The notes under the pieces: generated by a model
What the model was told of the DNA's origin: nothing
Seen by the model: only the letters and a program-made list of their open reading frames with translations
Databases searched by the model: none
Made by a program: the position numbers and the translations under genes
Part shown: in pieces, positions 1-64,000 of the stretch
Position numbering within the stretch: the stretch's first letter is position 1
Layout of the letters: each line of letters opens with the position of its first letter
DNA from: Dyella acidiphila
Lineage (GTDB): Bacteria > Pseudomonadota > Gammaproteobacteria > Xanthomonadales > Rhodanobacteraceae
Direction: 5' to 3'
Assembly (NCBI RefSeq): GCF_014863405.1
Contig: NZ_JACZZA010000008.1
Span: 62,001-126,000 of the forward strand
Length of the DNA: 64,000 nucleotides

Positions 1-1479
1 ATGATCCGCCAGGACAACCCGGACATGGTGTTCCTCAGCCAGGAAGTGAAATACAAGGCAGTGATCGAGGACATCCGCGACTGCCACAAGCGCGGCCAGC
101 CGGTGCTGGTGGGTACCGCTTCGATCGACGTATCGGAGCTGCTGTCCAATCTGCTGCGCAAGGAAAAGATTCCGCACGAAGTGCTCAACGCCAAGCAGCA
201 TGAGCGCGAGGCACATATCGTGGCGCAGGCCGGCATGCCGGGCTCGGTGACGATCGCCACCAACATGGCCGGCCGCGGTACCGACATCGTGCTCGGCGGC
301 AGCCTGGAAGCGGCGCTGGCGGCATTGCCGGAAGATGCTTCGGAAACCGACCGCGCCCGCGTCAAGGCCGAATGGAAGAAGCGCCACGAGCAGGTGCTGG
401 CTGCCGGCGGCCTGCATATCGTGGGCACCGAGCGCCACGAGTCCCGCCGCATCGACAACCAGTTGCGTGGCCGTTCCGGCCGCCAGGGCGACCCGGGTTC
501 TTCGCGCTTCTATCTCTCGCTGCAGGACAACCTGCTGCGCATCTTCGGCGGCGAAGGCCTGGTGCGCTGGATGAAGCGCTTCGGCATGAAGGAAGACGAG
601 GCGCTGGAAGATCGCATGATCAGCCGCCAGATCGAAAAGGCGCAGCGCAAGGTCGAACAGCACAACTTCGATATCCGCAAAAATCTGCTCGAATACGATG
701 ACGTGGCGAACGATCAGCGTAAGGTGATCTACCGCCAGCGCGACGAGCTGCTGGAAGAGGACGACGTGTCCGGAACCGTCGCCGATATCCGCGAGGACGT
801 GGTCGAGGGCATCGTTCACCGCTACGTGCCGGCCGACAGCATCGACGAGCAGTGGGACATCGCCGGGCTCGAGCGCGAGCTGGAAAGCGAGTTCGGCATG
901 TCGACCCAGCTCAAGCATTGGCTGGAGCAGCAGTCGGAAGCCGATGCGGGCACGGTGATGAAGCAGGTGCGCGTGCTGCTCGACGAACTGTTCCAGGCCA
1001 AGGAAAAGCAGATCGGCGTGGAAACCATGCGCCAGCTGGAAAAGCACATCATGCTGAGCGTGGTGGACAACGCCTGGAAGGAACACCTTTCCAGCATGGA
1101 CTACATGCGCCAGGGCATCTATCTGCGCGGTTATGCGCAGCAGGATCCCAAGCAGGCATTCAAGCGCGAGTCCTTCGAGCTGTTCTCGCAGATGCTGGCG
1201 CGCATCAAGGTGGAAGTCACCCAGATGCTGGCACGCATCCGCATCCGCAGCGAGGAAGAAGTTGCCGCGATGGAAGCAGAGCAGCAGCGCATGGCCGAGC
1301 GCCTGCAGCGCCAGATGCAGACCACCGGCGGCGGTGCGCCCACGGGTGGCGCGCTCGGCATGGAGGCCTCGCAGCCGCAGCTGGCACCGGAACCGAGCGG
1401 TCCCAAGGTGGGTCGCAACGATCCCTGTCCCTGCGGCTCGGGCAAAAAGTACAAGCATTGCCACGGTCAGCTGAGCTGA
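1..1479 (+). CDS. secA: Preprotein translocase ATPase SecA, C-terminal part (5' end outside window)
   Basis: This is the C-terminal 492 residues of SecA, the cytoplasmic motor that drives unfolded preproteins through SecYEG. The 5' part lies before the window, so the first ATG here is internal. Visible parts are the end of the second nucleotide-binding domain ([14 protein letters not shown] near residues 88-100; [17 protein letters not shown] near 155-170), the helical scaffold/wing region with the conserved [14 protein letters not shown] stretch, and a C-terminal SEC-C zinc motif [13 protein letters not shown] just before the stop, which binds SecB and phospholipid. Nothing is broken in the visible part. 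The gene is followed by a dispersed repeat and a strong hairpin terminator. Identification is essentially certain. Confidence 0.98.
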
Positions 1480-1492
1480 TCGTGCGCCTGGC

Positions 1493-1522
1493 GTAGGTTG
1501 GGTTAGCGCAGCGTAACCCAAC
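1493..1522. repeat. Palindromic dispersed repeat, copy 1 (GTAGGTTGGGTTA family)
   Basis: A 30-bp imperfect palindrome whose arms are GTTGGGTTA and TAACCCAAC around the core GCGCAGCG. The same sequence recurs at 39729-39758, 39785-39814, 46125-46154 and 46177-46206, with a variant at 46262-46303. All copies are intergenic, which fits a REP-like element; this copy lies between the secA stop and its terminator. Confidence 0.8.
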
Positions 1523-1538
1523 AGTTTCACCACACAGC

Positions 1539-1567
1539 AAAAGGCCCGCGCGTGTGCCGGGCCTTTT
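1539..1567. terminator. Hairpin terminator between convergent secA and apaH
   Basis: The arms AAAAGGCCCG and CGGGCCTTTT are perfectly complementary around a 9-nt loop and end in a T-run on the plus strand, with the matching A-run serving the minus strand. It can therefore end transcription of secA and of the convergent apaH operon. Confidence 0.8.
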
Positions 1568-1619
1568 GCTGTACGAACTGAAGAACGCAGGGGCGCTTTT
1601 AACCTACGCCTCGCCTGCC

Positions 1620-2471
1620 TTAATCGCCTTCGCCCGCCAGGCGCTTGCGATGCGGCTCGGCATCCACCGTGATGTACTGCGGCTCTTCCACGTCCAGTCG
1701 CAGCGCGGTGAGCTTGCCGCCCCACACGCAGCCGGTATCGATGCCGTAGATGCCAAGGCCGGCAAACCGTCCCAATGCGGACCAGTGGCCGCATACGATA
1801 CGCACTTCGCGCCGGCGCATGCCGGGCACCTCGAACCACGGATACATGCCCGGCTTCTGCGTGCCCGGTGCATCCTTGCCTTCGAAGTCGATGCGGCCGT
1901 TGACGTCGCAGAAGCGCATCCGCGTCAGCGTATTGATCGATGCGCGCATGCGCTCAATACCTTGCAGCCGGCTGGACCAGGCTGCCGGTCGATTGCCGAA
2001 CAGGTTTTTCAGCAGCCGCGGATGGCGCGGGCTGGACAGCTCGCGCTCGATTTCCTGGGCGCAGCGTTGCGCCTGCTTGAGCGTCCAGGTGGGCGCCAGG
2101 CCGGCATGCACCATGGTCCAGCCCAGGGCTTCGTCATGATGCAGCAGCTTTTGGCTGCGCAGCCATTCGAACAGCACCGGCGCGTCTTCGGCGAACAGCA
2201 CTTCGCGCAGCTCGGGATTGACGCGTGCTTGCGCATCCTGCTTGCGCTGGGCGATCGCCAGCAGGCTCAGATCATGATTGCCGAGCGTGACGATGGTGCT
2301 TTCGCGCAGCGAGTGCACCAGCCGCAGCGTGTCCAGCGACTGGCCGCCGCGATTGACCAGGTCGCCGCAGAACCACAGGCGATCCTGCGCCGGGTCGAAG
2401 CGCAATTTTTCCAGCAGCCGCTGCAATTCCGGATAGCAGCCCTGGACGTCGCCGATTGCATAGGTTGTCAT
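1620..2471 (-). CDS. apaH: Bis(5'-nucleosyl)-tetraphosphatase, symmetrical (diadenosine tetraphosphatase)
   Basis: ApaH hydrolyses Ap4A to two ADP and removes Np4-type caps from RNA, working in the cytoplasm. The 283-residue product has the metallophosphatase signature in order: GDVQGC at residues 7-12, GDLVNRG near 35-41 and GNHD near 64-67, followed by the ApaH-specific region with H at VHAGLAP. Length matches the family (about 270-280). It is the last gene of the minus-strand run lptD-surA-pdxA-rsmA-apaG-apaH, the same order as in Escherichia coli, and lies 48 bp downstream of apaG. The start MTTYAIGDVQG is the usual ApaH N-terminus. No anomaly seen. Confidence 0.97.
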   Translation of the reverse strand: MTTYAIGDVQGCYPELQRLLEKLRFDPAQDRLWFCGDLVNRGGQSLDTLRLVHSLRESTIVTLGNHDLSLLAIAQRKQDAQARVNPELREVLFAEDAPVLFEWLRSQKLLHHDEALGWTMVHAGLAPTWTLKQAQRCAQEIERELSSPRHPRLLKNLFGNRPAAWSSRLQGIERMRASINTLTRMRFCDVNGRIDFEGKDAPGTQKPGMYPWFEVPGMRRREVRIVCGHWSALGRFAGLGIYGIDTGCVWGGKLTALRLDVEEPQYITVDAEPHRKRLAGEGD

Positions 2472-2519
2472 CAGCGCCTCGCCTCACGGATCTGCTGCGC
2501 GCACATCATGGGATACCTC

Positions 2520-2903
2520 TCAGTGCAAAGTGCGCGGAATGGAAAGGGTGAAGGTGGGGATGGGCGCTTCGAAGCGGGTGCCGTCGTCGGCGACCATCTG
2601 ATAGCTGCCCTGCATCGTTCCAACGGCGGTCTCCAGCACGGCGCCGGAGGTGTATTCGTAATCGTCACCGGGCCGCATCCAGGGCTGTTCGCCGACCACG
2701 CCTTCGCCGTGTACTTCTTCGATCTTGCCATTGGCATCCGTGATCACCCAGTGACGGGTGAGCAGGCGGGCCGGAACGACTCCCGCGTTGTGCAGCCTGA
2801 TGGTGTACGCGAATACGTAGCGATTTTCGTCAGGCGCAGATTGGTCCGGCACGAAGCGGGTATGGACCTGCACGTCGATCGTGTAGGGGGATTTGTCGTT
2901 CAT
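2520..2903 (-). CDS. apaG: ApaG (Co2+/Mg2+ efflux-associated, DUF525 domain)
   Basis: A small single-domain protein with the FN3-like DUF525 fold. The conserved stretch [20 protein letters not shown] is followed by MQGSYQMV and the terminal PRTLH. ApaG is linked genetically to Co2+ resistance and Mg2+ efflux, but its biochemical role is not settled. I chose the ATG giving [13 protein letters not shown] (127 aa), the common length in this order; an ATG three codons upstream (2912) is possible and neither has a clear Shine-Dalgarno sequence. It sits between rsmA and apaH in the conserved operon. Confidence 0.95.
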
Positions 2904-2978
2904 ATAGGGCATTGTACGGGCTATGCGCGTTCAAGGGCAGCGCAATAGCTGGGCTGCGGCCGGAGGCCGGTGCCGTTG

Positions 2979-3773
2979 TCAGGATGCTACGTCGACCTTC
3001 GCAAGACGCACGAAGTCATCCGGCGAAAGCGTTTCTGCCCGCGCCTTGGGATCGACATCGGCCTGCCGGATTGCATCGGCGTCCATCCATTGCCGCAGCG
3101 CGTTGCTGAGCGTTTTGCGGCGCTGGGCGAAAGCGGCCTTCACAATGTTGTGCAGGCGCTCCGGATCGGCATCGTGGCGTGCTTCGGCGGCGATCGGCAC
3201 CAGTCGCACCACGGCGGAGTCCACTTTCGGCGGCGGCCGGAACGCGCCGGGCGGCACGTCGAACAGCGGCTCGACCCGACACGCCAGCTGCAGCATCACG
3301 GATAGCCGTCCATATACCTTGCTGCCGGGCTCGGCCGCCATGCGGTCGACGACTTCTTTCTGCAACATAAAGTGCATGTCGGCGATGGCGGCCGCATGCT
3401 CGATGCAGTGAAACAGGATCGGGCTGGAGATGTAGTACGGCAGATTGCCCGCAACGCGCAGGCGCGAAACACCGGCATCGCGCGCCATCGCCGTGAAATC
3501 CACCTTCAGCACGTCGGCATGCACAATGGAAAGGGTGCCGGTGCGTTCCGCATGGGCCTGCAGGCGCGGGATCAGGTCGGTGTCCAGTTCGATCGCGGTG
3601 AGCTTGCCGGCGGCGGCGAGCAGCGGAAAGGTAAGTGCGCCTTCGCCGGGGCCGATCTCGACCACGAAGTCATCCGGGCGTGGCGAGATCGCGCTGACGA
3701 TGCGATCGATATAGCGGCGCTCGTGCAGAAAATGCTGGCCGAAACTTTTCTTGGGGCGGCTGGGGGCGTTCAT
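2979..3773 (-). CDS. rsmA: 16S rRNA (adenine1518-N6/adenine1519-N6)-dimethyltransferase
   Basis: RsmA (KsgA) dimethylates two adjacent adenines in the 3' terminal helix of 16S rRNA using S-adenosylmethionine, a late quality-control step of small-subunit assembly. The sequence shows KKSFGQHFL at the N-terminus, the SAM-binding motif VEIGPGEGALT, the catalytic-type motif NLPYYIS and the C-terminal RRKTLSNALR element. The start at MNAPSRPKKSFGQHF gives 264 aa, typical for the family; an in-frame ATG 45 bp upstream would overlap pdxA and adds no conserved sequence. Its ATG lies 10 bp after the pdxA stop, so the two are probably translated from one message. Confidence 0.97.
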   Translation of the reverse strand: MNAPSRPKKSFGQHFLHERRYIDRIVSAISPRPDDFVVEIGPGEGALTFPLLAAAGKLTAIELDTDLIPRLQAHAERTGTLSIVHADVLKVDFTAMARDAGVSRLRVAGNLPYYISSPILFHCIEHAAAIADMHFMLQKEVVDRMAAEPGSKVYGRLSVMLQLACRVEPLFDVPPGAFRPPPKVDSAVVRLVPIAAEARHDADPERLHNIVKAAFAQRRKTLSNALRQWMDADAIRQADVDPKARAETLSPDDFVRLAKVDVAS

Positions 3774-3783
3774 GAGATGTCTC

Positions 3784-4791
3784 TTACCGCTGCGCTGCGG
3801 ACAGGTGGCGCCGGGCAACGAGATCCAGTGCCATTCGCGCCGCGGCCATCAGGCTGGAAGGATCGGCCTTGCCGCTGCCGGCCAAGTCCAGCGCAGTGCC
3901 GTGATCGACCGAGGTGCGGATGAAAGGCAGGCCCAGGGTGAGATTGACGGTGCGGTCGAAAGCTTCGCTCTTGAGCACCGGCAGCGCCTGGTCGTGATAC
4001 ATCGCGAGCACGGCATCGTAATGCTGGCGCTGCGCCGGCACGAAGGCGGTGTCCGCCGGTAGCGGGCCGAGCAAGGACATGCCTTGCTGGCGAAGTTGTT
4101 CCAGCACCGGGATGATGGTGTCGATTTCCTCGCGCCCCATGTGCCCGTTCTCGCCGGCATGCGGATTGAGTCCGAGTACGGCGATGCGCGGCTGCGTCAG
4201 ACCGAATTTGTCGCGGAGCTCATCGTGCACGATGCGCAGCGTGCGCTCCAGCGAGTCGGCCTGGATGGCGGCGGGCACGGCACTCAAGGGCAGATGGGTG
4301 GTAGCCAGGGCGACCCGCAGTTCGGGACTGGCCAGCATCATCACCACTTCCGCATGGCTGCGCATGGCGAAAAATTCAGTGTGGCCGCTGAAAGCGATAC
4401 CGGCGTCGTTGATCGAAGATTTTTGCAGCGGTGCGGTGACGACCGCCGCGTAGCGATCCTGCATGCAGCCATCCGCCGCTTCGGCCAGGGTGGCCAACAC
4501 ATGCTGTGCATTGCGCGGGTCGGGCTGGCCCGGCTGCTCTGCCACGGCCAGCGGCACATGCCGTACTCGCAGGCTGCCGGGAGCGCGGTGCTGGCTGTCC
4601 GAGCCATCGTCATCGAGCAGCTGGATCGTGGTGCCGCAGCGTGCCGCGGCGCGTTCGAGCAAGCCCTTGTCGGTCACCGCAACGAAATTGGCCGCCAGCG
4701 AGCTGGCGGCCAATCGGACAAGAAGCTCGGGACCGATCCCCGCCGGCTCGCCTGCAGTGAGGGCGAGCCGCGGTAATGCGCGTCCGTTCAC
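3784..4791 (-). CDS. pdxA: 4-hydroxythreonine-4-phosphate dehydrogenase
   Basis: PdxA catalyses the NAD-dependent oxidation of 4-phosphohydroxy-L-threonine in de novo pyridoxal 5'-phosphate synthesis. The 335-residue protein begins with LALTAGEPAGIGPEL, has GHTEFFA near the middle, the metal-ligand region GLNPHAGENGHMGREE, and AMYHDQALPVLK followed by FIRTSVDHGTALDLAG, all PdxA signatures. Length is normal. It lies between surA (13 bp gap) and rsmA (10 bp gap) in the conserved outer-membrane/maintenance operon. Confidence 0.97.
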   Translation of the reverse strand: MNGRALPRLALTAGEPAGIGPELLVRLAASSLAANFVAVTDKGLLERAAARCGTTIQLLDDDGSDSQHRAPGSLRVRHVPLAVAEQPGQPDPRNAQHVLATLAEAADGCMQDRYAAVVTAPLQKSSINDAGIAFSGHTEFFAMRSHAEVVMMLASPELRVALATTHLPLSAVPAAIQADSLERTLRIVHDELRDKFGLTQPRIAVLGLNPHAGENGHMGREEIDTIIPVLEQLRQQGMSLLGPLPADTAFVPAQRQHYDAVLAMYHDQALPVLKSEAFDRTVNLTLGLPFIRTSVDHGTALDLAGSGKADPSSLMAAARMALDLVARRHLSAAQR

Positions 4792-4804
4792 AAGCGGCCT
4801 GTCA

Positions 4805-6172
4805 TTACGGCGAGGCCTTGCTGTCGGTGCTGAGGCTGTCGGAACCGGCAGGAGCCTGCAATTCCGGCACCAGGATCTTCACGTACGAGTTGGAGCGCAG
4901 CTCGCGCAGGAAGTCGTCGTAAGCCTGGTCGGCCTTGCGGTTGCCGATTGCCTGGCGGGCCTGGTCGCGGGCCACCTGGGTGGTCATGTCGGTGCTGCGC
5001 GAACCCAGGCGCTGCAGGATGTGCCAGCCGGCTTCGCTCTGGAACGGCGGCGAGATCTCGCCGTCCTTCATCTGGTCGACCTTCTGCCCGATCAGCGAAC
5101 CCCAGTCGCCCTGCTGGAACCAACCCATGTCGCCACCGGCATTGGCGGTGGTGTCGTCGTTGGAGTTGTCCTTGGCCAGCTTGGAGAAATCTTCGTGCTT
5201 GTTGACGATGCGGTTGTAGAGGTCCTGCGCCTTCTGCTGCGCCTGGGTCGCCGAGAGCAGTTCGCTGGGGCGGATCAGGATCTGGCGGGCGTGGTACTCG
5301 GTCACCATCTGCTTGGAGGGCGCGCGCGTGGCGATCAGCTGGATGATGTGGAAACCGGTCGGGCCATGCAGGATGCCGCTGACGTCGCCCGGCTTGAGCG
5401 AGTCGATGGTGTCGACGAAGGCCGGCGGCACTTCGTCGATGCGGCGCCAGCCCAGGTCGCCGCCGTCCAGCGCATCGGGTGCGTCGGAGAAGCGGATCGC
5501 CGCGGCCTTGAAGTTCATGCCGCCCTTGACCGCGGCCAGTGCCTGCTCGGCCTTGTTCTGCGCGGTCTGGATGTCGGCGGCGGTGGCGCCGCTGGGAATG
5601 CTGATCTGGATATGTGCCAGGTGCACTTCGCCCGCCTTGTAGCTGGGGCTGTTGAGCAGGTTGTCGATTTCGCTATTGGTGACCGAAACCGAGTCATGCA
5701 CCACGCTCTGGTGCAGCTTCTGCACCACCAGCTGATCGTGCAGCTGCTGGCGGAAGGCGGCGAAGCTGAGGCCGCTCTGTTCCACTGCGGCATGCAGCTG
5801 GTCCGGCGACATCTTGTTCTGCGAGGCCACGTTCTGTACGGCCTGGTCCACTTCGGCGTCGGAGACGCGCACGCCCTGGTCGTCGGCGCGCTGCAGCTGC
5901 AGCTTCATCAGCACCAGGCGGTCGAGCACCTGGCGGCGCAGCACATCGATCGGCGGCAGCTGGCCCGGCTGGCTGGCGTATTGCTGCTGGATCGCGGCGA
6001 CGGCGTCGTTCAGCTCGCTCTGCAGGATCACATCGTCTTCGACCACGGCCACGATCCGGTCGATCGGCTGCATGCCCGAGCTGGCATTCTGCGGCGCCAG
6101 CAGCTGAGCCTGGGCCATTGACGGGATCGCCACGGCGACCGTCAGCAGGAACAACGCAAAAATCTGCTTCAT
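4805..6172 (-). CDS. surA: Periplasmic chaperone / peptidyl-prolyl cis-trans isomerase SurA
   Basis: SurA escorts outer-membrane proteins, including LptD, through the periplasm to the BAM complex. The chosen start MKQIFALFLLTVAVAIPSMA gives a typical Sec signal peptide and a 455-aa precursor; the open frame continues 63 codons upstream without conserved sequence. After the signal come the N-terminal chaperone domain (IVAVVEDDVILQSEL) and two parvulin domains (first around VHLAHIQISIP to GFHIIQLIATR, second around YHARQILIRPS to GWHILQRLGSR). It follows lptD by 106 bp and precedes pdxA, the enterobacterial order, coupling the chaperone to its main client. Confidence 0.97.
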   Translation of the reverse strand: MKQIFALFLLTVAVAIPSMAQAQLLAPQNASSGMQPIDRIVAVVEDDVILQSELNDAVAAIQQQYASQPGQLPPIDVLRRQVLDRLVLMKLQLQRADDQGVRVSDAEVDQAVQNVASQNKMSPDQLHAAVEQSGLSFAAFRQQLHDQLVVQKLHQSVVHDSVSVTNSEIDNLLNSPSYKAGEVHLAHIQISIPSGATAADIQTAQNKAEQALAAVKGGMNFKAAAIRFSDAPDALDGGDLGWRRIDEVPPAFVDTIDSLKPGDVSGILHGPTGFHIIQLIATRAPSKQMVTEYHARQILIRPSELLSATQAQQKAQDLYNRIVNKHEDFSKLAKDNSNDDTTANAGGDMGWFQQGDWGSLIGQKVDQMKDGEISPPFQSEAGWHILQRLGSRSTDMTTQVARDQARQAIGNRKADQAYDDFLRELRSNSYVKILVPELQAPAGSDSLSTDSKASP

Positions 6173-6278
6173 CAGTGAACAGCCTTCTATCGCCGGTGGC
6201 GAGGGAAATGGTTGGTAATCCTGAACCGGAGCCGGGCTGGCCGCCGCTCGGAGAGCGCCCGGACCCGCCTGGGCGCGA

Positions 6279-8702
6279 TCATTGATATCCAAGGATATCA
6301 CGCCGAAGGATGTTGTCCGTTTGACCGCTGAGCGCGCCCATGCCCTTGAATTCCAGCTCAAACATCACGGCAGTGTCGCTCCCCGGACCGATCTGGCCGG
6401 CCGGCAGGGTGGTGATCACGCCGTCGTAGCCGTTGACATAGTGGCGGGCCACCACGCTCATCTTCACGCAGCAGCCCTCGTACTGGACGCCGGCCACGGC
6501 TTCCACCGTGCGCTTGTCCATGACCGAATACGTCCAGTCTCCGATCAGGCGCCAGCGCGCCGTGAGCGGGTAGACCGCGGAGACGTCGTATTGTTCCAGC
6601 AGGCCCTCGCGGAAGCGGTAGGAGAAATTGAGGATGCCGTCGAAGCCCAGGCGGCGCTGCACGGTGAACGTGCCCAGCTCGGTCTTGCGGGTGTTGGGGT
6701 TCCACAAGTACTCGGTACTCATGGTCCACTGGTCGTTCAACTGGCTGCTCAGCTCGGCGACGTAGTCGGAGCCGGCCCAGTTGGTGATCGCCGTACACGA
6801 GTAGCCGGTGCCCGAGCAGGGGACCTGCACCTTCTGCGGGGTGAAGTAGCGGATCTGGCCGAAGGTGGCCGAGATGCGCTCCACACCGCCATCGTCGAGG
6901 AAGCGGGTGGTGACCGCGGCGGTGAGGTTGTTCGCGTTCATCTGGCGATCCGAGCCGGAGAACTGGTTCGGCGCGAACAACATCCAGTCATCGAAGTCCA
7001 TCGTATTGGTATCGAACAACGGCAGGTTGTTCTGATTGCGATACGGCACGTACAGGTAATACAGCCGCGGCTCCAGCGTCTGGGTGTAGTTGCTGCCGAA
7101 CAGCGAGGTGCTGCGCTCGAAGATCAGGCCCTGATCCAGGCTGACGATCGGCAGCGAGCGGCTCGGATTGCTTTCCGTGTATGGCGACGGCGTGCCGGCA
7201 CTGATCGGCCCGTAAAAGCCGTAGCCCTGGTAGCCCGAATCGAGCGAATACTGGGTGTAGCGATACGCCAACTTGGGACGGAAGAACCAGGCCGCGCCCT
7301 GGAAGTCGGCATCCACGTATGGGTACAGATCCAGGCGCGAACCTTCCACCGAGTCGGGCTTGTGGAAGGCCACCGCTTCGCTGGTCATACCCACGTCGTA
7401 CCAGCGCCAGAACGGAATATCCATGTTGAACGCGGCGCGCGGCAGGCGCCGGTACGGCTCCACGCTATTGGGCACCGACGGTTCCACGTTCTGCCAGATA
7501 TCGCCGCCGACCTGTGCGCTCCACCAATTGCCGGCGCCGTACAGGTACATGCTTGAATACAACAAGGTGGTCGATACGGTGAACAGGTCGTCACCGAAAT
7601 CGTGCAGGTAGTTCTGGTCGGAAGCGCGGCTGATATTGGTACCCAGCGACCAGCCGGGCCACACCGAGGTGCTGTTGACGAACTTGTACAAATAGCGCTG
7701 CGAGCCCTGGGTGTCGAAGGAGGTCGGCGTGATCCTCTGATCGTTGTACTGGTCGTTCGGCAGGTACTCGAAGGCGAACGAGCCGCTGGTCTTCGGGAAC
7801 ATGTAGCGGACTTCGCCGGACAGCATCGACCCGCGCAGGGTGTAGTAGCGCGGCGTAAGCGTGGCGTCGTAGTTGGGCGCCAGATTGAAGTAATACGGGA
7901 TACGGAACTGGTAGCCCGCTTCGCCGGTGTGCTCGAAGTACGGATACAGCAAGCCGCTCTGGCGATCGTTGTTGAGCGGAAACGACATGTATGGCGAATA
8001 GAACATCGGCACGCCGAACATGTTCATGGTGGCGCTGTGCGCCACGCCGCGGCCGGTGTTTTCGTCGGTATCGATCTTCTTGGCGCGGATTTCCCAGATA
8101 TGGCGGCCGATGTCGCAGGTGGAATAGGTCGCCACGCTGTAGCGGTTGCGGTTCGCATCCAGCTGCTCGGCGCGTACCGCGGTGCCGTTGCCGTGCGAGT
8201 CGAGCATCTGGAAACGCACGTTGCCGGTGGCAAGGCCGGTGCTGTTGTTGGTGTTGCCGGTGATGTGGTCAGCCGACAGCAGGTGCTCGGCTTCCTGGTA
8301 ATGCACATTGCCGCGTGCGTCGTAGTCGCTGGTGTCGCTGTTGTAGTCGGCGATGTCGGCGTGCAGCTCCTGGTCGGCGCGCACGGTCTTCACGTGCCCG
8401 GTCAGGTGATAGAGGGTCTGGTCCGGGCTTTCCACGTGATCGGCCCAGACGAAGGTCTTGGCCGTATTGCGCAGCGACGAATCCTTGCTCAGGAAGGGGT
8501 CGTAGAACTCCAGCAGGCCGTTGGGGCGGCACAGCGCGAAATTGTCGGGGCGCGGGGCGCAGATGAAGGTGCCGAGCGGGCACACCACTTCCGAGCCGTC
8601 CAGGGTGGCCTTGGGCTTTTTATTTCCGGTGCCGGCATAAATGGCCGGGCTGCTCAGCAAGGCAGCGGATGCGGCGATTGCCAGCAGGCGGCGTGGAGGC
8701 AT
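6279..8702 (-). CDS. lptD: LPS-assembly outer-membrane protein LptD
   Basis: LptD with LptE inserts lipopolysaccharide into the outer leaflet of the outer membrane. The 807-aa product starts with the signal peptide MPPRRLLAIAASAALLSSPAIYA, followed by the periplasmic beta-jellyroll OstA-like domain (DQTLYHLTGHVKTVRADQEL, then ADHITGNTNN) and the long C-terminal beta-barrel rich in aromatic alternating strands (FYSPYMSFPLNNDRQSGLLYP). A cysteine pair near the C-terminus, EGCCVKM, fits the inter-domain disulfides of LptD. The frame continues 34 codons upstream, but the start used is the one that exposes the signal peptide. It is the first gene of the minus-strand operon. Confidence 0.96.
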   Translation of the reverse strand: MPPRRLLAIAASAALLSSPAIYAGTGNKKPKATLDGSEVVCPLGTFICAPRPDNFALCRPNGLLEFYDPFLSKDSSLRNTAKTFVWADHVESPDQTLYHLTGHVKTVRADQELHADIADYNSDTSDYDARGNVHYQEAEHLLSADHITGNTNNSTGLATGNVRFQMLDSHGNGTAVRAEQLDANRNRYSVATYSTCDIGRHIWEIRAKKIDTDENTGRGVAHSATMNMFGVPMFYSPYMSFPLNNDRQSGLLYPYFEHTGEAGYQFRIPYYFNLAPNYDATLTPRYYTLRGSMLSGEVRYMFPKTSGSFAFEYLPNDQYNDQRITPTSFDTQGSQRYLYKFVNSTSVWPGWSLGTNISRASDQNYLHDFGDDLFTVSTTLLYSSMYLYGAGNWWSAQVGGDIWQNVEPSVPNSVEPYRRLPRAAFNMDIPFWRWYDVGMTSEAVAFHKPDSVEGSRLDLYPYVDADFQGAAWFFRPKLAYRYTQYSLDSGYQGYGFYGPISAGTPSPYTESNPSRSLPIVSLDQGLIFERSTSLFGSNYTQTLEPRLYYLYVPYRNQNNLPLFDTNTMDFDDWMLFAPNQFSGSDRQMNANNLTAAVTTRFLDDGGVERISATFGQIRYFTPQKVQVPCSGTGYSCTAITNWAGSDYVAELSSQLNDQWTMSTEYLWNPNTRKTELGTFTVQRRLGFDGILNFSYRFREGLLEQYDVSAVYPLTARWRLIGDWTYSVMDKRTVEAVAGVQYEGCCVKMSVVARHYVNGYDGVITTLPAGQIGPGSDTAVMFELEFKGMGALSGQTDNILRRDILGYQ

Positions 8703-8815
8703 GGAACGCAAGGAGGGCGTAGGCTTCACGGAGGGCGCAGTCAATCGGAGACGAAGGGGCGTTAAGCTATCAGAAAGGCCCTTCGCTCGGCACGCGTCCC
8801 GCACAAGGATTCAGC

Positions 8816-9217
8816 ATGAACCAGCCACCGCCTGAAAAGACCGACGAGCAATGGCGCGCCAGCCTGAGCCCGGAACAATATGCGGTATGCCGCTGTTCGG
8901 CGACCGAGCCGCCTTTCAGCGGCAAGTGGTACCGGCATAAGGAGCCGGGCATCTATACCTGCGTGGCCTGCAAGGCCCCCTTGTTTGCCTCCGAAACCAA
9001 GTACGACTCCGGTTCCGGCTGGCCCAGCTATTTCCAGCCGATCACCCGGGGTGCGGTCAGCCTCGTGCAGGACGACAGCCATGGCATGCATCGCACGGAA
9101 GTGCGATGCGCAGCATGCAGCTCGCACCTGGGGCATGTTTTTCCGGATGGCCCCAAGCCGACGGGCCTGCGCTATTGCATCAATTCGCTGGCGCTGGATT
9201 TCGCGCCGCAAAAGTGA
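8816..9217 (+). CDS. msrB: Peptide-methionine (R)-S-oxide reductase
   Basis: MsrB reduces methionine-R-sulfoxide in proteins. The 133-residue protein carries two zinc-binding CxxC pairs (CVAC and CAAC), the fold motif [10 protein letters not shown] and the catalytic cysteine in RYCINSLAL. The resolving cysteine found in many MsrBs at YDSGCGWPS is a serine here; Cys25/Cys27 in [12 protein letters not shown] are candidate alternative recycling cysteines, as described for Xanthomonas MsrB. No signal peptide, so cytoplasmic. It is transcribed divergently from lptD, with 113 bp between the starts. Confidence 0.96.
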
Positions 9218-9257
9218 TTCCAGTCCATGCCGCCGGCCTGCATGGCGGCATGGCGGT

Positions 9258-10178
9258 TCAATCCATCAGCGCGCTGACATGGGCGCTGGCCGAGGCGGCC
9301 AGGGCGGCCAGGTCGTAGCCGCCCTCCAGCGTGGATACCAGCCGGTCGCCGGCATGCGCGCGGGCCAGTTCCACCAGGCGTTCGGTGATCCAGGCGTAGT
9401 CCTCGGTCTGCAGCCGGATATCGGACAGCGGATCGTTGCGATGCGCATCGAATCCGGCCGACACCAGCACCAGCTGCGGCTTGAATGCATGTAATTGCGG
9501 CAGCAGCGCGCCATCCCACAATTCGCGGAATTCGTAAGAACCCTCGCCGGGGGAGAGCGGGGCATTGACGATGTTGCCCATGCCGCGTTCGTCTTCGCGC
9601 CCGGTGCCCGGATACAGCGGCGACTGGTGGCTGGAAATAAACAGCACCCGCGGTTCGTGCTGGAAGATGTCCTGGGTGCCGTTGCCGTGGTGCACGTCGA
9701 AATCGGCAATCGCCACCCGCTTCAGGCCATGCGCAGCGATCGCGTGGGCCGCGCCCACCGCGATGTTGTTGAACAGGCAAAAGCCCATCGCCGTATCGGG
9801 GGTGGCGTGATGGCCGGGCGGGCGCACGGCGCAAAAGGCATGCGAAGCGCTGCCCTGCATCACGGCGTCGACGGCGGCGACCACCGCGCCGGCGGCGCGC
9901 AAGCCGGCTTCCGCCGAAGCCGGGGACATCAAGGTGTCTTCGTCCAGCCGCACCGTATCCACGTCCGGCCGGATCGCCAGGATGCGGTCGACGTAGCCGG
10001 GAGCATGCACGCGCAGCAGCTGTTCGCGGGTGGCGCGGGGCGCCTCCACGCGATCCACTTCGGCGAAGCGGTCCTGATCCAGTGCCTGCAGCACCGCCCG
10101 CAGACGCGCGGGGGATTCGGCGTGGCCCGGTCCGGGATCGTGCTGCAGGCAGATAGCGTGGGTATAGAGCTGCAGCAT
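9258..10178 (-). CDS. Histone deacetylase-family (acetoin utilization type) deacetylase
   Basis: An arginase/deacetylase-fold zinc amidohydrolase of 306 residues. The His pair in RPPGHHATPDTAMGFCLFNN, the zinc ligands in ADFDVHHGNGTQDIF and the Asp in VSAGFDAHRNDPL are all present, so the site looks intact. Bacterial members deacetylate small molecules such as acetylpolyamines or protein lysines; the substrate cannot be told from sequence. It ends a minus-strand set with the adenosyltransferase gene 9 bp upstream. The N-terminus MLQLYTHAICLQHDPGPGHAESPARL is the family form. Confidence 0.93.
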   Translation of the reverse strand: MLQLYTHAICLQHDPGPGHAESPARLRAVLQALDQDRFAEVDRVEAPRATREQLLRVHAPGYVDRILAIRPDVDTVRLDEDTLMSPASAEAGLRAAGAVVAAVDAVMQGSASHAFCAVRPPGHHATPDTAMGFCLFNNIAVGAAHAIAAHGLKRVAIADFDVHHGNGTQDIFQHEPRVLFISSHQSPLYPGTGREDERGMGNIVNAPLSPGEGSYEFRELWDGALLPQLHAFKPQLVLVSAGFDAHRNDPLSDIRLQTEDYAWITERLVELARAHAGDRLVSTLEGGYDLAALAASASAHVSALMD

Positions 10179-10187
10179 GCGGTGCGC

Positions 10188-10748
10188 TCAGGGTTTGCGG
10201 CGGCGCTCGTGCTGCCACAGCACTTCGCCGTGGCCGCCGGCCCGGGCCAGCACGCGGCCGAGCACGAACAGCAGATCCGACAGGCGATTCAAATAGCGCT
10301 GCGCCTGCGGCCGGATCTCTTCCACGCGCCCCAGTGCAATCACCTGGCGTTCGGCCCGGCGGCAGACGGTGCGGGCCAGATGGCAGCAGGCAGCGGCCAT
10401 GCCGCCGCCCGGCAGGATGAAATCCTTCAGTGGCGGCAGCGGCTCGTTGAAGCCATCGAGCGCCACTTCCAGGCCGCTGATGTCGGCGTCCTGGATCATC
10501 GCCATGCCGGGGATGCACAACTCGCCGCCAAGGTCGAACAGCTCGTGCTGCACCTGGACCAGGGTTTCGCGCACGGCATCGTCGACGTGCTCGCAGGCCA
10601 GCACCATGCCGATGGTGCTGTTCAATTCATCGACGGTGCCGTAGGCCTCTACGCGCAGGGAATCTTTGGGTACGCGCGAGCCGTCGCCCAGGCCGGTGCT
10701 GCCATCGTCGCCGGTACGCGTGTAGATCTTGGAAAGCCGATTGCCCAT
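10188..10748 (-). CDS. Corrinoid adenosyltransferase, PduO type
   Basis: The enzyme transfers adenosine from ATP to Co(I) of cobalamin or precursors, making adenosylcobalamin. The start MGNRLSKIYTRTGDDGSTGL gives 186 aa with the PduO-type nucleotide loop TRTGDDGSTGLGDG, then VEAYGTVDELNS, and the C-terminal CRRAERQVIAL and NRLSDLLFVLGR motifs. The open frame runs 32 codons further upstream without family similarity and would overlap the upstream gene. It is flanked by a membrane protein gene 13 bp upstream and the deacetylase gene downstream, probably one transcript. Confidence 0.95.
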   Translation of the reverse strand: MGNRLSKIYTRTGDDGSTGLGDGSRVPKDSLRVEAYGTVDELNSTIGMVLACEHVDDAVRETLVQVQHELFDLGGELCIPGMAMIQDADISGLEVALDGFNEPLPPLKDFILPGGGMAAACCHLARTVCRRAERQVIALGRVEEIRPQAQRYLNRLSDLLFVLGRVLARAGGHGEVLWQHERRRKP

Positions 10749-10761
10749 GCCGGTGCTGCGC

Positions 10762-11352
10762 TCAGTGCTGCACGCTGCCGTGATGCGGCAGCACGCGCGC
10801 GATCTGCGCGACCAGCACGTGCAGCACCGCACCCAGGCCGACATACAGCGCCGTGGTCTGCAGGAACGGCAGGTACCAGTCGCCCATGTTCTCGAACCAG
10901 GCGCCGAAGCTGCGCGGCGTCGGCACGCTATGGCTCAGCCAGTAGAAGCTGCCGTTGGAAATCACGTAGCACAGGTTTTCGCTGACCAGCAGCGCCGCCA
11001 CGGCCATCGCCAGGGTGGACAGGTGCAGGCCGGACTGATGCTTGGCCAGCCAGCTGCCGCCCAGCCACAGTGCGCCATAGGCGGGAATCAGGAACCAGTA
11101 GCCGGCCGATACGCAGTAGTGGCTCCAGAAGCTGATGCCCATGTTGGTGATCACGATGTAGTCGACCAGCACCGCAGTGGCCATCAGCAGCGGGAACGCC
11201 CATCGGGCCGTGCCACGCAACCAGAAGCCGGCGAGGAAGAACACACCCCAGCTGGCATCGGGCAGGGTATTGAAGTGATGCAGGCGGGTTGCCGCCATGC
11301 CCAGGGCTAGCGCAGCGAAAATGCTGAGGCGTTGGGTCTGTGTCATCGCCAT
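10762..11352 (-). CDS. Predicted multi-spanning membrane protein, possible cobalamin-related transporter component
   Basis: A 196-residue integral membrane protein with about five hydrophobic spans (FAALALGMAATRL, WGVFFLAGFWL, FPLLMATAVLVDYIVI, YWFLIPAYGALWLGG, LAMAVAALLVSENLCYVI and YVGLGAVLHVLVAQIA). The start MAMTQTQRLS is supported by an AGGGAG about 6 nt upstream. I do not recognise a named family with certainty; the spans resemble uncharacterised substrate-specific membrane subunits. Its 13-bp spacing from the corrinoid adenosyltransferase suggests a role in cobalamin uptake or metabolism, which is inference from context only. Confidence 0.75.
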   Translation of the reverse strand: MAMTQTQRLSIFAALALGMAATRLHHFNTLPDASWGVFFLAGFWLRGTARWAFPLLMATAVLVDYIVITNMGISFWSHYCVSAGYWFLIPAYGALWLGGSWLAKHQSGLHLSTLAMAVAALLVSENLCYVISNGSFYWLSHSVPTPRSFGAWFENMGDWYLPFLQTTALYVGLGAVLHVLVAQIARVLPHHGSVQH

Positions 11353-11454
11353 AAGGGGCTCCCTGGAAAACGGACGGTCAATGAAGACATCAAGTGTAGC
11401 CCAGCCGCCCCCGAGCATGCGAAGAATGCCGCCGCCCCGCGTATGATTCCGCGC

Positions 11455-12681
11455 ATGAATGACTCTGCTCCCTTTGACGCCAACAACAACATCCTGATCG
11501 TCGGCGGCGGGCTGGTTGGCGCCAGCCTGGCCATTGCGCTGGATGCGGCCGGCTGCCGGATAACCCTGGTGGAAGCGGCAGCCCCGCGCGCAGACGCCCA
11601 GCCCAGCTACGACGAACGCAATCTCGCGCTGGCGCGCGCGACCGTGAACGGCTTGACCGCGATCGGGGTATGGCCGCTGGTTGCGGCGCAGGCCACGCCG
11701 ATTCGGCATATCCATGTCAGCCGCGCCGGCGAATTCGGCAGCGCGCGGCTGGATGCGACACGTCATGGCGTGGATGCCCTGGGCTGGACCTTGCCGGCGC
11801 GCGAACTCGGCGCCGGTCTGCTGCGTCGGCTCGATGCGTGCACGCAGCTGGTGCGCCTGGCGCCTGCCAGCCTGGTCGGGCTGCAGCAGCATCCCGGCGG
11901 CTGGCGTGCGCAGATCAACACGCCGCAAGGCGAGCAGTACATCGATGCTGCACTGCTGGTCGGTGCGGACGGCACCGAATCCTTCGTGCGTGCGCAGCTC
12001 GGCATCGAGGTCGAGACACATGACTACCAGCAGACCTTATTTGTCTGCACCGTAACGCCGGAGCGCGATCCGGCCCATCGCGCATGGGAGCGTTTCTCCG
12101 ACGAAGGTCCAATCGCCATGCTGCCGCTGGCCGAGCGTCGCTGCGGACTGGTGCTGACCGTGCCGGCCGAGATCGCCGACGAAGTTGCCGCGCTGGACGA
12201 TGCAGGTTTCCTGGCACTGGCGCAGCAACGTTTCGGCTGGCAGCTGGGACGCCTGCAGCGGCCGGGCCGGCGTCATCCGTACGCGATCCGCCGGGTCGCG
12301 GCACGGCAGTTGATCAGTACGCGTGCGGTGCTGGTCGGCAACGCCGCGCAGACGGTCCATCCGATCGGCGCGCAGGGCTTCAATCTCGGGCTGCGCGATG
12401 CGCTGACCCTGGCCGAATTGGTCGCCGACGCGCACGACCCTGGTGCAGCGGCCTTGCTGGATCAGTATGCGGCGCGCCGCGCGCCGGATCGTGCAGGCAC
12501 CATGGCGATGAGCCATGACCTGGTCCGCTTCGCCTGCATGCCGCAGCCATGGCTGGCGCCGTTCCGTTCGCTCGCTCTGCTGGCCTACGACCGCGTACCA
12601 CCCTTGCAGCGGGCGCTGGCCCGGCGCGGCATGGGCTTTCGCGGCCAACCGCCGCGCGCGGTGCTGGAGCGTCTGCCATGA
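11455..12681 (+). CDS. ubiH: 2-octaprenyl-6-methoxyphenol hydroxylase-type FAD monooxygenase (UbiH)
   Basis: A 408-aa aromatic-ring hydroxylase of ubiquinone biosynthesis. It has the N-terminal Rossmann FAD motif ILIVGGGLVGASLAIAL, the DG-type motif LLVGADGTESFVR and the second FAD motif AVLVGNAAQTVHPIGAQGFNLGLRDA, the last being characteristic of the UbiH/UbiF/COQ6 family. The chosen start MNDSAPFDANNN is the first that leaves no untypical N-terminal tail. It overlaps the next hydroxylase gene by ATGA, so the two are translationally coupled. The pair resembles the ubiH-visC arrangement of Enterobacteria. UbiH versus UbiF is assigned by similarity of motif spacing, not proven. Confidence 0.9.
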   Translation: MNDSAPFDANNNILIVGGGLVGASLAIALDAAGCRITLVEAAAPRADAQPSYDERNLALARATVNGLTAIGVWPLVAAQATPIRHIHVSRAGEFGSARLDATRHGVDALGWTLPARELGAGLLRRLDACTQLVRLAPASLVGLQQHPGGWRAQINTPQGEQYIDAALLVGADGTESFVRAQLGIEVETHDYQQTLFVCTVTPERDPAHRAWERFSDEGPIAMLPLAERRCGLVLTVPAEIADEVAALDDAGFLALAQQRFGWQLGRLQRPGRRHPYAIRRVAARQLISTRAVLVGNAAQTVHPIGAQGFNLGLRDALTLAELVADAHDPGAAALLDQYAARRAPDRAGTMAMSHDLVRFACMPQPWLAPFRSLALLAYDRVPPLQRALARRGMGFRGQPPRAVLERLP

Positions 12682-13880
12682 GAACCGTTCCAACCGTGCA
12701 GCGCCGCGGACCGGCCCTGGATATCGCTGTAGTAGGCGGCGGCATGGTGGGTGCCGCTGCGGCGCTGGCGTTCGCCCGCGCCGGCTTTGCTACCGCCCTG
12801 CTGGAAGCGCGCCCCCCCGCGGCATGGCATGCACAGGACGAACTGGATCTGCGCGTGGTGGGCCTGGCGCCATCCTCCATTGCTTTGTTGGAAGAGCTGG
12901 ACGTCTGGACGTCCATTCGCAATGCACGCGCCTGTCCGTATACCCATATGCATGTATGGGATGCGCAGAGCGGCGCCGCAATCGACTTCGATGCCGGCGA
13001 TGAAGGCCGCGACCTTCTCGGCTACATCGTGGAGAACAACCTGGTGCAGTGGACGCTGTGGCAGGCGCTGGAAGCAGCGGGCGTGCAGCGTCTGTGTCCC
13101 GCCACGGTGAAGGATTTCGAAGTACGCGGCGATCGCGTGGTGCTGGAACTGGCCGACGGCGAAAGTCTTTCCGTGCGCCTGCTGGTCGCAGCGGACGGCG
13201 CCGGTTCGCCGCTGCGCCAGCGCGCAGGCATCGGCACCCATGGCCACGATTACGGCCAGCGCGCGATCGTCGCGCATGTCGCCACCGAGCGTGCGCATGC
13301 GGGCACGGCCTGGCAGCGTTTCCTGCCGACCGGGCCTTTGGCCTTGCTGCCGCTGGCCGATGGACGCAGCTCGCTGGTGTGGTCGATGCCGGAAGCCGAG
13401 GCGCGGCGGGTGCAGGCGCTGGATGAGCCGGCGTTTCTGGCCGAACTGGGCATTGCCAGCGATTTTCGCCTCGGGCGCATCGTCGCCAGCACGCCGCGCG
13501 CCGCCTTTCCGTTGAAGCTGCAATTGGCCGATGCGTATCAGGCCGAGCGCCTGGTACTGCTCGGCGATGCGGCGCATGCCGTGCATCCGCTGGCCGGGCA
13601 GGGCGTGAATCTTGGACTGCGCGATGTAGCCGAATTGCGCGACACGCTGCTTGCCGCACGCAACGAAGGCCGCGATATTGCCGCCACGCATGTGCTGCGC
13701 CGCTACGCACGCCGCCGGCGCAGCGCGGACACGCTCGATGCCTACGGCTTCGATGCACTTGCCCGCATCTACGCCTGGCAAGCGATGCCGCTGGTCGCGG
13801 CGCGGGGCCTGGGCGTGCGCCTGCTCGATCGTTTGTCGCCGCTGAAGCGACGGATCGCCGCGCATGCCGCGGGCCTGTAA
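12678..13880 (+). CDS. ubiI: 2-octaprenylphenol hydroxylase-type FAD monooxygenase (UbiI/VisC-like)
   Basis: A second flavin hydroxylase of the UbiH/COQ6 family, 400 aa, starting at the ATGA overlap with the preceding gene. It shows IAVVGGGMVGAAAALAFARAG for the ADP part of FAD, LLVAADGAGSPLR as the DG motif and LVLLGDAAHAVHPLAGQGVNLGLRDV near the C-terminus. In ubiquinone synthesis this type hydroxylates C5 of the ring. Position two in a ubi tandem favours UbiI/VisC; UbiF or UbiM-like activity cannot be ruled out from sequence alone. Confidence 0.88.
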   Translation: MRTVPTVQRRGPALDIAVVGGGMVGAAAALAFARAGFATALLEARPPAAWHAQDELDLRVVGLAPSSIALLEELDVWTSIRNARACPYTHMHVWDAQSGAAIDFDAGDEGRDLLGYIVENNLVQWTLWQALEAAGVQRLCPATVKDFEVRGDRVVLELADGESLSVRLLVAADGAGSPLRQRAGIGTHGHDYGQRAIVAHVATERAHAGTAWQRFLPTGPLALLPLADGRSSLVWSMPEAEARRVQALDEPAFLAELGIASDFRLGRIVASTPRAAFPLKLQLADAYQAERLVLLGDAAHAVHPLAGQGVNLGLRDVAELRDTLLAARNEGRDIAATHVLRRYARRRRSADTLDAYGFDALARIYAWQAMPLVAARGLGVRLLDRLSPLKRRIAAHAAGL

Positions 13881-13924
13881 ACGATGCTTGTTTATCCAGT
13901 AACCCAAACCTGAGGAATTACGCC

Positions 13925-14719
13925 ATGCGTTTCGTTCGACTGGGTTGTTTCGCTTTGCTCGCTGCCCTGAGCTTTGCCGCACAGGCCAAGATGGTTCACC
14001 GCACGGTCGAATGGACGCTGGACGGCACGCATTTCAAAAGCGTGCTGGTCTATGACGATGCCAGCAGCGCCAAGCGCCCGGGCCTGGTGATGGTGCCCAA
14101 CTGGTGGGGCGTGAACGATGTAGCCGTGCAAAAGGCGGACATGATCGCGGGCAAGGATTACGTGATCCTGCTTACCGACATGTATGGTGAAAACGTGCGG
14201 CCGCAGCATGGCAAGTCCGAGCAGGCGCAGGCCGCGACCAAGCCGCTGTATGGCGATCGCGCGCTGATGCGCAAGCGCATGAACGAGGCGCTGGCGCAAT
14301 TGAAGGCGCAGGCGGGCACGGCGCCCATCGACCTGTCCAAGCTGGCGGCCATCGGCTTCTGCTTCGGCGGCAGCGCCGTGCTGGACCTGGCGCGCAGTGG
14401 CGCGGACGTGGCGGCGGTGGTGTCCTTCCACGGTGGCCTGACCACCGACGATCCGGCGCTTGCCACACATATCAAGGCGCGCGTGCTGGCCATGAATGGC
14501 GCCGACGACAAGGGCACCATGCCGGATGCGGACAAGTTCCTGGACGAGATGCGCGGCAGCCCGGCCGAGTGGCAGTTCGTGGTGATCGGCCATGCCGTGC
14601 ATTGCTTCACCGAGACCGAGGAAAATTCGCCCGGCTGCAAATATGACCCTGTCGCTGCGGCACGCAGTTACCGTTTGATGCATGATTGGCTGCGCGCTGC
14701 CTTTGCCGGGCAGCCTTGA
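13925..14719 (+). CDS. Secreted dienelactone hydrolase-family protein
   Basis: An alpha/beta hydrolase of the dienelactone hydrolase family, 264 aa, with a clear signal peptide (MRFVRLGCFALLAALSFAAQA), so a periplasmic location is likely. The nucleophile motif is GFCFGG (Cys nucleophile, as in DLH), the acid lies in NGADDKG and the histidine in GHAVHCF; the nearby PNWWGVNDVAVQKAD is the family oxyanion/N-terminal motif. The true substrate is unknown; many homologues act on unrelated esters. It follows ubiI by 44 bp with a RBS-like GAGGAA 9 nt before the ATG. Confidence 0.92.
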   Translation: MRFVRLGCFALLAALSFAAQAKMVHRTVEWTLDGTHFKSVLVYDDASSAKRPGLVMVPNWWGVNDVAVQKADMIAGKDYVILLTDMYGENVRPQHGKSEQAQAATKPLYGDRALMRKRMNEALAQLKAQAGTAPIDLSKLAAIGFCFGGSAVLDLARSGADVAAVVSFHGGLTTDDPALATHIKARVLAMNGADDKGTMPDADKFLDEMRGSPAEWQFVVIGHAVHCFTETEENSPGCKYDPVAAARSYRLMHDWLRAAFAGQP

Positions 14720-14849
14720 CGAAAAAAACGGCCGGCCCGCGGATCAACTTTGGGGAGTGCGGGGCGGCCTTATAAATAGCTGGATGCAGTACGCCATTTG
14801 CCGGATCGTTTCGTTTTAGTGGTTGCAACAACACACGGAGATCCATGTC

Positions 14850-15179
14850 ATGAATATGCGTTCCACGATGTTCTGCAGTCTGTTGCTGGTTTCGTCAGTC
14901 GCGCTGGCGGGGCCGTTCCCGTCCGCGTCGCGGCAAAACGGCATGCAGATGTACCGTACCGGCCAGCCCGTGCCGGCCCAGTACATGGCCGACAACAACG
15001 TGATCCACAACTATCACCACTACCACCTGGACAAGCCCACCGATGGCTACGAGTGGGTGCATGGGGTGGAAAACGAATATCTGCTGATCTCGGCCAAATC
15101 CGGCATCCTCCGGCGCATCGAAACGCGCCCGAGCATTCCGCGGGATCCTTCCGAGGGGCCGGCCCCGCAGGGCCAGTAA
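14850..15179 (+). CDS. Small periplasmic RcnB-like protein
   Basis: A 109-residue protein with a signal peptide (MNMRSTMFCSLLLVSSVALA) and a C-terminal domain resembling the RcnB family: GYEWVHGVENEYLLISAKSGIL near residues 68-89. RcnB proteins are periplasmic and in E. coli modulate nickel and cobalt efflux; here no efflux pump is adjacent, so the metal role is only by family. A His/Tyr cluster, NYHHYHLDK, precedes the domain. The start at 14850 is preceded by ACACGGAG at 9-nt spacing; the frame extends 27 bp upstream but lacks an RBS. It has its own perfect-palindrome terminator. Confidence 0.82.
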   Translation: MNMRSTMFCSLLLVSSVALAGPFPSASRQNGMQMYRTGQPVPAQYMADNNVIHNYHHYHLDKPTDGYEWVHGVENEYLLISAKSGILRRIETRPSIPRDPSEGPAPQGQ

Positions 15180-15189
15180 GCACGCAAGC

Positions 15190-15221
15190 AAAGGCCCATG
15201 CCATGGCATGGGCCTTTTTTT
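15190..15221 (+). terminator. Perfect palindromic terminator
   Basis: A 28-bp perfect palindrome (arms AAAGGCCCATGCCA and TGGCATGGGCCTTT) followed by further T residues, 10 bp after the stop of the RcnB-like gene and 26 bp before the end of convergent ispB, so it probably serves both. Confidence 0.85.
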
Positions 15222-15247
15222 ATGGGCGCGCTTTTATGGGCACGTTT

Positions 15248-16270
15248 TCAGAACGTGCGCTGCACTGAATAATCCGCCAGCGTGGCCAGCGCATCGCGAT
15301 ACGAGGACGCCGGCAGCGAGGCCAGCGCATCGCGCGCCGCATAGGCATGGCGCAGGGCGCATTCGCGCGTGCGCTCGATCGCGCCCGATTCGCGGATGGC
15401 GGTAAGAATGTGATCCAGCGAATCCAGGCCGCCGTGCTCGATGGCATGGCGCATCTCGCGCGCCTGCTCCACGCCCACGCGCTGCATGGCATAGATCAGC
15501 GGCAGGGTGGGTTTGCCCTCGGCCAGGTCATCGCCGATGTTCTTGCCCAGCGTGCTGGCATCGCTGACGTAATCGAGCAGGTCGTCGGCGATCTGGAACG
15601 CGTAGCCGAGCTGCATGCCGTAGCGGCGCAGCGCCGACACCTGCGTCTCCGGCAGGCCGCCCAGGATGCCGCCCAGCTCGGTGGCAGCCGCAAACAGCAC
15701 CGCGGTCTTGCGCTCGATCACCGCCAGGTAGGCGGCCTCGTTCACATCGGCATTGCCGATATTGAGCAGCTGCAGCACCTCGCCTTCGGCGATGGTGTTG
15801 GTGGTGTCGGCCAGGATGCGCATGATGCGCATGTCGTCCAGTTCCACCATCAGCTGGAACGAGCGCGAATAGAGGAAATCGCCCACCAGCACGCTGGCGG
15901 CATTGCCCCACAGTGCATTGGCGGTCTTGCGGCCGCGGCGCAGGTCCGATTCGTCCACCACGTCGTCGTGCAGCAAGGTGGAGGTGTGGATGAACTCGAT
16001 TACCGCGGCCAGCTTCAGGTGCTTGTCGCCGGCGTAGCCGGAGGCGCGCGCGGCGAGCGCGTGCAGCATCGGGCGCAGGCGCTTGCCGCCGCCGGCAATG
16101 ATGTGGTCGGCAATCTGGTTGATCAGTACCACGTCCGAAGCCAGCCGTTGGCGGATCAGGGCATCGATGCGCTGCATGTCACCTTCGGCTAGCGCGCGCA
16201 CGCCGGCATAGTCGCGTGCGGGATCGATGGTCTGGAGCACAGAGGAGTTCATGCGGCTGGAACTGGACAT
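15248..16270 (-). CDS. ispB: Octaprenyl diphosphate synthase
   Basis: A trans-prenyltransferase that builds the C40 side chain of ubiquinone from FPP and IPP. The two aspartate-rich motifs are present: LLHDDVVDESDLRRG near residue 103 and FQIADDLLDYVSD near 219, with GGGKRLRP near residue 64 for IPP binding. At 340 aa (or 334 from the second ATG, MNSSVLQTID) the length is normal. Together with the ubi genes just upstream it places several quinone biosynthesis steps in this stretch. It is transcribed divergently from glpR. Confidence 0.95.
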   Translation of the reverse strand: MSSSSRMNSSVLQTIDPARDYAGVRALAEGDMQRIDALIRQRLASDVVLINQIADHIIAGGGKRLRPMLHALAARASGYAGDKHLKLAAVIEFIHTSTLLHDDVVDESDLRRGRKTANALWGNAASVLVGDFLYSRSFQLMVELDDMRIMRILADTTNTIAEGEVLQLLNIGNADVNEAAYLAVIERKTAVLFAAATELGGILGGLPETQVSALRRYGMQLGYAFQIADDLLDYVSDASTLGKNIGDDLAEGKPTLPLIYAMQRVGVEQAREMRHAIEHGGLDSLDHILTAIRESGAIERTRECALRHAYAARDALASLPASSYRDALATLADYSVQRTF

Positions 16271-16438
16271 AGGTCCCCAATTATAGAGGCGCAGACTGCA
16301 TTACGTGTGGGTTCTGCCTGATTTCAACCGATTCAGGGGCCCGCGCAAGGGCGGCTCGGGGCCGGCGTCCGCCGCCATGGCATGGGTTGTGCGTCCGGTC
16401 ACGCTACCATGGTGGCAGTTGTCCGGACGGAAGTGACG

Positions 16439-17215
16439 ATGAGCGATCTGGTACTCAACCGCAGGCAGGAGCAGCTCGTGGCGCGGGTGCGCGAGGAGGG
16501 CTTTGCCACCGTGGAGGACCTGGCCGGACACTTCGACGTCACCCAGCAGACCATCCGCCGCGACCTTGCCGCGCTCTGCGATGCCGGCCTGCTGCGCCGC
16601 TATCACGGCGGGGTGAGCATGCCCTCCAGCGTGGAAAACCTCACCTACGCCAAGCGTCAGAGCCTGTGGCAGGAGGAAAAGGTCCGCATCGCCAACCTGT
16701 TGGCCAGCCATATCCCTGACGACGCCTCGCTGTTCATCAACCTCGGCACCACCAACGAAGACGTGGCGCGCGCCCTGATGAACCACAAAGGCCTGCGCGT
16801 GATCACCAACAACCTCAACGTGGCGATCATGCTCAGCGAGAACCCGAGTTTCGAGGTGATCGTGGCCGGCGGAGTGGTGCGTGGGCGCGACCATGGCGTC
16901 ACCGGGCAGCCCACCATCGAGCTGATCCGGCAGTTCAAGGTCGATTTCGGCGTGATCGGCATTTCCGGCATCGACCCGGACGGCACCCTGCTGGATTTCG
17001 ACCTGCATGAAGTGCGCGTGGCGCAGGCCATCATCGAGCACTCCCGTCAGGTGTTCCTGGCTGCCGACCACAGCAAGCTGGGGCGCAATGCCCTGGTCCG
17101 GCTCGGCCCGATGTCCCTGGTCCATGCCTGGTTTACCGACCGCGCACCGCCGGCCGAGATGGCGCAGATGCTGGGCGAAACAGGGGTGCAGGTACATATC
17201 GCCGGGGAAGCTTGA
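16439..17215 (+). CDS. glpR: DeoR-family glycerol-3-phosphate regulon repressor
   Basis: A 258-aa DeoR-family repressor. The N-terminal winged helix contains VTQQTIRRDLAALCDAGLLRRYHGG, and the C-terminal ligand domain starts with the sugar-phosphate isomerase-like FINLGTTNEDVARAL. GlpR repressors release DNA on binding glycerol-3-phosphate. It sits directly upstream of glpD, glpF and glpK in the same orientation, and operator-like inverted repeats lie between it and glpD. The start at 16439 gives the family N-terminus MSDLVLNRRQEQL; 19 additional in-frame codons upstream look non-coding. Confidence 0.95.
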   Translation: MSDLVLNRRQEQLVARVREEGFATVEDLAGHFDVTQQTIRRDLAALCDAGLLRRYHGGVSMPSSVENLTYAKRQSLWQEEKVRIANLLASHIPDDASLFINLGTTNEDVARALMNHKGLRVITNNLNVAIMLSENPSFEVIVAGGVVRGRDHGVTGQPTIELIRQFKVDFGVIGISGIDPDGTLLDFDLHEVRVAQAIIEHSRQVFLAADHSKLGRNALVRLGPMSLVHAWFTDRAPPAEMAQMLGETGVQVHIAGEA

Positions 17216-17245
17216 CGGCCTCGCTGCGCTGCAGCGTGCAATGAG

Positions 17246-17358
17246 CGAAAATGTTCGAATACGCTCACATCCCTGATCGATATCGAACTTCATACGTTGT
17301 TTTCTGTTCGAATTTTCGATTTCAGTTTGTTTGTTAAGCGAAAATGAAAATTTTCGCA
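17246..17358. promoter_or_regulatory. Putative GlpR operator region upstream of glpD
   Basis: The 196-bp glpR-glpD gap is AT-rich against its surroundings. At 17248 AATGTTCGAA fits the E. coli GlpR half-site consensus WATKYTCGWW. CTGTTCGAATTTTCGAT near 17313 repeats the TTCGAA element. At 17338-17357 lies a perfect inverted repeat, GCGAAAAT-GAAA-ATTTTCGC, 54 bp before the glpD start. Three TTCG-type elements close to the glpD promoter position fit repression by the neighbouring GlpR; binding itself is inferred. Confidence 0.65.
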
Positions 17359-17411
17359 GCAAAAAGGAACGGCGAACATGGGAACTTCAAGCGCAGCCTG
17401 CGGGGTAGGCC

Positions 17412-18920
17412 ATGACTGAGCAGTTCGATCTGCTGGTGGTTGGCGGCGGCATCAACGGCGCGGGCATTGCGCGCGATGCAGCCGGGCGCGGGCTTTCCGT
17501 CTGCCTGTGCGAGCGCGACGACCTGGCTGCGCATACCTCCAGCTCCAGCACCAAGCTGATCCACGGCGGCCTGCGCTATCTGGAGCAATACGAGTTCGCC
17601 CTGGTGGGCAAGGCGCTGGCCGAGCGCGAAGTGCTGCTGCGCGCCGCCCCGCACATCATCTGGCCGCTGCGCTTCGTGCTGCCGCATCAGTCGCATCTGC
17701 GCCCGGCCTGGATGATCCGCCTGGGGCTGTTCCTGTACGACAACCTGGGCCGCGGCCGGCGCACCCTGCCGGGCTCGCGGCGGGTGAACCTGAAGCGGCA
17801 TGAGTCGGGTCCGCCGCTGCGCGATGAGTTCGTTACCGGCTTTGTGTACTCCGACGCCTGGGTGCAGGACGCACGCATGGTGGTGCTCAACGCGATGGAT
17901 GCGATGGAGCGCGGCGCCACCGTTTTCACGCGCACCCGCTGCGTCAGCGCCAGCCGCGATGCCGATGGCTGGACCGTGCAGCTGGAGTCGGCGCGCGGCG
18001 AGCTTTTCACGGTACGCGCCAAGACGCTGGTGAATGCCACCGGCCCGTGGGCTGTGCAGTTCCTGGATGACGTCGCCAAGGTCGGCCACGATCACGCGCT
18101 GCGCCTGGTAAAGGGCAGCCACATCGTGGTGCCGCGCCTGTTCGATCACCAGCATGCTTACATCTTCCAGCAACCCGACCGCCGTATCGTGTTTGCGATT
18201 CCCTATGAACACGATTTCACCTTGATCGGCACCACCGATGTCGACTATCGCAGCGATCCTTCCACGCCACGCATCGACGAGGATGAAACGCGCTATCTGT
18301 GCGACGCCGCCAATCGCTATTTCAAGCGCAGCATCGCGCCCAGCGATGTGGTGTGGAGCTACAGCGGAGTGCGTCCGCTGCTGGACGACGAAGAGGGCAA
18401 TGCCTCCGAAGTCACGCGCGACTATCTGCTCGAACTGGACCAGCAGGGCGCGCCGTTGCTCAACGTCTTCGGCGGCAAGCTGACCACCTACCGCAAGCTG
18501 GCCGAAGAGGCGATGGACCGCCTCGCCGAAGTGTTTCCGCAAGCCACCGAAGCCTGGACCTCCAAAGGCCATCCGCTGCCCGGCGGCGAGCGCCAGGATG
18601 TGGATGTGCTGCAGCGCGAACTGCAGGCGGCGCATCCCTGGCTGCCCGAAACCATGGCCTGGCGCCTGGTGCACAGCTATGGCGGCCGCACCATGCGCAT
18701 TCTCGGCCAGGCACGCTCGCTACAGGACCTGGGCGAGCATTTCGGCGCCGATCTGTATCAGGCCGAGGTGGATTACCTGCGCGCGATGGAGTGGGCGGTG
18801 GATGCCACCGACGTGCTCTGGCGCCGCAGCAAGCTCGGCCTGCGTTTCAAGCCCGACGAAGTCATGCGCCTCACCAGCTACCTGGCTGATGCGCCGCCGC
18901 GTCGCGCCTCGTTTACCTGA
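17412..18920 (+). CDS. glpD: Aerobic glycerol-3-phosphate dehydrogenase
   Basis: A membrane-associated FAD enzyme oxidising sn-glycerol-3-phosphate to dihydroxyacetone phosphate and passing electrons to ubiquinone. The 502-aa protein starts with DLLVVGGGINGAGIARDAAGRG (FAD), continues with SSSSTKLIHGGLRYLEQYEF, has FAIPYEHDFTLIGTTDVDY mid-protein and GGKLTTYRKLAEEAMD near the C-terminal domain. All fit GlpD. It follows the operator region after glpR. No clear strong RBS; the ATG used starts the canonical N-terminus. Confidence 0.97.
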   Translation: MTEQFDLLVVGGGINGAGIARDAAGRGLSVCLCERDDLAAHTSSSSTKLIHGGLRYLEQYEFALVGKALAEREVLLRAAPHIIWPLRFVLPHQSHLRPAWMIRLGLFLYDNLGRGRRTLPGSRRVNLKRHESGPPLRDEFVTGFVYSDAWVQDARMVVLNAMDAMERGATVFTRTRCVSASRDADGWTVQLESARGELFTVRAKTLVNATGPWAVQFLDDVAKVGHDHALRLVKGSHIVVPRLFDHQHAYIFQQPDRRIVFAIPYEHDFTLIGTTDVDYRSDPSTPRIDEDETRYLCDAANRYFKRSIAPSDVVWSYSGVRPLLDDEEGNASEVTRDYLLELDQQGAPLLNVFGGKLTTYRKLAEEAMDRLAEVFPQATEAWTSKGHPLPGGERQDVDVLQRELQAAHPWLPETMAWRLVHSYGGRTMRILGQARSLQDLGEHFGADLYQAEVDYLRAMEWAVDATDVLWRRSKLGLRFKPDEVMRLTSYLADAPPRRASFT

Positions 18921-19023
18921 AGCAACCGCGCTTTTGCATGCCATAGGAGCGCGCAACGTCACCACATGGCCAGTCGATCGGCCCGTCCATCGTCACCGCG
19001 GAGAACAAGACATGAGGAGAGAC

Positions 19024-19095
19024 ATGTCGAAGCATCCAGTAAGCCTGTTTATCGCAAGGCCGCTCGAGTCACGCACGCCGGAGGTGCAGTCATGA
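19024..19095 (+). CDS. Possible 23-residue leader peptide coupled to glpF
   Basis: Within the 171-bp glpD-glpF gap an ATG at 19024, preceded by GAGGAGA three nt upstream, opens a 23-codon frame (begins MSKHPVSLFIARP) whose TGA overlaps the glpF ATG as ATGA. The strong SD-like sequence and the exact overlap suggest translational coupling of a small peptide to glpF. The peptide resembles nothing known to me and the call is tentative. Confidence 0.3.
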   Translation: MSKHPVSLFIARPLESRTPEVQS

Positions 19096-19934
19096 ACCGG
19101 CAGACCATCGGCGAGCTGATTTCCGAGGCAGTTGCCGTATTCATCATCATCGCCTTCGGCGATTCGGTAGCCTGCATGTACGTGCTGTACGACCCCAGTC
19201 CCTATGTCAACGCCTATTGGGGCGTGTGCATCGCGTGGGGCCTGGCGGTGACGATCGCCATCTATGTGACCGGTTCGGTATCCGGCACGCATGCCAATCC
19301 GGCGGTGACCTTGGCCTTGGCGTTGTTCCGCGGTTTTCCATGGAAGAAGGTGATTCCTTACTCCGTGGCGCAGGTGATCGGCGGCTTTATCGGCGCGGCA
19401 GTCGTATACCTGCTGTTTGCGCCGGTGATCGATCACTACAACCAGACCCATCAGCTCACGCGTGCCATGGGCGGTGCCGCAGGCGTGTTCTTCACGCATC
19501 CGGGGCTGGCCATCACGCCGATGCATGCGCTGCTGGACCAGATCGTGCTGACCGCCTTCTTGCTGTTCGGCATCTTCGCGATCACCGAGCAGTACAACGA
19601 GATGGCGCCCGGCGCGAATTCCGGTGCGTTGATCATCGGTTTCCTGGTGGCCACCATCGGCGCGTCGATGGGATATCTGGAAGCCTGGGCGATCAATCCG
19701 GCACGCGATTTCGGTCCGCGCTTGTTCGCGTATTTTGCTGGCTGGGGTTCGTCGGCGTTGCCGGCACCGGACAACTACTGGTGGATTCCCATCGTCGGTC
19801 CGCTGATCGGCGGTGCTGTCGGCGGTGCGGCTTATCAGTGGCTGATCTATCCCTTCCTGCCGGCACGCCAGCGGGCGCTGCTGAGCCAGGGCGTCAATCC
19901 CGGCGAACGCGCCGCGATCGATCCTTCGCACTGA
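19092..19934 (+). CDS. glpF: Glycerol uptake facilitator (MIP/aquaporin family)
   Basis: A 280-aa aquaglyceroporin with six transmembrane helices and the two pore half-helix NPA motifs: SGTHANPAVTLA and AINPARDFGPR. The D in the second motif (NPARD) is the glyceroporin hallmark. It admits glycerol by diffusion, which GlpK then traps. It lies between glpD and glpK, 63 bp before the glpK start. The start MNRQTIGELISEAV is the first with membrane-protein character; a 42-codon upstream extension of the frame is not conserved-looking. Confidence 0.96.
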   Translation: MNRQTIGELISEAVAVFIIIAFGDSVACMYVLYDPSPYVNAYWGVCIAWGLAVTIAIYVTGSVSGTHANPAVTLALALFRGFPWKKVIPYSVAQVIGGFIGAAVVYLLFAPVIDHYNQTHQLTRAMGGAAGVFFTHPGLAITPMHALLDQIVLTAFLLFGIFAITEQYNEMAPGANSGALIIGFLVATIGASMGYLEAWAINPARDFGPRLFAYFAGWGSSALPAPDNYWWIPIVGPLIGGAVGGAAYQWLIYPFLPARQRALLSQGVNPGERAAIDPSH

Positions 19935-19946
19935 ACATATCGATGA

Positions 19947-21494
<1,548 letters not shown>

Positions 21495-21555
21495 AAAGCT
21501 TTCGCTAAATCAGCGCGCCATTCACATGGATCGAAACCTGTCAAAGAACCTCACC

Positions 21556-21631
21556 GTCATCCCGGCGAAAGCCGGGATCCAGCGCCTGTTTCACTTCGAA
21601 GTCACTGGATCCCGGCTTTCGCCGGGATGAC
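21556..21631. repeat. REP-like inverted pair
   Basis: Two 27-nt units face each other: GTCATCCCGGCGAAAGCCGG at 21556 and its inverse (CCGGCTTTCGCCGGGATGAC, ending 21631), each itself an imperfect hairpin, separated by about 22 nt. Shorter relatives (CCGGCNTGYGCCGGAATGAC) lie at 36749-36774 and 52948-52970. The arrangement is typical of a BIME made of two REP units. The rest of the 342-bp glpK-porin gap holds nothing I can identify. Confidence 0.75.
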
Positions 21632-21836
21632 GAGCAAAAAGAACGTCTGGATATTGCAAGGTCCGGGGCGCAATCGCTTGAGCTGGTCATAAACATCGAC
21701 GCTCCTGCGCTACCCGGCCATCCCATCAACCGCTGACCCGATAACGCACACGGGCGGGCATCCACATGCCCGCAGGGGGCCTGCATTGCCTATCGCCAGC
21801 ACCGTGCCGTTGTACTGCCGTACCAGGAGAATCAGC

Positions 21837-23144
21837 ATGCGCCAGCAAATCATTGCCCTGATCGCGATGGCCGGATGCGTTACCGCCGCCAGCGCCCAAG
21901 CCGCCGACAGCGACCAGGATTACGCCCACACCACCCTGACCGGCGATTGGGGCGGAGCACGCCAGCGCCTGTACGACCAGGGCGTCGATCTGGGTGTGGA
22001 CTACCTCGGCGAATTCGCCCACAACACCAGCGGCGGTACGCGCCAGACCGACGCCTACGCCGACCAGATCCACATCCACGCCGCCTTCGATTTCCAGAAA
22101 CTGTGGGGCTGGACTGGCGGCTCGCTGCATGTAGACATCAACGACCGCAACGGCAGCCAGATCGACGCCAAGGCACACCTGGGTACCTTGCTGGAATCGC
22201 AGGAAATCTACGGCGGCGGCAATGTCACGCGGCTGACGCGCTTCTATCTGGAACAGGTGCTGTGGAACGGCCTGGTCGATGTGAAATTCGGCCGCATGGA
22301 TATCGGCGTGGATTTCTTCCCGTTCGCCTGCAATTTCCAGAACCTTGGCTTCTGCGGCGCGCTGCCCGGCTGGATCTCCAAGGGCGTGGACGCGTGGCCG
22401 CTGGCGCAGACCGGCGGCGTGATCGCACTCAATCCTTCGGCGGCCTGGACGATCAAGTTCGGCGGCTTCGAGGTCAATCCGAACAATGCCTCCACGTCGC
22501 AGGGCCTGAAGCTGAGCACGTCCGGCCCCAATACCGGCACGCTGATGCTGGCGCAGCTGGATTGGCATACCGCGTTGTCCGGCCAGGGCGGACAGCCGCT
22601 GGCCGGCACCTGGAGTGTCGGCGGCTGGCGCAATACCGCGCGCTACAACGATGCGTTCCTCAGCGTTGACGGCATCGAAGACGTGCTGGGCGGCAATACG
22701 CCGCTGATGCAAAGCAGCGTGTCGGGCAGCTACTTCATGGGCCAGCAGGACGTTTTCCATAACGGCAGCGGCGGCGGTCTGAGCGTGTTCGGCAATGTCG
22801 TCCAGGCCGACCCGCATACCGACCTGATCGACCAGATGATCGATATCGGCCTGCTCTACAAAGGCCCGTTCGCCTCGCGGCCGGACGATCGCCTGGGCTT
22901 TGCGATCGGGCGCAACCGGGTCAGCACCGAGGTGGCCAATGCCGAACGCCTGGTTAACGCCGCCGGCCTCGGCCCGCTGCCGGTGCAGCAGGGCTATGAA
23001 TACGTCACCGAGCTCAACTACCAGTTCCAGCTCTGGCACGGCCTGGCGCTGATGCCCAACGTGCAGTACATCCGCCATCCGGGCGGCAGCAGCGCCAACC
23101 GCGATGCCACCGTGCTGGGCCTGCGGGTGGTGGCCAAGTTCTAG
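21837..23144 (+). CDS. OprB-type carbohydrate-selective porin
   Basis: A 435-aa outer-membrane porin. It has a signal peptide (MRQQIIALIAMAGCVTAASAQA), the OprB-family opening LTGDWGGARQRLYDQGVDLGVD, repeated amphipathic beta-strands, and a C-terminal aromatic residue (VVAKF) typical of barrels. OprB porins admit glucose and other sugars or polyols. It lies 342 bp after glpK in the same direction, so a role in glycerol or polyol entry is possible but not shown. RBS CCAGGAGA is 7 nt before the chosen ATG at 21837; the frame extends 17 codons upstream without signal-peptide character. Confidence 0.92.
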   Translation: MRQQIIALIAMAGCVTAASAQAADSDQDYAHTTLTGDWGGARQRLYDQGVDLGVDYLGEFAHNTSGGTRQTDAYADQIHIHAAFDFQKLWGWTGGSLHVDINDRNGSQIDAKAHLGTLLESQEIYGGGNVTRLTRFYLEQVLWNGLVDVKFGRMDIGVDFFPFACNFQNLGFCGALPGWISKGVDAWPLAQTGGVIALNPSAAWTIKFGGFEVNPNNASTSQGLKLSTSGPNTGTLMLAQLDWHTALSGQGGQPLAGTWSVGGWRNTARYNDAFLSVDGIEDVLGGNTPLMQSSVSGSYFMGQQDVFHNGSGGGLSVFGNVVQADPHTDLIDQMIDIGLLYKGPFASRPDDRLGFAIGRNRVSTEVANAERLVNAAGLGPLPVQQGYEYVTELNYQFQLWHGLALMPNVQYIRHPGGSSANRDATVLGLRVVAKF

Positions 23145-23305
23145 CTACCCCCGGGCTAGGCCCCCGCCGCCGGGCATGTATCATGGCTATCCTGCTTCGG
23201 GCGGGCTGCCGCCGCTGGCGCGTCGCATGAGACGCCGGCACGGCAGGATGGGCTCCTGGCGCCCAGCTCTAACGCCTTTATCCAGATTCAGTTTTGAGGT
23301 CATCC

Positions 23306-23839
23306 ATGGCACGCGGCATCAATAAAGTCATCCTCGTCGGCAACCTCGGCGCCGATCCCGAAGTCCGCTACACCGGCAGCGGCACCGCGATCGCCAGCCT
23401 CAGCATCGCCACCTCCGAGCAATGGACCGACAAGCAGAGCGGCCAGAAGCAGGAGCGCACCGAATGGCACCGCGTGAAGCTGTTCGGCCGCCTGGCGGAA
23501 ATCGCCGGCGAATACCTCAAGAAAGGCCGCCAGGTCTACATCGAAGGTTCGCTGCGTACCGATAAATACACCGGCAAGGACGGCGTGGAACGCTACTCCA
23601 CCGACATCATCGCCAGCGATCTGCAGATGCTTGGCGGCGGTAACGAAGGCGGCGGCATGGGTGGTGGCGGTGGTGGCGGCTACCAGCGCGCGCAGGGTGG
23701 CGGCGGTGCGCCGCGGCGTGGCGGCGACGATTTCGGCGGTGGCGGTGGCGGCAATGCGCCGCAGCGCCAGCCCGCTCCGGCGCAGGAGAGCGGTCCTGCG
23801 TTCAACAACAATTTCGATGACGACGATATTCCGTTCTAA
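23306..23839 (+). CDS. ssb: Single-stranded DNA-binding protein
   Basis: SSB coats single-stranded DNA during replication, repair and recombination. The 177-residue protein has the OB-fold domain ([23 protein letters not shown] through [13 protein letters not shown], about residues 1-110), a Gly-rich linker of roughly 45 residues with long Gly runs, and the acidic C-terminal tip DDDDIPF that recruits partner proteins. Start chosen at MARGINKV; four codons upstream are in frame but not part of the family N-terminus. It has its own terminator, part of a sequence repeated twice more in the next 11 kb. Confidence 0.98.
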
Positions 23840-23966
23840 AAAAACACCAGAGATCAAATTGGTGGATTTTTAAAATAAACCCCTGATGCGTCGGGGGTTT
23901 ATTTTTGTCAAAACATGCTTGTCCACGCCTGAAAACGAGTGATAGCTTCGTTTCCGTAGCACCTTG
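23828..23966 (+). repeat. Terminator-containing direct repeat, copy A (ssb 3' end)
   Basis: The segment begins in the last codons of ssb, includes ACACCAGAGATCAAATTGG, a rho-independent hairpin at 23872-23906 (AAAATAAACCCC / GGGGTTTATTTTT) and the downstream block with AAAACGAGTGATAGCTTCG. Related segments occur at 30782-30885 (copy B, closest in the hairpin) and 34626-34751 (copy C, closest in the flanks). The hairpin of this copy is the natural ssb terminator. Confidence 0.75.
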
Positions 23967-24176
23967 GCGTTTGCTGCATTTCAGTAGGGTAGCCGAGTCG
24001 CTGGCGACTGCACTACGCAAGGACCACCCAGGGGAAAGCTGGTCAAGGCAACCGTCTCGCCATCCGTGCAAGTCCAGCGGATCACGACCTGTGCGGACTA
24101 CTTCGCGTATCACGCCGATATGGCCATTCCGCGAAGTCCATCCGGAGAACCTGCCGAAGGCTCTCCGGAACAAGCC

Positions 24177-26720
24177 TCATATCATCCGCTCCGGATCTTT
24201 GATGTAAGTCCCGGAGAACTCCACCCGAATGCCAGCGATATCCGCTTTCAGCTTCCGCAGATCCAAGGTTTTGCCATCGCCCGCAGCTACCTTCGGCGTA
24301 GACAGAATCCAATCGGCATACAGCGTGGGCTCGCTATAAGACGTGCGGAACTCATCGGCGATGGCCGCGCGCACATGCACGGCAGCACCGGGCTGATCCG
24401 CGGGTAAGCCAGCTACGTCGTAGCGGAAAGTCAGATCTAGCGGTGCGCCGTGAAAATGGAAAACTTTGTATTCCTGGCCCGCTAGGCGCCGATCGTCGTA
24501 TTCACCGGCGGTACGTGCCGTGAACTCGATTTCCCCGCGCGCAGGACGTTTCCCGGCAACCCACTCCACCCAGATATGGACTTCCTTGACCCGCACGCGG
24601 CTGGTGCGGCCCCAGCCCGACAATGGGCCGTCTGCGGGTGTAAGGCGCACGCCGATCTTCTGTCCATCGAGCAGTGCATCGCGTTGCGCAGCCGACAATG
24701 CATAAGCGGCGTGTTGGTATTCCTGTGGCGCCGGCTTGAATTTCTCCAGCGCGCGCGCCTGCATCTGCTTGAGATCGGCAATACCCTTGAGTTCGCCGGC
24801 CAGGTCGGCAATGCCGCGATAGTCGTCGCGGACGATCACCGTGTCGTCCAGCGCCCAGTAACGCCATGCGGCATCGTACTGGTACAGCACGACGAGCAAC
24901 GCGCGTTGCACGTTTCGGTAGTTGCCCCAGAGCACCGCCATGGCTTGGACTGACAGCATCTGCTGATGCTTCAAATCGGAGATTTCGCGTATGACGGCAT
25001 CGCGTTGCCGCACGGCGATTTCGCGTTGCAGCTTGTTGCGAGCAAGCTCCTGGATCAACGGCGGCAGGGCTGCCTGCGCCGTGGTCAGGGCGCGGCCGTA
25101 GATCACCAGGATCTTCAGCTCTTTCAGGTATTCCTCCGCACCATTGATGCCTTCCTTGATGGCAGGTGCGAGCTGCGTTTCCACCTCCAGCCAAAGTTGA
25201 TCCCACTGAGCCGCGGCTGACGGTGCGCCCTTGGCGTCGTCGGACAGGGTTTCTTTGCTGATGGCAGCCAAGTCGCTGGCAAACTTGCCTGCGTCGGCAA
25301 TCTTGTCCGCTGCCGCCACGATGGCCAGACACAACTTTACGATCTTCTGGATATTCTGACCCAGCTTGACCAGGGTCTTCATGATCTCGGCCAGCTTGGC
25401 GGCGGTCTTGGCCACGTCCGCCGCCGCTTTCGCTGCACCGGCGGCGCCACTGGCGTTGCCGCCGAACATCGAGCCTATGCTTGAGACGAAGGTGAATACC
25501 GCGCCGACGATGGACCAGGCCGCTTCGGCTTCCTTGGCGGCTTTCCATGCATCCAGACCGTCCTTGAAGGCTTGCTCGGCGCGACGCACATTGGCGTTCT
25601 GCGGTTCGATCGCGTTCTGGGCACGAGTGACGCTTTCGGTGGCCAGGCGAAGGTTTTCGGCTAACTGCGTGGCGACCAATTGTTGAAAGGCGCCGGCATC
25701 GTCTTTCTCCCCCAGTACCAGCCGCGCCGCCTGTTTGCGCGTGTCCAGATCGAGCGTGCGATCGGCCATGCGCGTGTAGCTGTTGGCGTAGACCTGTAGC
25801 GCCGGCACGTGCTCTTTGGCCAGGTCGCCATAGAAGGATGCGCTCAGGTAAGGCACCTGGTCGGTAGCCAGTCGCACCGGCTGCAGCAGCTCGTGTACGC
25901 TGGCGCTCGTCAGGGCGAGCGGTTGCCAATCTGTGTTATCCGGCGTAAGGCCCAAGAGTTCGGTCATGTTCCGATACTGATCGGGGGGTATGGCGCTTTT
26001 GCCCTGTATCGGCAGCAACAAGGCGAGCATCTCGCGCAGGCGCCCGCACAGTTCCATGCCCAATTCCCCCTTGCCCTGTGCGCCCAGTTCTTGCGCAGCC
26101 AGCAGCATGCGATCCGCCAGCGATTTGCAGGTGCGCATCGGCATCAAGGTGAGGTCGATGGGAAGGGCTTCGAACGGCATCAGTACGGTGTCGTGGAGCG
26201 TCACGTGTTCGTATGCCAGTTTGGTCACCTGCGGTGTCAACGGATCGGTGAGGTAACCCGACTGGCTAAGCGCATGCCGAACACCCGCCGCGTCTTCGAA
26301 GTTAAACCACGTCGTCGCTTGCGGTTTGCAGTTGGCAGGTTCGATTTCCCGGACGTAGGCGCCGAGTAATGTATACATCCCCGTCCTTACACGGAAATGC
26401 AGCGTACCGTTGGTCTCCAGACGCCGGGCGATGATGACCAGGCCTTCGAAGTCCCCTAAATCGATCATGCCGTCATGCCGAGCATCCACGGTATCTGCGA
26501 ATACCACGAGCCTCGCAAATTGCCTCTTCACCTGGCGGAGGGCATCCACCAGTTTCACATGGACCCCGATGACTACCTCCCAGAATCCGCCATGATGGAT
26601 AACGCGCGGAAGAGGCCCGTCCGGGCCGGCCTGGTCGAGGATGGCGTCCCAGTCGGGCGCGGCGGTTGTGCCGGGACCCGCCGCCGATGCGGTCGGCGGA
26701 GTCGAGGAAATCGTGCTCAT
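24177..26720 (-). CDS. Large helical protein of unknown function with amphipathic/hydrophobic core, toxin-like layout
   Basis: An 847-residue protein I do not recognise. No signal peptide. Residues 1-45 are low-complexity Ser/Thr/Pro/Ala; about 45-120 include FARLVVFADTVDARHDGMID and GLVIIARRLE, a beta-rich pattern; about 180-650 are mostly helical with heptad-like charged segments. In the middle lies a hydrophobic hairpin-like region, AWSIVGAVFTFVSSIGSMFG, followed by an Ala/Lys-rich helix; this resembles the membrane-inserting parts of alpha-pore-forming toxins, but that is only a layout similarity. The last ~170 residues look beta-rich (VRVKEVHIWVEWV, YKVFHFHGAPLDLTFRYDV). Last gene of a minus-strand trio, 135 bp after the tyrosinase stop. 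Confidence 0.6.
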   Translation of the reverse strand: MSTISSTPPTASAAGPGTTAAPDWDAILDQAGPDGPLPRVIHHGGFWEVVIGVHVKLVDALRQVKRQFARLVVFADTVDARHDGMIDLGDFEGLVIIARRLETNGTLHFRVRTGMYTLLGAYVREIEPANCKPQATTWFNFEDAAGVRHALSQSGYLTDPLTPQVTKLAYEHVTLHDTVLMPFEALPIDLTLMPMRTCKSLADRMLLAAQELGAQGKGELGMELCGRLREMLALLLPIQGKSAIPPDQYRNMTELLGLTPDNTDWQPLALTSASVHELLQPVRLATDQVPYLSASFYGDLAKEHVPALQVYANSYTRMADRTLDLDTRKQAARLVLGEKDDAGAFQQLVATQLAENLRLATESVTRAQNAIEPQNANVRRAEQAFKDGLDAWKAAKEAEAAWSIVGAVFTFVSSIGSMFGGNASGAAGAAKAAADVAKTAAKLAEIMKTLVKLGQNIQKIVKLCLAIVAAADKIADAGKFASDLAAISKETLSDDAKGAPSAAAQWDQLWLEVETQLAPAIKEGINGAEEYLKELKILVIYGRALTTAQAALPPLIQELARNKLQREIAVRQRDAVIREISDLKHQQMLSVQAMAVLWGNYRNVQRALLVVLYQYDAAWRYWALDDTVIVRDDYRGIADLAGELKGIADLKQMQARALEKFKPAPQEYQHAAYALSAAQRDALLDGQKIGVRLTPADGPLSGWGRTSRVRVKEVHIWVEWVAGKRPARGEIEFTARTAGEYDDRRLAGQEYKVFHFHGAPLDLTFRYDVAGLPADQPGAAVHVRAAIADEFRTSYSEPTLYADWILSTPKVAAGDGKTLDLRKLKADIAGIRVEFSGTYIKDPERMI

Positions 26721-26855
26721 GTTTGTTGCCCCTGAGTGATCTTGCGCCAGACGATGGCTATGGCTATGGCTGTGCCGACCGGACCGACAATGTGTCGGGA
26801 GGAAGGATGCGGCGATCGCCGTATCCTTCCTTGACGACAAGGTCGCTGCCGTCGA

Positions 26856-28241
26856 CTACGGCGACGGGGCGTTGTCGGCCTCTACGCGGAACTCCTTGAT
26901 ATTGATCACGGTGCCGTTGACCGGGTTGTCGCCGTCCACGCGGACAAACGAGATGGTGAGCTTGTCCAGCTTCTCCGGCTTGATCTGCTGCAGGGCGTCG
27001 GTGGCCGGGAACGACAGTTGTACCTGCCCGCCACCGTGCTCGGCGTGATGCTGCAGGCCGGCGATCTCGAAGGGCCCCAGCGTGCCGAGCAGGTAGTCGC
27101 TTTCGCCGTGCTCGGTGTTGGCGCGCTCGGGCAGGTCGATAAAGACCTTGTAGTAGTAGCCGCCGCTCTGGCCGAGTTCGGTCAGCGATACACCGTTGAG
27201 CACCACGCGTACGGTGGCGGGATTCGCGTTCGCGGCCTGACTGGATGCCTTCAGCAGGGTGCGCAGGTGCGGCTGTTGCTGCACGGATACCGGCACTTCC
27301 ACGCTCACCGACTTCTGGTCGAGCGACAGCTGCTCGCCGCCACCCAGGGTCTGTGCGCCCAGCAGCTTCGGCGCCAGTGCCTTGAGTTTGATCAGTGGCG
27401 GCCGTGCCGGCGCCACCGCCGGGGGAATTCTGTTGGGCATGTTCTCGTTCTCGTACTGATAACCCAGGCCGACGGTCGAGATGGTCACGTTGCGCGGCAT
27501 GGTTACGCCTGGCGCATAGTTGAAGATACCCGACCAGTACGACGAGGACGGCGCAGGCATGGTGCGGCCGCCGCCGGCCTTGACCCAGGCTGCCCACAGA
27601 CGATCGATATTGGCGTGATGTACCCAGAAAATCGGGTCCTGCGGCGACTGCAGATTCGCCATGACGCCGCCGATGATGTTGTGCACGGCATTGTGCGGCC
27701 GGCTCTCGACCGAGGGCTCGAAGGCGTTGCCCATGCCCTGCGGAAAGTTGATCACGTTGTTGGCGAACGGGTCGAGGCTGAGCGACGCGTGCACGTTGTT
27801 GTTGCGCCGGCCGGCGATGTACAGCGGCGAGGACGTATCGAGAAATTCGTTCGGCATCTTGGGGTCGGTGTAGTAGTCCCAGTACGGCACAATCAGAGCG
27901 TTGTTACGCGAAATCTCGCGCAACTTCTGCTCGAACAAGTGCAGGTAGCCGCGATGCCAGGCCAGGAAGTAGGCGATGCCGTGCGGGCAGAAGTTCTGGT
28001 GCACGTTGGCCCAATAGAACCAGCTGTTGGGATCGCTGGCATTGGTATTGGCGCGCATTTTGCGGATGGTCTCGACGTACACCGAGTACAGCGGTCCGCT
28101 GCGAAACACGCTCCAACTGGGGCGCGTGACCGTCGCTGCCGCCGCCGCGGCCCGTGGCTCGTCGGCGAACGCGATATCAGGTAACAGCGGGATCATTGCG
28201 ACGGTCAATGACGACTTCAAAAAGCGCCTTCTGGAATTCAT
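26856..28241 (-). CDS. Tat-exported tyrosinase / polyphenol oxidase (type-3 copper)
   Basis: A 461-aa type-3 copper oxidase that should oxidise mono- or diphenols to quinones. The N-terminus MNSRRRFLKSSLTVAMIPLL is a twin-arginine signal, so it is exported folded. CuA ligands are likely H81, H87 and H96 (WHRGYLHLFE), with C85-P-H87 matching the Cys-x-His thioether motif of plant and fungal enzymes. CuB ligands are likely H183 and H187 (RPHNAVHN) and H208/H209 (FWVHHANIDRLW). The C-terminal ~130 residues (YYYKVFIDLPERANTE, LGPFEI) resemble the KFDV-type capping domain of plant polyphenol oxidases. Between the cytochrome-like gene (105 bp) and the helical-protein gene, same strand. Confidence 0.93.
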   Translation of the reverse strand: MNSRRRFLKSSLTVAMIPLLPDIAFADEPRAAAAAATVTRPSWSVFRSGPLYSVYVETIRKMRANTNASDPNSWFYWANVHQNFCPHGIAYFLAWHRGYLHLFEQKLREISRNNALIVPYWDYYTDPKMPNEFLDTSSPLYIAGRRNNNVHASLSLDPFANNVINFPQGMGNAFEPSVESRPHNAVHNIIGGVMANLQSPQDPIFWVHHANIDRLWAAWVKAGGGRTMPAPSSSYWSGIFNYAPGVTMPRNVTISTVGLGYQYENENMPNRIPPAVAPARPPLIKLKALAPKLLGAQTLGGGEQLSLDQKSVSVEVPVSVQQQPHLRTLLKASSQAANANPATVRVVLNGVSLTELGQSGGYYYKVFIDLPERANTEHGESDYLLGTLGPFEIAGLQHHAEHGGGQVQLSFPATDALQQIKPEKLDKLTISFVRVDGDNPVNGTVINIKEFRVEADNAPSP

Positions 28242-28346
28242 TGGGGCTCTCCTTATGGGGCGAACAAGAGCGATCCCGCGCATGGCCGGGGCCGCCGATC
28301 GTGTTCCGATATCAATGGCTACGCAGGGCCATGTGGTGAGTCAGGG

Positions 28347-30164
28347 CTACTTGGTAAACAGCGGGATCAGCGCGCTAAAAATGTGGCTGACATCGGTGTT
28401 GGCAGGCTCGCCTTCCTTCTGCTTGTTGGTGTGGCAGGAAAAGCAGTTCGCGCCGTTGCGTTGGCTGTCGACGCCCTGGTCGTACGTCTCCATGGTCGTA
28501 TTGTTGAGACGGTTGGTGCCGACTTGGTTGTCGCGCCGCACCGCCTTCCCGTTGGTGGTCCACGTCGCGCCAGTCATGATGTAGTTAGCCCGTACGTCAC
28601 CCTTGGCAATCTGGGTGAGTACGCTGCTGTCGGCCGAAATGACCTCGGTATTTTTGAACGCGGAGTCCGTATCATCCGAAGCGGTACCCCAAGCCTTCAA
28701 GAGCATGGTGTCGCTGGGCGAAATGGTCTGGTCCTTGGTCGCCGTGATATTGGGCGAATCCGCGTAACTGGCCTTCTGCACGTTGTAGTTCGTCGCGTTC
28801 GGCGATGCGAACGCCCAGGTGCCGGCCCGCCCCTGCGGCACCGTGGAAATTTGGCCCTGGTCATTGGTGTAGGTGTAACTGGACCTCGGCGTATTGTTGG
28901 TGTGTTCGAAGGTGGCCCAGATCATTTCCGGGTGTCCCGCGACGCTGCCGACCACGTGCATGCCTACCATGGCCAGCGTCACCTTATTGCTACGCCCGGT
29001 AGGGATCCACAGCAGCGGATTGCTCCGGTCGTAGTCGGGCACCGTGGTCGTCACGGTAATGAAGTCGCTTGGATTCAATCCCAGTGCCGGCAGGCCGGCG
29101 ATATCAATCCACGAAGTCTTCAGTTCGACCGCCATTGCAACGCGGTCCGGCAAGCTGGAGCCCTTCGTCGCCGCATAGCGAATAACCGGGTCGAGCTCCT
29201 GTTGCGTGGTGGGGAAGAAGTAATTTTTTTCCTCCGGACCGCGGTCGCCAAAGGTCCCATTGAGGCTGCCGGTCTGGAAGAACGCGTACACGTCATTCAC
29301 CATCGTGGCGTAGTACACCAGCGATTCATTCCGCGCCAGAAGCACGCCCGACAGACGTCCCGCCTGGCCCTGGGTCGGATCAATGGTGTTGCCATTGCTG
29401 TCGACGAACACCACCTTGCCGTGCGCCTCGAAAGCCTGCACGAAGTTCTTCGTTTGCTCCGGGGTGACCGTGACCAGCTCTGGGGCGACACGCAGGGCCA
29501 GCGTGGTATCGAGCGCCGGCGCTTTCGGCTGAACGATCTGTTTGTTTGCCGTATCGAAAAACGCGGGCCTTTCGCCGGGCTTGGCTTCGATGCGATTGAC
29601 TTCGACCATTTTGCCGGCCGCATTGCGCATCAGCGAATTGCCATCCAGGGCTTGCAGGGCGGGCAGCACCTCGAACAGGTGCCCTTCCTTGTCCATCACG
29701 AGTTGCAGGTCGTGCGGGCCGGTCTGAGCGTTACGCACCTTCAACAGAGGGAGCGGGGCTTCAGGCGTGTTTCGCGAGTAAGTGCGGTGCCTCGTCGCAT
29801 CTTCTCCGGAGACGTTATAGAAAATCGGCGACGTGAATACGAGGCCGTTCGATCCGGAATTTCCCGAGGCAGGCGAGGTAAGCCATAGGAACATCTGCTC
29901 GCCCCAATGATAGAAATCGCAGTCACTATTCTGGAGGGGAAACCGGATGCCGTCGGCTGGATTGATCGCGCCATTCAAGCTTGGCTTGCCGTCTACGAAC
30001 CAGCTGGCAAATGTGCTCGGAGAAACCGCGCAATAGGTTCTCGCATTCGATGGCACCACGGTTTGCGCGGAGGCGAATCCAAGAGGTGCCAGCGCCAATA
30101 TAGCGGCGCCAAAGCATTTGAAAGTCGCACTATGTTCCCGTTTTGCTGCGGCTAGCTTTCTCAT
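28347..30164 (-). CDS. Secreted protein with C-terminal haem c motif
   Basis: A 605-residue exported protein (signal around CFGAAILALAPLGFASAQ, residues 17-34). A single haem-c attachment motif CFSCH lies at residues 574-578, near the C-terminus. The central region has GMHVVGSVAGHPEMIWATFEHTNNTP, a motif I associate with an uncharacterised family of periplasmic c-type proteins; DCDFYHWGEQMFLWLTSP near residue 85 is another conserved-looking block. Function is unknown; electron transfer with the adjacent tyrosinase is a reasonable guess only. First gene of the minus-strand trio, with an 810-bp upstream region. Confidence 0.75.
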   Translation of the reverse strand: MRKLAAAKREHSATFKCFGAAILALAPLGFASAQTVVPSNARTYCAVSPSTFASWFVDGKPSLNGAINPADGIRFPLQNSDCDFYHWGEQMFLWLTSPASGNSGSNGLVFTSPIFYNVSGEDATRHRTYSRNTPEAPLPLLKVRNAQTGPHDLQLVMDKEGHLFEVLPALQALDGNSLMRNAAGKMVEVNRIEAKPGERPAFFDTANKQIVQPKAPALDTTLALRVAPELVTVTPEQTKNFVQAFEAHGKVVFVDSNGNTIDPTQGQAGRLSGVLLARNESLVYYATMVNDVYAFFQTGSLNGTFGDRGPEEKNYFFPTTQQELDPVIRYAATKGSSLPDRVAMAVELKTSWIDIAGLPALGLNPSDFITVTTTVPDYDRSNPLLWIPTGRSNKVTLAMVGMHVVGSVAGHPEMIWATFEHTNNTPRSSYTYTNDQGQISTVPQGRAGTWAFASPNATNYNVQKASYADSPNITATKDQTISPSDTMLLKAWGTASDDTDSAFKNTEVISADSSVLTQIAKGDVRANYIMTGATWTTNGKAVRRDNQVGTNRLNNTTMETYDQGVDSQRNGANCFSCHTNKQKEGEPANTDVSHIFSALIPLFTK

Positions 30165-30661
30165 TGCTCTCTAATCCTGTGGAAAGTAAGGAAAAGTCGA
30201 TAAAGCTGCCCTTGGTGAGAGCGGCTCACTGAAAATCAGTCAATGCGGATTTCGGTTTTTCACAGGCGACGACGTGCACCGACGTGCGCTTGCCTGGTCA
30301 GAAATCCGAGGCGAGCGGCCGTAGATCGCGCCATTTCATTGGCGCAATATCGTTAGAAATATAAGTTCGCGGATAACGCACATTGATGGTTATCAAATGC
30401 GCGAAAGCATTACCCGCTTTCCCCCAATTCCCCCTTGCTGGCCGAGATAAAACAATGAGCATCGTGAAAGTGACGTGATAAAACCTGTCGCGCCATGGAT
30501 CATTGCTTTCATACTCGTATGCAACCGTATTTTCTTCTGAGTTTTCCTATTTAAATTTAAGCGCGCATGGATAAAAAACGCGGCGACAACCCATGCAGTC
30601 GAATTAATTTATTAATAAAAAAACGGACCGGGTTCCGTGTGACGGCGATGGGCGAGCGCCC

Positions 30662-30743
30662 ATCGCCAGGTATCGTGCAGATGGCGCGCTACGCTGTCTG
30701 TAGAACAAAGATGCTACACGCACCGTTGCCTGGCGCGTTGCAA
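30662..30743 (+). repeat. 82-bp direct repeat, copy 1
   Basis: Shares GTATCGTGCAG, then GGCGCGCTAYGCTGTCTG, then TAGAACAAAG and CTACACGC with 31699-31780 over 82 aligned bases without gaps and with about a dozen mismatches. It lies about 50 bp before terminator hairpin copy B. No coding capacity; origin unknown. Confidence 0.75.
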
Positions 30744-30781
30744 GTAGAAAGAGGCCGCCCGACCATTGCCAGAGAACAAAT

Positions 30782-30885
30782 GGGTGGATTTTTAAAATAA
30801 ACCCCCGAAGCGTCGGGGGTTTATTTTTGCCAAAACGTGTTTTTCGCTTTAAGGCTGGGTGATAACTTCGTTTCCATAGCACCCT
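30782..30885 (+). repeat. Terminator-containing direct repeat, copy B
   Basis: GGGTGGATTTTTAAAATAAA followed by the hairpin CCCCC-GAAGCGTC-GGGGG and TTTATTTTTG, then a diverged downstream block ending GATAACTTCGTTTCCATAGC. The hairpin part is nearly identical to that after ssb. No complete gene ends just before it on the plus strand, so as a terminator it seems orphaned. Confidence 0.7.
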
Positions 30886-30974
30886 TGCGTTTGGTGCATG
30901 TCGTCCTCGGTGGTGGGTGCTGGCCGGATCAGCCCCCAATCAGGGGAGGGGTGCGCAAGGGACGAGCCAAGCAA

Positions 30975-31415
30975 CTACGATAGTGCCCGCGCGTGGAATT
31001 CGTCGCAGAAATCCCTGAGCCGAAGCATCAGCCAGCGCGAGTCTGCGAGTCCGTACGAGCACGTTCCGGTGTTTACGACTTTGTCCAGGAAAATGATGTC
31101 GAACTGGACCTCGCCAGGGATCCGTGCGGGGGAAAACCGAAGGTTTCCGCCCGGGGGGAAGCTCTTTCCATCCATCGCGAACATCACAACACCAAGCGAG
31201 CTCACGCCGTCCCCCGTGAGCTCAATACGCGCCTGATTACGGTAATTGTAGACCTCGCGGAATTGCTCCAGTAGTCGTCGCAACAGGCTGTCACATAGCG
31301 TCTGCCATGAATATGCCGATTGAGACCGGAGCGTCGGTTCTGCGGGTGCCTTCTGGATGGCTGAGTCGAATTCCTGCATGAATTGCTCGATGGATAAATC
31401 ATCAGTCGTGGCCAT
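30975..31415 (-). CDS. Hypothetical protein, 146 aa
   Basis: A soluble, slightly acidic protein (begins MATTDDLSIEQFMQEF) with no signal peptide and no motif I recognise. The N-terminal half is helical (LCDSLLRRLLEQFREVYNYR); the C-terminal half alternates short beta-like segments (ARIELTGDGVSSLGVVMFAMDGKSF, GEVQFDIIFLDKVV). The sequence looks protein-coding rather than a shadow. It is transcribed divergently from the response regulator gene and lies inside the repeat-flanked accessory block. No function proposed. Confidence 0.6.
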   Translation of the reverse strand: MATTDDLSIEQFMQEFDSAIQKAPAEPTLRSQSAYSWQTLCDSLLRRLLEQFREVYNYRNQARIELTGDGVSSLGVVMFAMDGKSFPPGGNLRFSPARIPGEVQFDIIFLDKVVNTGTCSYGLADSRWLMLRLRDFCDEFHARALS

Positions 31416-31698
31416 TCGATTCCCTCTGTGGTTGGTTTGCGGAAATGTAAGTTGTTTCTAGACCGTATTGGCGAGCTTCGTCGTCGGCTTGCTCTCTTTC
31501 AGTGAAGTGCCAGGAAGACCGTCGGCGTCGGCGTCGGCATCTACATCGATATCAGAGGAGCACGTATCGATTCAGAGCGATTGCGCCAGGTTGAGGTGTG
31601 ACGCCTAATCGCTCACGCGGCGGGCAAACTGGCCGTCGTCGGTCGCGTCCATCGGGTACTGCAATGTGGCGAGGATGCGAAAGCCTAAAGAGATGACC

Positions 31699-31780
31699 AT
31701 GGCTGGGTATCGTGCAGGCGGCGCGCTATGCTGTCTGTAGAACAAAGACGCTACACGCGCCATTGTCCGGCACATTGCAA
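31699..31780 (+). repeat. 82-bp direct repeat, copy 2
   Basis: Second copy of the repeat at 30662-30743, same orientation, ending 32 bp before the response regulator ATG and so covering its likely promoter and 5' leader. The remainder of the 397-bp gap (31416-31698) shows nothing identifiable. Confidence 0.75.
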
Positions 31781-31812
31781 AATGACATCCTCCTTCGAAT
31801 CCTGGACCTTTC

Positions 31813-32508
31813 ATGGAATTGCCGGCCACCGGCCAGACTACGCCCCTGATCCACGTGGCCATCGTGGAGGACGACCTGTGTTTCCGGCTGGCCTTGACGG
31901 AGGCGATAGCGAGCGCGGGGGACATCCGCGTTGCCGGCACTGCCGGCACGCGCGCTGAGGGGCTGCAGCTGCTGCAGGGTGCACCGGCCGATGTGCTTCT
32001 GGTGGATCTGGGCTTGCCCGATGGTTCCGGCATCGATGTCATCAAGGCCGCCGTGCAGCAATGGAGTAGCTGCAGTGTCATGGTCAGTACCAACTTCGGC
32101 GACGAAACCCACGTCATCCGTTCGATCGAGGTCGGCGCATCGGGTTATCTGCTGAAGGACAGTTCGCCGGCAAAAATCGTCAATGAAATTCGCAATCTCG
32201 CCAGCGGCGGCAGCCCGATCAGTCCTATCATTGCGCGACAAGTGCTTGCGCGATTTCGGCAGATCGGGGGAGGTGGCGCAAGTCCCCCGGTTGCGCCGGA
32301 GGAAACAACGCAACTTCTATCGGCGCGCGAGAAAGAAGTGCTGGAGCTCATCACCAAAGGTTTTACGGCCAATGAAATCGCCAAGCTGATGTCGTTGTCG
32401 CCTTTCACCGTGCGAAGCTTTGTGCGGCGTATCTATAGCAAATTGAACGTAACATCGAAGGCGGAAGCGATATATGAAGCCAGGAATCAGGGGATTCTGG
32501 ACGGCTAA
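31813..32508 (+). CDS. NarL/LuxR-family response regulator
   Basis: A 231-aa two-component regulator. The receiver domain spans residues ~13-130 with acidic pocket VEDD, phosphoacceptor D65 in LLVDLGLPDGSG and K in LLKDSSPAK. The C-terminal LuxR-type HTH (about 165-228) reads LSAREKEVLELITKGFTANE and SPFTVRSFVRRIYSKLNV. It overlaps the start of the histidine kinase gene by 35 bp, so the two form one operon and a cognate pair. Target genes are unknown; proximity suggests the tyrosinase trio, which is unproven. Confidence 0.93.
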   Translation: MELPATGQTTPLIHVAIVEDDLCFRLALTEAIASAGDIRVAGTAGTRAEGLQLLQGAPADVLLVDLGLPDGSGIDVIKAAVQQWSSCSVMVSTNFGDETHVIRSIEVGASGYLLKDSSPAKIVNEIRNLASGGSPISPIIARQVLARFRQIGGGGASPPVAPEETTQLLSAREKEVLELITKGFTANEIAKLMSLSPFTVRSFVRRIYSKLNVTSKAEAIYEARNQGILDG

Positions 32509-34486
32509 TTCGGTTCGTACGTCAACATTGCGGAGTGCGGTAATCGACAGGGCGCCTCGCCGCTTTTTGAAAAATCTTCCCGCTTTGGCAGCACTGGTTT
32601 TCTCGGTGACCTTGCTGGTTGCCCTGGGCGCGTTCCTCTCGCTGGCGGGAAGCGGCATCCAGCGGTCTGGCGAATGCCTGCATCTGACGAAGGCCAGTTG
32701 GCAGGAGGTGGAAACACCGGGCTACAGTGCGCCTCCTGCTTCGTTGGACAGCCATAGCTTGCCGCAGGCCTGGCACGCGACGGCGTTGCCGCTGACCATG
32801 CATCCACTTGCCACAGCGCCGGCCGGGCCGGCAAACCTAATTACCTGGGTCAGGCTGGGCGTGGATGGACCGCAGGCGATAACGGCATCATGGGCGCTAT
32901 ACGGCATACGCCTCAAAACCGACGGCCCTATCGCTATCTATATCAACGGCAAGTTGATGTATCGGGCGCAACAGCGTGGCCAGCAATGGAATAGCTTGTT
33001 TACGCCGTTGTGGGTGGGGTTGGAGCCGGGTGTGAGTGACACGCCCGTGCGGGAAATTGTGATTCGACTGGAGCATAGCCCCGCCTACCCAGTGGCCGTG
33101 TCCTCGCTGTGGCTGGGGCCGGCCGATGCATTGCGCGGGCGTTATCAGGTGAGGCAGTGGTTGCAGGAGGGACTGCCGGCGATGTTGAACGCTGCGTTTC
33201 TGGCGGTCGGTGTCTTTGCCTTGTTCGTGTGGTTGAAGCGCTGTCACGAACCGGGCTATCTATTGTTCTTCAACTTATCCGCTATCGCCTTTGCCGCACA
33301 CCTGCACTACTACGTGGATTTGCCGATTGCGCACGACTGGTTCGGCTGGCTTGTGCTCAATTCCTTATGCTGGCTGCTTACCGCGGTGCATTTCCTCCTG
33401 CGGCTGCTGCACGGGCGGCCATTGCGCTGGCTAAGTCGCGGCATGATTGCAGCACCCCTGCTGATTGGCGTGGCAAGCCTGCCGCTGCCGTGGGCCTTGC
33501 CCAACTCCCCGCCGATGCTGGCGGCGTTCTACGCGGTGGAACTGCTGATGGCGATGACCGTCGGCTTCGTGGGGGGCATCTGTACCTGGCGCTCGTCGCG
33601 GGAAGGGCGATTGGTGGTCGTCGCGATCGCCATTAGTGTCCTGCTCGGCATGTCGGACTGGGCGCTGCACAACAACGTCATAGGTCCGGAGGGTTGGTTT
33701 CTCGGCGCCTATACCAATGGCGTTACCTTCACCCTCTTAGGCTTGCTGATGTATCGGCGCTACGTGAATGCCATCGACGAAGTGGAGCAGGTCAATGCCG
33801 GTTTGGCGCAGCGACTGCGCTTGCGTGAAGTCGAGCTGGAAGAAAGCCATCAACGGCTGCGCGAGATCGAACAGCGCCAGTTGCTGAGCGACGAACGCCA
33901 GCGCTTGATGCAGGACATGCACGACGGACTCGGCTCCACCCTGATCAGCGCCATCCGCTCGGTGGAACAGGGGCGCATGCGCGATATCGAGGTATCGCAG
34001 CTGCTCAAAGACTGCATGGACGATCTGAAGTTGGCGATCGACTCGATGGAGCCGGTCGAGGCCGATCTCTTGTTGTTGCTGGCCACCTTGCGCTTCCGAT
34101 TGGAACCACGCATGGAAAGTGCCAATGTTGCGCTGATGTGGAATGTGCAAGAGCTGCCTGCACTGAGCTGGTTGGATCCTTCGAGTGCCTTGAACATTTT
34201 GCGCATTGTCCAGGAATGCATCGCCAACGTCCTGCGCCATACGCGCGCCACGGTCATTCGAGTGGCTACCTCCGCAGCAGCTGATGGCGTGCAAGTGATC
34301 ATTGAAGATAACGGCCAAGGCTTCGATGTGGCAGCCACGCTCTGGCGAGCAGGCGGGCGCGGTTTGCACAATCAGCAGCGCCGCGCGCAGGCCGTTGATG
34401 GGCGGGTTGCGTGGGTATCGGGAGAAACCGGTACGCGATTTACGCTGTGGCTACCTCTGCAACGTGGAAATTTAGCGGTGATGTGA
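32474..34486 (+). CDS. Membrane sensor histidine kinase (7TM-DISM-like sensor, HisKA_3 type)
   Basis: A 670-aa kinase. An N-terminal membrane segment (residues ~35-55, LPALAALVFSVTLLVALGAF) precedes a ~180-residue periplasmic region with jellyroll-like strands (ITASWALYGIRLKTDGPIAIYING), then about seven spans (~230-440) as in 7TMR-DISM sensors, a coiled coil (VNAGLAQRLRLREVELEESH), the phosphoacceptor H483 in RLMQDMHDGLGSTL (HisKA_3 type, matching a NarL-type partner) and a HATPase with EDNGQGFDV and GGRGLHNQQRRA. The periplasmic fold in DISM sensors often binds carbohydrates. It overlaps its response regulator gene by 35 bp. Confidence 0.92.
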   Translation: MKPGIRGFWTANSVRTSTLRSAVIDRAPRRFLKNLPALAALVFSVTLLVALGAFLSLAGSGIQRSGECLHLTKASWQEVETPGYSAPPASLDSHSLPQAWHATALPLTMHPLATAPAGPANLITWVRLGVDGPQAITASWALYGIRLKTDGPIAIYINGKLMYRAQQRGQQWNSLFTPLWVGLEPGVSDTPVREIVIRLEHSPAYPVAVSSLWLGPADALRGRYQVRQWLQEGLPAMLNAAFLAVGVFALFVWLKRCHEPGYLLFFNLSAIAFAAHLHYYVDLPIAHDWFGWLVLNSLCWLLTAVHFLLRLLHGRPLRWLSRGMIAAPLLIGVASLPLPWALPNSPPMLAAFYAVELLMAMTVGFVGGICTWRSSREGRLVVVAIAISVLLGMSDWALHNNVIGPEGWFLGAYTNGVTFTLLGLLMYRRYVNAIDEVEQVNAGLAQRLRLREVELEESHQRLREIEQRQLLSDERQRLMQDMHDGLGSTLISAIRSVEQGRMRDIEVSQLLKDCMDDLKLAIDSMEPVEADLLLLLATLRFRLEPRMESANVALMWNVQELPALSWLDPSSALNILRIVQECIANVLRHTRATVIRVATSAAADGVQVIIEDNGQGFDVAATLWRAGGRGLHNQQRRAQAVDGRVAWVSGETGTRFTLWLPLQRGNLAVM

Positions 34487-35024
34487 AATTTTCGTCGCTT
34501 CGTTGCGTCTTTAGGGGATTGCTGGCTGAAACGTAACAATCCGGCTGTTTGTCGCGATTTTGTGGCGCTGATTTAGCTTAAACGCTGGGCTTATCCACGG
34601 ATGGGTGAGTCGTCAGGAAGTGATGGCCGTTCCAAAAAAGCACCAGAGATCAAGCTGGTAGAAAAAAAGCCCCCGTGCGTTAGGGGCCTTTTTTCGGAAC
34701 TTGCTTGTTCACGTTTGAAAACGAGTGATGGCTTGGTTTTCGTAGCACCTTGCCTATCGAAGACGCCGGCTGATGGCTTCCGCAATCATGATGGTCGTGA
34801 CATTCGTGGGCGCCGAGACGATACGGCCAAGGTGAAGCGCGGTAGGAATCGGCAAATCCGCACCACTTAGTAGTCAGCACCGTTCTGAACGGAATAATCT
34901 TCGGCTTGGAAATGGAGGAAGGCCGATTGCCAGATCAGGGGGCAGGGTGCACTTTCCCTTCGTCCATTTATCTGGGTTTCTTAAGTCTTAGACCTATGTC
35001 TCCGTTTTCTATGCCAGGACCTTG
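34487..35024. other. Intergenic region, 538 bp
   Basis: Contains terminator-containing repeat copy C (34626-34751) and otherwise nothing I can identify. Copy C could end the kinase transcript. Small plus-strand frames across the repeat also appear, in shifted form, at the other repeat copies and are not believed. Confidence 0.6.
34626..34751 (+). repeat. Terminator-containing direct repeat, copy C
   Basis: Begins GCCGTTCCAAAAAAGCACCA, which matches the ssb stop-codon region (TTCCGTTCTAAAAAAACACC), continues with GAGATCAAGCTGG, a hairpin at 34663-34695 (AAAAAAGCCCCC / GGGGCCTTTTTT) and a downstream block with AAAACGAGTGATGGCTT. It therefore carries a relic of the ssb 3' end 10.8 kb from ssb itself. 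Confidence 0.75.
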
Positions 35025-35618
35025 TCACTGGCAGTCGCCAAACACCGTTATGGTCTTTGCGGGGTAGTCGAGCAGCACCTTGAGTTGCATGTCCGCGAAC
35101 AGCTTGTTTCCAATATTCGCGATGCGCGTGGCTGTTGAGCCTTCTTCGTTATGAAGGCTTACTGTCTGTCCAGCCGGAAGCGTGAATGGCCCCAGCCCCA
35201 CCGCCGCACCGAACACATAGGACTTCGATTTGGATTCACCTCTCGCTCCAATGTGAGTGAGCGTGCCCTTCTCCGTTAGAGCGGAGCTTATGCTCTTCAA
35301 TGCAAGCGCGCTTTTGAAGAATGCAATGCCGCCATTCGATCCAGTGTCGAAGCTGACGGGCGCAGTGATGGCTCCAAATCGAAAATTGGATATAACCGGA
35401 AAGCTATCTACGGTCTCAAGACGCGTATCCCAACGCTTATGGCACGTATTCGTCATCGCCCGGGTTTCGCTTTGATGCTCGAAAATCCCGAGTTGGTGCG
35501 CCGGATAATCAATCAAGACCAACTTGTCCGATAGAAAGCTGTATCCGAGTATTCCGTCGATCTTCCTGCCATAGCCGGCGGAGATCTTGGTCGTGTCGGA
35601 GGGCACCTTCCGTGGCAA
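35025..35618 (-). pseudogene. Aspartyl-protease-like gene, N-terminally truncated
   Basis: The readable 197 residues look like the second half of a retropepsin-like aspartyl protease: [20 protein letters not shown], then a second-domain DTGSNGGIAFFKSALAL and the terminal LFADMQLKVLLDYPAKTITVFG. The first domain with its own catalytic Asp, and any signal peptide, are missing. Upstream the sequence passes directly into the first 32 codons of an SDR gene in a different frame, so the original start and promoter are gone. The region is AT-richer than its neighbours. It could be translated from the ATG at 35618, but a working enzyme is unlikely. Confidence 0.6.
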
Positions 35619-35697
35619 AACGCTTGGCGGTGGCCAGGCCGATACCGCTGGTGGCGCCGGTTACAACGGCAATTTTTCCTTCGAGCTTGCGAGCCAT
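35602..35697 (-). pseudogene. Short-chain dehydrogenase/reductase (SDR) remnant, N-terminus only
   Basis: From the ATG at 35697 the frame reads [20 protein letters not shown] and on to [12 protein letters not shown], the unmistakable Rossmann N-terminus of an SDR with the TGxxxGIG cofactor motif. After residue 32 the similarity stops and the sequence continues into the aspartyl-protease-like fragment out of frame. More than 200 residues, including the YxxxK catalytic motif, are absent. SDR genes are often transcribed divergently from a LysR regulator, as this remnant is. Confidence 0.85.
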
Positions 35698-35800
35698 GGT
35701 TTGTCTCCGAGTGGGTGGATTGCTGCGACGGGACAAATTTAGGGCGGGGTGCTATTTTTCGAAATAGAAATGAATGAAAACCATCGTTGCAGGAATGTCG

Positions 35801-36724
35801 ATGTCAAAACTGCCGGATTTCGAAGGGCTGGCGATGTTCGCCAAGGTCGCCGAGGAAGGCTCGTTTGCCGGGGCGGCGGGCAGCATGGGCGTGTCGGTCG
35901 CCACGGTGTCGCGGGCGGTAACGCGGCTGGAAGAGCGGCTGGGCGGCCGGCTGTTCAACCGCACCTCGCGCCGATTGGCGCTTACCGACTACGGCCGTTC
36001 GCTGGCCGAGCGCGCGGCAAAAATCTATGCCGATGCCGAAGACGCAGAGGACTTTGCGCGCGAGACCTCAAGCCGCCCGCGCGGCCTGGTCAAGCTGGCC
36101 GCGCCGCTCGCTTTCGGGGTGCGCTGGGTGGCGCCGCTGTTGCCGGAATTTTTCCGCCAATACCCGGATATTTCGATCGACCTGCATCTGGCTGACGCGC
36201 AGGTGGATCTGATCGGCGAAGGTTTCGATGCCGCGTTGCGCATGGCGATCATGGAAGACTCGTCGCTGGTCGCGCGGCTGATCGCGCCAGTGCGCCGCTA
36301 CGTGGTGGCATCGCCCAGTTATTTGTCGCGCTATGGCCGTCCGCAGCATCCGCACGATCTGGGGGCGCATCAGTGCCTTACCTACCTCAACCGCAGCCGG
36401 CGCGATGTATGGCGTTTTACGCATAAATCCGGGGAGGAATGCACGGTAACGCCTACCGGCGTATTGCGAACCACCACGCTGGAGGGGCTGCTGCCTTCCG
36501 TGCTGGCCGGGCTGGCCATTGCCGAGTTGCCGGAGTTTGCGGCGGTTCCCTATTTTGCCGATCGGCAACTGGAGCCGTTGTTGACGGACTGGCGCATGCC
36601 CGAGGGCGGCCTGTATTTCGTGACGCCCACGGCGCGTGCGCGGCCGGCGAAGGTGAGTGCTGTGGCTGATTTTTTCATTGCGAAATTGACGGCGACGGAG
36701 TGGCGGGCGCCGTCGGGTGCATGA
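35801..36724 (+). CDS. LysR-family transcriptional regulator
   Basis: A 307-aa LTTR. The N-terminal winged helix is LPDFEGLAMFAKVAEEGSFA to VATVSRAVTRLEERLGGRLF and the substrate domain covers about residues 90-300. The start at 35801 is chosen because AGGA lies 6 nt upstream; earlier in-frame ATGs at 35774 and 35795 exist. LysR regulators of this subgroup often control a divergent oxidoreductase; here that partner is the truncated SDR gene, so its local target may be lost. A REP-like unit lies just downstream (36749). Confidence 0.93.
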   Translation: MSKLPDFEGLAMFAKVAEEGSFAGAAGSMGVSVATVSRAVTRLEERLGGRLFNRTSRRLALTDYGRSLAERAAKIYADAEDAEDFARETSSRPRGLVKLAAPLAFGVRWVAPLLPEFFRQYPDISIDLHLADAQVDLIGEGFDAALRMAIMEDSSLVARLIAPVRRYVVASPSYLSRYGRPQHPHDLGAHQCLTYLNRSRRDVWRFTHKSGEECTVTPTGVLRTTTLEGLLPSVLAGLAIAELPEFAAVPYFADRQLEPLLTDWRMPEGGLYFVTPTARARPAKVSAVADFFIAKLTATEWRAPSGA

Positions 36725-36748
36725 CGCTGGTGGCGCAGTTCCATAACC

Positions 36749-36774
36749 GTCACTCCGGCCTGTGCCGGAATGAC
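36749..36774. repeat. REP-like unit
   Basis: GTCACTCCGGCC-TGT-GCCGGAATGAC forms an imperfect hairpin and belongs to the same class as the pair after glpK. Located 25 bp after the LysR stop. Confidence 0.6.
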
Positions 36775-36911
36775 GATGAGATACTGTTGACGTAACGCGC
36801 AAATCTGCAGCCTGGCGCTCTCCGGAAAAGCAACGGCGCCAGCCAGGGTATTAATCAAAACCTAATCACCCAGGCGCATGCTTGCAGTCGCACATCCTGT
36901 CCCGAGGGGCC

Positions 36912-37580
36912 ATGCCGGTGAATCTGCTGCTAGTGGAAGACGACCTGATGCTGGCCGAAGCCATCTGCGATGGCGTACGGCAGCACGCTTGGGCGATCGA
37001 CCACGCCAGCAACGCCATGGCGGCGAAAACGGCCCTGGTCGAACATGCCTATGCCGCGGTGCTGCTGGATATCGGCCTGCCGGGCGAATCCGGTCTCACC
37101 GTGCTGCGCTTTCTGCGCGAACGCTACGACACGGTGCCGGTGATCATGCTGACGGCACGCGGCCAGTTGAGCGATCGCATCCGTGGCCTGGATGCGGGCG
37201 CCGACGATTACCTGGTCAAGCCGTTCCAGCTGGGTGAATTGCTGGCGCGGCTGCGCGCGGTGACGCGGCGCAGTGAAGGGCAGGTGGTGCCCACGCTCAG
37301 CCATGGCGAGGTGGTGCTGGATCCGGTGAAGCGGCGCGTGACCAAGGGTGGCGAGCACGTAGCCTTGAGTGCGCATGAGTACCAGGTGCTGCTCACCATG
37401 CTCAAGCGCAAGGGGCATGTGATTACGCGCGACGATCTGGAGCGCGCCATCTATGGCGACCGTGCGGCGGTGGGCAGCAATACCGTTTCGGTCTTCGTGC
37501 ATCAATTGCGGCGGAAGCTGGGCGACGAGGTGATCACCACCGTACATGGCCATGGCTACACCATCGGTGACGCGCCATGA
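36912..37580 (+). CDS. OmpR/PhoP-family response regulator (QseB/PmrA-like)
   Basis: A 222-aa response regulator. The receiver has LVEDD near residues 8-12, phosphoacceptor D53 in LLDIGLPGESG, and K in DDYLVKPFQLGELLARLRAV. The C-terminal winged helix ends VGSNTVSVFVHQLRRKLG. The start MPVNLLLVEDD is the standard N-terminus; 10 codons upstream are in frame but not conserved. The stop overlaps the kinase ATG (ATGA), so both are co-translated. The inducing signal is not evident from sequence. Confidence 0.95.
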   Translation: MPVNLLLVEDDLMLAEAICDGVRQHAWAIDHASNAMAAKTALVEHAYAAVLLDIGLPGESGLTVLRFLRERYDTVPVIMLTARGQLSDRIRGLDAGADDYLVKPFQLGELLARLRAVTRRSEGQVVPTLSHGEVVLDPVKRRVTKGGEHVALSAHEYQVLLTMLKRKGHVITRDDLERAIYGDRAAVGSNTVSVFVHQLRRKLGDEVITTVHGHGYTIGDAP

Positions 37581-38740
37581 AATCCCTGCAGTGGCGCATG
37601 CTGGCGGCCTTGGGCCTGGTGATCGCGCTGGCCTGGGGCATTTCCATCGCCATGTTCGCTTCCTATGTCACGGCGGGCCCTTCGAACGCGTGGCGCTCGG
37701 GGCTGTATTCGCTGGGCAATCGCCTGATCAGTGCGTTGCCGGACAAGTGGAACGTTGCGCAAACCGCGCCTGCCGGCAGCGCAGAGCACCCGCTGGCGCA
37801 TGCGTCGGCTGCGTCAAAAACCATCAGCGAACCGGCCAGCATGCTCACCGCGATGTTCCTCAACACGATCGAGCTGGCCATTGTCGGCGTGCTGATGTGG
37901 TGGGCGGTGGTGACGTCGCTGCGCCCGTTGCGGGCGATGTCGGAAGAGATCGCGCGGCGCAAGGCGTTCGATTCGGAACCCTTGTCGGCGGAGAAAGTGC
38001 CGGACGAATTGCGTCCGCTGATCCTGGCCTTCAATGCACTGCTGGCGCGGGTGGATAACGCCATGCGCGCAGAGCGCCAATTTATCGCCGATGCAGCGCA
38101 CGAACTGCGCACGCCGCTGGCGGCCTTGCAGATGCAGGGCGAAGTGGCGTTGCGCGCAGCGACGCCGGAGCGCAAGAACGAGGCGCTGCGGAAGTTGCTG
38201 GATGTGTCGCAGCGCACTCATCGCCTGGCCGATCAATTGCTGGATCTGGCCCGGCTCGATGCGGGCCTGCATGCCACCGGGCTGGATGACGTCGATCTGA
38301 TGGCTCTGTGCCGCCATGTGCTCGATGAGTTTGCGGTGCAGGCGGCCGCGCAGGATACCCGGCTGCAGTTGTCCGGCGCGGCGTGCCTGGTGCGCTGCGA
38401 TGTGGACGAGATGGGCATTCTGATCCGCAACCTGGTCGACAACGCGCTGCGGCACGGCCGTCCATCCGGCGTGGTCGAAGTTCGCTGCGGCGATACGGAT
38501 CGCGAGGGTCGCCGCCACCCCATGCTGGAAGTAGCCGATGACGGTCCGGGTGTGCCGGAGGCGGAGCGCGAGGCGATTTTTACGCGCTTCTATCGCGCGT
38601 CGGCGGCGGCCACGCAAGGCAGCGGCATCGGTCTTTCGCTGGTAGCGAGCATTGCCCGGTTGCACGATGCGACCATCGAAACCGGCCCGGGCGAGCTGGG
38701 GCAGGGCTTGCGCATTCGCATCCTGTTTCCGGCGCGATGA
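37577..38740 (+). CDS. Sensor histidine kinase (QseC/PmrB-like)
   Basis: A 387-aa inner-membrane kinase with two membrane segments (MLAALGLVIALAWGISIAMF near residue 8-27 and IELAIVGVLMWWAVVTSL near 97-115) enclosing a short ~70-residue periplasmic sensor. HisKA contains phosphoacceptor H175 in IADAAHELRTPLAAL, and HATPase has IRNLVDNALRHG and VADDGPGVPEAERE with GSGIGLSLVASIA. It is the cognate kinase of the overlapping OmpR-type regulator. The periplasmic part is too short to suggest a ligand. Confidence 0.94.
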   Translation: MKSLQWRMLAALGLVIALAWGISIAMFASYVTAGPSNAWRSGLYSLGNRLISALPDKWNVAQTAPAGSAEHPLAHASAASKTISEPASMLTAMFLNTIELAIVGVLMWWAVVTSLRPLRAMSEEIARRKAFDSEPLSAEKVPDELRPLILAFNALLARVDNAMRAERQFIADAAHELRTPLAALQMQGEVALRAATPERKNEALRKLLDVSQRTHRLADQLLDLARLDAGLHATGLDDVDLMALCRHVLDEFAVQAAAQDTRLQLSGAACLVRCDVDEMGILIRNLVDNALRHGRPSGVVEVRCGDTDREGRRHPMLEVADDGPGVPEAEREAIFTRFYRASAAATQGSGIGLSLVASIARLHDATIETGPGELGQGLRIRILFPAR

Positions 38741-38871
38741 GGTTGGCCGCGCACATGGGCCAACCCTAATCAATTCCTAAAAACCGTTCCCTAGCATCTT
38801 CATCAAGGAGCCGCCCCCATGCGCTCCCTGCGCGCCACGGCGCGCTTCCCCACCAAGACTAGGAACGCATC

Positions 38872-39537
38872 ATGCAGGTCACCTCCAGGGCTTCGTGCCT
38901 TTTGCTGCTCGGCGCGGCCAGCGCGCTGGCCGGTTGTGCCTCGCCGCAGCCAAAGCCGTATCAGGATATTCAGTCATCGAGCTATCTGAGCCCGAATGAG
39001 CAGAGCCGGCGCGGCCACGAGCCTTACGCCTACACCGCCGACGTCGACTGGAAGCGCTACCGCAGCTTCGTGATGGATCCGGTGACGATCTACCGCGGCG
39101 CCGACAATCAATTCAACCCGAAGATTACCGAGCAGGACAAGCAAGAACTGGCCAGCTACATGCAGCAGCAGTTCGAGAGCAAGCTGCGCCAGCGCTTCGA
39201 GCAGGCGCCGGTACCGGTCGACGGCACGCTGCGCATCCGCGTAACGCTTACCGGCGCCAAGGGCACCACCAAGTTCCTCTCCACCTGGACGCGCATGGAT
39301 CTGGGCGGCGCGCCGATCAACACCGTGCAGGCCATCCGCGGTCGCGAAGGGCTGATGACGGGTTCGGTGAGCTATGCGGTGGAAATCTACGATGCGTCGA
39401 GCCAGAAGCTGCTGAAGGCGTACGTAGACAAGCAGTATCCCAATGCCATGAACATCGGCGCCACCTTCGGCAAGCTCGGTGCTTCCAAGCGCGGTATCGA
39501 CAAGGGCGCGGACAGCCTGCTCGCGAGCCTGCAGTAA
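38872..39537 (+). CDS. DUF3313-family lipoprotein
   Basis: A 221-aa lipoprotein with lipobox LAGC (Cys22), so membrane anchored. The mature part has the layout of DUF3313 proteins: YTADVDWKRYRSFVMDPVTIY, a helical ASYMQQQFESKLRQRFEQ and LRIRVTLTGAKGTTKFLSTW. Function of the family is unknown. It follows the two-component pair by 131 bp in the same direction, and could be part of the same response. Another very small lipoprotein gene follows 27 bp later. Confidence 0.8.
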   Translation: MQVTSRASCLLLLGAASALAGCASPQPKPYQDIQSSSYLSPNEQSRRGHEPYAYTADVDWKRYRSFVMDPVTIYRGADNQFNPKITEQDKQELASYMQQQFESKLRQRFEQAPVPVDGTLRIRVTLTGAKGTTKFLSTWTRMDLGGAPINTVQAIRGREGLMTGSVSYAVEIYDASSQKLLKAYVDKQYPNAMNIGATFGKLGASKRGIDKGADSLLASLQ

Positions 39538-39564
39538 ACCTTACCCATCATTACAAGAACAACA

Positions 39565-39711
39565 ATGAAAAAGATTCTTCTTCTTGGTATTGCCTGTGCG
39601 CTGGTGCTGGGCGGCTGCGTTACGGTGGAGCGGCGCGATCATTACGATCATGATCATTACGATGATTGCTTGCGCGATCATGGGCCGCGTTATTGCGAAC
39701 GTTGGCGGTAA
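39565..39711 (+). CDS. Small His/Asp-rich lipoprotein, 48 aa
   Basis: A short gene starting MKKILLLGIACALVLGGCVT, a complete lipoprotein signal with lipobox LGGC. The mature 30 residues are rich in His, Asp, Tyr and Arg (RRDHYDHDHYDDCLRDHG) with two further Cys, which may bind metal. It follows the DUF3313 gene closely in the same orientation. The strong signal sequence makes it a credible gene despite its length; no family name is known to me. Confidence 0.7.
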   Translation: MKKILLLGIACALVLGGCVTVERRDHYDHDHYDDCLRDHGPRYCERWR

Positions 39712-39728
39712 CGACGCCGCCGAATCGC

Positions 39729-39758
39729 GTAGGTTGGGTTAGCGCAGCGTAACCCAAC
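39729..39758. repeat. Palindromic dispersed repeat, copy 2
   Basis: Identical in the 30-bp core to the copy after secA. It forms an inverted pair with copy 3, 26 bp downstream, so the two together could fold into one long hairpin. Confidence 0.8.
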
Positions 39759-39784
39759 AGATCTCCACCAAAGGAACGGGCATT

Positions 39785-39814
39785 GTTGGGTTACGCTGCG
39801 CTAACCCAACCTAC
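39785..39814. repeat. Palindromic dispersed repeat, copy 3 (inverted relative to copy 2)
   Basis: GTTGGGTTACGCTGCGCTAA reading on the plus strand, the inverse of copy 2. The pair fills the gap after the small lipoprotein gene and could act as a terminator. Confidence 0.8.
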
Positions 39815-39942
39815 CTCGACCTTTCCAGGTCTGCGCTTTGTTGTGCGGCCAAAACGCGGCACGTTGGCGATTGGCAACGTGCCGCAAAAGACGCGTCCGT
39901 AGCTGACGCGTCCATGACTTCGGTCATACGCGTACGCGCGGC

Positions 39943-40278
39943 TCAGTCACTCAGCGCTTGATGTCTGCTTGCATACGTACTCAGCAGGTGCATAGCGGTG
40001 CATAGGCCGTAGCACTGGGCTGCGTCGAGTGGCAGCGGGCCTGCGAGGGGATGGTCGCTCGAACCGGGTGGCATGCGATAGTCGCGGTTGGCGATCAATA
40101 CGCTTTCAATGGCCTGCACGGCCAGCGCGTACGGATCCTCCGGCGGCGGCTCGGGACGCCGCACACCGCGGCGCGGCTGTTGCCATGGGAGCGCCTCGGC
40201 AGGCGGTGAGGTGACGTCGAAAATTCGACCACGATGGTCGAGGGGGCACGTAGGTGCCGTATGATCCGGGCAGGCCAT
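39943..40278 (-). CDS. Hypothetical protein at the edge of the T3SS region
   Basis: An 111-residue protein, starting MACPDHTAPTCPLDHRGR, with a Pro-rich middle and a helical C-terminus (LDAAQCYGLCTAMHLLSTYA). No signal peptide or known motif. The start is set by AGGAG six nt upstream. It lies downstream, on the same strand, of the large LysM protein gene with a 422-bp gap. I assign no function; the C-terminal Cys/His positions may only reflect composition. Confidence 0.5.
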   Translation of the reverse strand: MACPDHTAPTCPLDHRGRIFDVTSPPAEALPWQQPRRGVRRPEPPPEDPYALAVQAIESVLIANRDYRMPPGSSDHPLAGPLPLDAAQCYGLCTAMHLLSTYASRHQALSD

Positions 40279-40700
40279 GATCAACTCCTTTGAAGTTGGT
40301 TGTGGTTTAGCGGGTCGTGGGAGCGTCTACTCCCACGGCCCGCGCAGCCTTGCATCGCTGCAAGCATCGTCGGCGGTACCTCTGCGGGTGAATACACCGA
40401 CGACGCCACACCATAACAAGGCACCGCCTGGGACGTATGTAGGACATTGGCTGACAAAGCTGTGCGTAACACCTACACAGCGCGGCCCGAATCCACCGTT
40501 GCTTGAGGCGCGTCTTGGAACGGTGGTGCACCGCCGAGTGAGTGTCCCGGCGTGGCGGGTTGCGGCTATCTCCGCCAGGCAGCATTCGGTGCCGCGTTTA
40601 CTCGCTACTTTGGCGTGGCGCCCAGCCGATATCGCGGGTGAAGCCGATGCAACGTGCTTGCACCGGCTTGCCGCGTTGCGCTGTGACAGCGTTCCTGCAA
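40279..40700. other. Intergenic region, 422 bp
   Basis: No gene identified. A perfect 8-bp inverted repeat (CGTGGGAG-N6-CTCCCACG) at 40316-40337 could form a hairpin in the leader of the 39943-40278 gene; it lacks a T-run, so it is not a typical terminator. Small open frames here are unconvincing. Confidence 0.5.
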
Positions 40701-43700
40701 CTACGCCGCCGGTAGCTGATCGGCGCCGATCACCTTCAGCAACTGATCGATCTGATACGCCGACTGCGGCGCAATCACCCCGATATCGCCCGAGCGCGGT
40801 GCCACCGTGATGACGTGATCGTTGTTGCCGACGGCGTAGGCATTGTCCTGCACGCCATCGACGCCGCCGAGATTGGCCACATCGCTGAAACGGCCCGTCT
40901 GACTCATCGCCTGATTGAAGTTCTGGTCGCTGGCTGCGTTGGTGGCGGCGAAGTTGCTGATATTGCCCTTGCTGTAATCCAGCTCGGCGTTGAGGTTCTG
41001 CACCAGCGAATCGAGCTGGTTGGGTGTCTGGCCGTTGATGGTGTGGGCGCCGCTGAGGGCGTTGGCATCGGGTGTGGCGGCCAGCTGGTTGACCCAGTTG
41101 ACGAAGGCGTTGCGCTGGTCGGCGTTCTGCAGGTTGTAGCCCTTGTCCTGCGCGTACTTGGTCAGCAGCATCAGCGGGCTGCTGCCCGGCGTGCTGAGCG
41201 AAGGATTGTTGCTGGTCTGCGCCAGCAGATCCCATTGCGCATTCTGGCTGAGGCCGCCGTAGCCCAGATCCTTGAGGAAGCTCTGCTGGGTGGTGATGCT
41301 GGGCGGATGCGCGCCGCCGCTGAAAAACAGCTGGCCTACCGAGATCAGGCTGGAACCCCACATCAGCGCACCGGCAATCGGATCGAGGAAGCTGGCGGCG
41401 CTGTCGGTGATGATGCCGCGTGCGCCCAGTGCCATCAGCGCGCTCTCGACCGTGTCGGATTTCAGGCCGCTGGCGGCGAGGTTCATGCCCACGCTCACCG
41501 TGCCGACGGTATTGCCGCCGCTGAGGTCGCTGCCGAGGCTTTGCAGATTGGTGATCAGGCCGACGCTGTTGAGCAGCTTGCCGGTGAGCTGGCCCATGGC
41601 ATTGCTGCCGTCGCCGAAGGCGGCAATCGATTTGAGGAACGGGTTGCTGGGGCTGGCGTTGTTGAAGACGGTGCCGGCCACGCTCTTGGACAGGCCCAGC
41701 GCATCGCAGCAGGCGCTGAACACATTGCCGGCGCTGGGGCTGTTATAGGCGGTGATGCTGTCCTTGAGCAGGCCGAAGGTGCTGAGCGTCAAGGCCAGGC
41801 TCTTGGTCATCGGCTGGGCGTTGCTGGCGAATTGCTTGAGGTTGCCGGTAACGGTGGCTTCCATGTCTTCGCCGGCGGCGCCGGGCTGGAACAGCTGCGA
41901 GAGCTTGGTGATGTTCTCTTCGTTGATGCCGGTAAGGCTGGCCATGGTCGGGTGCTGCTGTACGAAACTCTCCAGGCTGTTGCGCACCGCCTGGCTGAAT
42001 TGCGGCGTGCCCGGCGTAAGACCGGACAAGCTGGCCAGCAACTGGGGCTGGTACTGCGTCTGCATATACGTCTGCGCGATGGCGCCGGCCAGGCTGGAGC
42101 CGCCGGTGACGCCACCGCCCAGCGTTTTCGCGGTGCCGAGGAATTGCAGCAGCGCATTCGCCTGCGAACCATCCGTGCCCAGCACGGCGGTGGGATTTCT
42201 TTGCAGCGCGAAGCCCAGCGCCTGCTGCACGGAACTGTTGCCGGCCAGGCTCTTCAAGGTGGAGTCCACCTGCGAGCTCTTCAGTCCGGGCGGCAGGTTT
42301 TCCAGCTGAGTGATGTCGTTGGCCAGAAACTGCCCGGAGTTCTGCAGCGTAATCTGATCCTGCTTGTACGCGCTTTGCCAGGCAGGCCCCTGCTGGTTGA
42401 TGTAGTTCTGCACCGCGGTATTGAGTTGCTGCTGCGAGGCGTTGGCGCCGAAGTTGGAGACCAGCCAGTTGAGGTCGGCGGTTTTGCTTTGGTAGTCGCT
42501 CAAGGCCTGTGTGACGCTGGTGGTATAGCTGCCGCTGGAGGTGGCGACATTGTTCACGGCCGAGCAAACGTCGTTGATGATGCCTTGCGCGTCTTTGCTG
42601 TCGCCGCCGGCCTGCACTTGCTGGGCGATGGCGATGGCCAGTGCGGGCGATGCCTGCGTATTGATATCGGTGGGCGGCGCACCGAGTTCGGCGGTCAGAT
42701 TCAGATATTGCGAATACGCACTGGGCGGCACGTTGGCTGCTTGTAGCGCGCCGACGATCTGCTGCGCAGTCTGCTGGGTGAATTGAGTGGCTGCGGGCGT
42801 GTTGCTGCCGAGCGAATCGGCGATGCGCGACATCGATTGGAAATTGCGGCCCAGCCAGGTTTGCAGTTGTTGCTGGCCGGCGGCACCGGCTTGCGCGCCG
42901 GGGGGCAGGGTGCTGGTCAATACATTGGAAATCAGCTGCTGCGTCTGCGGCAGTTTGACGATATCCGCGGCAATGCTCGGCGGCAGGCCGTTATAGAGGC
43001 CCGGGCGCCCATTCACCATGTCAGCCAGATCGGAGAGATTCTGCTGTGCCTGGTTTTCCCAGTTGGCCACGGCGCCGGTGCCGCTGCCTTGCGGCGGCAG
43101 GTTGGCGCTGCTGCTGACGGTGGCGTCGACAAACTGGTTCAACAGCGGCTGGTAGCGCGGATCGTTGCGCACGGCGGCGACTACATCCGGCGGCTGACCG
43201 GCCAGGGCGTTGGCGAACTGGTTTTCGCGCGTGCCCAGATTGCTGTTGTCGGCCGAAGGCGCGGATACCTGGCTGAAGATCTGGTCCACGCTGGTCGCCT
43301 GGGGCGCATTCAACGTGCTGGCGGCCTGGTTCAGTCCGGTTTGTGCCGAACCGTTGTTGGCAAATGATGCGAGAGCGCCATAGTGCTGCACCAGGCTGTT
43401 GATCTCGTTCGCGTCGGGCGCGGCACCGGCGCGCTGGTTGGCGGCGGCCTGGAATTCCAGCGCCTGGTTGAGCTTGGTCTGCGCCTGGTCGAGATTCAAT
43501 TGCAGCCCCGGATCGCCCGGATTGTTGCCCGAATGCGCGGCTATGTATTCGCTGTTGCGCGTGCTGGTGGCAACTTGCTCGTAGTTGTTGAGCGCCTGCA
43601 CCACGGGATCGCTGGCTGCCGTATCGCTGTCATCCGACGGCGCTGGCAATTGCAGCTCCTGGCCAGGGCGGATCACCACGGCATGCGGGTGATCCAGATC

Positions 43701-43856
43701 CAGCTGATTGAGCTGGGCCAGCGCCTGCACCGTGGTGTGATTGGCCTGGGCGATGCTTTCCAGCGAATCGCCGGCTTTCACCTGATAGGTGGCGGGCTTG
43801 GGTGCGGGTTGCTGCGGCGGGGTGTAGCTGCCGCCTCCAATGGCGTAGATGGTCAT
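40701..43856 (-). CDS. Giant LysM-domain protein, candidate T3SS-associated secreted protein
   Basis: A 1051-aa protein with no Sec or Tat signal. A LysM domain occupies about residues 23-70 (YQVKAGDSLESIAQANHTTV), normally a peptidoglycan or glycan binder. The rest is rich in Ala, Ser, Gln and Asn, mostly helical, with hydrophobic stretches late in the protein (MTKSLALTLSTFGLL; FLDPIAGALMWGSSLISVGQLFF). It looks unlike house-keeping LysM enzymes; no catalytic domain is visible. A TAGGG-N5-CCT operator-like site lies 126 bp upstream, shared with T3SS genes. A type III substrate is inferred from context, composition and absence of another export signal. The start MTIYAIGGGSYTPPQQ follows a GGAGTTCC-like SD region. 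Confidence 0.65.
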   Translation of the reverse strand: MTIYAIGGGSYTPPQQPAPKPATYQVKAGDSLESIAQANHTTVQALAQLNQLDLDHPHAVVIRPGQELQLPAPSDDSDTAASDPVVQALNNYEQVATSTRNSEYIAAHSGNNPGDPGLQLNLDQAQTKLNQALEFQAAANQRAGAAPDANEINSLVQHYGALASFANNGSAQTGLNQAASTLNAPQATSVDQIFSQVSAPSADNSNLGTRENQFANALAGQPPDVVAAVRNDPRYQPLLNQFVDATVSSSANLPPQGSGTGAVANWENQAQQNLSDLADMVNGRPGLYNGLPPSIAADIVKLPQTQQLISNVLTSTLPPGAQAGAAGQQQLQTWLGRNFQSMSRIADSLGSNTPAATQFTQQTAQQIVGALQAANVPPSAYSQYLNLTAELGAPPTDINTQASPALAIAIAQQVQAGGDSKDAQGIINDVCSAVNNVATSSGSYTTSVTQALSDYQSKTADLNWLVSNFGANASQQQLNTAVQNYINQQGPAWQSAYKQDQITLQNSGQFLANDITQLENLPPGLKSSQVDSTLKSLAGNSSVQQALGFALQRNPTAVLGTDGSQANALLQFLGTAKTLGGGVTGGSSLAGAIAQTYMQTQYQPQLLASLSGLTPGTPQFSQAVRNSLESFVQQHPTMASLTGINEENITKLSQLFQPGAAGEDMEATVTGNLKQFASNAQPMTKSLALTLSTFGLLKDSITAYNSPSAGNVFSACCDALGLSKSVAGTVFNNASPSNPFLKSIAAFGDGSNAMGQLTGKLLNSVGLITNLQSLGSDLSGGNTVGTVSVGMNLAASGLKSDTVESALMALGARGIITDSAASFLDPIAGALMWGSSLISVGQLFFSGGAHPPSITTQQSFLKDLGYGGLSQNAQWDLLAQTSNNPSLSTPGSSPLMLLTKYAQDKGYNLQNADQRNAFVNWVNQLAATPDANALSGAHTINGQTPNQLDSLVQNLNAELDYSKGNISNFAATNAASDQNFNQAMSQTGRFSDVANLGGVDGVQDNAYAVGNNDHVITVAPRSGDIGVIAPQSAYQIDQLLKVIGADQLPAA

Positions 43857-43982
43857 GGCGGAACTCCTCGGTGTACTGGCCATGCCTGGCCAGCGGCGCA
43901 CGTAGCAATCGAGTGGGGTGACGGCGATGGGGATCGCCCGTGTTCGACACAGCATGAGCATCGGCCGCGCGCGTGCGTGCAG

Positions 43983-44004
43983 CAATTAGGGTTTTCCCTG
44001 GGGC
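43983..44004. promoter_or_regulatory. T3SS-region operator-like palindrome, site 1 (LysM gene)
   Basis: Carries TAGGG-N5-CCTGG in the same register as four other sites in the T3SS region. It lies 126 bp upstream of the LysM protein start on the minus strand, in the divergent region shared with the 44251 gene. Confidence 0.55.
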
Positions 44005-44053
44005 CGTGGCGAAATGTTGCGATCGCAAGAACATCGCTTGCGGGCATGGGGAA

Positions 44054-44081
44054 AACCCTAGCCTAGGGTTCGGCCTAGTTG
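44054..44081. promoter_or_regulatory. T3SS-region operator-like palindrome, site 2 (filament-like gene 44251)
   Basis: Contains CCTAGGG-N5-CCTAGTT in register with the other sites (44060-44081), and overlapping it a perfect palindrome AACCCTAG-C-CTAGGGTT (44054-44070). It lies 170 bp upstream of the 44251 start. Confidence 0.6.
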
Positions 44082-44250
44082 GCCTGCGGCAGGCGGCTTT
44101 TGATACTTCGCCAAGGTCTGGCAGCTCTGGACCGCCTTACTACCGATCTTCATCAGTGCTGGATGTGTCGCAGGCAGGGAGGCCAGGCGCGGATCCGACG
44201 CAGCACGATCGGTCGATTTGCGACTCCCCATCCTTGCAGAGGGCAAAACC

Positions 44251-44637
44251 ATGACTGTCTCCCCCATCTACGCTTCATCCGTCAATACGCTTGCCAGCGC
44301 CGGCATGACTCGTGCGGAAGCCACCGAAGTGGTGCGCAACGCGCTGAGCAATTTCCAGCAAGACGCATCCGAGCCGCTGATCAATATGCTGATGAACAGC
44401 AGTAGCAGCGGCGGTTCGGGCGGCTGGCTGGAAGCGCTGGCCAAGGCGCTCGGCGACAAGTTGAACCAGGCGGCCAACACGCTCAAGACCAATGCCGGCA
44501 ACGTCAACTCGGACGATCCGGGCCAGACCACCCAGCTGAGTGCGGAAGCGGAAGAATTCAGCCAGATGATGGATGCCTTCAACAACATCATCAAGACGCT
44601 GGGCCAGTCGCTCGATACGATGGTGCAGAAGCAGTAA
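44251..44637 (+). CDS. Small secreted filament-like protein, paralogue of 59485 gene
   Basis: A 128-aa protein without a Sec signal. A Ser/Gly-rich stretch is followed by GGWLEALAKALGDKLNQAAN and a helical C-terminus, EEFSQMMDAFNNIIKTLGQS, ending MVQKQ. The WxEALAKAxG segment and the terminal GQxLxTxxQKQ match the protein encoded at 59485-59880 inside the sct operon, so the two are paralogues. The Ser-rich head, helical tail and lack of cysteine fit extracellular T3SS filament, needle or EspA/SseB-like proteins. Which of these it is cannot be settled by eye. It is preceded by a putative operator. Confidence 0.65.
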   Translation: MTVSPIYASSVNTLASAGMTRAEATEVVRNALSNFQQDASEPLINMLMNSSSSGGSGGWLEALAKALGDKLNQAANTLKTNAGNVNSDDPGQTTQLSAEAEEFSQMMDAFNNIIKTLGQSLDTMVQKQ

Positions 44638-44715
44638 TCACGCCATGTGAATCCAGGGGCCGGGATACTGCGCGTATCCCGGCTTTCTTTTTATGTGCTG
44701 ATGGACTCGCATCCC

Positions 44716-45387
44716 ATGTTTACTTTGCGCGGTTGGGTATTCCTGTTGGCCGCCGGCCTGTTGTTGCCGCTGCATGCGCAGGCGGCAGGCCTGGGCAGCA
44801 GCGATATGGAAGGTGTGTGCCTGGTGAAGGCTTTCAGGATCGGCGTAGGCGGCATGCGCCTGCCGACCTGGCGCCCGTATCTGTTGTTGAAGGACGGCAG
44901 CGCTTATGAGAATCCCAAGCTGGCGCCGGAGCTGATCGACCCGGTGCAATCGCGCGAGAGCGAAGCGCGCCGCTGGGGCAGCTGGACAGCACAGGGCGGC
45001 GACAAGGCGCTGAGCATGCCGGGCCGCAATCCGATGGTGAGCGCGCAATGCCTGCCGCCGGCGGCCGCGGGTATGAGCCTGCAGGGTAGCTACAAGCATG
45101 TGGGTGGCGGCGGTACGGCGATTGCCGGCGGGCATGCCTCGTTTATGCGCAGCAATACGTATCAGTTTTCGCCGGATGGCAGCTTCAGCTACAGCGGCAG
45201 CGGCGGGCTGATCTCGCCGGGCGCTTCGACCACCGCCAACAGCGCGCGCAGCGGTCATTACCAGGTTCACGACTACGCAATCGACCTGCGCTACGACGAC
45301 GGCAGTCAGGCACAGCTGTTCTTTTACGCCGATGGCGGCAAGCTGCTGCATATCGGCGACGAGGATTACGTGCCGGCGGCGGAATGA
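44716..45387 (+). CDS. Secreted hypothetical protein with lipocalin-like C-terminal half
   Basis: About 223 residues with a signal peptide (MFTLRGWVFLLAAGLLLPLH, cleavage after AQA). The mature protein has a C-terminal half reading LQGSYKHVGGGG, NTYQFSPDGSFSYSGSGG, RSGHYQVHDYAIDLRYDDGS and AQLFFYADGGKLLHIGDEDY, a regular beta pattern seen in lipocalin-like or envelope proteins. Function unknown. An ATG 15 bp upstream (44701) would add a less typical N-terminus; no clear RBS distinguishes them. It follows the filament-like gene by 78 bp. Confidence 0.65.
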   Translation: MFTLRGWVFLLAAGLLLPLHAQAAGLGSSDMEGVCLVKAFRIGVGGMRLPTWRPYLLLKDGSAYENPKLAPELIDPVQSRESEARRWGSWTAQGGDKALSMPGRNPMVSAQCLPPAAAGMSLQGSYKHVGGGGTAIAGGHASFMRSNTYQFSPDGSFSYSGSGGLISPGASTTANSARSGHYQVHDYAIDLRYDDGSQAQLFFYADGGKLLHIGDEDYVPAAE

Positions 45388-45390
45388 GCT

Positions 45391-45412
45391 TTCCTAGGGA
45401 AATTCCCAGCTA
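45391..45412. promoter_or_regulatory. T3SS-region operator-like palindrome, site 3 (acetyltransferase)
   Basis: CCTAGGG-N5-CCCAG in register with the other sites, and GGGAAATTCCC forms a strong internal palindrome. It lies 52 bp upstream of the acetyltransferase start. It is the most degenerate of the five sites on the right side. Confidence 0.45.
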
Positions 45413-45464
45413 GGCGCGGCGCCTGCTTGCAGGCGTAATGCACGGCAAGGAGAACGGGACTGTC

Positions 45465-46094
45465 ATGGCGCCTGATCCATTCCAGAGCGAGCCGTCGTTG
45501 GGGTCTGCCGAGAGCTTTCGCAGCGCTGCGGATGGCCGCGTGCGTCGTGCGGTGCCAGGGCTGGTGGTGGCGCAGTCGCGACGGATGCGGCTGTTGCCGC
45601 TCGACTACGACGATATTCCCCAACTCAGCGGGCTGTTCGCGCAGACCAGCGCGTATCCCTTGCTGATGGACAGCCCCACGCGTTTTATCGACGTGGCCGC
45701 GATCGTGGCCTGTGTGCATCGCCTGTATGCCGGTGCGCGCGGGCTCGGTGCGTGGCGTGCGGAGGCGCTGGACGGCACGTTTGTCGGCTTGCTGTCGCTG
45801 CTGCCGGTGCAGGGTAGCGACGATCTGGAAATTCATGTGCGGCTGAAGCCGGAGGCGTGGGGGCGCTGGTATGCGATCGAAGGCACGCATCTGCTGTGTC
45901 GGCAGGCGTTCGACGTAGTGGGCGTGCCGCGCTTGCTGGGCTATTGCCATCCGGAACATCGGCGCGTGCGGCGGATTGCCTTGCGCCTTGGGTTTCGCGA
46001 TCTGGGGCTGTGCGAGCATCGGCGGCAGCTGGCGCAGTGCTATGCGCTGGATGTGGCGACGTGGCGGGAGCGTAGTGCCGCAGTGGCGCACTAG
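45465..46094 (+). CDS. GNAT-family N-acetyltransferase
   Basis: A 209-aa acetyltransferase of the RimJ/RimL-like GNAT type. After a variable N-terminus comes MRLLPLDYDDIPQLSGLFAQT, then FVGLLSLLPVQGSDDLEIHV, GRWYAIEGTHLLCRQAFDVV and HRRVRRIALRLGFRDLGLCE, where the last matches the terminal GNAT motif. It presumably acetylates an amino group of a protein or small molecule with acetyl-CoA; substrate unknown. The start at 45465 follows AAGGAG at 12-nt spacing; another ATG at 45438 precedes that SD. It lies in the T3SS region behind an operator-like site, which raises the possibility that it modifies a T3SS component. Confidence 0.8.
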   Translation: MAPDPFQSEPSLGSAESFRSAADGRVRRAVPGLVVAQSRRMRLLPLDYDDIPQLSGLFAQTSAYPLLMDSPTRFIDVAAIVACVHRLYAGARGLGAWRAEALDGTFVGLLSLLPVQGSDDLEIHVRLKPEAWGRWYAIEGTHLLCRQAFDVVGVPRLLGYCHPEHRRVRRIALRLGFRDLGLCEHRRQLAQCYALDVATWRERSAAVAH

Positions 46095-46124
46095 CGTTCG
46101 CACATAGGTCGCACTTAGCAACAC

Positions 46125-46154
46125 GTAGGTTGGGTTAGCGCAGCGTAACCCAAC
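46125..46154. repeat. Palindromic dispersed repeat, copy 4
   Basis: Same 30-bp core as the copies at 1493 and 39729. Forms an inverted pair with copy 5 at 22-bp spacing. Confidence 0.8.
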
Positions 46155-46176
46155 GAATTCGCTACGAAGCGGCATC

Positions 46177-46206
46177 GTTGGGTTACGCTGCGCTAACCCA
46201 ACCTAC
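46177..46206. repeat. Palindromic dispersed repeat, copy 5 (inverted)
   Basis: Inverse of copy 4. The pair has the same geometry as copies 2 and 3, with 22 bp between units here against 26 bp there. Confidence 0.8.
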
Positions 46207-46261
46207 GGTCTACGGTCGAGAGTGGGTTAGTAACGCAACGATCTTTCTTCGTAACGACATC

Positions 46262-46303
46262 GTTGGGTTACCCCCGGATCAAGTCCGGGGTAACCCAACC
46301 TAC
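46262..46303. repeat. Palindromic dispersed repeat, variant copy 6
   Basis: Keeps the arms GTTGGGTTA and TAACCCAACCTAC but the core is replaced by CCCCCGGATCAAGTCCGGGG, itself a hairpin. It lies just downstream of the 46318-46959 gene on the minus strand and may terminate it. Confidence 0.7.
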
Positions 46304-46317
46304 GGTCGTGGGGTGGG

Positions 46318-46959
46318 TTAGAGTTGGTGGACGACCCAGCCTGGCGGCATTGGCGTAACGGCCGCAGTGCCGCGAATGGCTGCCTGTACAACGTCATCCG
46401 GCGTGCTGCCGGCCTGCCGCCAGCGTTGCGCGAGGCGGCCGAGAATATCGCGCGTTTCGCGCGTATAAGTGCCTTCCAGTTCGCTGCCGACTTCCGCCTC
46501 AAGCTTGCCGGCATAGTGCGCACGCAGCTGCGGATTGAGTTCGAACAGCGCCAGCAGTTTGCGCATGGCGTCGGCGTAGAGGGCCTTGTCGAGCATCGGC
46601 CGCTGCGTTTGCTGGCAGTACCACACGGTGAGGTATTCGATCGGGCCAAGCAGGCGGCGGCGTTGCACGGAGCCGTAGGAACTGCCCCATGCGCTCAGTT
46701 GTCCGGCCGGCAGATCCATGCGTTGTGCCGCTGCGGCGAGCAGGTCGGCCACGCATTGCTTGGCGGCGGCGTCTTCGCTCTCGGCGACGATCAGCAGCAT
46801 CTTCAGGAATACCGGATACGCCTCATCGCCCAACTGGCGCACGATGCGCTTGGCCAGCGCCAGGCGCAGTTCGGTCGAGGGCTCTTGTTGCAGGGCATGC
46901 ACCAACCGCCGCGTGGTTTCCAGCAGCGGTTCGGCTAAGGATTGCAGCTGGGCGGACAT
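46318..46959 (-). CDS. Hypothetical helical protein of the T3SS cluster, 213 aa
   Basis: A soluble, almost wholly helical protein (LAEPLLETTRRLVHALQQEP; ADLLAAAAQRMDLPAG; RRRLLGPIEYLTVWYCQQTQ) with no signal peptide and no family I recognise. It lies 10 bp behind the 46970-47248 gene on the same strand, so the two form a small operon that starts next to an operator-like site shared with sctU. A cytosolic accessory role in secretion, such as a chaperone or sorting factor, is a contextual guess. Not similar by eye to SctW, SctK or SctP. Confidence 0.6.
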   Translation of the reverse strand: MSAQLQSLAEPLLETTRRLVHALQQEPSTELRLALAKRIVRQLGDEAYPVFLKMLLIVAESEDAAAKQCVADLLAAAAQRMDLPAGQLSAWGSSYGSVQRRRLLGPIEYLTVWYCQQTQRPMLDKALYADAMRKLLALFELNPQLRAHYAGKLEAEVGSELEGTYTRETRDILGRLAQRWRQAGSTPDDVVQAAIRGTAAVTPMPPGWVVHQL

Positions 46960-46969
46960 GCCTGCTGCA

Positions 46970-47248
46970 TCAGCCTAGCGGCGCGAGGATGTGATGAGCG
47001 AGTTGATCAAGCTGAACCGTGGAGGGCGCGTTGAGTGCGGCGGGCGTGCCCAGCACGCGCTCGGCAGCACCGGTGTTGCCCCACACATCCAGCTCCAGCA
47101 ATTGATTGCCGGTGGCCGCATGCAGCTGGGCCGATACGCTCCGGCCTGCTGCCTGGACCGCGCCCGCCTCGGCTCCCGCAGGAGGCAGCAGGCGCGATGG
47201 AAGCTCGCTAAGGTTCATGGCGCTTAGATTGGATTCGATGCGTGTCAC
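46970..47248 (-). CDS. Hypothetical small protein of the T3SS cluster, 92 aa
   Basis: A small protein beginning MTRIESNLSAMNLSELPSRL, Ala/Gly-rich, with LHAATGNQLLELDVWGN mid-protein. The GTG start at 47248 is chosen because AGGAG stands 10 nt upstream; the internal ATG at 47218 has no such signal. No family recognised. It is transcribed divergently from sctU and its start lies only 27 bp from operator-like site 4. The unstructured, small-residue N-terminus would suit a secreted substrate, which is speculative. Confidence 0.55.
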   Translation of the reverse strand: MTRIESNLSAMNLSELPSRLLPPAGAEAGAVQAAGRSVSAQLHAATGNQLLELDVWGNTGAAERVLGTPAALNAPSTVQLDQLAHHILAPLG

Positions 47249-47275
47249 CAGTGTAGGTCTCCTGCGCGGCCGCGG

Positions 47276-47297
47276 TAGCTGGGGGATTCCCTAGGTG
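47276..47297. promoter_or_regulatory. T3SS-region operator-like palindrome, site 4 (sctU / 47248 divergent)
   Basis: CTGGGGG-ATT-CCCTAGG in register with site 5; 16 of 22 positions agree by eye. It lies in the 156-bp divergent region, 107 bp before sctU and 27 bp before the minus-strand orphan gene. Confidence 0.6.
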
Positions 47298-47404
47298 GCG
47301 GCTGCCGGTGGCGCGTCGCACACTTCTATGCGTTGGTTCGCCGGGAAACGCAAAAAGCTTGCGTTGCGTTGACCCGAAGCTGAATAACGCACGGCGGGTG
47401 ACAG

Positions 47405-48478
47405 ATGGCGGGGCAGAACAAGGACAGCGGCGATCGCACCGAAAAACCGACTGCCAAGCGGCTGCGCGATGCGCGCAAGGACGGTGACGTCCACAAAAGC
47501 CGCGAGCTGACCAGCACCGCCTTGGTGCTGGCGTGGCTGCTGATGGTGATGATGGGCATGCCGCTGATCCGCGCGCGGCTGGATGGCTTGTTCGACACCA
47601 TCATGCAAGGCATGCAGCAGCCCTTCGACCAGGCTTTGCACAATATCGGCTGGGCCGCCGGCATCACGTTTCTATGGCTTACCGTGCCGCTGCTGCTGGG
47701 CGCGATGGCGTTCGGCGTGCTGGTGGAATTTCTGCAGGTGGGGCCGGTGTTCGCGCCCAAGAAGATCAAGCCCGATCTCAGCCGCATGAATCCGGCCGAA
47801 GGCATCAAGCGGCTGTTCTCGCAGGAGAACCTGGTTGAGCTGGTCAAGGCGGTGGTGAAAAGCAGTTTGTTGATCGGCTTGTTCGCGTGGGTGCTGTTTG
47901 CGCTGATCGGCCAGTTGGTGGATTTGCCTTACGCGCCGCCGGCAGCGATGGGCGAAGCTTTGTGGATTGCGGTGAAGCGCCTGGCGACCGGCGTGATTTT
48001 CGTGTTTTTCTTTGTCTCGGCGCTGGATGTGTTTTACCAGCGCTACGCCTTCAACAAGAAAATGAAAATGAGCCGGCGCGAGATCAAGCAGGAGCTGAAG
48101 GAGAACGAAGGCGATCCGATGATCAAGTCGCGCCGCCGCCAACTGCATCAGGAGTGGTCGCAGCAGAACACCCTGGCCGGCGTGCGCAAGGCCAGCGTGG
48201 TGGTGACCAATCCCACCCATCTGGCGATTGCGATTCGCTACCAGCAGGGCGAGGACGATCTGCCGGTGATCGTGGCCAAGGGCGAGGATCACGAAGCGGC
48301 GCTGATCCGCCAGGCGGCGGAAGAGGCGGGCGTGCCGATCATGCGCAATGTGACGCTGGCGCGCGGCCTGTACGAAAAGGTGGAAGTGGACGAGTACCTG
48401 CCGGGCGACTTCTTCGAGGCAGTGGCGGAGTTGCTGCGCTGGGCCGAATCGATCCGCGAATCGCGCGACGGTAAATAA
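47405..48478 (+). CDS. sctU: T3SS export apparatus switch protein SctU
   Basis: The FlhB/YscU-family export gate component that switches substrate specificity. The 357-aa protein begins DSGDRTEKPTAKRLRDARKDG, has four membrane spans (about residues 38-55, 85-112, 150-172, 195-210) and a cytoplasmic domain with the autocleavage motif NPTH at residues 269-272 (VVVTNPTHLAIAIRY). A flagellar FlhB was considered, but all linked genes are injectisome components. It is transcribed alone, convergent with sctT (4 bp between stops), downstream of operator-like site 4. Confidence 0.96.
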   Translation: MAGQNKDSGDRTEKPTAKRLRDARKDGDVHKSRELTSTALVLAWLLMVMMGMPLIRARLDGLFDTIMQGMQQPFDQALHNIGWAAGITFLWLTVPLLLGAMAFGVLVEFLQVGPVFAPKKIKPDLSRMNPAEGIKRLFSQENLVELVKAVVKSSLLIGLFAWVLFALIGQLVDLPYAPPAAMGEALWIAVKRLATGVIFVFFFVSALDVFYQRYAFNKKMKMSRREIKQELKENEGDPMIKSRRRQLHQEWSQQNTLAGVRKASVVVTNPTHLAIAIRYQQGEDDLPVIVAKGEDHEAALIRQAAEEAGVPIMRNVTLARGLYEKVEVDEYLPGDFFEAVAELLRWAESIRESRDGK

Positions 48479-48482
48479 GTAT

Positions 48483-49286
48483 TTACAGAATGCGCTTGAG
48501 CTCGCTCAGCAGATCGCGATTTTCATACAGCTTGCGCATCACCATCTCGATCATCGCGCCCAGCGCCAGCAGCAGCACCCAGCTGGACAGCCACGATTTG
48601 ATCGGCATCGCCAGGGCGAACACATTCAATTGCTGCGCATAGCGATTGACCAGGCCCAGCGCGATATCCACCAGCGACATCACCACCAGCGCCGGCGCCG
48701 AAAACACCAGCACGGCGGTCATCAGGTAATTGAATTGCCCGACGAAGAATTCCATGCCGCCGGGTTTGAGCGGCGGCAGCATGCTGGCGACCGGCCAGAT
48801 CACGTAGCTGGACATCAGCAGATCCAGAAACACCATGAAGGCGCCGCTGACCATAAATAGCCAGGTCGCCACCTGCATGAGGAAGACGCTGGTGATGGTG
48901 CTTTGCTCGCCGGCGACCGGATCCATTTCCATCGCCATCGATGCGCCGGCCTTGGTGTCCATTACGCTGCCGGCCGCGCCCAGCGCCCAGAACACCGTGC
49001 CGAAGCAGAAGCCGATCAGCAGCCCGACGAAAATCTCCTTGCCCAGCACCAGGGTCCAACTGGCGCCGGCCATGATGGTGGTGCTGGGACTGGCTGCCGC
49101 GGCCAGCGGATAGACCAGGATCGCCAGGCTGACATAGAAGCTGTTGCGCACCAGCGCCGGCACGGTGTCCGAGGTCATCAGCGGCAGCACCAGGAAGGCG
49201 GCGACGATGCGCGGCAAGGTCAGCGCCACGCCATTGAGCTGGTTGCCGAGATATTCGATCGACAACGGGGCCATCGGCGCCGGCAT
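48483..49286 (-). CDS. sctT: T3SS export apparatus protein SctT
   Basis: The FliR/YscT-family export gate subunit, 267 aa, with about six membrane helices (VALTLPRIVAAFLVLPLM; FVGLLIGFCFGTVFWALGAA; FLMQVATWLFMVSGAFMVFL; LVFSAPALVVMSLVDIALGL). The SctT pattern MDTKAGASMAMEMDPVAGEQ is clear. The ATG shares its A with the sctS stop (TGATG), which shows the real start and translational coupling; the open frame upstream of it is meaningless. It ends 4 bp from convergent sctU. Confidence 0.96.
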   Translation of the reverse strand: MPAPMAPLSIEYLGNQLNGVALTLPRIVAAFLVLPLMTSDTVPALVRNSFYVSLAILVYPLAAAASPSTTIMAGASWTLVLGKEIFVGLLIGFCFGTVFWALGAAGSVMDTKAGASMAMEMDPVAGEQSTITSVFLMQVATWLFMVSGAFMVFLDLLMSSYVIWPVASMLPPLKPGGMEFFVGQFNYLMTAVLVFSAPALVVMSLVDIALGLVNRYAQQLNVFALAMPIKSWLSSWVLLLALGAMIEMVMRKLYENRDLLSELKRIL

Positions 49287-49552
49287 CAACTGAGCATGCC
49301 CGGAAAATCGCTGAACAAGCGATCGGCGAATTTGAACAAGGTGCCGCCGAGCATCGCCGCGGTGCCGAGCAAGGCAATCACTACCACCATGAATTTCACC
49401 GCATACGGAAAGGTCTGCTCCTGGATCTGCGTGGCGGCCTGCAGAAACGCCACGATCAGGCCGGCGATCGCGGCAGCCAGGATCGGCGGCGCGGACAAGG
49501 CCAGCACCAGCCACAGGGCTTCGCGCGCAAGCTGGATTTCCTGGTCGTACAT
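49286..49552 (-). CDS. sctS: T3SS export apparatus protein SctS
   Basis: The FliQ/YscS-family subunit, 88 aa with two membrane helices (ALWLVLALSAPPILAAAIAG; FMVVVIALLGTAAMLGGTLF) and the family motif VAFLQAATQIQEQTFPYAVKF between them. It forms the export gate with SctR and SctT. It lies 9 bp after sctR and overlaps sctT by one base. Confidence 0.97.
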   Translation of the reverse strand: MYDQEIQLAREALWLVLALSAPPILAAAIAGLIVAFLQAATQIQEQTFPYAVKFMVVVIALLGTAAMLGGTLFKFADRLFSDFPGMLS

Positions 49553-49561
49553 GCGCTGCTC

Positions 49562-50227
49562 CTATTGGTAGGTGAGCACCAGGCCGTGCACCAGCTTGGC
49601 CCAGCCGCTGAGCAGGATGAACAGCAACAGCTTGAACGGCAGCGACACCATGGTGGGCGACAACATCATCATGCCCATTGCCAGCAGGATATTGGCCACC
49701 ACCAGGTCGATCACCAGAAACGGCAGGAACAGCAGAAAGCCGATCTGGAAGGCCTGGGTGAGTTCGCTCACGGTGAAGGCCGGCATGATCACGATGTAGT
49801 CGTTCGGCGTGAGATCCGCCTGCCGGTCCGGCGGCAGCAGCCGCTTGGCGCTTTGCAGGAAGAAATCGCGCTCGGTGGCATGGCTGTGCTTGATCAGGAA
49901 TTGCCGCAGCGGTTCCTTGCCGGCCTGCACCACCGCGCTGAGCTTGTCCATGGTCATGGGCCCCGGCGCCTGTGTACTCATTTGCGTCTGCACGCTGGAG
50001 TAGGTGTCCATGATCACCGGGTTCATCACGTACACCGACAAGATGATCGCCAATCCGTTGAGCACCACGTTCGGCGGCACCTGCTGCAAGCCCAGCGCAT
50101 TGCGCAGCAAGCTCAGCACCACCACGATCTTGGTGAAGGACGTGACCATCACCGCCACGAACGGCGCCATCGCCAGTGCGACGACAACGGTGATGATCAG
50201 GGCAGGCGAGAAGCTACTGAAATCCAC
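49562..50227 (-). CDS. sctR: T3SS export apparatus protein SctR
   Basis: The FliP/YscR-family core of the export gate, 221 aa, with four membrane helices. Signatures are VVLSLLRNALGLQQVPPNVV, DYIVIMPAFTVSELTQAFQI and the C-terminal GMMMLSPTMVSLPFKLLLFI. In flagella FliP needs FliO for stable assembly; a FliO-like gene lies about 3 kb away in this cluster. Gene order sctQ-R-S-T is the usual one. It starts 11 bp after the sctQ stop. Confidence 0.97.
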   Translation of the reverse strand: MDFSSFSPALIITVVVALAMAPFVAVMVTSFTKIVVVLSLLRNALGLQQVPPNVVLNGLAIILSVYVMNPVIMDTYSSVQTQMSTQAPGPMTMDKLSAVVQAGKEPLRQFLIKHSHATERDFFLQSAKRLLPPDRQADLTPNDYIVIMPAFTVSELTQAFQIGFLLFLPFLVIDLVVANILLAMGMMMLSPTMVSLPFKLLLFILLSGWAKLVHGLVLTYQ

Positions 50228-50238
50228 GGATCGCGTCC

Positions 50239-51228
50239 TTAGTGTGGGGCGTCATCGCCGATGCGTACGCCCAGCCACGAGCCCAGCGCCACCAGCACGC
50301 CGCTGCCGATGCATGCGCCGCCGAGCAGAATCTCGACCGGGTTGCCGAGCAGGGTGGTGTCGTAGCTCAGCATGCTGCCCGGCTTGAGCGCTTCCACTTG
50401 GTGCGGGCTCAGTGTGAGCCGGGCCAGGCGACAGTGCGGACGCTGTGCATCCACGCTGCTGGCCAGCAGCGGCCTGGCGGCGATCATCCATTGCCCGTGC
50501 CGGCGCTGCACGGTCCAGCCGGCGGGCAGACCGAACATGCAGCGTGCGGTGTGCGGATCCGGCTGCAACAGCGCTTCGCCTTCGGCGCCGTCGCCGAGCA
50601 GCAGCACGTCGCCGGTATGCAAGGCCGCGACTGCTGCCGGTGTGAGCGGACGTCCCTGCAGCAGCAATTCCAGGCCCAGTTCGGTGGCATCGCCGAGCAG
50701 GGAGAGCGTGGAGGGATCGCGCTTCCATGCTGTGCAGGCGGCCAGCAGGCAGGTTTCGGCCACGCCCAGTCCGAGCCAGCCTTGCAGCGACTGGCCGGCG
50801 TCGTCCTGCCAGTCAAGCTTCAGCCACAGGCAGGCGAGATCCGCGCCAGCGGCGAAAAAACGGGTGGCGACATAGCCGCCGCCGAACACACGGCCCAGCG
50901 CATCCAACAGCGGCTCGTGCGCCAGCGACCAGGCGAGCAGGCGCGCTTCGCCTACGTAGTCCTGCCATTGCGCATCGCCGAGTGGCGCGTTGAGCTGCTC
51001 GCGTTCCAGCGCGATCAGCAGGCGGCCCTGCGCGCTGTCCAACTGTACGCAGGCGAGCGTAGCGGCATGGCGCTGGCCGACGCCTGCGCGCAGGCTCAGT
51101 GCGCCGCACTCGTTTTGCAGCAGCAGATTGCCGCGCGTGAGCAAGGCGCGGGCGGCTTCGCTGAGCGCGTCCGCGGTGTCGCCGCTGGCTGGGGTGTGAT
51201 CCATGATGATGGCCGTTTCGCGCAGCAT
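50239..51228 (-). CDS. sctQ: T3SS cytoplasmic sorting platform (C-ring) protein SctQ
   Basis: A FliN/YscQ-type protein of 329 aa. The N-terminal two thirds are poorly conserved (ALLTRGNLLLQNECGALSL); the C-terminal ~75 residues form a SpoA domain (LKPGSMLSYDTTLLGNPVEI followed by LLGGACIGSGVLVALGSWLGVRI). It builds the pods that recruit SctK, SctL and SctN. The ATG at 51228 directly abuts the stop of the FixJ-like regulator; the ATG at 51204 (MDHTPASG) is an alternative. Assignment rests on the SpoA domain and position before sctR. Confidence 0.9.
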   Translation of the reverse strand: MLRETAIIMDHTPASGDTADALSEAARALLTRGNLLLQNECGALSLRAGVGQRHAATLACVQLDSAQGRLLIALEREQLNAPLGDAQWQDYVGEARLLAWSLAHEPLLDALGRVFGGGYVATRFFAAGADLACLWLKLDWQDDAGQSLQGWLGLGVAETCLLAACTAWKRDPSTLSLLGDATELGLELLLQGRPLTPAAVAALHTGDVLLLGDGAEGEALLQPDPHTARCMFGLPAGWTVQRRHGQWMIAARPLLASSVDAQRPHCRLARLTLSPHQVEALKPGSMLSYDTTLLGNPVEILLGGACIGSGVLVALGSWLGVRIGDDAPH

Positions 51229-51828
51229 CTAGTTCTGGCCCAGTACCACGCGGGTCAGCTCCACCACGTTGTGGGCGCCCAGCTTGGCCATCAGGTTGGA
51301 GCGATGCAGCTCCACGGTTTTCGGGCTGATGCTGAGTTCGTCGGCAATGACCTTGTTGAGCTTGCCGCTCATGATGCCGTCCAGCACCTGCCGCTCGCGG
51401 CGGGTCAGGCTGGCCAGCGCGGTGGACGCGGTTTGCGGGGCGTGATGGGCCAGTGCGGTCTGGATCGCGTCGATCAGCAGCGGCGCATCGAACGGCTTCT
51501 CGATGAAATTGGCCGCGCCGTGGCGCATCGCATCCACCGCCAGCGGGACATCGCCGTGGCCGGTGACGAAGATCAGCGGTATCGACAGCCCGCGATGTAC
51601 CAGCTCGGTCTGCAATTCCAGGCCGCTCATGCCGGGCATGCGGATATCGCTGACGATGCAGCAGCGCGCCGGCGGCGCCTCGCGCGCCAGTTCTTTCAAC
51701 AGCGCGAGCGCGTTGGGAAAATCGCGTACCTGGAAATTGGCCTGCTCCAGGATCCAGATGCAGGATTGGCGGAACTCCTGGTGGTCGTCGACCAGATAGA
51801 CGCGGCTGTCGAGCGTGGCCGTCATCAA
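51229..51828 (-). CDS. FixJ-family response regulator in the sctQRST operon
   Basis: A 199-aa FixJ/NarL-type regulator: receiver with phosphoacceptor D61 in VSDIRMPGMSGLELQ, TGHGDVPLAVDAM and KPFDAPLLIDAI, then a LuxR-type HTH (LTRRERQVLDGIMSGKLNKV; SPKTVELHRSNLMAKLGAHN). Its start overlaps the end of the kinase gene and its stop touches sctQ, so kinase, regulator and sctQRST form one unit. This recalls HrpX/HrpY, the sensor-regulator pair of Erwinia/Pantoea T3SS. It is the prime candidate to bind the palindromes upstream of other T3SS genes, unproven. Confidence 0.92.
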   Translation of the reverse strand: MMTATLDSRVYLVDDHQEFRQSCIWILEQANFQVRDFPNALALLKELAREAPPARCCIVSDIRMPGMSGLELQTELVHRGLSIPLIFVTGHGDVPLAVDAMRHGAANFIEKPFDAPLLIDAIQTALAHHAPQTASTALASLTRRERQVLDGIMSGKLNKVIADELSISPKTVELHRSNLMAKLGAHNVVELTRVVLGQN

Positions 51829-52922
51829 GCCAGTCCTCGCGGCACGGTGAATATCAGTGCCGCGCCCGGGGCGTTATCGGGATTGGGTTCGGCGAACAGG
51901 CGGCCTTCGTGGTATTCGACGATGGAGCGGCAGATGGCCAGGCCGATGCCCAGGCCGTCGGGCTTGGTGGTGTACATCGGCGTAAACAACTGCTGCATGC
52001 CGTTGGCATCGATGCCGCAGCCCTGGTCGCTGACGCGGATCTCCACCATGCCGTCGTAATCCAGCCGCGCCGCGATATGGATGCGCCGGCGCGCCGGTGG
52101 CGTTTCGTGCATGGCTTCCATCGCGTTTTTGATCAGGTTGAGCAGCACCTGCTCGATCATCACGCGGTCGGCAAAGATCGGCGGCAACTGCTCGGCCACG
52201 TCGCTGACGATGCTCACCTGGTATTGCTCGGTCTCCAGCCGCAGCAGCTCGATCACGTCCTGGATCAGCTGGCGTGCATCGAGATTGCGCCGGTGCGGTT
52301 CGCGGCTGCGCACGAATTCACGGATGCTGCCGATGATCTGCGCGGCGCGTTCGGTCTGGCGCTTGGCCAGGTGGATGCCCTGGCGCAGGCGACTGTCCTG
52401 CGCTTCGCCGTCGACGATCTGCTCGCAGCCGGCCAGATAATTGATCGCGGCCGACAGCGGCTGGTTCAACTCATGCGCCAGCGTGGTGGCCATTTCGCCC
52501 ACGCTCATGGTGCGCGAGGTGGATAACAGCTGTTCGTGCTGCGCTCGGTGACGGCGCAGCACTTCGATGCATTCGCTGATATTGATCAGGAACAGCGCAT
52601 CGGCGCGATCGCCGAGCGGCAGCTCGCTGTGTTCCATGCGATACCAACGGCGCGTATCCGGTGCGTAGTAGATCGGCGAGCCGCCCTGGCCGCCGGTGGC
52701 CTCGAACATACGTTCGAACGCCTGGCGCGATGCAACCGCGCCGTGCTGTGGAAATTCCGCGCGGAATGCGGCATTGCACGTCAGCATGCTATCAGGCTCG
52801 CGCTGGAACACGATGCACGGCCACGGCAACGCTTCGATCAGCGCATGGCCCTGTGCTTGCGCCGCGGATGCAATGCCGACGGGGTTTTGTTTGCGGTCGA
52901 TTCGCGCCACAGGCATGGTCAC
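51825..52922 (-). CDS. Cytoplasmic PAS sensor histidine kinase in the T3SS cluster
   Basis: A 365-aa kinase with no membrane span. Residues ~25-120 form a PAS-like domain (IEALPWPCIVFQREPDSMLT; WYRMEHSELPL), the phosphoacceptor is H150 in MATTLAHELNQPLSAAINYL (FixL/NtrB/DctB type) and the HATPase has NLIKNAMEAM, VSDQGCGID and GLGIGLAICRSIVEYHEGR. It is first in the operon with the FixJ-like regulator. A soluble PAS sensor suggests an intracellular redox or metabolite cue; no haem ligand is evident. The start at 52922 or the ATG two codons later (52916) are both possible. Confidence 0.92.
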   Translation of the reverse strand: MTMPVARIDRKQNPVGIASAAQAQGHALIEALPWPCIVFQREPDSMLTCNAAFRAEFPQHGAVASRQAFERMFEATGGQGGSPIYYAPDTRRWYRMEHSELPLGDRADALFLINISECIEVLRRHRAQHEQLLSTSRTMSVGEMATTLAHELNQPLSAAINYLAGCEQIVDGEAQDSRLRQGIHLAKRQTERAAQIIGSIREFVRSREPHRRNLDARQLIQDVIELLRLETEQYQVSIVSDVAEQLPPIFADRVMIEQVLLNLIKNAMEAMHETPPARRRIHIAARLDYDGMVEIRVSDQGCGIDANGMQQLFTPMYTTKPDGLGIGLAICRSIVEYHEGRLFAEPNPDNAPGAALIFTVPRGLA

Positions 52923-52947
52923 CTATCCTTGAACAAGCTGGCGGCCG

Positions 52948-52970
52948 AATCCGGCTTGCGCCGGAATGAC
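52948..52970. repeat. REP-like unit between the kinase and FliO-like genes
   Basis: AATCCGGCTTGCGCCGGAAT followed by GAC, related to the units at 21556 and 36749. The remaining part of the 299-bp divergent region (52923-53221) should hold both promoters; the palindromic T3SS motif was not found in it. Confidence 0.55.
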
Positions 52971-53221
52971 AGCAGCTATCTGACATACGCAAGACCCGCC
53001 ATAACCCCACGCCGTGCGCCCGATTGGCGCACGAACAATAACAATGGCGGATCAGCAGAAGCCTAAGCCATCTAACTTGGTTTGTTTAAGTACCAATTAG
53101 CTTTGATTGGGCGGTACCAGTGAAGCGGAGGGAATAACGCTTCGGCTGGATTGGCGAACAGCTCGCGGTGCTATGTTTCGTGCCGACGAATCATCAAGCT
53201 GTCTTCATCAGGATGCGGATA

Positions 53222-53566
53222 ATGCCCATGAAAAAAATACTATGCAATGTGCTTGTCAGCCTAGCTTGGCCAGGCGCTGCATTCGCTGCCGACACAACAG
53301 AACGCAGTAGTTTGCTAATAGGACTGCTGGTGCCGCTGCTTGCGGTATCGGCATGTCTGCTGGCGATGTTGTGGTGGTTAAAGCGCGGAAAAACCCTTGG
53401 CGGAAGCGGTCCGGTGAAGCTGGTGCAGGCCGTTGCAGTCGGTGCGCGCGAGCGCGTTGTGGTGCTCGATGCGCAGGGCCGGCGGCTATTGATCGGCGTA
53501 ACGTCCAACAAAATCGAGCTGCTGGCTGAATTGCATGCAATCGATACATCGCCACCAGGCGGATGA
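53222..53566 (+). CDS. FliO-family protein inside the T3SS cluster
   Basis: A 114-aa membrane protein whose C-terminal domain, KLVQAVAVGARERVVVLDAQ then GRRLLIGVTSNKIELLAEL (residues ~66-104), matches flagellar FliO in spacing and key residues (VGxxERVVVxxxxxRxLxxGVTxxxIxLL). The N-terminus has a signal-like hydrophobic segment (ILCNVLVSLAWPGAAFA) and a membrane span (LLIGLLVPLLAVSACLLAML). In flagella FliO helps assemble the FliP ring; injectisomes usually lack it. The start at 53222 follows AGGA at 8-nt spacing; 53228 is an alternative. It lies between the two main sct operons, 374 bp before sctV. Confidence 0.8.
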   Translation: MPMKKILCNVLVSLAWPGAAFAADTTERSSLLIGLLVPLLAVSACLLAMLWWLKRGKTLGGSGPVKLVQAVAVGARERVVVLDAQGRRLLIGVTSNKIELLAELHAIDTSPPGG

Positions 53567-53940
53567 ATTTTTCGTGATGGACGCGACGAAAATCACGTTG
53601 AGCGTGCGAGGAGGCGCGCAATTTTAAAAGTTACTGTCGATACTTTTTTATATTCATTTTGCTGAATGTCGAACCTAGGGTCTCCCCTAGGTTTCGGTTT
53701 TTATAAACGCTGGTAGGTTCGCTTTTACCGATTGCCGACAGGGGGCATCGGCCATGCGTATCGCAATATGGAACGTTGGCGACGGCAAGAAGACATGGAG
53801 TGGCGCACGCCGCTCTGCTTCGCGTTTGTACTGCCGGAGTCGTGCGTGTTGGCCACCTGCGTTTCACTTCGCATTGACATCAGCGCGTCGCGGCAGTGGC
53901 GAGCGCGTCGTATGCGTTATGCCGACAGGACCAGCACGTA
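53567..53940. other. Intergenic region upstream of sctV, 374 bp
   Basis: Contains operator-like site 5 (53672-53693) in an AT-richer stretch (about 53630-53720), probably the promoter zone of the sctV operon, leaving a leader of roughly 200 bp. Short open frames in the leader show no coding character. Confidence 0.55.
53672..53693. promoter_or_regulatory. T3SS-region operator-like palindrome, site 5 (sctV operon)
   Basis: A perfect inverted repeat, AACCTAGGG-TCTC-CCCTAGGTT, 247 bp upstream of the sctV ATG. It is the best-formed of five sites that share TRGGG-N5-CCYRG in the same register. Without a T-run it is not a terminator. Confidence 0.65.
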
Positions 53941-56004
53941 ATGGCGCTCGAGTCGATTCTTTCGCGGCTTGGCTCCACGGGCAGGTCGCGCAGCTATAGC
54001 GACCTGGTGTTGGTCGCCGGGGTGGTGGCGATCATCGGCCTGATGATCCTGCCGCTGCCGATGGTAGGCATCGATGCGCTGGTCGCCTTGAACATGCTGA
54101 TCGGCGTGGGGCTGCTGCTGGTCGCCATCTATATTCCCGCGCCGGTGGCATTCTCCAGTTTCCCCAGCGTGCTGCTGCTGACCACGCTGTTCCGCCTGGC
54201 GCTGTCGATCGCGATTACCCGCTCGATTCTGCTCAATGCCGATGGCGGCCGCATCATCGATACCTTCGGCAACCTGGTGGTCGGCGGCAATTTGATTGTC
54301 GGCCTGGTTGTATTCCTGATCATCACCGTGGTGCAGTTCATCGTGGTGGCCAAGGGCGCCGAGCGCGTCGCCGAAGTAGCGGCGCGTTTCTCGCTGGATG
54401 CGATGCCGGGCAAGCAGTTGTCGATCGATTCGGACCTGCGCTCGGGCCTGCTGGAAAAAGACGAGGCACGCCGTCGGCGCCGCCTGCTGGAAGTGGAAAG
54501 CCAGCTGCACGGCTCGCTCGATGGCGCAATGAAGTTCGTCAAGGGCGATGCTATCGCCGGCATGGTGATCATCATCATCAATTTGCTGGGCGGCCTGGGC
54601 GTGGGTGTGCTGATGCACGACATGAGCCTGGACGATGCGATGCATACGTATAGCGTGCTGACCATCGGCGACGGGCTGGTGGCGCAGATCCCGGCCTTGC
54701 TGGCTTCAATTTCCGCCGGCCTGATCGTGACGCGTACCGCCGGTGACGAGGAGGATCGCAATCTCGGCGCGATTATCGCCAGGCAGATTTCCAACGAGCC
54801 GCGGGTGATGATGATCGTGGGCTGCATTGCGCTGGGCATGATGCTGGTGCCGGGCTTTCCGGCGCTGGTGTTTCTGCCGATCGGTGCATTGATGGTGGGC
54901 GTGGCCTCGTGGCGCATGCGCGAGCGGGTGGGCTTGTTGCGCAAGGTGTTCAAGGTGCCTGAGAGCCAGGCCGAGCTGCTGCCGCCGGATGTGGCCGATA
55001 CCGATGCGCTGCTGCCGCCGCCGGCGTTGCTGCTGGAAGTGAACATGTCCGCGCTGCAGGCGCTGGGTAGTGCCCAGGTGCGCAATCTGTTTCGCCAGGT
55101 GGTAGGTGGCTTGCGCGAGGAATATGGCGTACCGCTGCCCAAGCCGGCCTTGCGTGCCGGACTGAACCTGCCCGAGCAAGGCTATGCGCTGTACGCCTAC
55201 GGTGTGCGCATCGGTTTCGGCGTGCTGCAGTCCGAGGCGGTGTTCTTGCCGGGGCGTGCGGCCTTGCCCGCACAGACCCAGGGCGAGGGCGCGCTGGTGA
55301 AGGAAGGCAGCAGCAATTTCCCGGGACGTTGGGTGGCGCGCGACGGCAATCACGCGGCGCGTGCACTGGAGCCGCCGGAGATGCTGCGCGAACATATCCG
55401 GCTGGCGCTGGAACGGCATCTGTCGCTGTTCGTCGGCATCCAGGAAACGTCCAATCTCTCCAACGGCCTGAGCCGCGATTACCCGGACCTGGTGCGCGAG
55501 ATGCTGCGCGTGGTGTCGCCGCAGCGCGTGGCCGACGTGCTGAAGCGGCTGGTGGAAGAACGCGTGCCGATCCGCCAGCTGCGCGATGTGTTCGAGGCGA
55601 TTACCGACGCCGCCAGCCGCGAGAAAGACATCGTGCTGGTGGCCGAGCATGTGCGCATGTCGCTGCGCCGGCATATCAGCTACCGCTACGCCGACGACGA
55701 GCATGTGCTGCGCGTGCTGGTCGCGCGCCCCGAACTGGAAGAACGCCTGCGCCGCTCGGTGCACAACGGCCCGGCCGGTGCGCAGTTGGCGGTGGAGCCG
55801 GAACTGGCTGCGCGCCTGCTGGCGCAGATCGGCGATCACGCCGGCGGCGAGCATGGCGCGGCCTTCGTGATGCTCAGTTCCACCGACGTGCGCCGTCACC
55901 TGCGCAAGCTGACGGAAGCCGAATACGCCGACATACCCGTGCTCTCTTATCAGGAACTGGTGCCGGACCTGCGTCTGGTGCCGGTCGGACAACTGGCGGC
56001 GTGA
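53941..56004 (+). CDS. sctV: T3SS major export apparatus protein SctV
   Basis: The FlhA/YscV-family export gate, 687 aa. The N-terminal half has about eight membrane spans, the FHIPEP-type block FSSFPSVLLLTTLFRLALSI and the FlhA signature RFSLDAMPGKQLSIDSDLRS followed by DEARRRRRLLEVESQLHGS. The cytoplasmic C-terminal half (~360-687) forms the nonameric ring that docks chaperone-substrate complexes. The ATG at 53941 gives MALESILSRLG; AGGA is 12 nt upstream. First gene of the plus-strand sctV-C-D-I-J-K-L-N-O operon; sctC follows 30 bp later. Confidence 0.97.
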   Translation: MALESILSRLGSTGRSRSYSDLVLVAGVVAIIGLMILPLPMVGIDALVALNMLIGVGLLLVAIYIPAPVAFSSFPSVLLLTTLFRLALSIAITRSILLNADGGRIIDTFGNLVVGGNLIVGLVVFLIITVVQFIVVAKGAERVAEVAARFSLDAMPGKQLSIDSDLRSGLLEKDEARRRRRLLEVESQLHGSLDGAMKFVKGDAIAGMVIIIINLLGGLGVGVLMHDMSLDDAMHTYSVLTIGDGLVAQIPALLASISAGLIVTRTAGDEEDRNLGAIIARQISNEPRVMMIVGCIALGMMLVPGFPALVFLPIGALMVGVASWRMRERVGLLRKVFKVPESQAELLPPDVADTDALLPPPALLLEVNMSALQALGSAQVRNLFRQVVGGLREEYGVPLPKPALRAGLNLPEQGYALYAYGVRIGFGVLQSEAVFLPGRAALPAQTQGEGALVKEGSSNFPGRWVARDGNHAARALEPPEMLREHIRLALERHLSLFVGIQETSNLSNGLSRDYPDLVREMLRVVSPQRVADVLKRLVEERVPIRQLRDVFEAITDAASREKDIVLVAEHVRMSLRRHISYRYADDEHVLRVLVARPELEERLRRSVHNGPAGAQLAVEPELAARLLAQIGDHAGGEHGAAFVMLSSTDVRRHLRKLTEAEYADIPVLSYQELVPDLRLVPVGQLAA

Positions 56005-56034
56005 GGCTGCCTTGGCTTGGAGCGGAACACTTTC

Positions 56035-58026
56035 ATGATGCGACAAATCAGGGGTGGACGGAGTGCGGGACAGGGCCGGCGGGTGGTGATTCCACTCATG
56101 CTGCTAGGCCTGCTGTTGTGCGCGACGGCAGCGTTCGCGTCGCCGATTCCGTTCAAGAAAGGCATGGTGGAAATCCAGGCCGACAAGACCTTGCACGATT
56201 TTCTGCCAGACTTCTTCCACGACCAGGGCCTGGAAGTGGTGATGAGCCCGCAGGTGGCGGCGCGCTCGGGCACGCTCAATGGCGACTTCAAGGGCACTTA
56301 TGCGCAGGTATGGCGCAAGCTCGCCGATAGCAACGGCTTGTTTGCGTACTGGGACGGTTCGGCGGTGTACGTGTACCTCAACACCGAGCGCCAGACCGAC
56401 TACGCCAGCGTGCCGTTGCCGGTGGAACAACAGTTTCTCGCCGCCATGGCCAGTGTGAATTGGGCCGATGCGGCCAGCGGCGATATCTGGCGGCTGGAGC
56501 CGAGCACCGGCCTGGTGACGATTACCGGCAGCAAGCGTTTCGTCGAACAAGTGAAGCAGATGGCGCAGACCATCGCCGGCCTGGGCGTGAATCCCAGCAT
56601 GCGCTTCAAGTTCTATCCGCTGAAATACGCGTGGGCCTCCGATACCACCATGACCGTCGGCAATCGCCAGGTGACGGTGCCGGGCGTGGCCACGGTGCTG
56701 CGCGAGCTGGTCGGCGAAGCCGGCTCCGATTCGTTCAGCGGTGCGCGCGAGCGCCTGCTGTCGGCGCGCCAGCAAGGGCTGCGCGGACAAGGGTTGGCCG
56801 GCATGGGCCAGCAGCCGCCACCGCCGCTGGGCGACTACACCGTGCCGGTGCAGAACAATGATGACCAGGGCGCCGCGAACGATCCGGCCTCCGCGCCGGT
56901 GGCGCAGAACAATGTGCAGGCCATCAATGGCCAAGGCGGCAGCCGCATCGTCGCCGACAGCTTCCGCAACGCGATCATCGTGCGCGACACCGCCGACCGC
57001 CTGCCGATGTACGACGAGCTGATCCGGCAACTGGATGTCGCGCCGCAGATGGTGGAGATCGAAGCGACCATCATCGATGTGGACAAACAGAGGGCGCGCT
57101 CGCTGGGCGTCAACTGGTTCTATCGCAATGCAGGCATCACTGCCGGCTTTACCAGCAACGGCCCGAATAATTCCCCAGCCAGCGACGCAACCAAGCTGGC
57201 GCTGGCCGCGGCGCTGGCCGGCGGCAAGAACGGCGAACTGCTGGGCCAGCTGGCCAGCCTGTTCGGCGGCGGCGGACAGCTCGGCACGATCCTGGGCGAT
57301 CCCGGCCACTTCATCGCCAACGTGGATGCACTGGAAGCCGACGATGTGACGCATATCGTCACGCATCCGCAGGTGATTACCATGAACGACACCGAGGCGG
57401 TGATCCAGAGCAACCAGACCGTCTATGTGCCGGTATCCGGTGCCTACAACTCCGACCTGTACAACGTGGTGGCCGGTACGACGCTGCGCGTAACGCCGCA
57501 TCTGGTGACGGACAGCACCGGCGTGCACATCCGCATGAACGTGCAGATTGACGACGGCAGCATCACCTACTCGCAAGCCGATTCGCAGGATGTGCAATAT
57601 CCGATCGTCGCCAATAACTCGGTCAATACGCAGGCAGTGATCGAGGATGGGCAGGGCCTGCTGCTTGGTGGCCTGATCCAGGACAACGGCAGCAACACCA
57701 CGCAGAAGATTCCGGTGCTCGGCGATATCCCGCTGATCGGCTATCTGTTCAAGACGGTGCAGAAGCAGCGCGAGCATATCGAGCGATTGTTCCTGATTAC
57801 CCCGCGGCTGATTGCGCTCAATCGCATCAGCGGGCAGGAAACGCCCAGTTCGAACAAGGTGACGATCGAATCGCAGCAGCAGATCGACGACCAGGACACC
57901 AAGCGCATCGGCTTCGGCCGCTTCGATGGGCCGCCGCCGAGCGTGCAGCCGCAGGCATCGCCGGCGCCGGTAGCGCAGCCGGTGATCACCACCACCACGA
58001 CCACTACCGTGCCCAGTGCACGCTAA
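56035..58026 (+). CDS. sctC: T3SS outer-membrane secretin SctC
   Basis: The secretin ring of the injectisome, 663 aa. A signal peptide (VVIPLMLLGLLLCATAAFAS) is followed by N0 and N1-type domains (FLPDFFHDQGLEVVMSPQVA; WADAASGDIWRLEPSTGLVT; FYPLKYAWA), a linker with QPPPPLG, then DVAPQMVEIEATIIDVD and the secretin core with VIQSNQTVYVPVSGAYN and GLLLGGLIQDNGSNTTQKIP. The C-terminal tail is Thr-rich and may bind a pilotin. The start at 56035 lies 11 nt after GGAGCG; an ATG one codon on is equally possible. Confidence 0.96.
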   Translation: MMRQIRGGRSAGQGRRVVIPLMLLGLLLCATAAFASPIPFKKGMVEIQADKTLHDFLPDFFHDQGLEVVMSPQVAARSGTLNGDFKGTYAQVWRKLADSNGLFAYWDGSAVYVYLNTERQTDYASVPLPVEQQFLAAMASVNWADAASGDIWRLEPSTGLVTITGSKRFVEQVKQMAQTIAGLGVNPSMRFKFYPLKYAWASDTTMTVGNRQVTVPGVATVLRELVGEAGSDSFSGARERLLSARQQGLRGQGLAGMGQQPPPPLGDYTVPVQNNDDQGAANDPASAPVAQNNVQAINGQGGSRIVADSFRNAIIVRDTADRLPMYDELIRQLDVAPQMVEIEATIIDVDKQRARSLGVNWFYRNAGITAGFTSNGPNNSPASDATKLALAAALAGGKNGELLGQLASLFGGGGQLGTILGDPGHFIANVDALEADDVTHIVTHPQVITMNDTEAVIQSNQTVYVPVSGAYNSDLYNVVAGTTLRVTPHLVTDSTGVHIRMNVQIDDGSITYSQADSQDVQYPIVANNSVNTQAVIEDGQGLLLGGLIQDNGSNTTQKIPVLGDIPLIGYLFKTVQKQREHIERLFLITPRLIALNRISGQETPSSNKVTIESQQQIDDQDTKRIGFGRFDGPPPSVQPQASPAPVAQPVITTTTTTTVPSAR

Positions 58027-58053
58027 ACGAGGCAGCGTTTTCGCCGCAGTGCC

Positions 58054-59388
58054 ATGAGCAGCCAGCCCGTCCATCGAACGCATAGCGTGGCGCCGCCGTC
58101 GCCACGCGTGCAGTTGCGCCTGCGCGTGTTCAGCGGCGTGCATGCGGGCGCGGAATTCCGTTTGCCCGAACGCGGCATCCTGATGATCGGCGCGGCGGAC
58201 GATTGCGACCTGATCCTGGGCGATGCGGAGATTCGCGATCACCATTGCGTGCTGACCGTGGTCGGCGACCAGGTGCTGCTGCGTGCATTGAGCGGCGCGG
58301 TGTCCGCGCAGGACAGGACGGTGGCCGAAGGCGAGAACATCACGCTGGACCATTTCGCGATGGTGCAGCTGGGCCAGGTGCAGTTCGCGGTGGGACCGCA
58401 CTGGAGCGAGCGCTGGCTGAGCCTGGACGAAGCGGCCGAGCATGGCGTTGCCGCCGCGGCGATGCAGCAACAACTGGCCAGCCGCCGCCGCGGCGTGCTG
58501 GCGATTACCGGCCTGCTGCTGGCGTTCGCGATCCTGGTATTGCTGGGCAGCTGGAAGGTCAGCCATCCGTCAGTGGTGCAGCCGCGCAGCGCGACCGAGC
58601 AGCTGGCGGCAGTGCGCACGATTCTGCATCAGATGTCGCTGCGCCATGTGGTGGCCGACGTGAGCGACGGCGACCGGCTGGTGGTGCATGGGGTAGTGGG
58701 CAATGCCGCGCAATTGCCGGAGCTGCGTGAAAAGCTTTCGCAGGCTGGCCTCACCACCGAATTGACCGTGCGCGACTGGCCCAGCGTGGCCAAGCAGGTG
58801 AAGGATATCTTCGCCATGCACGGCTATCCGGTGGAAACGCAGTTGCTGGACCAGGGCCTGATCGAAGTCGATGGCCATTTCGGCGACAACGACAACGCCG
58901 ACAAGGTGAAGAAAGACGTGCTGGGTTCGACCGACATGCAGAACCTCAATAGCGATGTCGGCCTCAGCCTGGCGCTGCGCAACTACGACGAACACAAGCC
59001 TGCCGCACCCAAGCTGGATGAGGGCAAGCGCATTCTGCATGTCAACAGCGGCGATGACAGCTATGTGGTGACGCGCGACCAGTCGCGCTATTACCCGGGC
59101 AGCGCCTTGCCGGAAGGCGGCGTATTCGTCGGTGTGACGGCCGACGACAACGTCCTGCTGCGCATGCCCGACAACAGCTACATGCAGCTGGACAAGGAAG
59201 ACAAATACACCGCGCCGCATCCGCTGGGCGATATGGATTCGGTCGACATGGCGCGGCTGATCCAGGCCGCGCCCAGCAGCAGCGCGCCGGCACCTGCCGC
59301 CAGCGCAGCGACATCCGCTGCCGCCGTGCCGACGCAAGCCACCCACCAACAACCCGCAGCGGAGGCGCCGGCCACCGCGCATCGTTGA
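58054..59388 (+). CDS. sctD: T3SS inner-membrane ring protein SctD
   Basis: A 444-aa single-span ring protein. Residues ~20-120 form an FHA-like cytoplasmic domain (LRVFSGVHAGAEFRLPERGI; DCDLILGDAEIRDHHCVLTV), a membrane helix follows near residues 148-168 (GVLAITGLLLAFAILVLLGS), then periplasmic BON-like ring domains (RLVVHGVVGNAAQLPELREK; HGYPVETQLLDQGLIEVDG) and an Ala/Pro-rich tail. This is the PrgH/YscD/SsaD architecture. It sits between the secretin gene and the filament-like gene, 27 bp after sctC. Confidence 0.9.
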   Translation: MSSQPVHRTHSVAPPSPRVQLRLRVFSGVHAGAEFRLPERGILMIGAADDCDLILGDAEIRDHHCVLTVVGDQVLLRALSGAVSAQDRTVAEGENITLDHFAMVQLGQVQFAVGPHWSERWLSLDEAAEHGVAAAAMQQQLASRRRGVLAITGLLLAFAILVLLGSWKVSHPSVVQPRSATEQLAAVRTILHQMSLRHVVADVSDGDRLVVHGVVGNAAQLPELREKLSQAGLTTELTVRDWPSVAKQVKDIFAMHGYPVETQLLDQGLIEVDGHFGDNDNADKVKKDVLGSTDMQNLNSDVGLSLALRNYDEHKPAAPKLDEGKRILHVNSGDDSYVVTRDQSRYYPGSALPEGGVFVGVTADDNVLLRMPDNSYMQLDKEDKYTAPHPLGDMDSVDMARLIQAAPSSSAPAPAASAATSAAAVPTQATHQQPAAEAPATAHR

Positions 59389-59484
59389 AGACCGAGCAAT
59401 TGTCGACGCGACCATGCCAGGCCGCTTCGATTCCCCCGGAGCCCGCCCATCCGTGAGGCCCCCTTCACCAGGCAGGAGACGACC

Positions 59485-59880
59485 ATGAGCAGTGCGATCA
59501 ATTCCACCGACAGCAACAGCCAGTTCCTCAACACCATGATCTCCAATGGTGCGGCATCGGCCGGCCAGACCACCGTCAGCACCGACCAGTCCAACAGCTG
59601 GTTCGAAGCCCTGGCCAAGGCCTGGGGCAATGCGCTCGACCAGCAAGCGAACAAGGTCACCGCCTTGTCCAACCAGGTCAGCGACGGCAGCGACGCCAGC
59701 GCCACCGGACAGACCGGCAGCACCGGTAGCAGCACCGCCAGCAGCGGTTCGGACAATCCTTCGGTGCTGACCCAGCTCACTGCGGAGAGCTTGAAGATGC
59801 AGTTCCTGTCGACCAGTGCATCGACCTCGACCAATGCCGTCGGGCAGGCGCTGAGCACGCTTGGCCAGAAGCAGTCGTAA
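59485..59880 (+). CDS. Small secreted filament- or needle-like protein in the sct operon
   Basis: A 131-aa Ser/Thr-rich protein lacking Cys and any Sec signal. SNSWFEALAKAWGNALDQQA is followed by a low-complexity Gly/Ser/Thr stretch and a helical C-terminus (LTQLTAESLKMQFLSTSAST) ending LGQKQS. It is a paralogue of the 44251 protein. Its slot between sctD and sctI is where needle or pilus subunits (SctF or EspA/SseB-like) can sit, but at 131 aa it is longer than ordinary needle subunits. The start follows AGGAGA (59475-59480) at 4-nt spacing. Confidence 0.65.
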   Translation: MSSAINSTDSNSQFLNTMISNGAASAGQTTVSTDQSNSWFEALAKAWGNALDQQANKVTALSNQVSDGSDASATGQTGSTGSSTASSGSDNPSVLTQLTAESLKMQFLSTSASTSTNAVGQALSTLGQKQS

Positions 59881-59904
59881 GCGCAGTCATCAGGAGGTCT
59901 TCCC

Positions 59905-60312
59905 ATGAACGTGCTTCCGACCCAGATGGTCAACGTCGCCGATTTCAACGCGACGCAAACCCCGGCGGCGCAGCCGCCGGCGCACGTCGACGACGTGGCC
60001 AAGTTCCGCCAGAGCTTCGCCGATGCCGCGCCAGCGAGTGTCAGCCAGGCCGAGCAGGTTACGCCGGTGCCGCAGGAGTTGTCGGCCGGCATCAAGGTGG
60101 TGTTGAACCAGTTCGATTCGCTCAACGGCCACGCCACCCAGCTGGGCAAGCTGGCCAATGAGATGAGCAGCAGCGCCAGCGACCTCAAGCCCGGGCAGAT
60201 CATGGACATGACCATGCGCTGCCAGGAAATGGTGTTCCAGGCGGAGCTCACCTCGAACGTCGCCAATCGCAGTTCGGATGGCGTGCAGCAGTTGTTCCGC
60301 CAGCAATCCTGA
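59905..60312 (+). CDS. sctI: T3SS inner rod protein SctI (HrpB2/YscI family)
   Basis: A 135-aa inner rod subunit. The C-terminal third has the family pattern LKPGQIMDMTMRCQEMVFQA followed by ELTSNVANRSSDGVQQLFRQ, typical of EscI/YscI/HrpB2. The N-terminal part is variable and Ala/Pro-rich. SctI joins needle to export gate and is itself secreted. The start is set by AGGAGG 6-7 nt upstream. It lies 24 bp after the filament-like gene and 10 bp before sctJ. Confidence 0.9.
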   Translation: MNVLPTQMVNVADFNATQTPAAQPPAHVDDVAKFRQSFADAAPASVSQAEQVTPVPQELSAGIKVVLNQFDSLNGHATQLGKLANEMSSSASDLKPGQIMDMTMRCQEMVFQAELTSNVANRSSDGVQQLFRQQS

Positions 60313-60322
60313 GGTGGCCGCA

Positions 60323-61099
60323 ATGGGTAAACGGACGATCTGGCGCATGGCAGCCCTGATGCTTGCATTGGGGCTGCTGGCCGGCTGTTCGCGCGAAGTC
60401 TTGTACAACAAGCTCGACGAGCAGCAGGCCAACGAGGTGGTTGCGGCCCTGCTCAACAACAACATCGATGCGGACAAGCGCCAGGCCGAACGCGGCGAGG
60501 GCTGGCAGGTGGTGCTGGATCGCCGCGACATGCCGGCCGCGGTGGCGGTGCTGCGCGATGAGGGACTGCCGCACCAGAGCACCGACAACATCAGCCAGAT
60601 CTACAAGAAGGACGGCTTCGTGTCCTCGCCGCAAGAGGACAAGCAGCGCTTTATCTACGCCCGCGAGCAACAGCTGGGCCACACGCTGCGGCAGTTCGAC
60701 GGCGTGGTCGATGCGTACGTGTACCTGTCGATTCCCGACAAGAGTCCGATCGACGACAAACCGCCCAGCGGCTCGGCCTCGGTGGTGATCATCACCCGCC
60801 CGAATGCCGGCATCGAAGGACGTGCGCCGGATATCAAGGCGGCAGTGATGAACGGCACCGACGGGCTGACCGATCCCAGTCGCGTCACCGTGCAGTTCTT
60901 CCAGCGCGCGCCGACCGAATTGCCGCAGGCGGCAGCCAGCGGCGGCTTCGCACGCAGCGATGTCACTTCGCTGGCGATGCTGGGCACTGCCGGGCTGGTA
61001 TTGCTGCTGGCGATCGTGCTGTTGTGGCGCAATCGCGGCGCCTTGCTGGGTGGGCGTTCGCGTACGCTGACCCGCACGAGCATGTCGCATGAACGTTGA
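60323..61099 (+). CDS. sctJ: T3SS inner-membrane ring lipoprotein SctJ
   Basis: The FliF/YscJ-type ring lipoprotein, 258 aa. The lipobox LLAGC (Cys at residue ~21) follows a signal of MLALGLLAG type; the ring-building motifs are EVLYNKLDEQQANEVVAALL, LPHQSTDNISQIYKKDGFVS and VYLSIPDKSPID. A C-terminal membrane span (LAMLGTAGLVLLLAIVLLW) ends the protein, as in Hrp-type SctJ. The start at 60323 is chosen because it gives the lipoprotein signal. The 3' end overlaps sctK by 11 bp. Confidence 0.96.
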   Translation: MGKRTIWRMAALMLALGLLAGCSREVLYNKLDEQQANEVVAALLNNNIDADKRQAERGEGWQVVLDRRDMPAAVAVLRDEGLPHQSTDNISQIYKKDGFVSSPQEDKQRFIYAREQQLGHTLRQFDGVVDAYVYLSIPDKSPIDDKPPSGSASVVIITRPNAGIEGRAPDIKAAVMNGTDGLTDPSRVTVQFFQRAPTELPQAAASGGFARSDVTSLAMLGTAGLVLLLAIVLLWRNRGALLGGRSRTLTRTSMSHER

Positions 61100-61778
61100 A
61101 AGCACGGTACGGCAGCGGCATGCGCGGGCGTTGCTCGATGCCACGCATGCGGCCTATTGCGGCGACCTGCCCGAGGCCTTGCTGCAACGGGCACGGCAGT
61201 CGCCGGCCGGCCGCCGGCATCTGGTGCGCGCGGCGTTGCGCCATGCGCCGGAGGTGTTTGCGCCGGAGCAGGAACGCTGGCAGTGCTTTGAAGACGCCGA
61301 GCCCTGGCTGCACTGGCCGCAGGCGCGGCTGCAGGCGTTTACCCAGGAGCTGGGTGCGATCGCCCTGGGGCCGGCCTTGCGCATGATCGTGGAACGCAGC
61401 GCCGTGCTGTTCGTGCGCGGTGCGCTGGGCACCGACCATTGGCAGCGCGCGCAGCGTGCCAACCCCTGGCCGGATGGCGCGCCGGAAGCGGTGCGGCATA
61501 TGGGCGAAGCGGTGCTGCAGCGCTGCGGCTGCGATGCGCAGGCTTTGAACGCCGAGCTGTACGAGCGCGGCCAGATCGAATTTATCGGCCATGCCGAGCG
61601 CCAGCACCCGGACCTCGCGGCGCGCCTGGTATTGGCCTATGCCCAAGTGCCGGCGCGGCCGTGCAAAGTGGATACCTGGTTGCCGGCGTCGGCATTGTCT
61701 GCGTTGCTGGCGGCGCAGCAGGCGTTGGATGCGGCGGCCGCTGCGCTGGCCATGGCCGAGGAGGAGGGCAGCGTATGA
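61089..61778 (+). CDS. sctK: T3SS sorting platform accessory protein SctK (HrpB4-like)
   Basis: A 229-aa soluble protein. Sequence conservation in SctK is low; the assignment uses position (sctJ-K-L-N order), length and the helical pattern with LGPALRMIVERSAVLFVRGA. SctK links the SctQ pods to the inner-membrane ring. It overlaps sctJ by 11 bp and its TGA overlaps the sctL ATG, so these genes are translationally coupled. No recognisable catalytic motif, as expected. Confidence 0.82.
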   Translation: MNVESTVRQRHARALLDATHAAYCGDLPEALLQRARQSPAGRRHLVRAALRHAPEVFAPEQERWQCFEDAEPWLHWPQARLQAFTQELGAIALGPALRMIVERSAVLFVRGALGTDHWQRAQRANPWPDGAPEAVRHMGEAVLQRCGCDAQALNAELYERGQIEFIGHAERQHPDLAARLVLAYAQVPARPCKVDTWLPASALSALLAAQQALDAAAAALAMAEEEGSV

Positions 61779-62413
61779 ACGCGCTGGTCACCGAGCGCGA
61801 ACGCTTCCAGCTGTACGTCGATGCCGGCGTCATTCCGGCAGCGGCGTGGACCTCGCTGGACGAAGCGCAGCGCATCGTGGAACAGGCCAATGCCTTGCTG
61901 CGCCAGGCGGAAATCGAGCGCGAGCAGATCTTCGCCGAGGCGCGGCGCGACGGGCGCATCGAAGGGCGCGAAGCCGGCCTGCGCGAGTGCGCCGACGCCC
62001 TGCAGGCATTGGTCGAGGCACGCGCCGCGGCCACCGCGGAACTGCGCAAGCGCGCCGGCGATATCGCCATTGGCGTGGTCAAGCACATTGCACCGGCAAT
62101 CGGCGCGGAGCGCATCGTTGCTTCGCTGGTGGCCGAGGCGATGCAGAAACTGGTATTCGAACCGCATCTGCTGGTACGCATCCATCCCGATGTAGTGGCG
62201 CAGGCACGCAGCGAAGTTTCTGCCTTGGGCGCGGCCGCTGCGCCGGATATTGAAATCATCGGCGATCCGAATCTGGACCGCTTCGACTGCATCATCGAAT
62301 CGGCCGGCGGCATCGTGCGCGCGGGTTTCAACGAGCAGCTCGAACAGGCGCGGGTGATTCTGGCCGCCGCCGAAAAGAGCAGCGGAGGACGGCGTGAACG
62401 TCCGGACGCCTGA
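61775..62413 (+). CDS. sctL: T3SS stator protein SctL (HrpB5/FliH family)
   Basis: A 212-aa FliH/YscL-type regulator of the ATPase. It has the typical charged coiled coil (AQRIVEQANALLRQAEIERE; EQIFAEARRDGRIEGREAGL) and the C-terminal globular domain LLVRIHPDVVAQARSE and DRFDCIIESAGGIVRAGFNE. The start ATG overlaps the sctK stop. It overlaps sctN by 20 bp. SctL bridges SctQ and SctN. Confidence 0.93.
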   Translation: MNALVTERERFQLYVDAGVIPAAAWTSLDEAQRIVEQANALLRQAEIEREQIFAEARRDGRIEGREAGLRECADALQALVEARAAATAELRKRAGDIAIGVVKHIAPAIGAERIVASLVAEAMQKLVFEPHLLVRIHPDVVAQARSEVSALGAAAAPDIEIIGDPNLDRFDCIIESAGGIVRAGFNEQLEQARVILAAAEKSSGGRRERPDA

Positions 62414-63746
62414 ATCGCCCAGCGAGGAAAGCCTGCTGCCGCCGGGCGAGGATCCGCTGCTGCGCGCACTGAGCCGGCGCGACACCTTGCAGCACGTGGG
62501 CCGCGTGGCCGAAGCCTACGGCACCCTGGTGCGCGCCACCGGCGTGCGTGCGGCGATCGGTGAGCTGTGTTTGCTGGAGCAGGGCGATACGGGTTTCAGC
62601 ATGCCGGCCGAAGTGGTCGGCGTATCGCAGCAGCAGACGCTGCTGACGCCGCTGGGGCCATTGGAAGGCATTTCCACCGCAACCACGGTGACGGCGACCG
62701 GCAAGCAGGCCACTGCGCCGGCCGGCCGCAGTTTGCTGGGCCGGGTGATCGATGCGCATGGCGAGCCGCTGGATGGGCTCGGCCCGCTGCTGGAGGTCGA
62801 GCGTGTGCCCTTGTACGCGGCCTCGCCGAATCCGTTCGCGCGGCAGACCATCGAACAGCCGCTGCCCACCGGCGTGCGTGCGATCGACGCGGCGCTGACC
62901 ATCGGCCGCGGCCAGCGCACCGGCATTTTCGCGATGGCCGGCGGCGGCAAGAGCACCTTGCTCGGCATGCTGGCGCGCCACGCACAGTCGGACGTGAATG
63001 TGATTGTGCTGGTCGGCGAGCGCGGCCGCGAAGTGGGCGAGTTTCTGCACGACAGTCTCGGCGAGGAAGGGCTGCGGCGCAGCGTGCTGGTGGTTGCCAC
63101 CTCGGATCGGCCGGCGCTGGAACGCAGTCGCGTGGCGTGGCTGGGTACGGCGATTGCCGAATATTTCCGCGATGCCGGCATGAACGTGCTGCTGATGATG
63201 GATTCGGTCACGCGCTTCGCGCGCGCCTTGCGCGACGTGGGCCTGGCGATGGGCGAGCCGCCGGCACGGCGCGGCTTTACGCCGTCGGTCTTTTCCGCGC
63301 TACCGCGCTTGTTCGAGCGCGCGGGCAATAACGACAAGGGTTCGATCACCGCCTTCTACACCGTGCTGATGGAAGACGAGGACGGCGGCGATCCGATTGC
63401 CGAGGAAGTGCGTTCGATCCTCGATGGGCATATCTATCTGTCGCGCCGCCTGGCGCAGGGCAGCCATTATCCGGCGATCGACGTGCTGGCCAGCGCCAGC
63501 CGCCTGATGCCGCGCGTAACCACCTCGACCCATCAGCGCGCGGCCGGCCTGCTGCGGCGCTATCTGGCCAAATACCGCGAGATCGAGATGCTGTTGCAAC
63601 TGGGCGAATACAAACCGGGCGGTGACGCGGATGCCGATACGGCCATCGCGCGCATCGACGCCATCAACCAACTGCTGCGGCAGGACACGCATGAGCATGC
63701 CGATTTCAGTGCCACGCTGCAGCGCTTGAGTGGAGTCTGCACATGA
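62394..63746 (+). CDS. sctN: T3SS ATPase SctN
   Basis: The hexameric F1-beta-like ATPase that unfolds substrates and releases chaperones, 450 aa. Walker A is AMAGGGKST (residues 180-188), Walker B is NVLLMMDSVTRFARA, and the T3SS ATPase signature AGNNDKGSITAFYTVLMEDE is present. The GTG start at 62394 (MNVRTPESPSEE) follows GGAGG at ~6 nt and overlaps the end of sctL by 20 bp. The TGA overlaps the sctO ATG. Flagellar FliI was considered, but the context is injectisome throughout. Confidence 0.97.
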   Translation: MNVRTPESPSEESLLPPGEDPLLRALSRRDTLQHVGRVAEAYGTLVRATGVRAAIGELCLLEQGDTGFSMPAEVVGVSQQQTLLTPLGPLEGISTATTVTATGKQATAPAGRSLLGRVIDAHGEPLDGLGPLLEVERVPLYAASPNPFARQTIEQPLPTGVRAIDAALTIGRGQRTGIFAMAGGGKSTLLGMLARHAQSDVNVIVLVGERGREVGEFLHDSLGEEGLRRSVLVVATSDRPALERSRVAWLGTAIAEYFRDAGMNVLLMMDSVTRFARALRDVGLAMGEPPARRGFTPSVFSALPRLFERAGNNDKGSITAFYTVLMEDEDGGDPIAEEVRSILDGHIYLSRRLAQGSHYPAIDVLASASRLMPRVTTSTHQRAAGLLRRYLAKYREIEMLLQLGEYKPGGDADADTAIARIDAINQLLRQDTHEHADFSATLQRLSGVCT

Positions 63747-64000
63747 GCGATGGCACCGGCAAATTTCCGCTTGAGCCGTTGTGCACGGTGCGTGGCATGC
63801 GCCTGCGCAAACTGGAGGCGGAACTGAAGGCCTGCCGTGCGCACTGGAGCGCTGCCGAACAGCAGCGCGCCGAAGCCGCCGAACGCTGCGCGCAGACCGT
63901 GCAGCAACGCCAGGACTTTGCCGCGCGTTCGTGGCGCGAGCTGTTCGAGCAGGGTGCGCCGACGGCCGAGGCGATGCGCCGGCACGAACATCATCTGGCC
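63743..64000 (+). CDS. sctO: T3SS stalk protein SctO (HrpB7-like), truncated by window end
   Basis: The first 86 residues of a small, highly charged, coiled-coil protein (LRKLEAELKACRAHWSAAEQ; QQRAEAAERCAQTVQQRQDF), as expected for FliJ/YscO/HrpB7, the central stalk of the ATPase. The ATG overlaps the sctN TGA. The gene runs past the window edge. Assignment is by position and coiled-coil character. Confidence 0.85.
   Translation, partial: MSDGTGKFPLEPLCTVRGMRLRKLEAELKACRAHWSAAEQQRAEAAERCAQTVQQRQDFAARSWRELFEQGAPTAEAMRRHEHHLA

Follow-up and report, generated by a model that had tools for sequence, protein, structure and literature searches.

A palindromic box with the core CTAGGG-N4-CCCTAG precedes T3SS genes of Dyella acidiphila, and it is a real motif, more than chance would provide. 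Very probably, it is the switch site of one regulator. Judged from sequence, we consider it likely that the protein encoded at 51229 binds the box and thereby activates a T3SS regulon, the box being centred at about -44.5, a class II position. New here is the rigid distance between box and -10 element; an earlier note had also missed that the sctU box is probably used on both sides, that some boxes stand in tandem and that the regulon has unlinked members.

The window, that is the whole stretch of 64,000 nucleotides analysed, contains all five sites which that note had described, in a single register and upstream of the units it named. The common palindrome of that note stands; its spacer of five (TRGGG-N5-CCYRG) does not, as CTAGGG-N4-CCCTAG with a spacer of four fits best. 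Searches for CTAGGG-Nk-CCCTAG with up to 2 mismatches return six places in the window for k=4 and 0-2 for each other k from 0 to 12. The TRGGG-N5-CCYRG pattern gives eight strand-matches against 1.04 expected, a number reached in 0 of 100 shuffles, and these correspond to six distinct places, all inside 43986-53690. No box with up to 2 mismatches occurs in positions 1-43985, so that at this threshold the reported absence of the motif from the core part of the window holds. The dyad has a 6-4-6 geometry, extended to 7-4-7 at sctV.

On the minus strand, the box at 43986..44001 (TTAGGGTTTTCCCTGG on the plus strand, 2 mismatches) precedes the LysM protein gene (40701-43847) and is followed 24 bases further by the -10-like hexamer GATGCT (43957..43962). 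The needle/filament-like gene on the plus strand (44248..44637; a weak T3SS_needle_F match with an E-value of 9e-4, below the Pfam cut-off) has a proximal box at 44063..44078 (CTAGGGTTCGGCCTAG, 1 mismatch) and, 17 bp away, a distal one at 44046..44061 (ATGGGGAAAACCCTAG, 2 mismatches). This distal member of the tandem is a sixth site, absent from the earlier note. The hexamer GATACT (44102..44107) lies at offset 24, and xAxxxT occupies the same offset in 12 of 14 orthologous promoters. Before the GNAT acetyltransferase gene (plus strand, Acetyltransf_3), the box at 45394..45409 (CTAGGGAAATTCCCAG, 2 mismatches) is followed at offset 25 by the weak hexamer CGTAAT (45434..45439); if this element is real, the gene would start at ATG 45465, behind AAGGAG, and not at 45438, and would thus span 45465..46094. 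The box at 47279..47294 separates sctU (47405..48478, plus strand) from a divergent gene (46970-47218) and may be used in both directions: CACACT (47319..47324, plus strand) lies at offset 25 toward sctU and TACACT (47250..47255, minus strand) at offset 24 toward the divergent gene. Finally, the perfect box at 53675..53690 (CTAGGGTCTCCCCTAG, plus strand, 0 mismatches), with TAGGTT (53714..53719) at offset 24, precedes sctV (53896..56004, plus strand), the first gene of the sctV-C-D-...-N operon.

The raw count was discarded as evidence. When the 120 permutations of CTAGGG were tried with the N4 spacer, CTAGGG was not the commonest in the window: it has six places with up to 2 mismatches against a permutation mean of 4.8, and several permutations reach 12-23. 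The case is therefore built on location, spacer, conservation and distribution. Since the motif was derived from the window sites, the independent tests are the searches of the whole genome and of relatives. The same counts could favour a chance or structural repeat, such as a terminator-like or REP-like palindrome that plays no part in regulation: every site is a short inverted repeat, some permuted half-sites are commoner in the window, and the number of window matches is at chance level once 3 mismatches are tolerated (15 vs 15.6). This reading is contradicted by the genome-wide concentration of the box, its co-distribution with the T3SS, its conservation at promoters and its fixed distance to the -10 element, and we give it almost no weight.

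In its own genome, the box with up to 1 mismatch is found at eight places, six in the T3SS region and two before an unlinked LysM-lysozyme gene. The six fall within 28 kb of C27, a stretch that makes up 0.56% of the genome (under an even spread of places, P is about 8e-13); the places thus concentrate in the T3SS region instead of being equally frequent at unrelated genes. Across genomes, sites with up to 1 mismatch number 125 in 15 T3SS genomes of Dyella's family vs 17 in 15 without (Mann-Whitney P 7e-6) and 136 in 13 T3SS genomes of a second family vs 6 in 14 without (P 4e-6), where the genomes without T3SS were chosen by hand and ‘without’ denotes the lack of an SctU of this type (at least 58% identity, or E 1e-90), so that flagellar or other types may occur. 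One genome (G025) has the T3SS and the regulator yet only 1 site, and among 22 named loci that carry this T3SS, 7 have no box at this threshold within the locus stretch. Some matches were set aside. The sequence CTAGGGTTTTCCTTAG, conserved in G071, G074, G075, G078 and G081, which have no such T3SS, and in G085 and G086, shows no -10 element at the right distance and was taken as unrelated. Several others (e.g. L134, L138, L140, L141, L144) have no sensible downstream gene or -10 element and are probably due to chance.

Orthologous T3SS promoters of two bacterial families retain the box. With up to 2 mismatches, it is present in Dyella's family at the sctV promoter in 13 of 15 genomes (G025 and G209 being the two in which none was detected there) and at the sctU promoter in 13 of 15, and at the sctU promoter in 13 of 14 Luteimonas/Lysobacter-type loci. 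In the latter group, the divergent-side xAxxxT hexamer lies at offset 24 or 25 in 13/13 boxes and the sctU-side hexamer in only 1/13, and the sctV box is found in 0 of 19 loci (best 3-5 mismatches). The box precedes sctU even where the regulator is unlinked, as in G471 (1.08 Mb away) and G505 (different contigs).

In eight promoter groups, a -10-like hexamer begins 24-25 bases past the box: the computed -10 score is highest at offset 24/25 (3.41 vs 1.50, sd 0.14, z 13), which ranks 1 or 2 of 57 offsets in each group, after one row was dropped from the needle/filament group (G025) and one from the GNAT group (G101). The ‘lysozyme’ (9) and ‘other’ (12) groups were picked after the sequences were seen and allowed a degenerate proximal box (up to 5 mismatches), which favours the result in these two groups and not in the remaining six. 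Held-out sites, 51 of the 136 second-family sites taken from 7 genomes, place the -10 element at the same offset (z 6.5). Sites from genomes without T3SS give no -10 signal (rank 44 of 57), based on 7 of 23, of which 5 are one conserved sequence. At the sctU box of Dyella's family, the hexamer occurs on both flanks. The -10 elements themselves are often poor (CGTAAT, TGCAAT; 4/10 in the GNAT group).

A hexamer 24-25 bases after the box puts the box centre at about -44.5 from the expected transcription start, from which we infer start sites and activation. Position relative to the -10 element is by itself no proof of activation, and the box could instead be an operator through which T3SS promoters are repressed, derepression switching the system on. 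We find this very unlikely, as the box (about -52 to -37) lies upstream of the expected -35 position, covers neither -10 nor +1 and keeps a single distance across the promoter groups; moreover, FixJ-type regulators are mostly activators. Under the preferred activator reading, the box would make up for the lack of a good -35 element, and with its centre about 44.5 bp before the start it would have the position of a class II activator site. Because the box is palindromic, one copy could serve the genes on either side of it, as at sctU, and tandem boxes 16-17 bp apart would allow a second dimer to bind.

The putative binder is the FixJ-type response regulator encoded at 51229..51828 on the minus strand (Response_reg and GerE), whose gene adjoins that of its presumed partner, a histidine kinase (51825..52922, minus strand; HisKA and HATPase_c), inside the T3SS cluster. 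We infer that the phosphorylated regulator would occupy both half-sites of the box as a dimer. This assignment fits what was observed: the protein is the only DNA-binding regulator detected among the scanned cluster genes, it shares the distribution of the box, and the geometry suits it. A copy at least 55% identical is present in 15/15 T3SS genomes of Dyella's family, and relatives occur in 4 of 15 genomes without T3SS, none above 42%. In the second family, the regulator is found at 53-57% in 13/13 T3SS genomes, and a relative in 3 of 14 genomes without, none above 44%. Regulator, kinase and T3SS genes have one distribution, and co-occurrence cannot single out the regulator.

The box might be a true T3SS-regulon operator bound by another regulator encoded elsewhere, NarL/LuxR-type or an unrelated dimeric protein, while the 51229 pair would control only that regulator or something else. 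Linkage alone is no proof, since box and regulator share the distribution of the whole T3SS, and the operon of the regulator has no box: in the 300 bp that precede the kinase gene, the best matches of the kinase-regulator-sctQRST unit have 4-6 mismatches in 15/15 genomes. Autoregulation was therefore rejected, and part of the apparatus would fall outside the direct regulon. However, no other DNA-binding domain was detected among the scanned T3SS-cluster genes, the 6-4-6 dyad (7-4-7 at sctV) suits dimers of the LuxR-type HTH, as with SsrB, and 0 of 58 loci that lack a T3SS and encode less similar regulators (42-51%) show a box with up to 1 mismatch in the local stretches covered. A different binder seems rather improbable to us, and the 51229 protein remains the favoured candidate.

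Its best full-length solved relatives are FixJ (5xso) and 1yio, which we take to be StyR; like these, it combines a receiver with a LuxR-type HTH. FixJ acts in nitrogen fixation and StyR in styrene catabolism, neither in a T3SS. A cis site shared by T3SS operons and scattered effector genes is also known from HrpG/HrpX and the PIP box of Xanthomonas and Ralstonia, which involve another protein family and another motif (TTCGB-N15-TTCGB). PIP-box matches in the window are close to chance (3 vs 1.39 expected) and include none at the box promoters, and a HrpX regulon was discarded. In other bacteria, T3SS regulons are marked by the HrpL hrp box (GGAACC-N16-CCACNNA) or by sigma-54 promoters (TGGCAC-N5-TTGCW). 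The former has 0 window matches with 1 mismatch allowed and one spacing tried; the latter has 1 vs 4 expected, not at the box promoters.

The half-site of SsrB differs in sequence from CTAGGG. In the available excerpts on SsrA-SsrB of Salmonella SPI-2 (and Sodalis SSR-3), the SsrB site is a dyad whose two heptamers are 4 bp apart, and it lies ahead of T3SS operons as well as of effector genes encoded elsewhere; ssrA-ssrB carries two palindromes, and no strict distance separates SsrB sites from the start site (PMC2837388). As far as these excerpts go, the Dyella system is similar in its two-component pair encoded with the T3SS, its NarL/FixJ-type regulator, its 4-bp spacer (7-4-7 at sctV) and its boxes before T3SS operons and unlinked predicted substrates. 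In contrast, its box to -10 offset is fixed at 24/25 and its kinase-regulator operon has no box. Lysobacter, in the same part of the order, has a T3SS cluster (PMC4657364, PMC13163355), which in L. antibioticus contains a histidine kinase and a response regulator (2026 paper; PMC13163355); the excerpts of these accounts describe no binding site, regulon or -10 spacing.

Genes preceded by the box encode lipases, LysM-lysozymes, a calpain-like protease and a DUF1521 protein, all predicted to be secreted substrates. Others encode a LysM-muramidase and a VanY-type carboxypeptidase, which like the LysM-lysozyme are peptidoglycan hydrolases, and a nuclease; the nuclease and the lipases have no evident Sec signals. 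A lipase is repeatedly paired with an ankyrin protein carrying a Sec or lipoprotein signal, the sole pairing that stands out, and this layout matches that of a toxin acting in the periplasm and the protein that gives immunity to it. A general immunity-gene idea was abandoned: a signal-peptide-like ORF follows 12 of 38 chosen box-preceded genes, at least 2 of the 12 (nuclease, 298 aa) being false calls by eye, and 11 of 33 with 400 bases of room, no clear excess over 25% in two control sets (68/271; 220/874). From the peptidoglycan hydrolases, the Sec-less nuclease and lipases and the lipase-ankyrin layout, we tentatively raise the rather unlikely prospect that the regulon is an arsenal directed partly against other bacteria, the T3SS being a contact-dependent antibacterial system with a two-component switch of its own.

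Literature excerpts present the T3SSs of Xanthomonadales from soil (Dyella, Frateuria, Rudaea, Luteimonas, Lysobacter) only as gene clusters. The fixed-geometry box gives them a candidate regulator and an operon map. Because it also lies at genes far from the cluster, candidate substrates can be listed from sequence, with no need for an expression study. On this list, enzymes that would act against cell walls, membranes and nucleic acids stand beside others of eukaryote-like type, and the purpose of the T3SS in soil Xanthomonadales thereby becomes directly testable.

The five sites claimed by the earlier note (43983-44004, 44060-44081, 45391-45412, 47276-47297 and 53672-53693) were all recovered on re-reading the window sequence. 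Their pattern, TRGGG-N5-CCYRG, gives eight strand-matches (six places) against 1.04 expected in the window. Its spacer requires correction: the best core is CTAGGG-N4-CCCTAG, N5 having taken in one C of CCC, and in a scan of spacers from 0 to 12 only a spacer of 4 yields more than two places at ≤2 mismatches to the core (six in the window). The sixth box, absent from the original five, occupies 44046-44061 in tandem with the abutting box at 44063. The core part of the window, where no motif had been noticed, holds no place at ≤2 mismatches in 1-43985. By eye, an intergenic REP-like inverted-repeat cluster (GTAGGTTGGGTTA...TAACCCAACCTAC) lies at 46100-46330, between the GNAT gene and the 46318 gene.

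Genome-wide, the box is clustered. At ≤1 mismatch, the 5.07 Mb genome (G000, with the window on contig 27, C27) has eight places: three inside the window (C27 106063, 109279 and 115675), three just past it (C27 133083, 133100 and 134168) and an unlinked pair (C25 6853 and 6869). Six of the eight sit in a stretch that makes up 0.56% of the total length (P about 8e-13). The boxes past the window stand upstream of a lipase-like gene, which is followed by the gene of a 1021-aa LysM protein, and of an ankyrin-repeat gene. Downstream of the C25 pair is a LysM-lysozyme-CHAP gene.

Among relatives, the box follows the T3SS. SctU of the same type (≥58% identity) was found in 15 of 233 genomes of Dyella's own family, Rhodanobacteraceae (the first family). 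At ≤1 mismatch these 15 carry 125 sites (G000 8, G072 10, G070 7, G068 9, G089 5, G087 9, G085 14, G086 11, G088 10, G101 13, G232 8, G037 7, G209 7, G030 6 and G025 1), against 17 (0-3 each) in 15 hand-picked genomes without this type of SctU. The second family, that of Luteimonas and Lysobacter, has 136 sites (3-18 each) in 13 T3SS genomes against 6 (0-1 each) in 14 without.

Conservation at orthologous T3SS promoters is also observed. A box with ≤2 mismatches is kept upstream of sctV (53896-56004, +) in 13 of the 15 first-family genomes (exceptions G025 and G209) and upstream of sctU (47405-48478, +) in 13 of 15 (exceptions G037 and G030). In Luteimonas/Lysobacter-type loci, it is present at sctU in 13 of the 14 with sctU in reach and at sctV in none of 19. 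The first-family comparison also took in 14 promoters of the needle/filament-like gene and 10 of GNAT. The T3SS genes seem to be split in two genomes, G471 (C1) and G505 (C12, C19), with sctU distant from the regulator: 1.08 Mb away in G471 and on a different contig in G505. Since the box is still upstream of sctU in both, it answers to a trans-acting factor.

The candidate binder is the response regulator at 51229 (-), which combines a receiver with a LuxR-type HTH and whose best full-length solved relatives are FixJ 5xso and 1yio. The KTVELHR of its presumed recognition helix is invariant across 15 orthologues, and no other DNA-binding domain was found among the T3SS-cluster genes scanned. 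Its distribution tracks the T3SS: orthologues occur in all 15 first-family T3SS genomes (≥55% identity; ≤42% in genomes without) and in all 13 of the second family (53-57%; ≤44% without). Eighty named loci hold a regulator relative, 22 of them with T3SS (Dyella, Frateuria, Rudaea and 19 of Luteimonas/Lysobacter type); a ≤1-mismatch box is present at 15 of these 22 and at none of the other 58. No box was found upstream of the kinase-regulator-sctQRST unit. The interval from the kinase to sctV also encodes, although this T3SS is not flagellar, a FliO-like protein (53228-53566; PF04347, E 4e-12), detected by tblastn in 13 of 15 first-family T3SS genomes; FliO is usually regarded as flagellar.

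The spacing between the box and a -10-like hexamer is fixed. Counting the offset from box end to hexamer start, 11 of 13 first-family sctU promoters have xAxxxT at 25, and 9 of the 13 divergent promoters that share the sctU box (gene 46970-47218) have it at 24; the window hexamers at this box are CACACT and TACACT. Needle/filament-like promoters carry it at 24 (12 of 14) and sctV promoters at 24 or 25 (10 of 13); GNAT promoters are weaker (offset 25 in 4 of 10). All 13 second-family sctU boxes have a hexamer at 24 or 25 on the divergent side, and one of the 13 has it toward sctU. When 57 offsets were scored against TATAAT, each of the eight promoter groups, two of them put together after inspection, had 24/25 as its best or second-best offset (z 13 for the mean). 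Fifty-one previously unused second-family sites, with the better of two sides taken, scored 2.88 on average versus 1.91 (sd 0.15; z 6.5); at least four of six letters matched in 10 of 51, whereas other offsets average 1.5 such sites and reach 5 at most. No 24/25 peak showed in seven sites taken from genomes lacking this T3SS (rank 44 of 57). A conserved CTAGGGTTTTCCTTAG site (L127:4723, L128:4537, L057, L060-L062, L064) occurs in genomes with and without this T3SS; it lacks the -10 and is probably an unrelated conserved element.

Given the 24/25 offset, the box centre would lie about 44.5 bp upstream of the predicted transcription start, with the box directly upstream of the -35 place. On this geometry GNAT translation would begin at ATG 45465 rather than at 45438. 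Tandem pairs spaced by 16-17 bp occur repeatedly (44046/44063, C25 6853/6869, C27 133083/133100). LysM-lysozyme genes have an extra degenerate box closest to the gene, and this copy holds the spacing: TGGAAT, TGCAAT, TCCAAT or TGAAGT follows at 24 or 25 in seven of nine, the result for L119 varying with the degenerate copy chosen and L145:4325 giving no clear call.

Beyond the T3SS operons, genes behind boxes encode, among others, LysM-lysozymes (seven proteins in six genomes: G000, G087, G088, G232, G209, G037), a LysM-muramidase (G087), lipase_3/Mbeg1-like proteins, a calpain-family protease (G086), a DUF1521 protein (G088), a nuclease (G448), a VanY-type peptidase (G472), a Peptidase_M91 protein (G498) and several proteins without family. 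Some of these genes lack a good, properly placed -10, the calpain gene among them. Comparing box places with ORF starts, 14 of 20 lipase homologues (16 genomes) have a ≤1-mismatch site shortly upstream. Under a crude rule, a Sec signal is absent from all 38 box-preceded proteins chosen. We infer that box-preceded proteins are putative T3SS substrates. LysM proteins of 1009-1048 aa (window 40701-43847; L016:4561-7626; L102:14601-17684; L100:1795-4863; L097:1391-4420), several box-preceded, carry a single LysM at the N-terminus (weak in L097), with no further Pfam domain accepted. Several Luteimonas genes behind boxes (L258, L262, L267, L272, L274, L277) encode proteins whose first 30 residues include a run of about 9-18 prolines, which may belong to a secretion or chaperone region.

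In G085, G088, G101, G472 and G448, the gene after a lipase with a GHSLGGG elbow encodes an ankyrin protein that bears a Sec signal or a lipobox. In G000 the orthologous ankyrin gene adjoins the lipase gene and has its own box with 0 mismatches, while in G471 the DNA stretch ends within a similar reading frame behind the lipase. Pairwise identity among the six ankyrin proteins is 45-82%. Pairs with Sec-signal ankyrins stand beside boxes in both families (L016:7690-10076, L110:6129-8000, L106:6021-7854, L112:8792-10624, L258:2077-3903, L274:2297-4093). Antibacterial phospholipases with immunity proteins have such a gene layout and, as a bold lead, the pair may by analogy be of this kind. Neither G472 nor G448 has a match to the T6SS sheath family VipA, which is missing from 7 of 16 genomes; this is a point against export of the lipase by T6SS in those two. 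Counting against the antibacterial lead, part of the box cargo looks eukaryote-directed; signal-peptide genes show no clear overall enrichment behind box genes (12/38, or 11/33 with room, versus 25% in controls).

The closest known case is Salmonella SsrB, for which an 18-bp 7-4-7 palindrome upstream of T3SS operons and effectors is described, with two palindromes at its own operon and no strict palindrome-to-start distance (PMC2837388). Lysobacter T3SS clusters are already published (PMC4657364), one with kinase and regulator noted (PMC13163355). No description of the box or its regulon was found in the full-text literature searched, which leaves out most subscription-journal papers. We conclude that the box and its regulon are real and, though new, of a kind already known, with an unusually rigid promoter layout.
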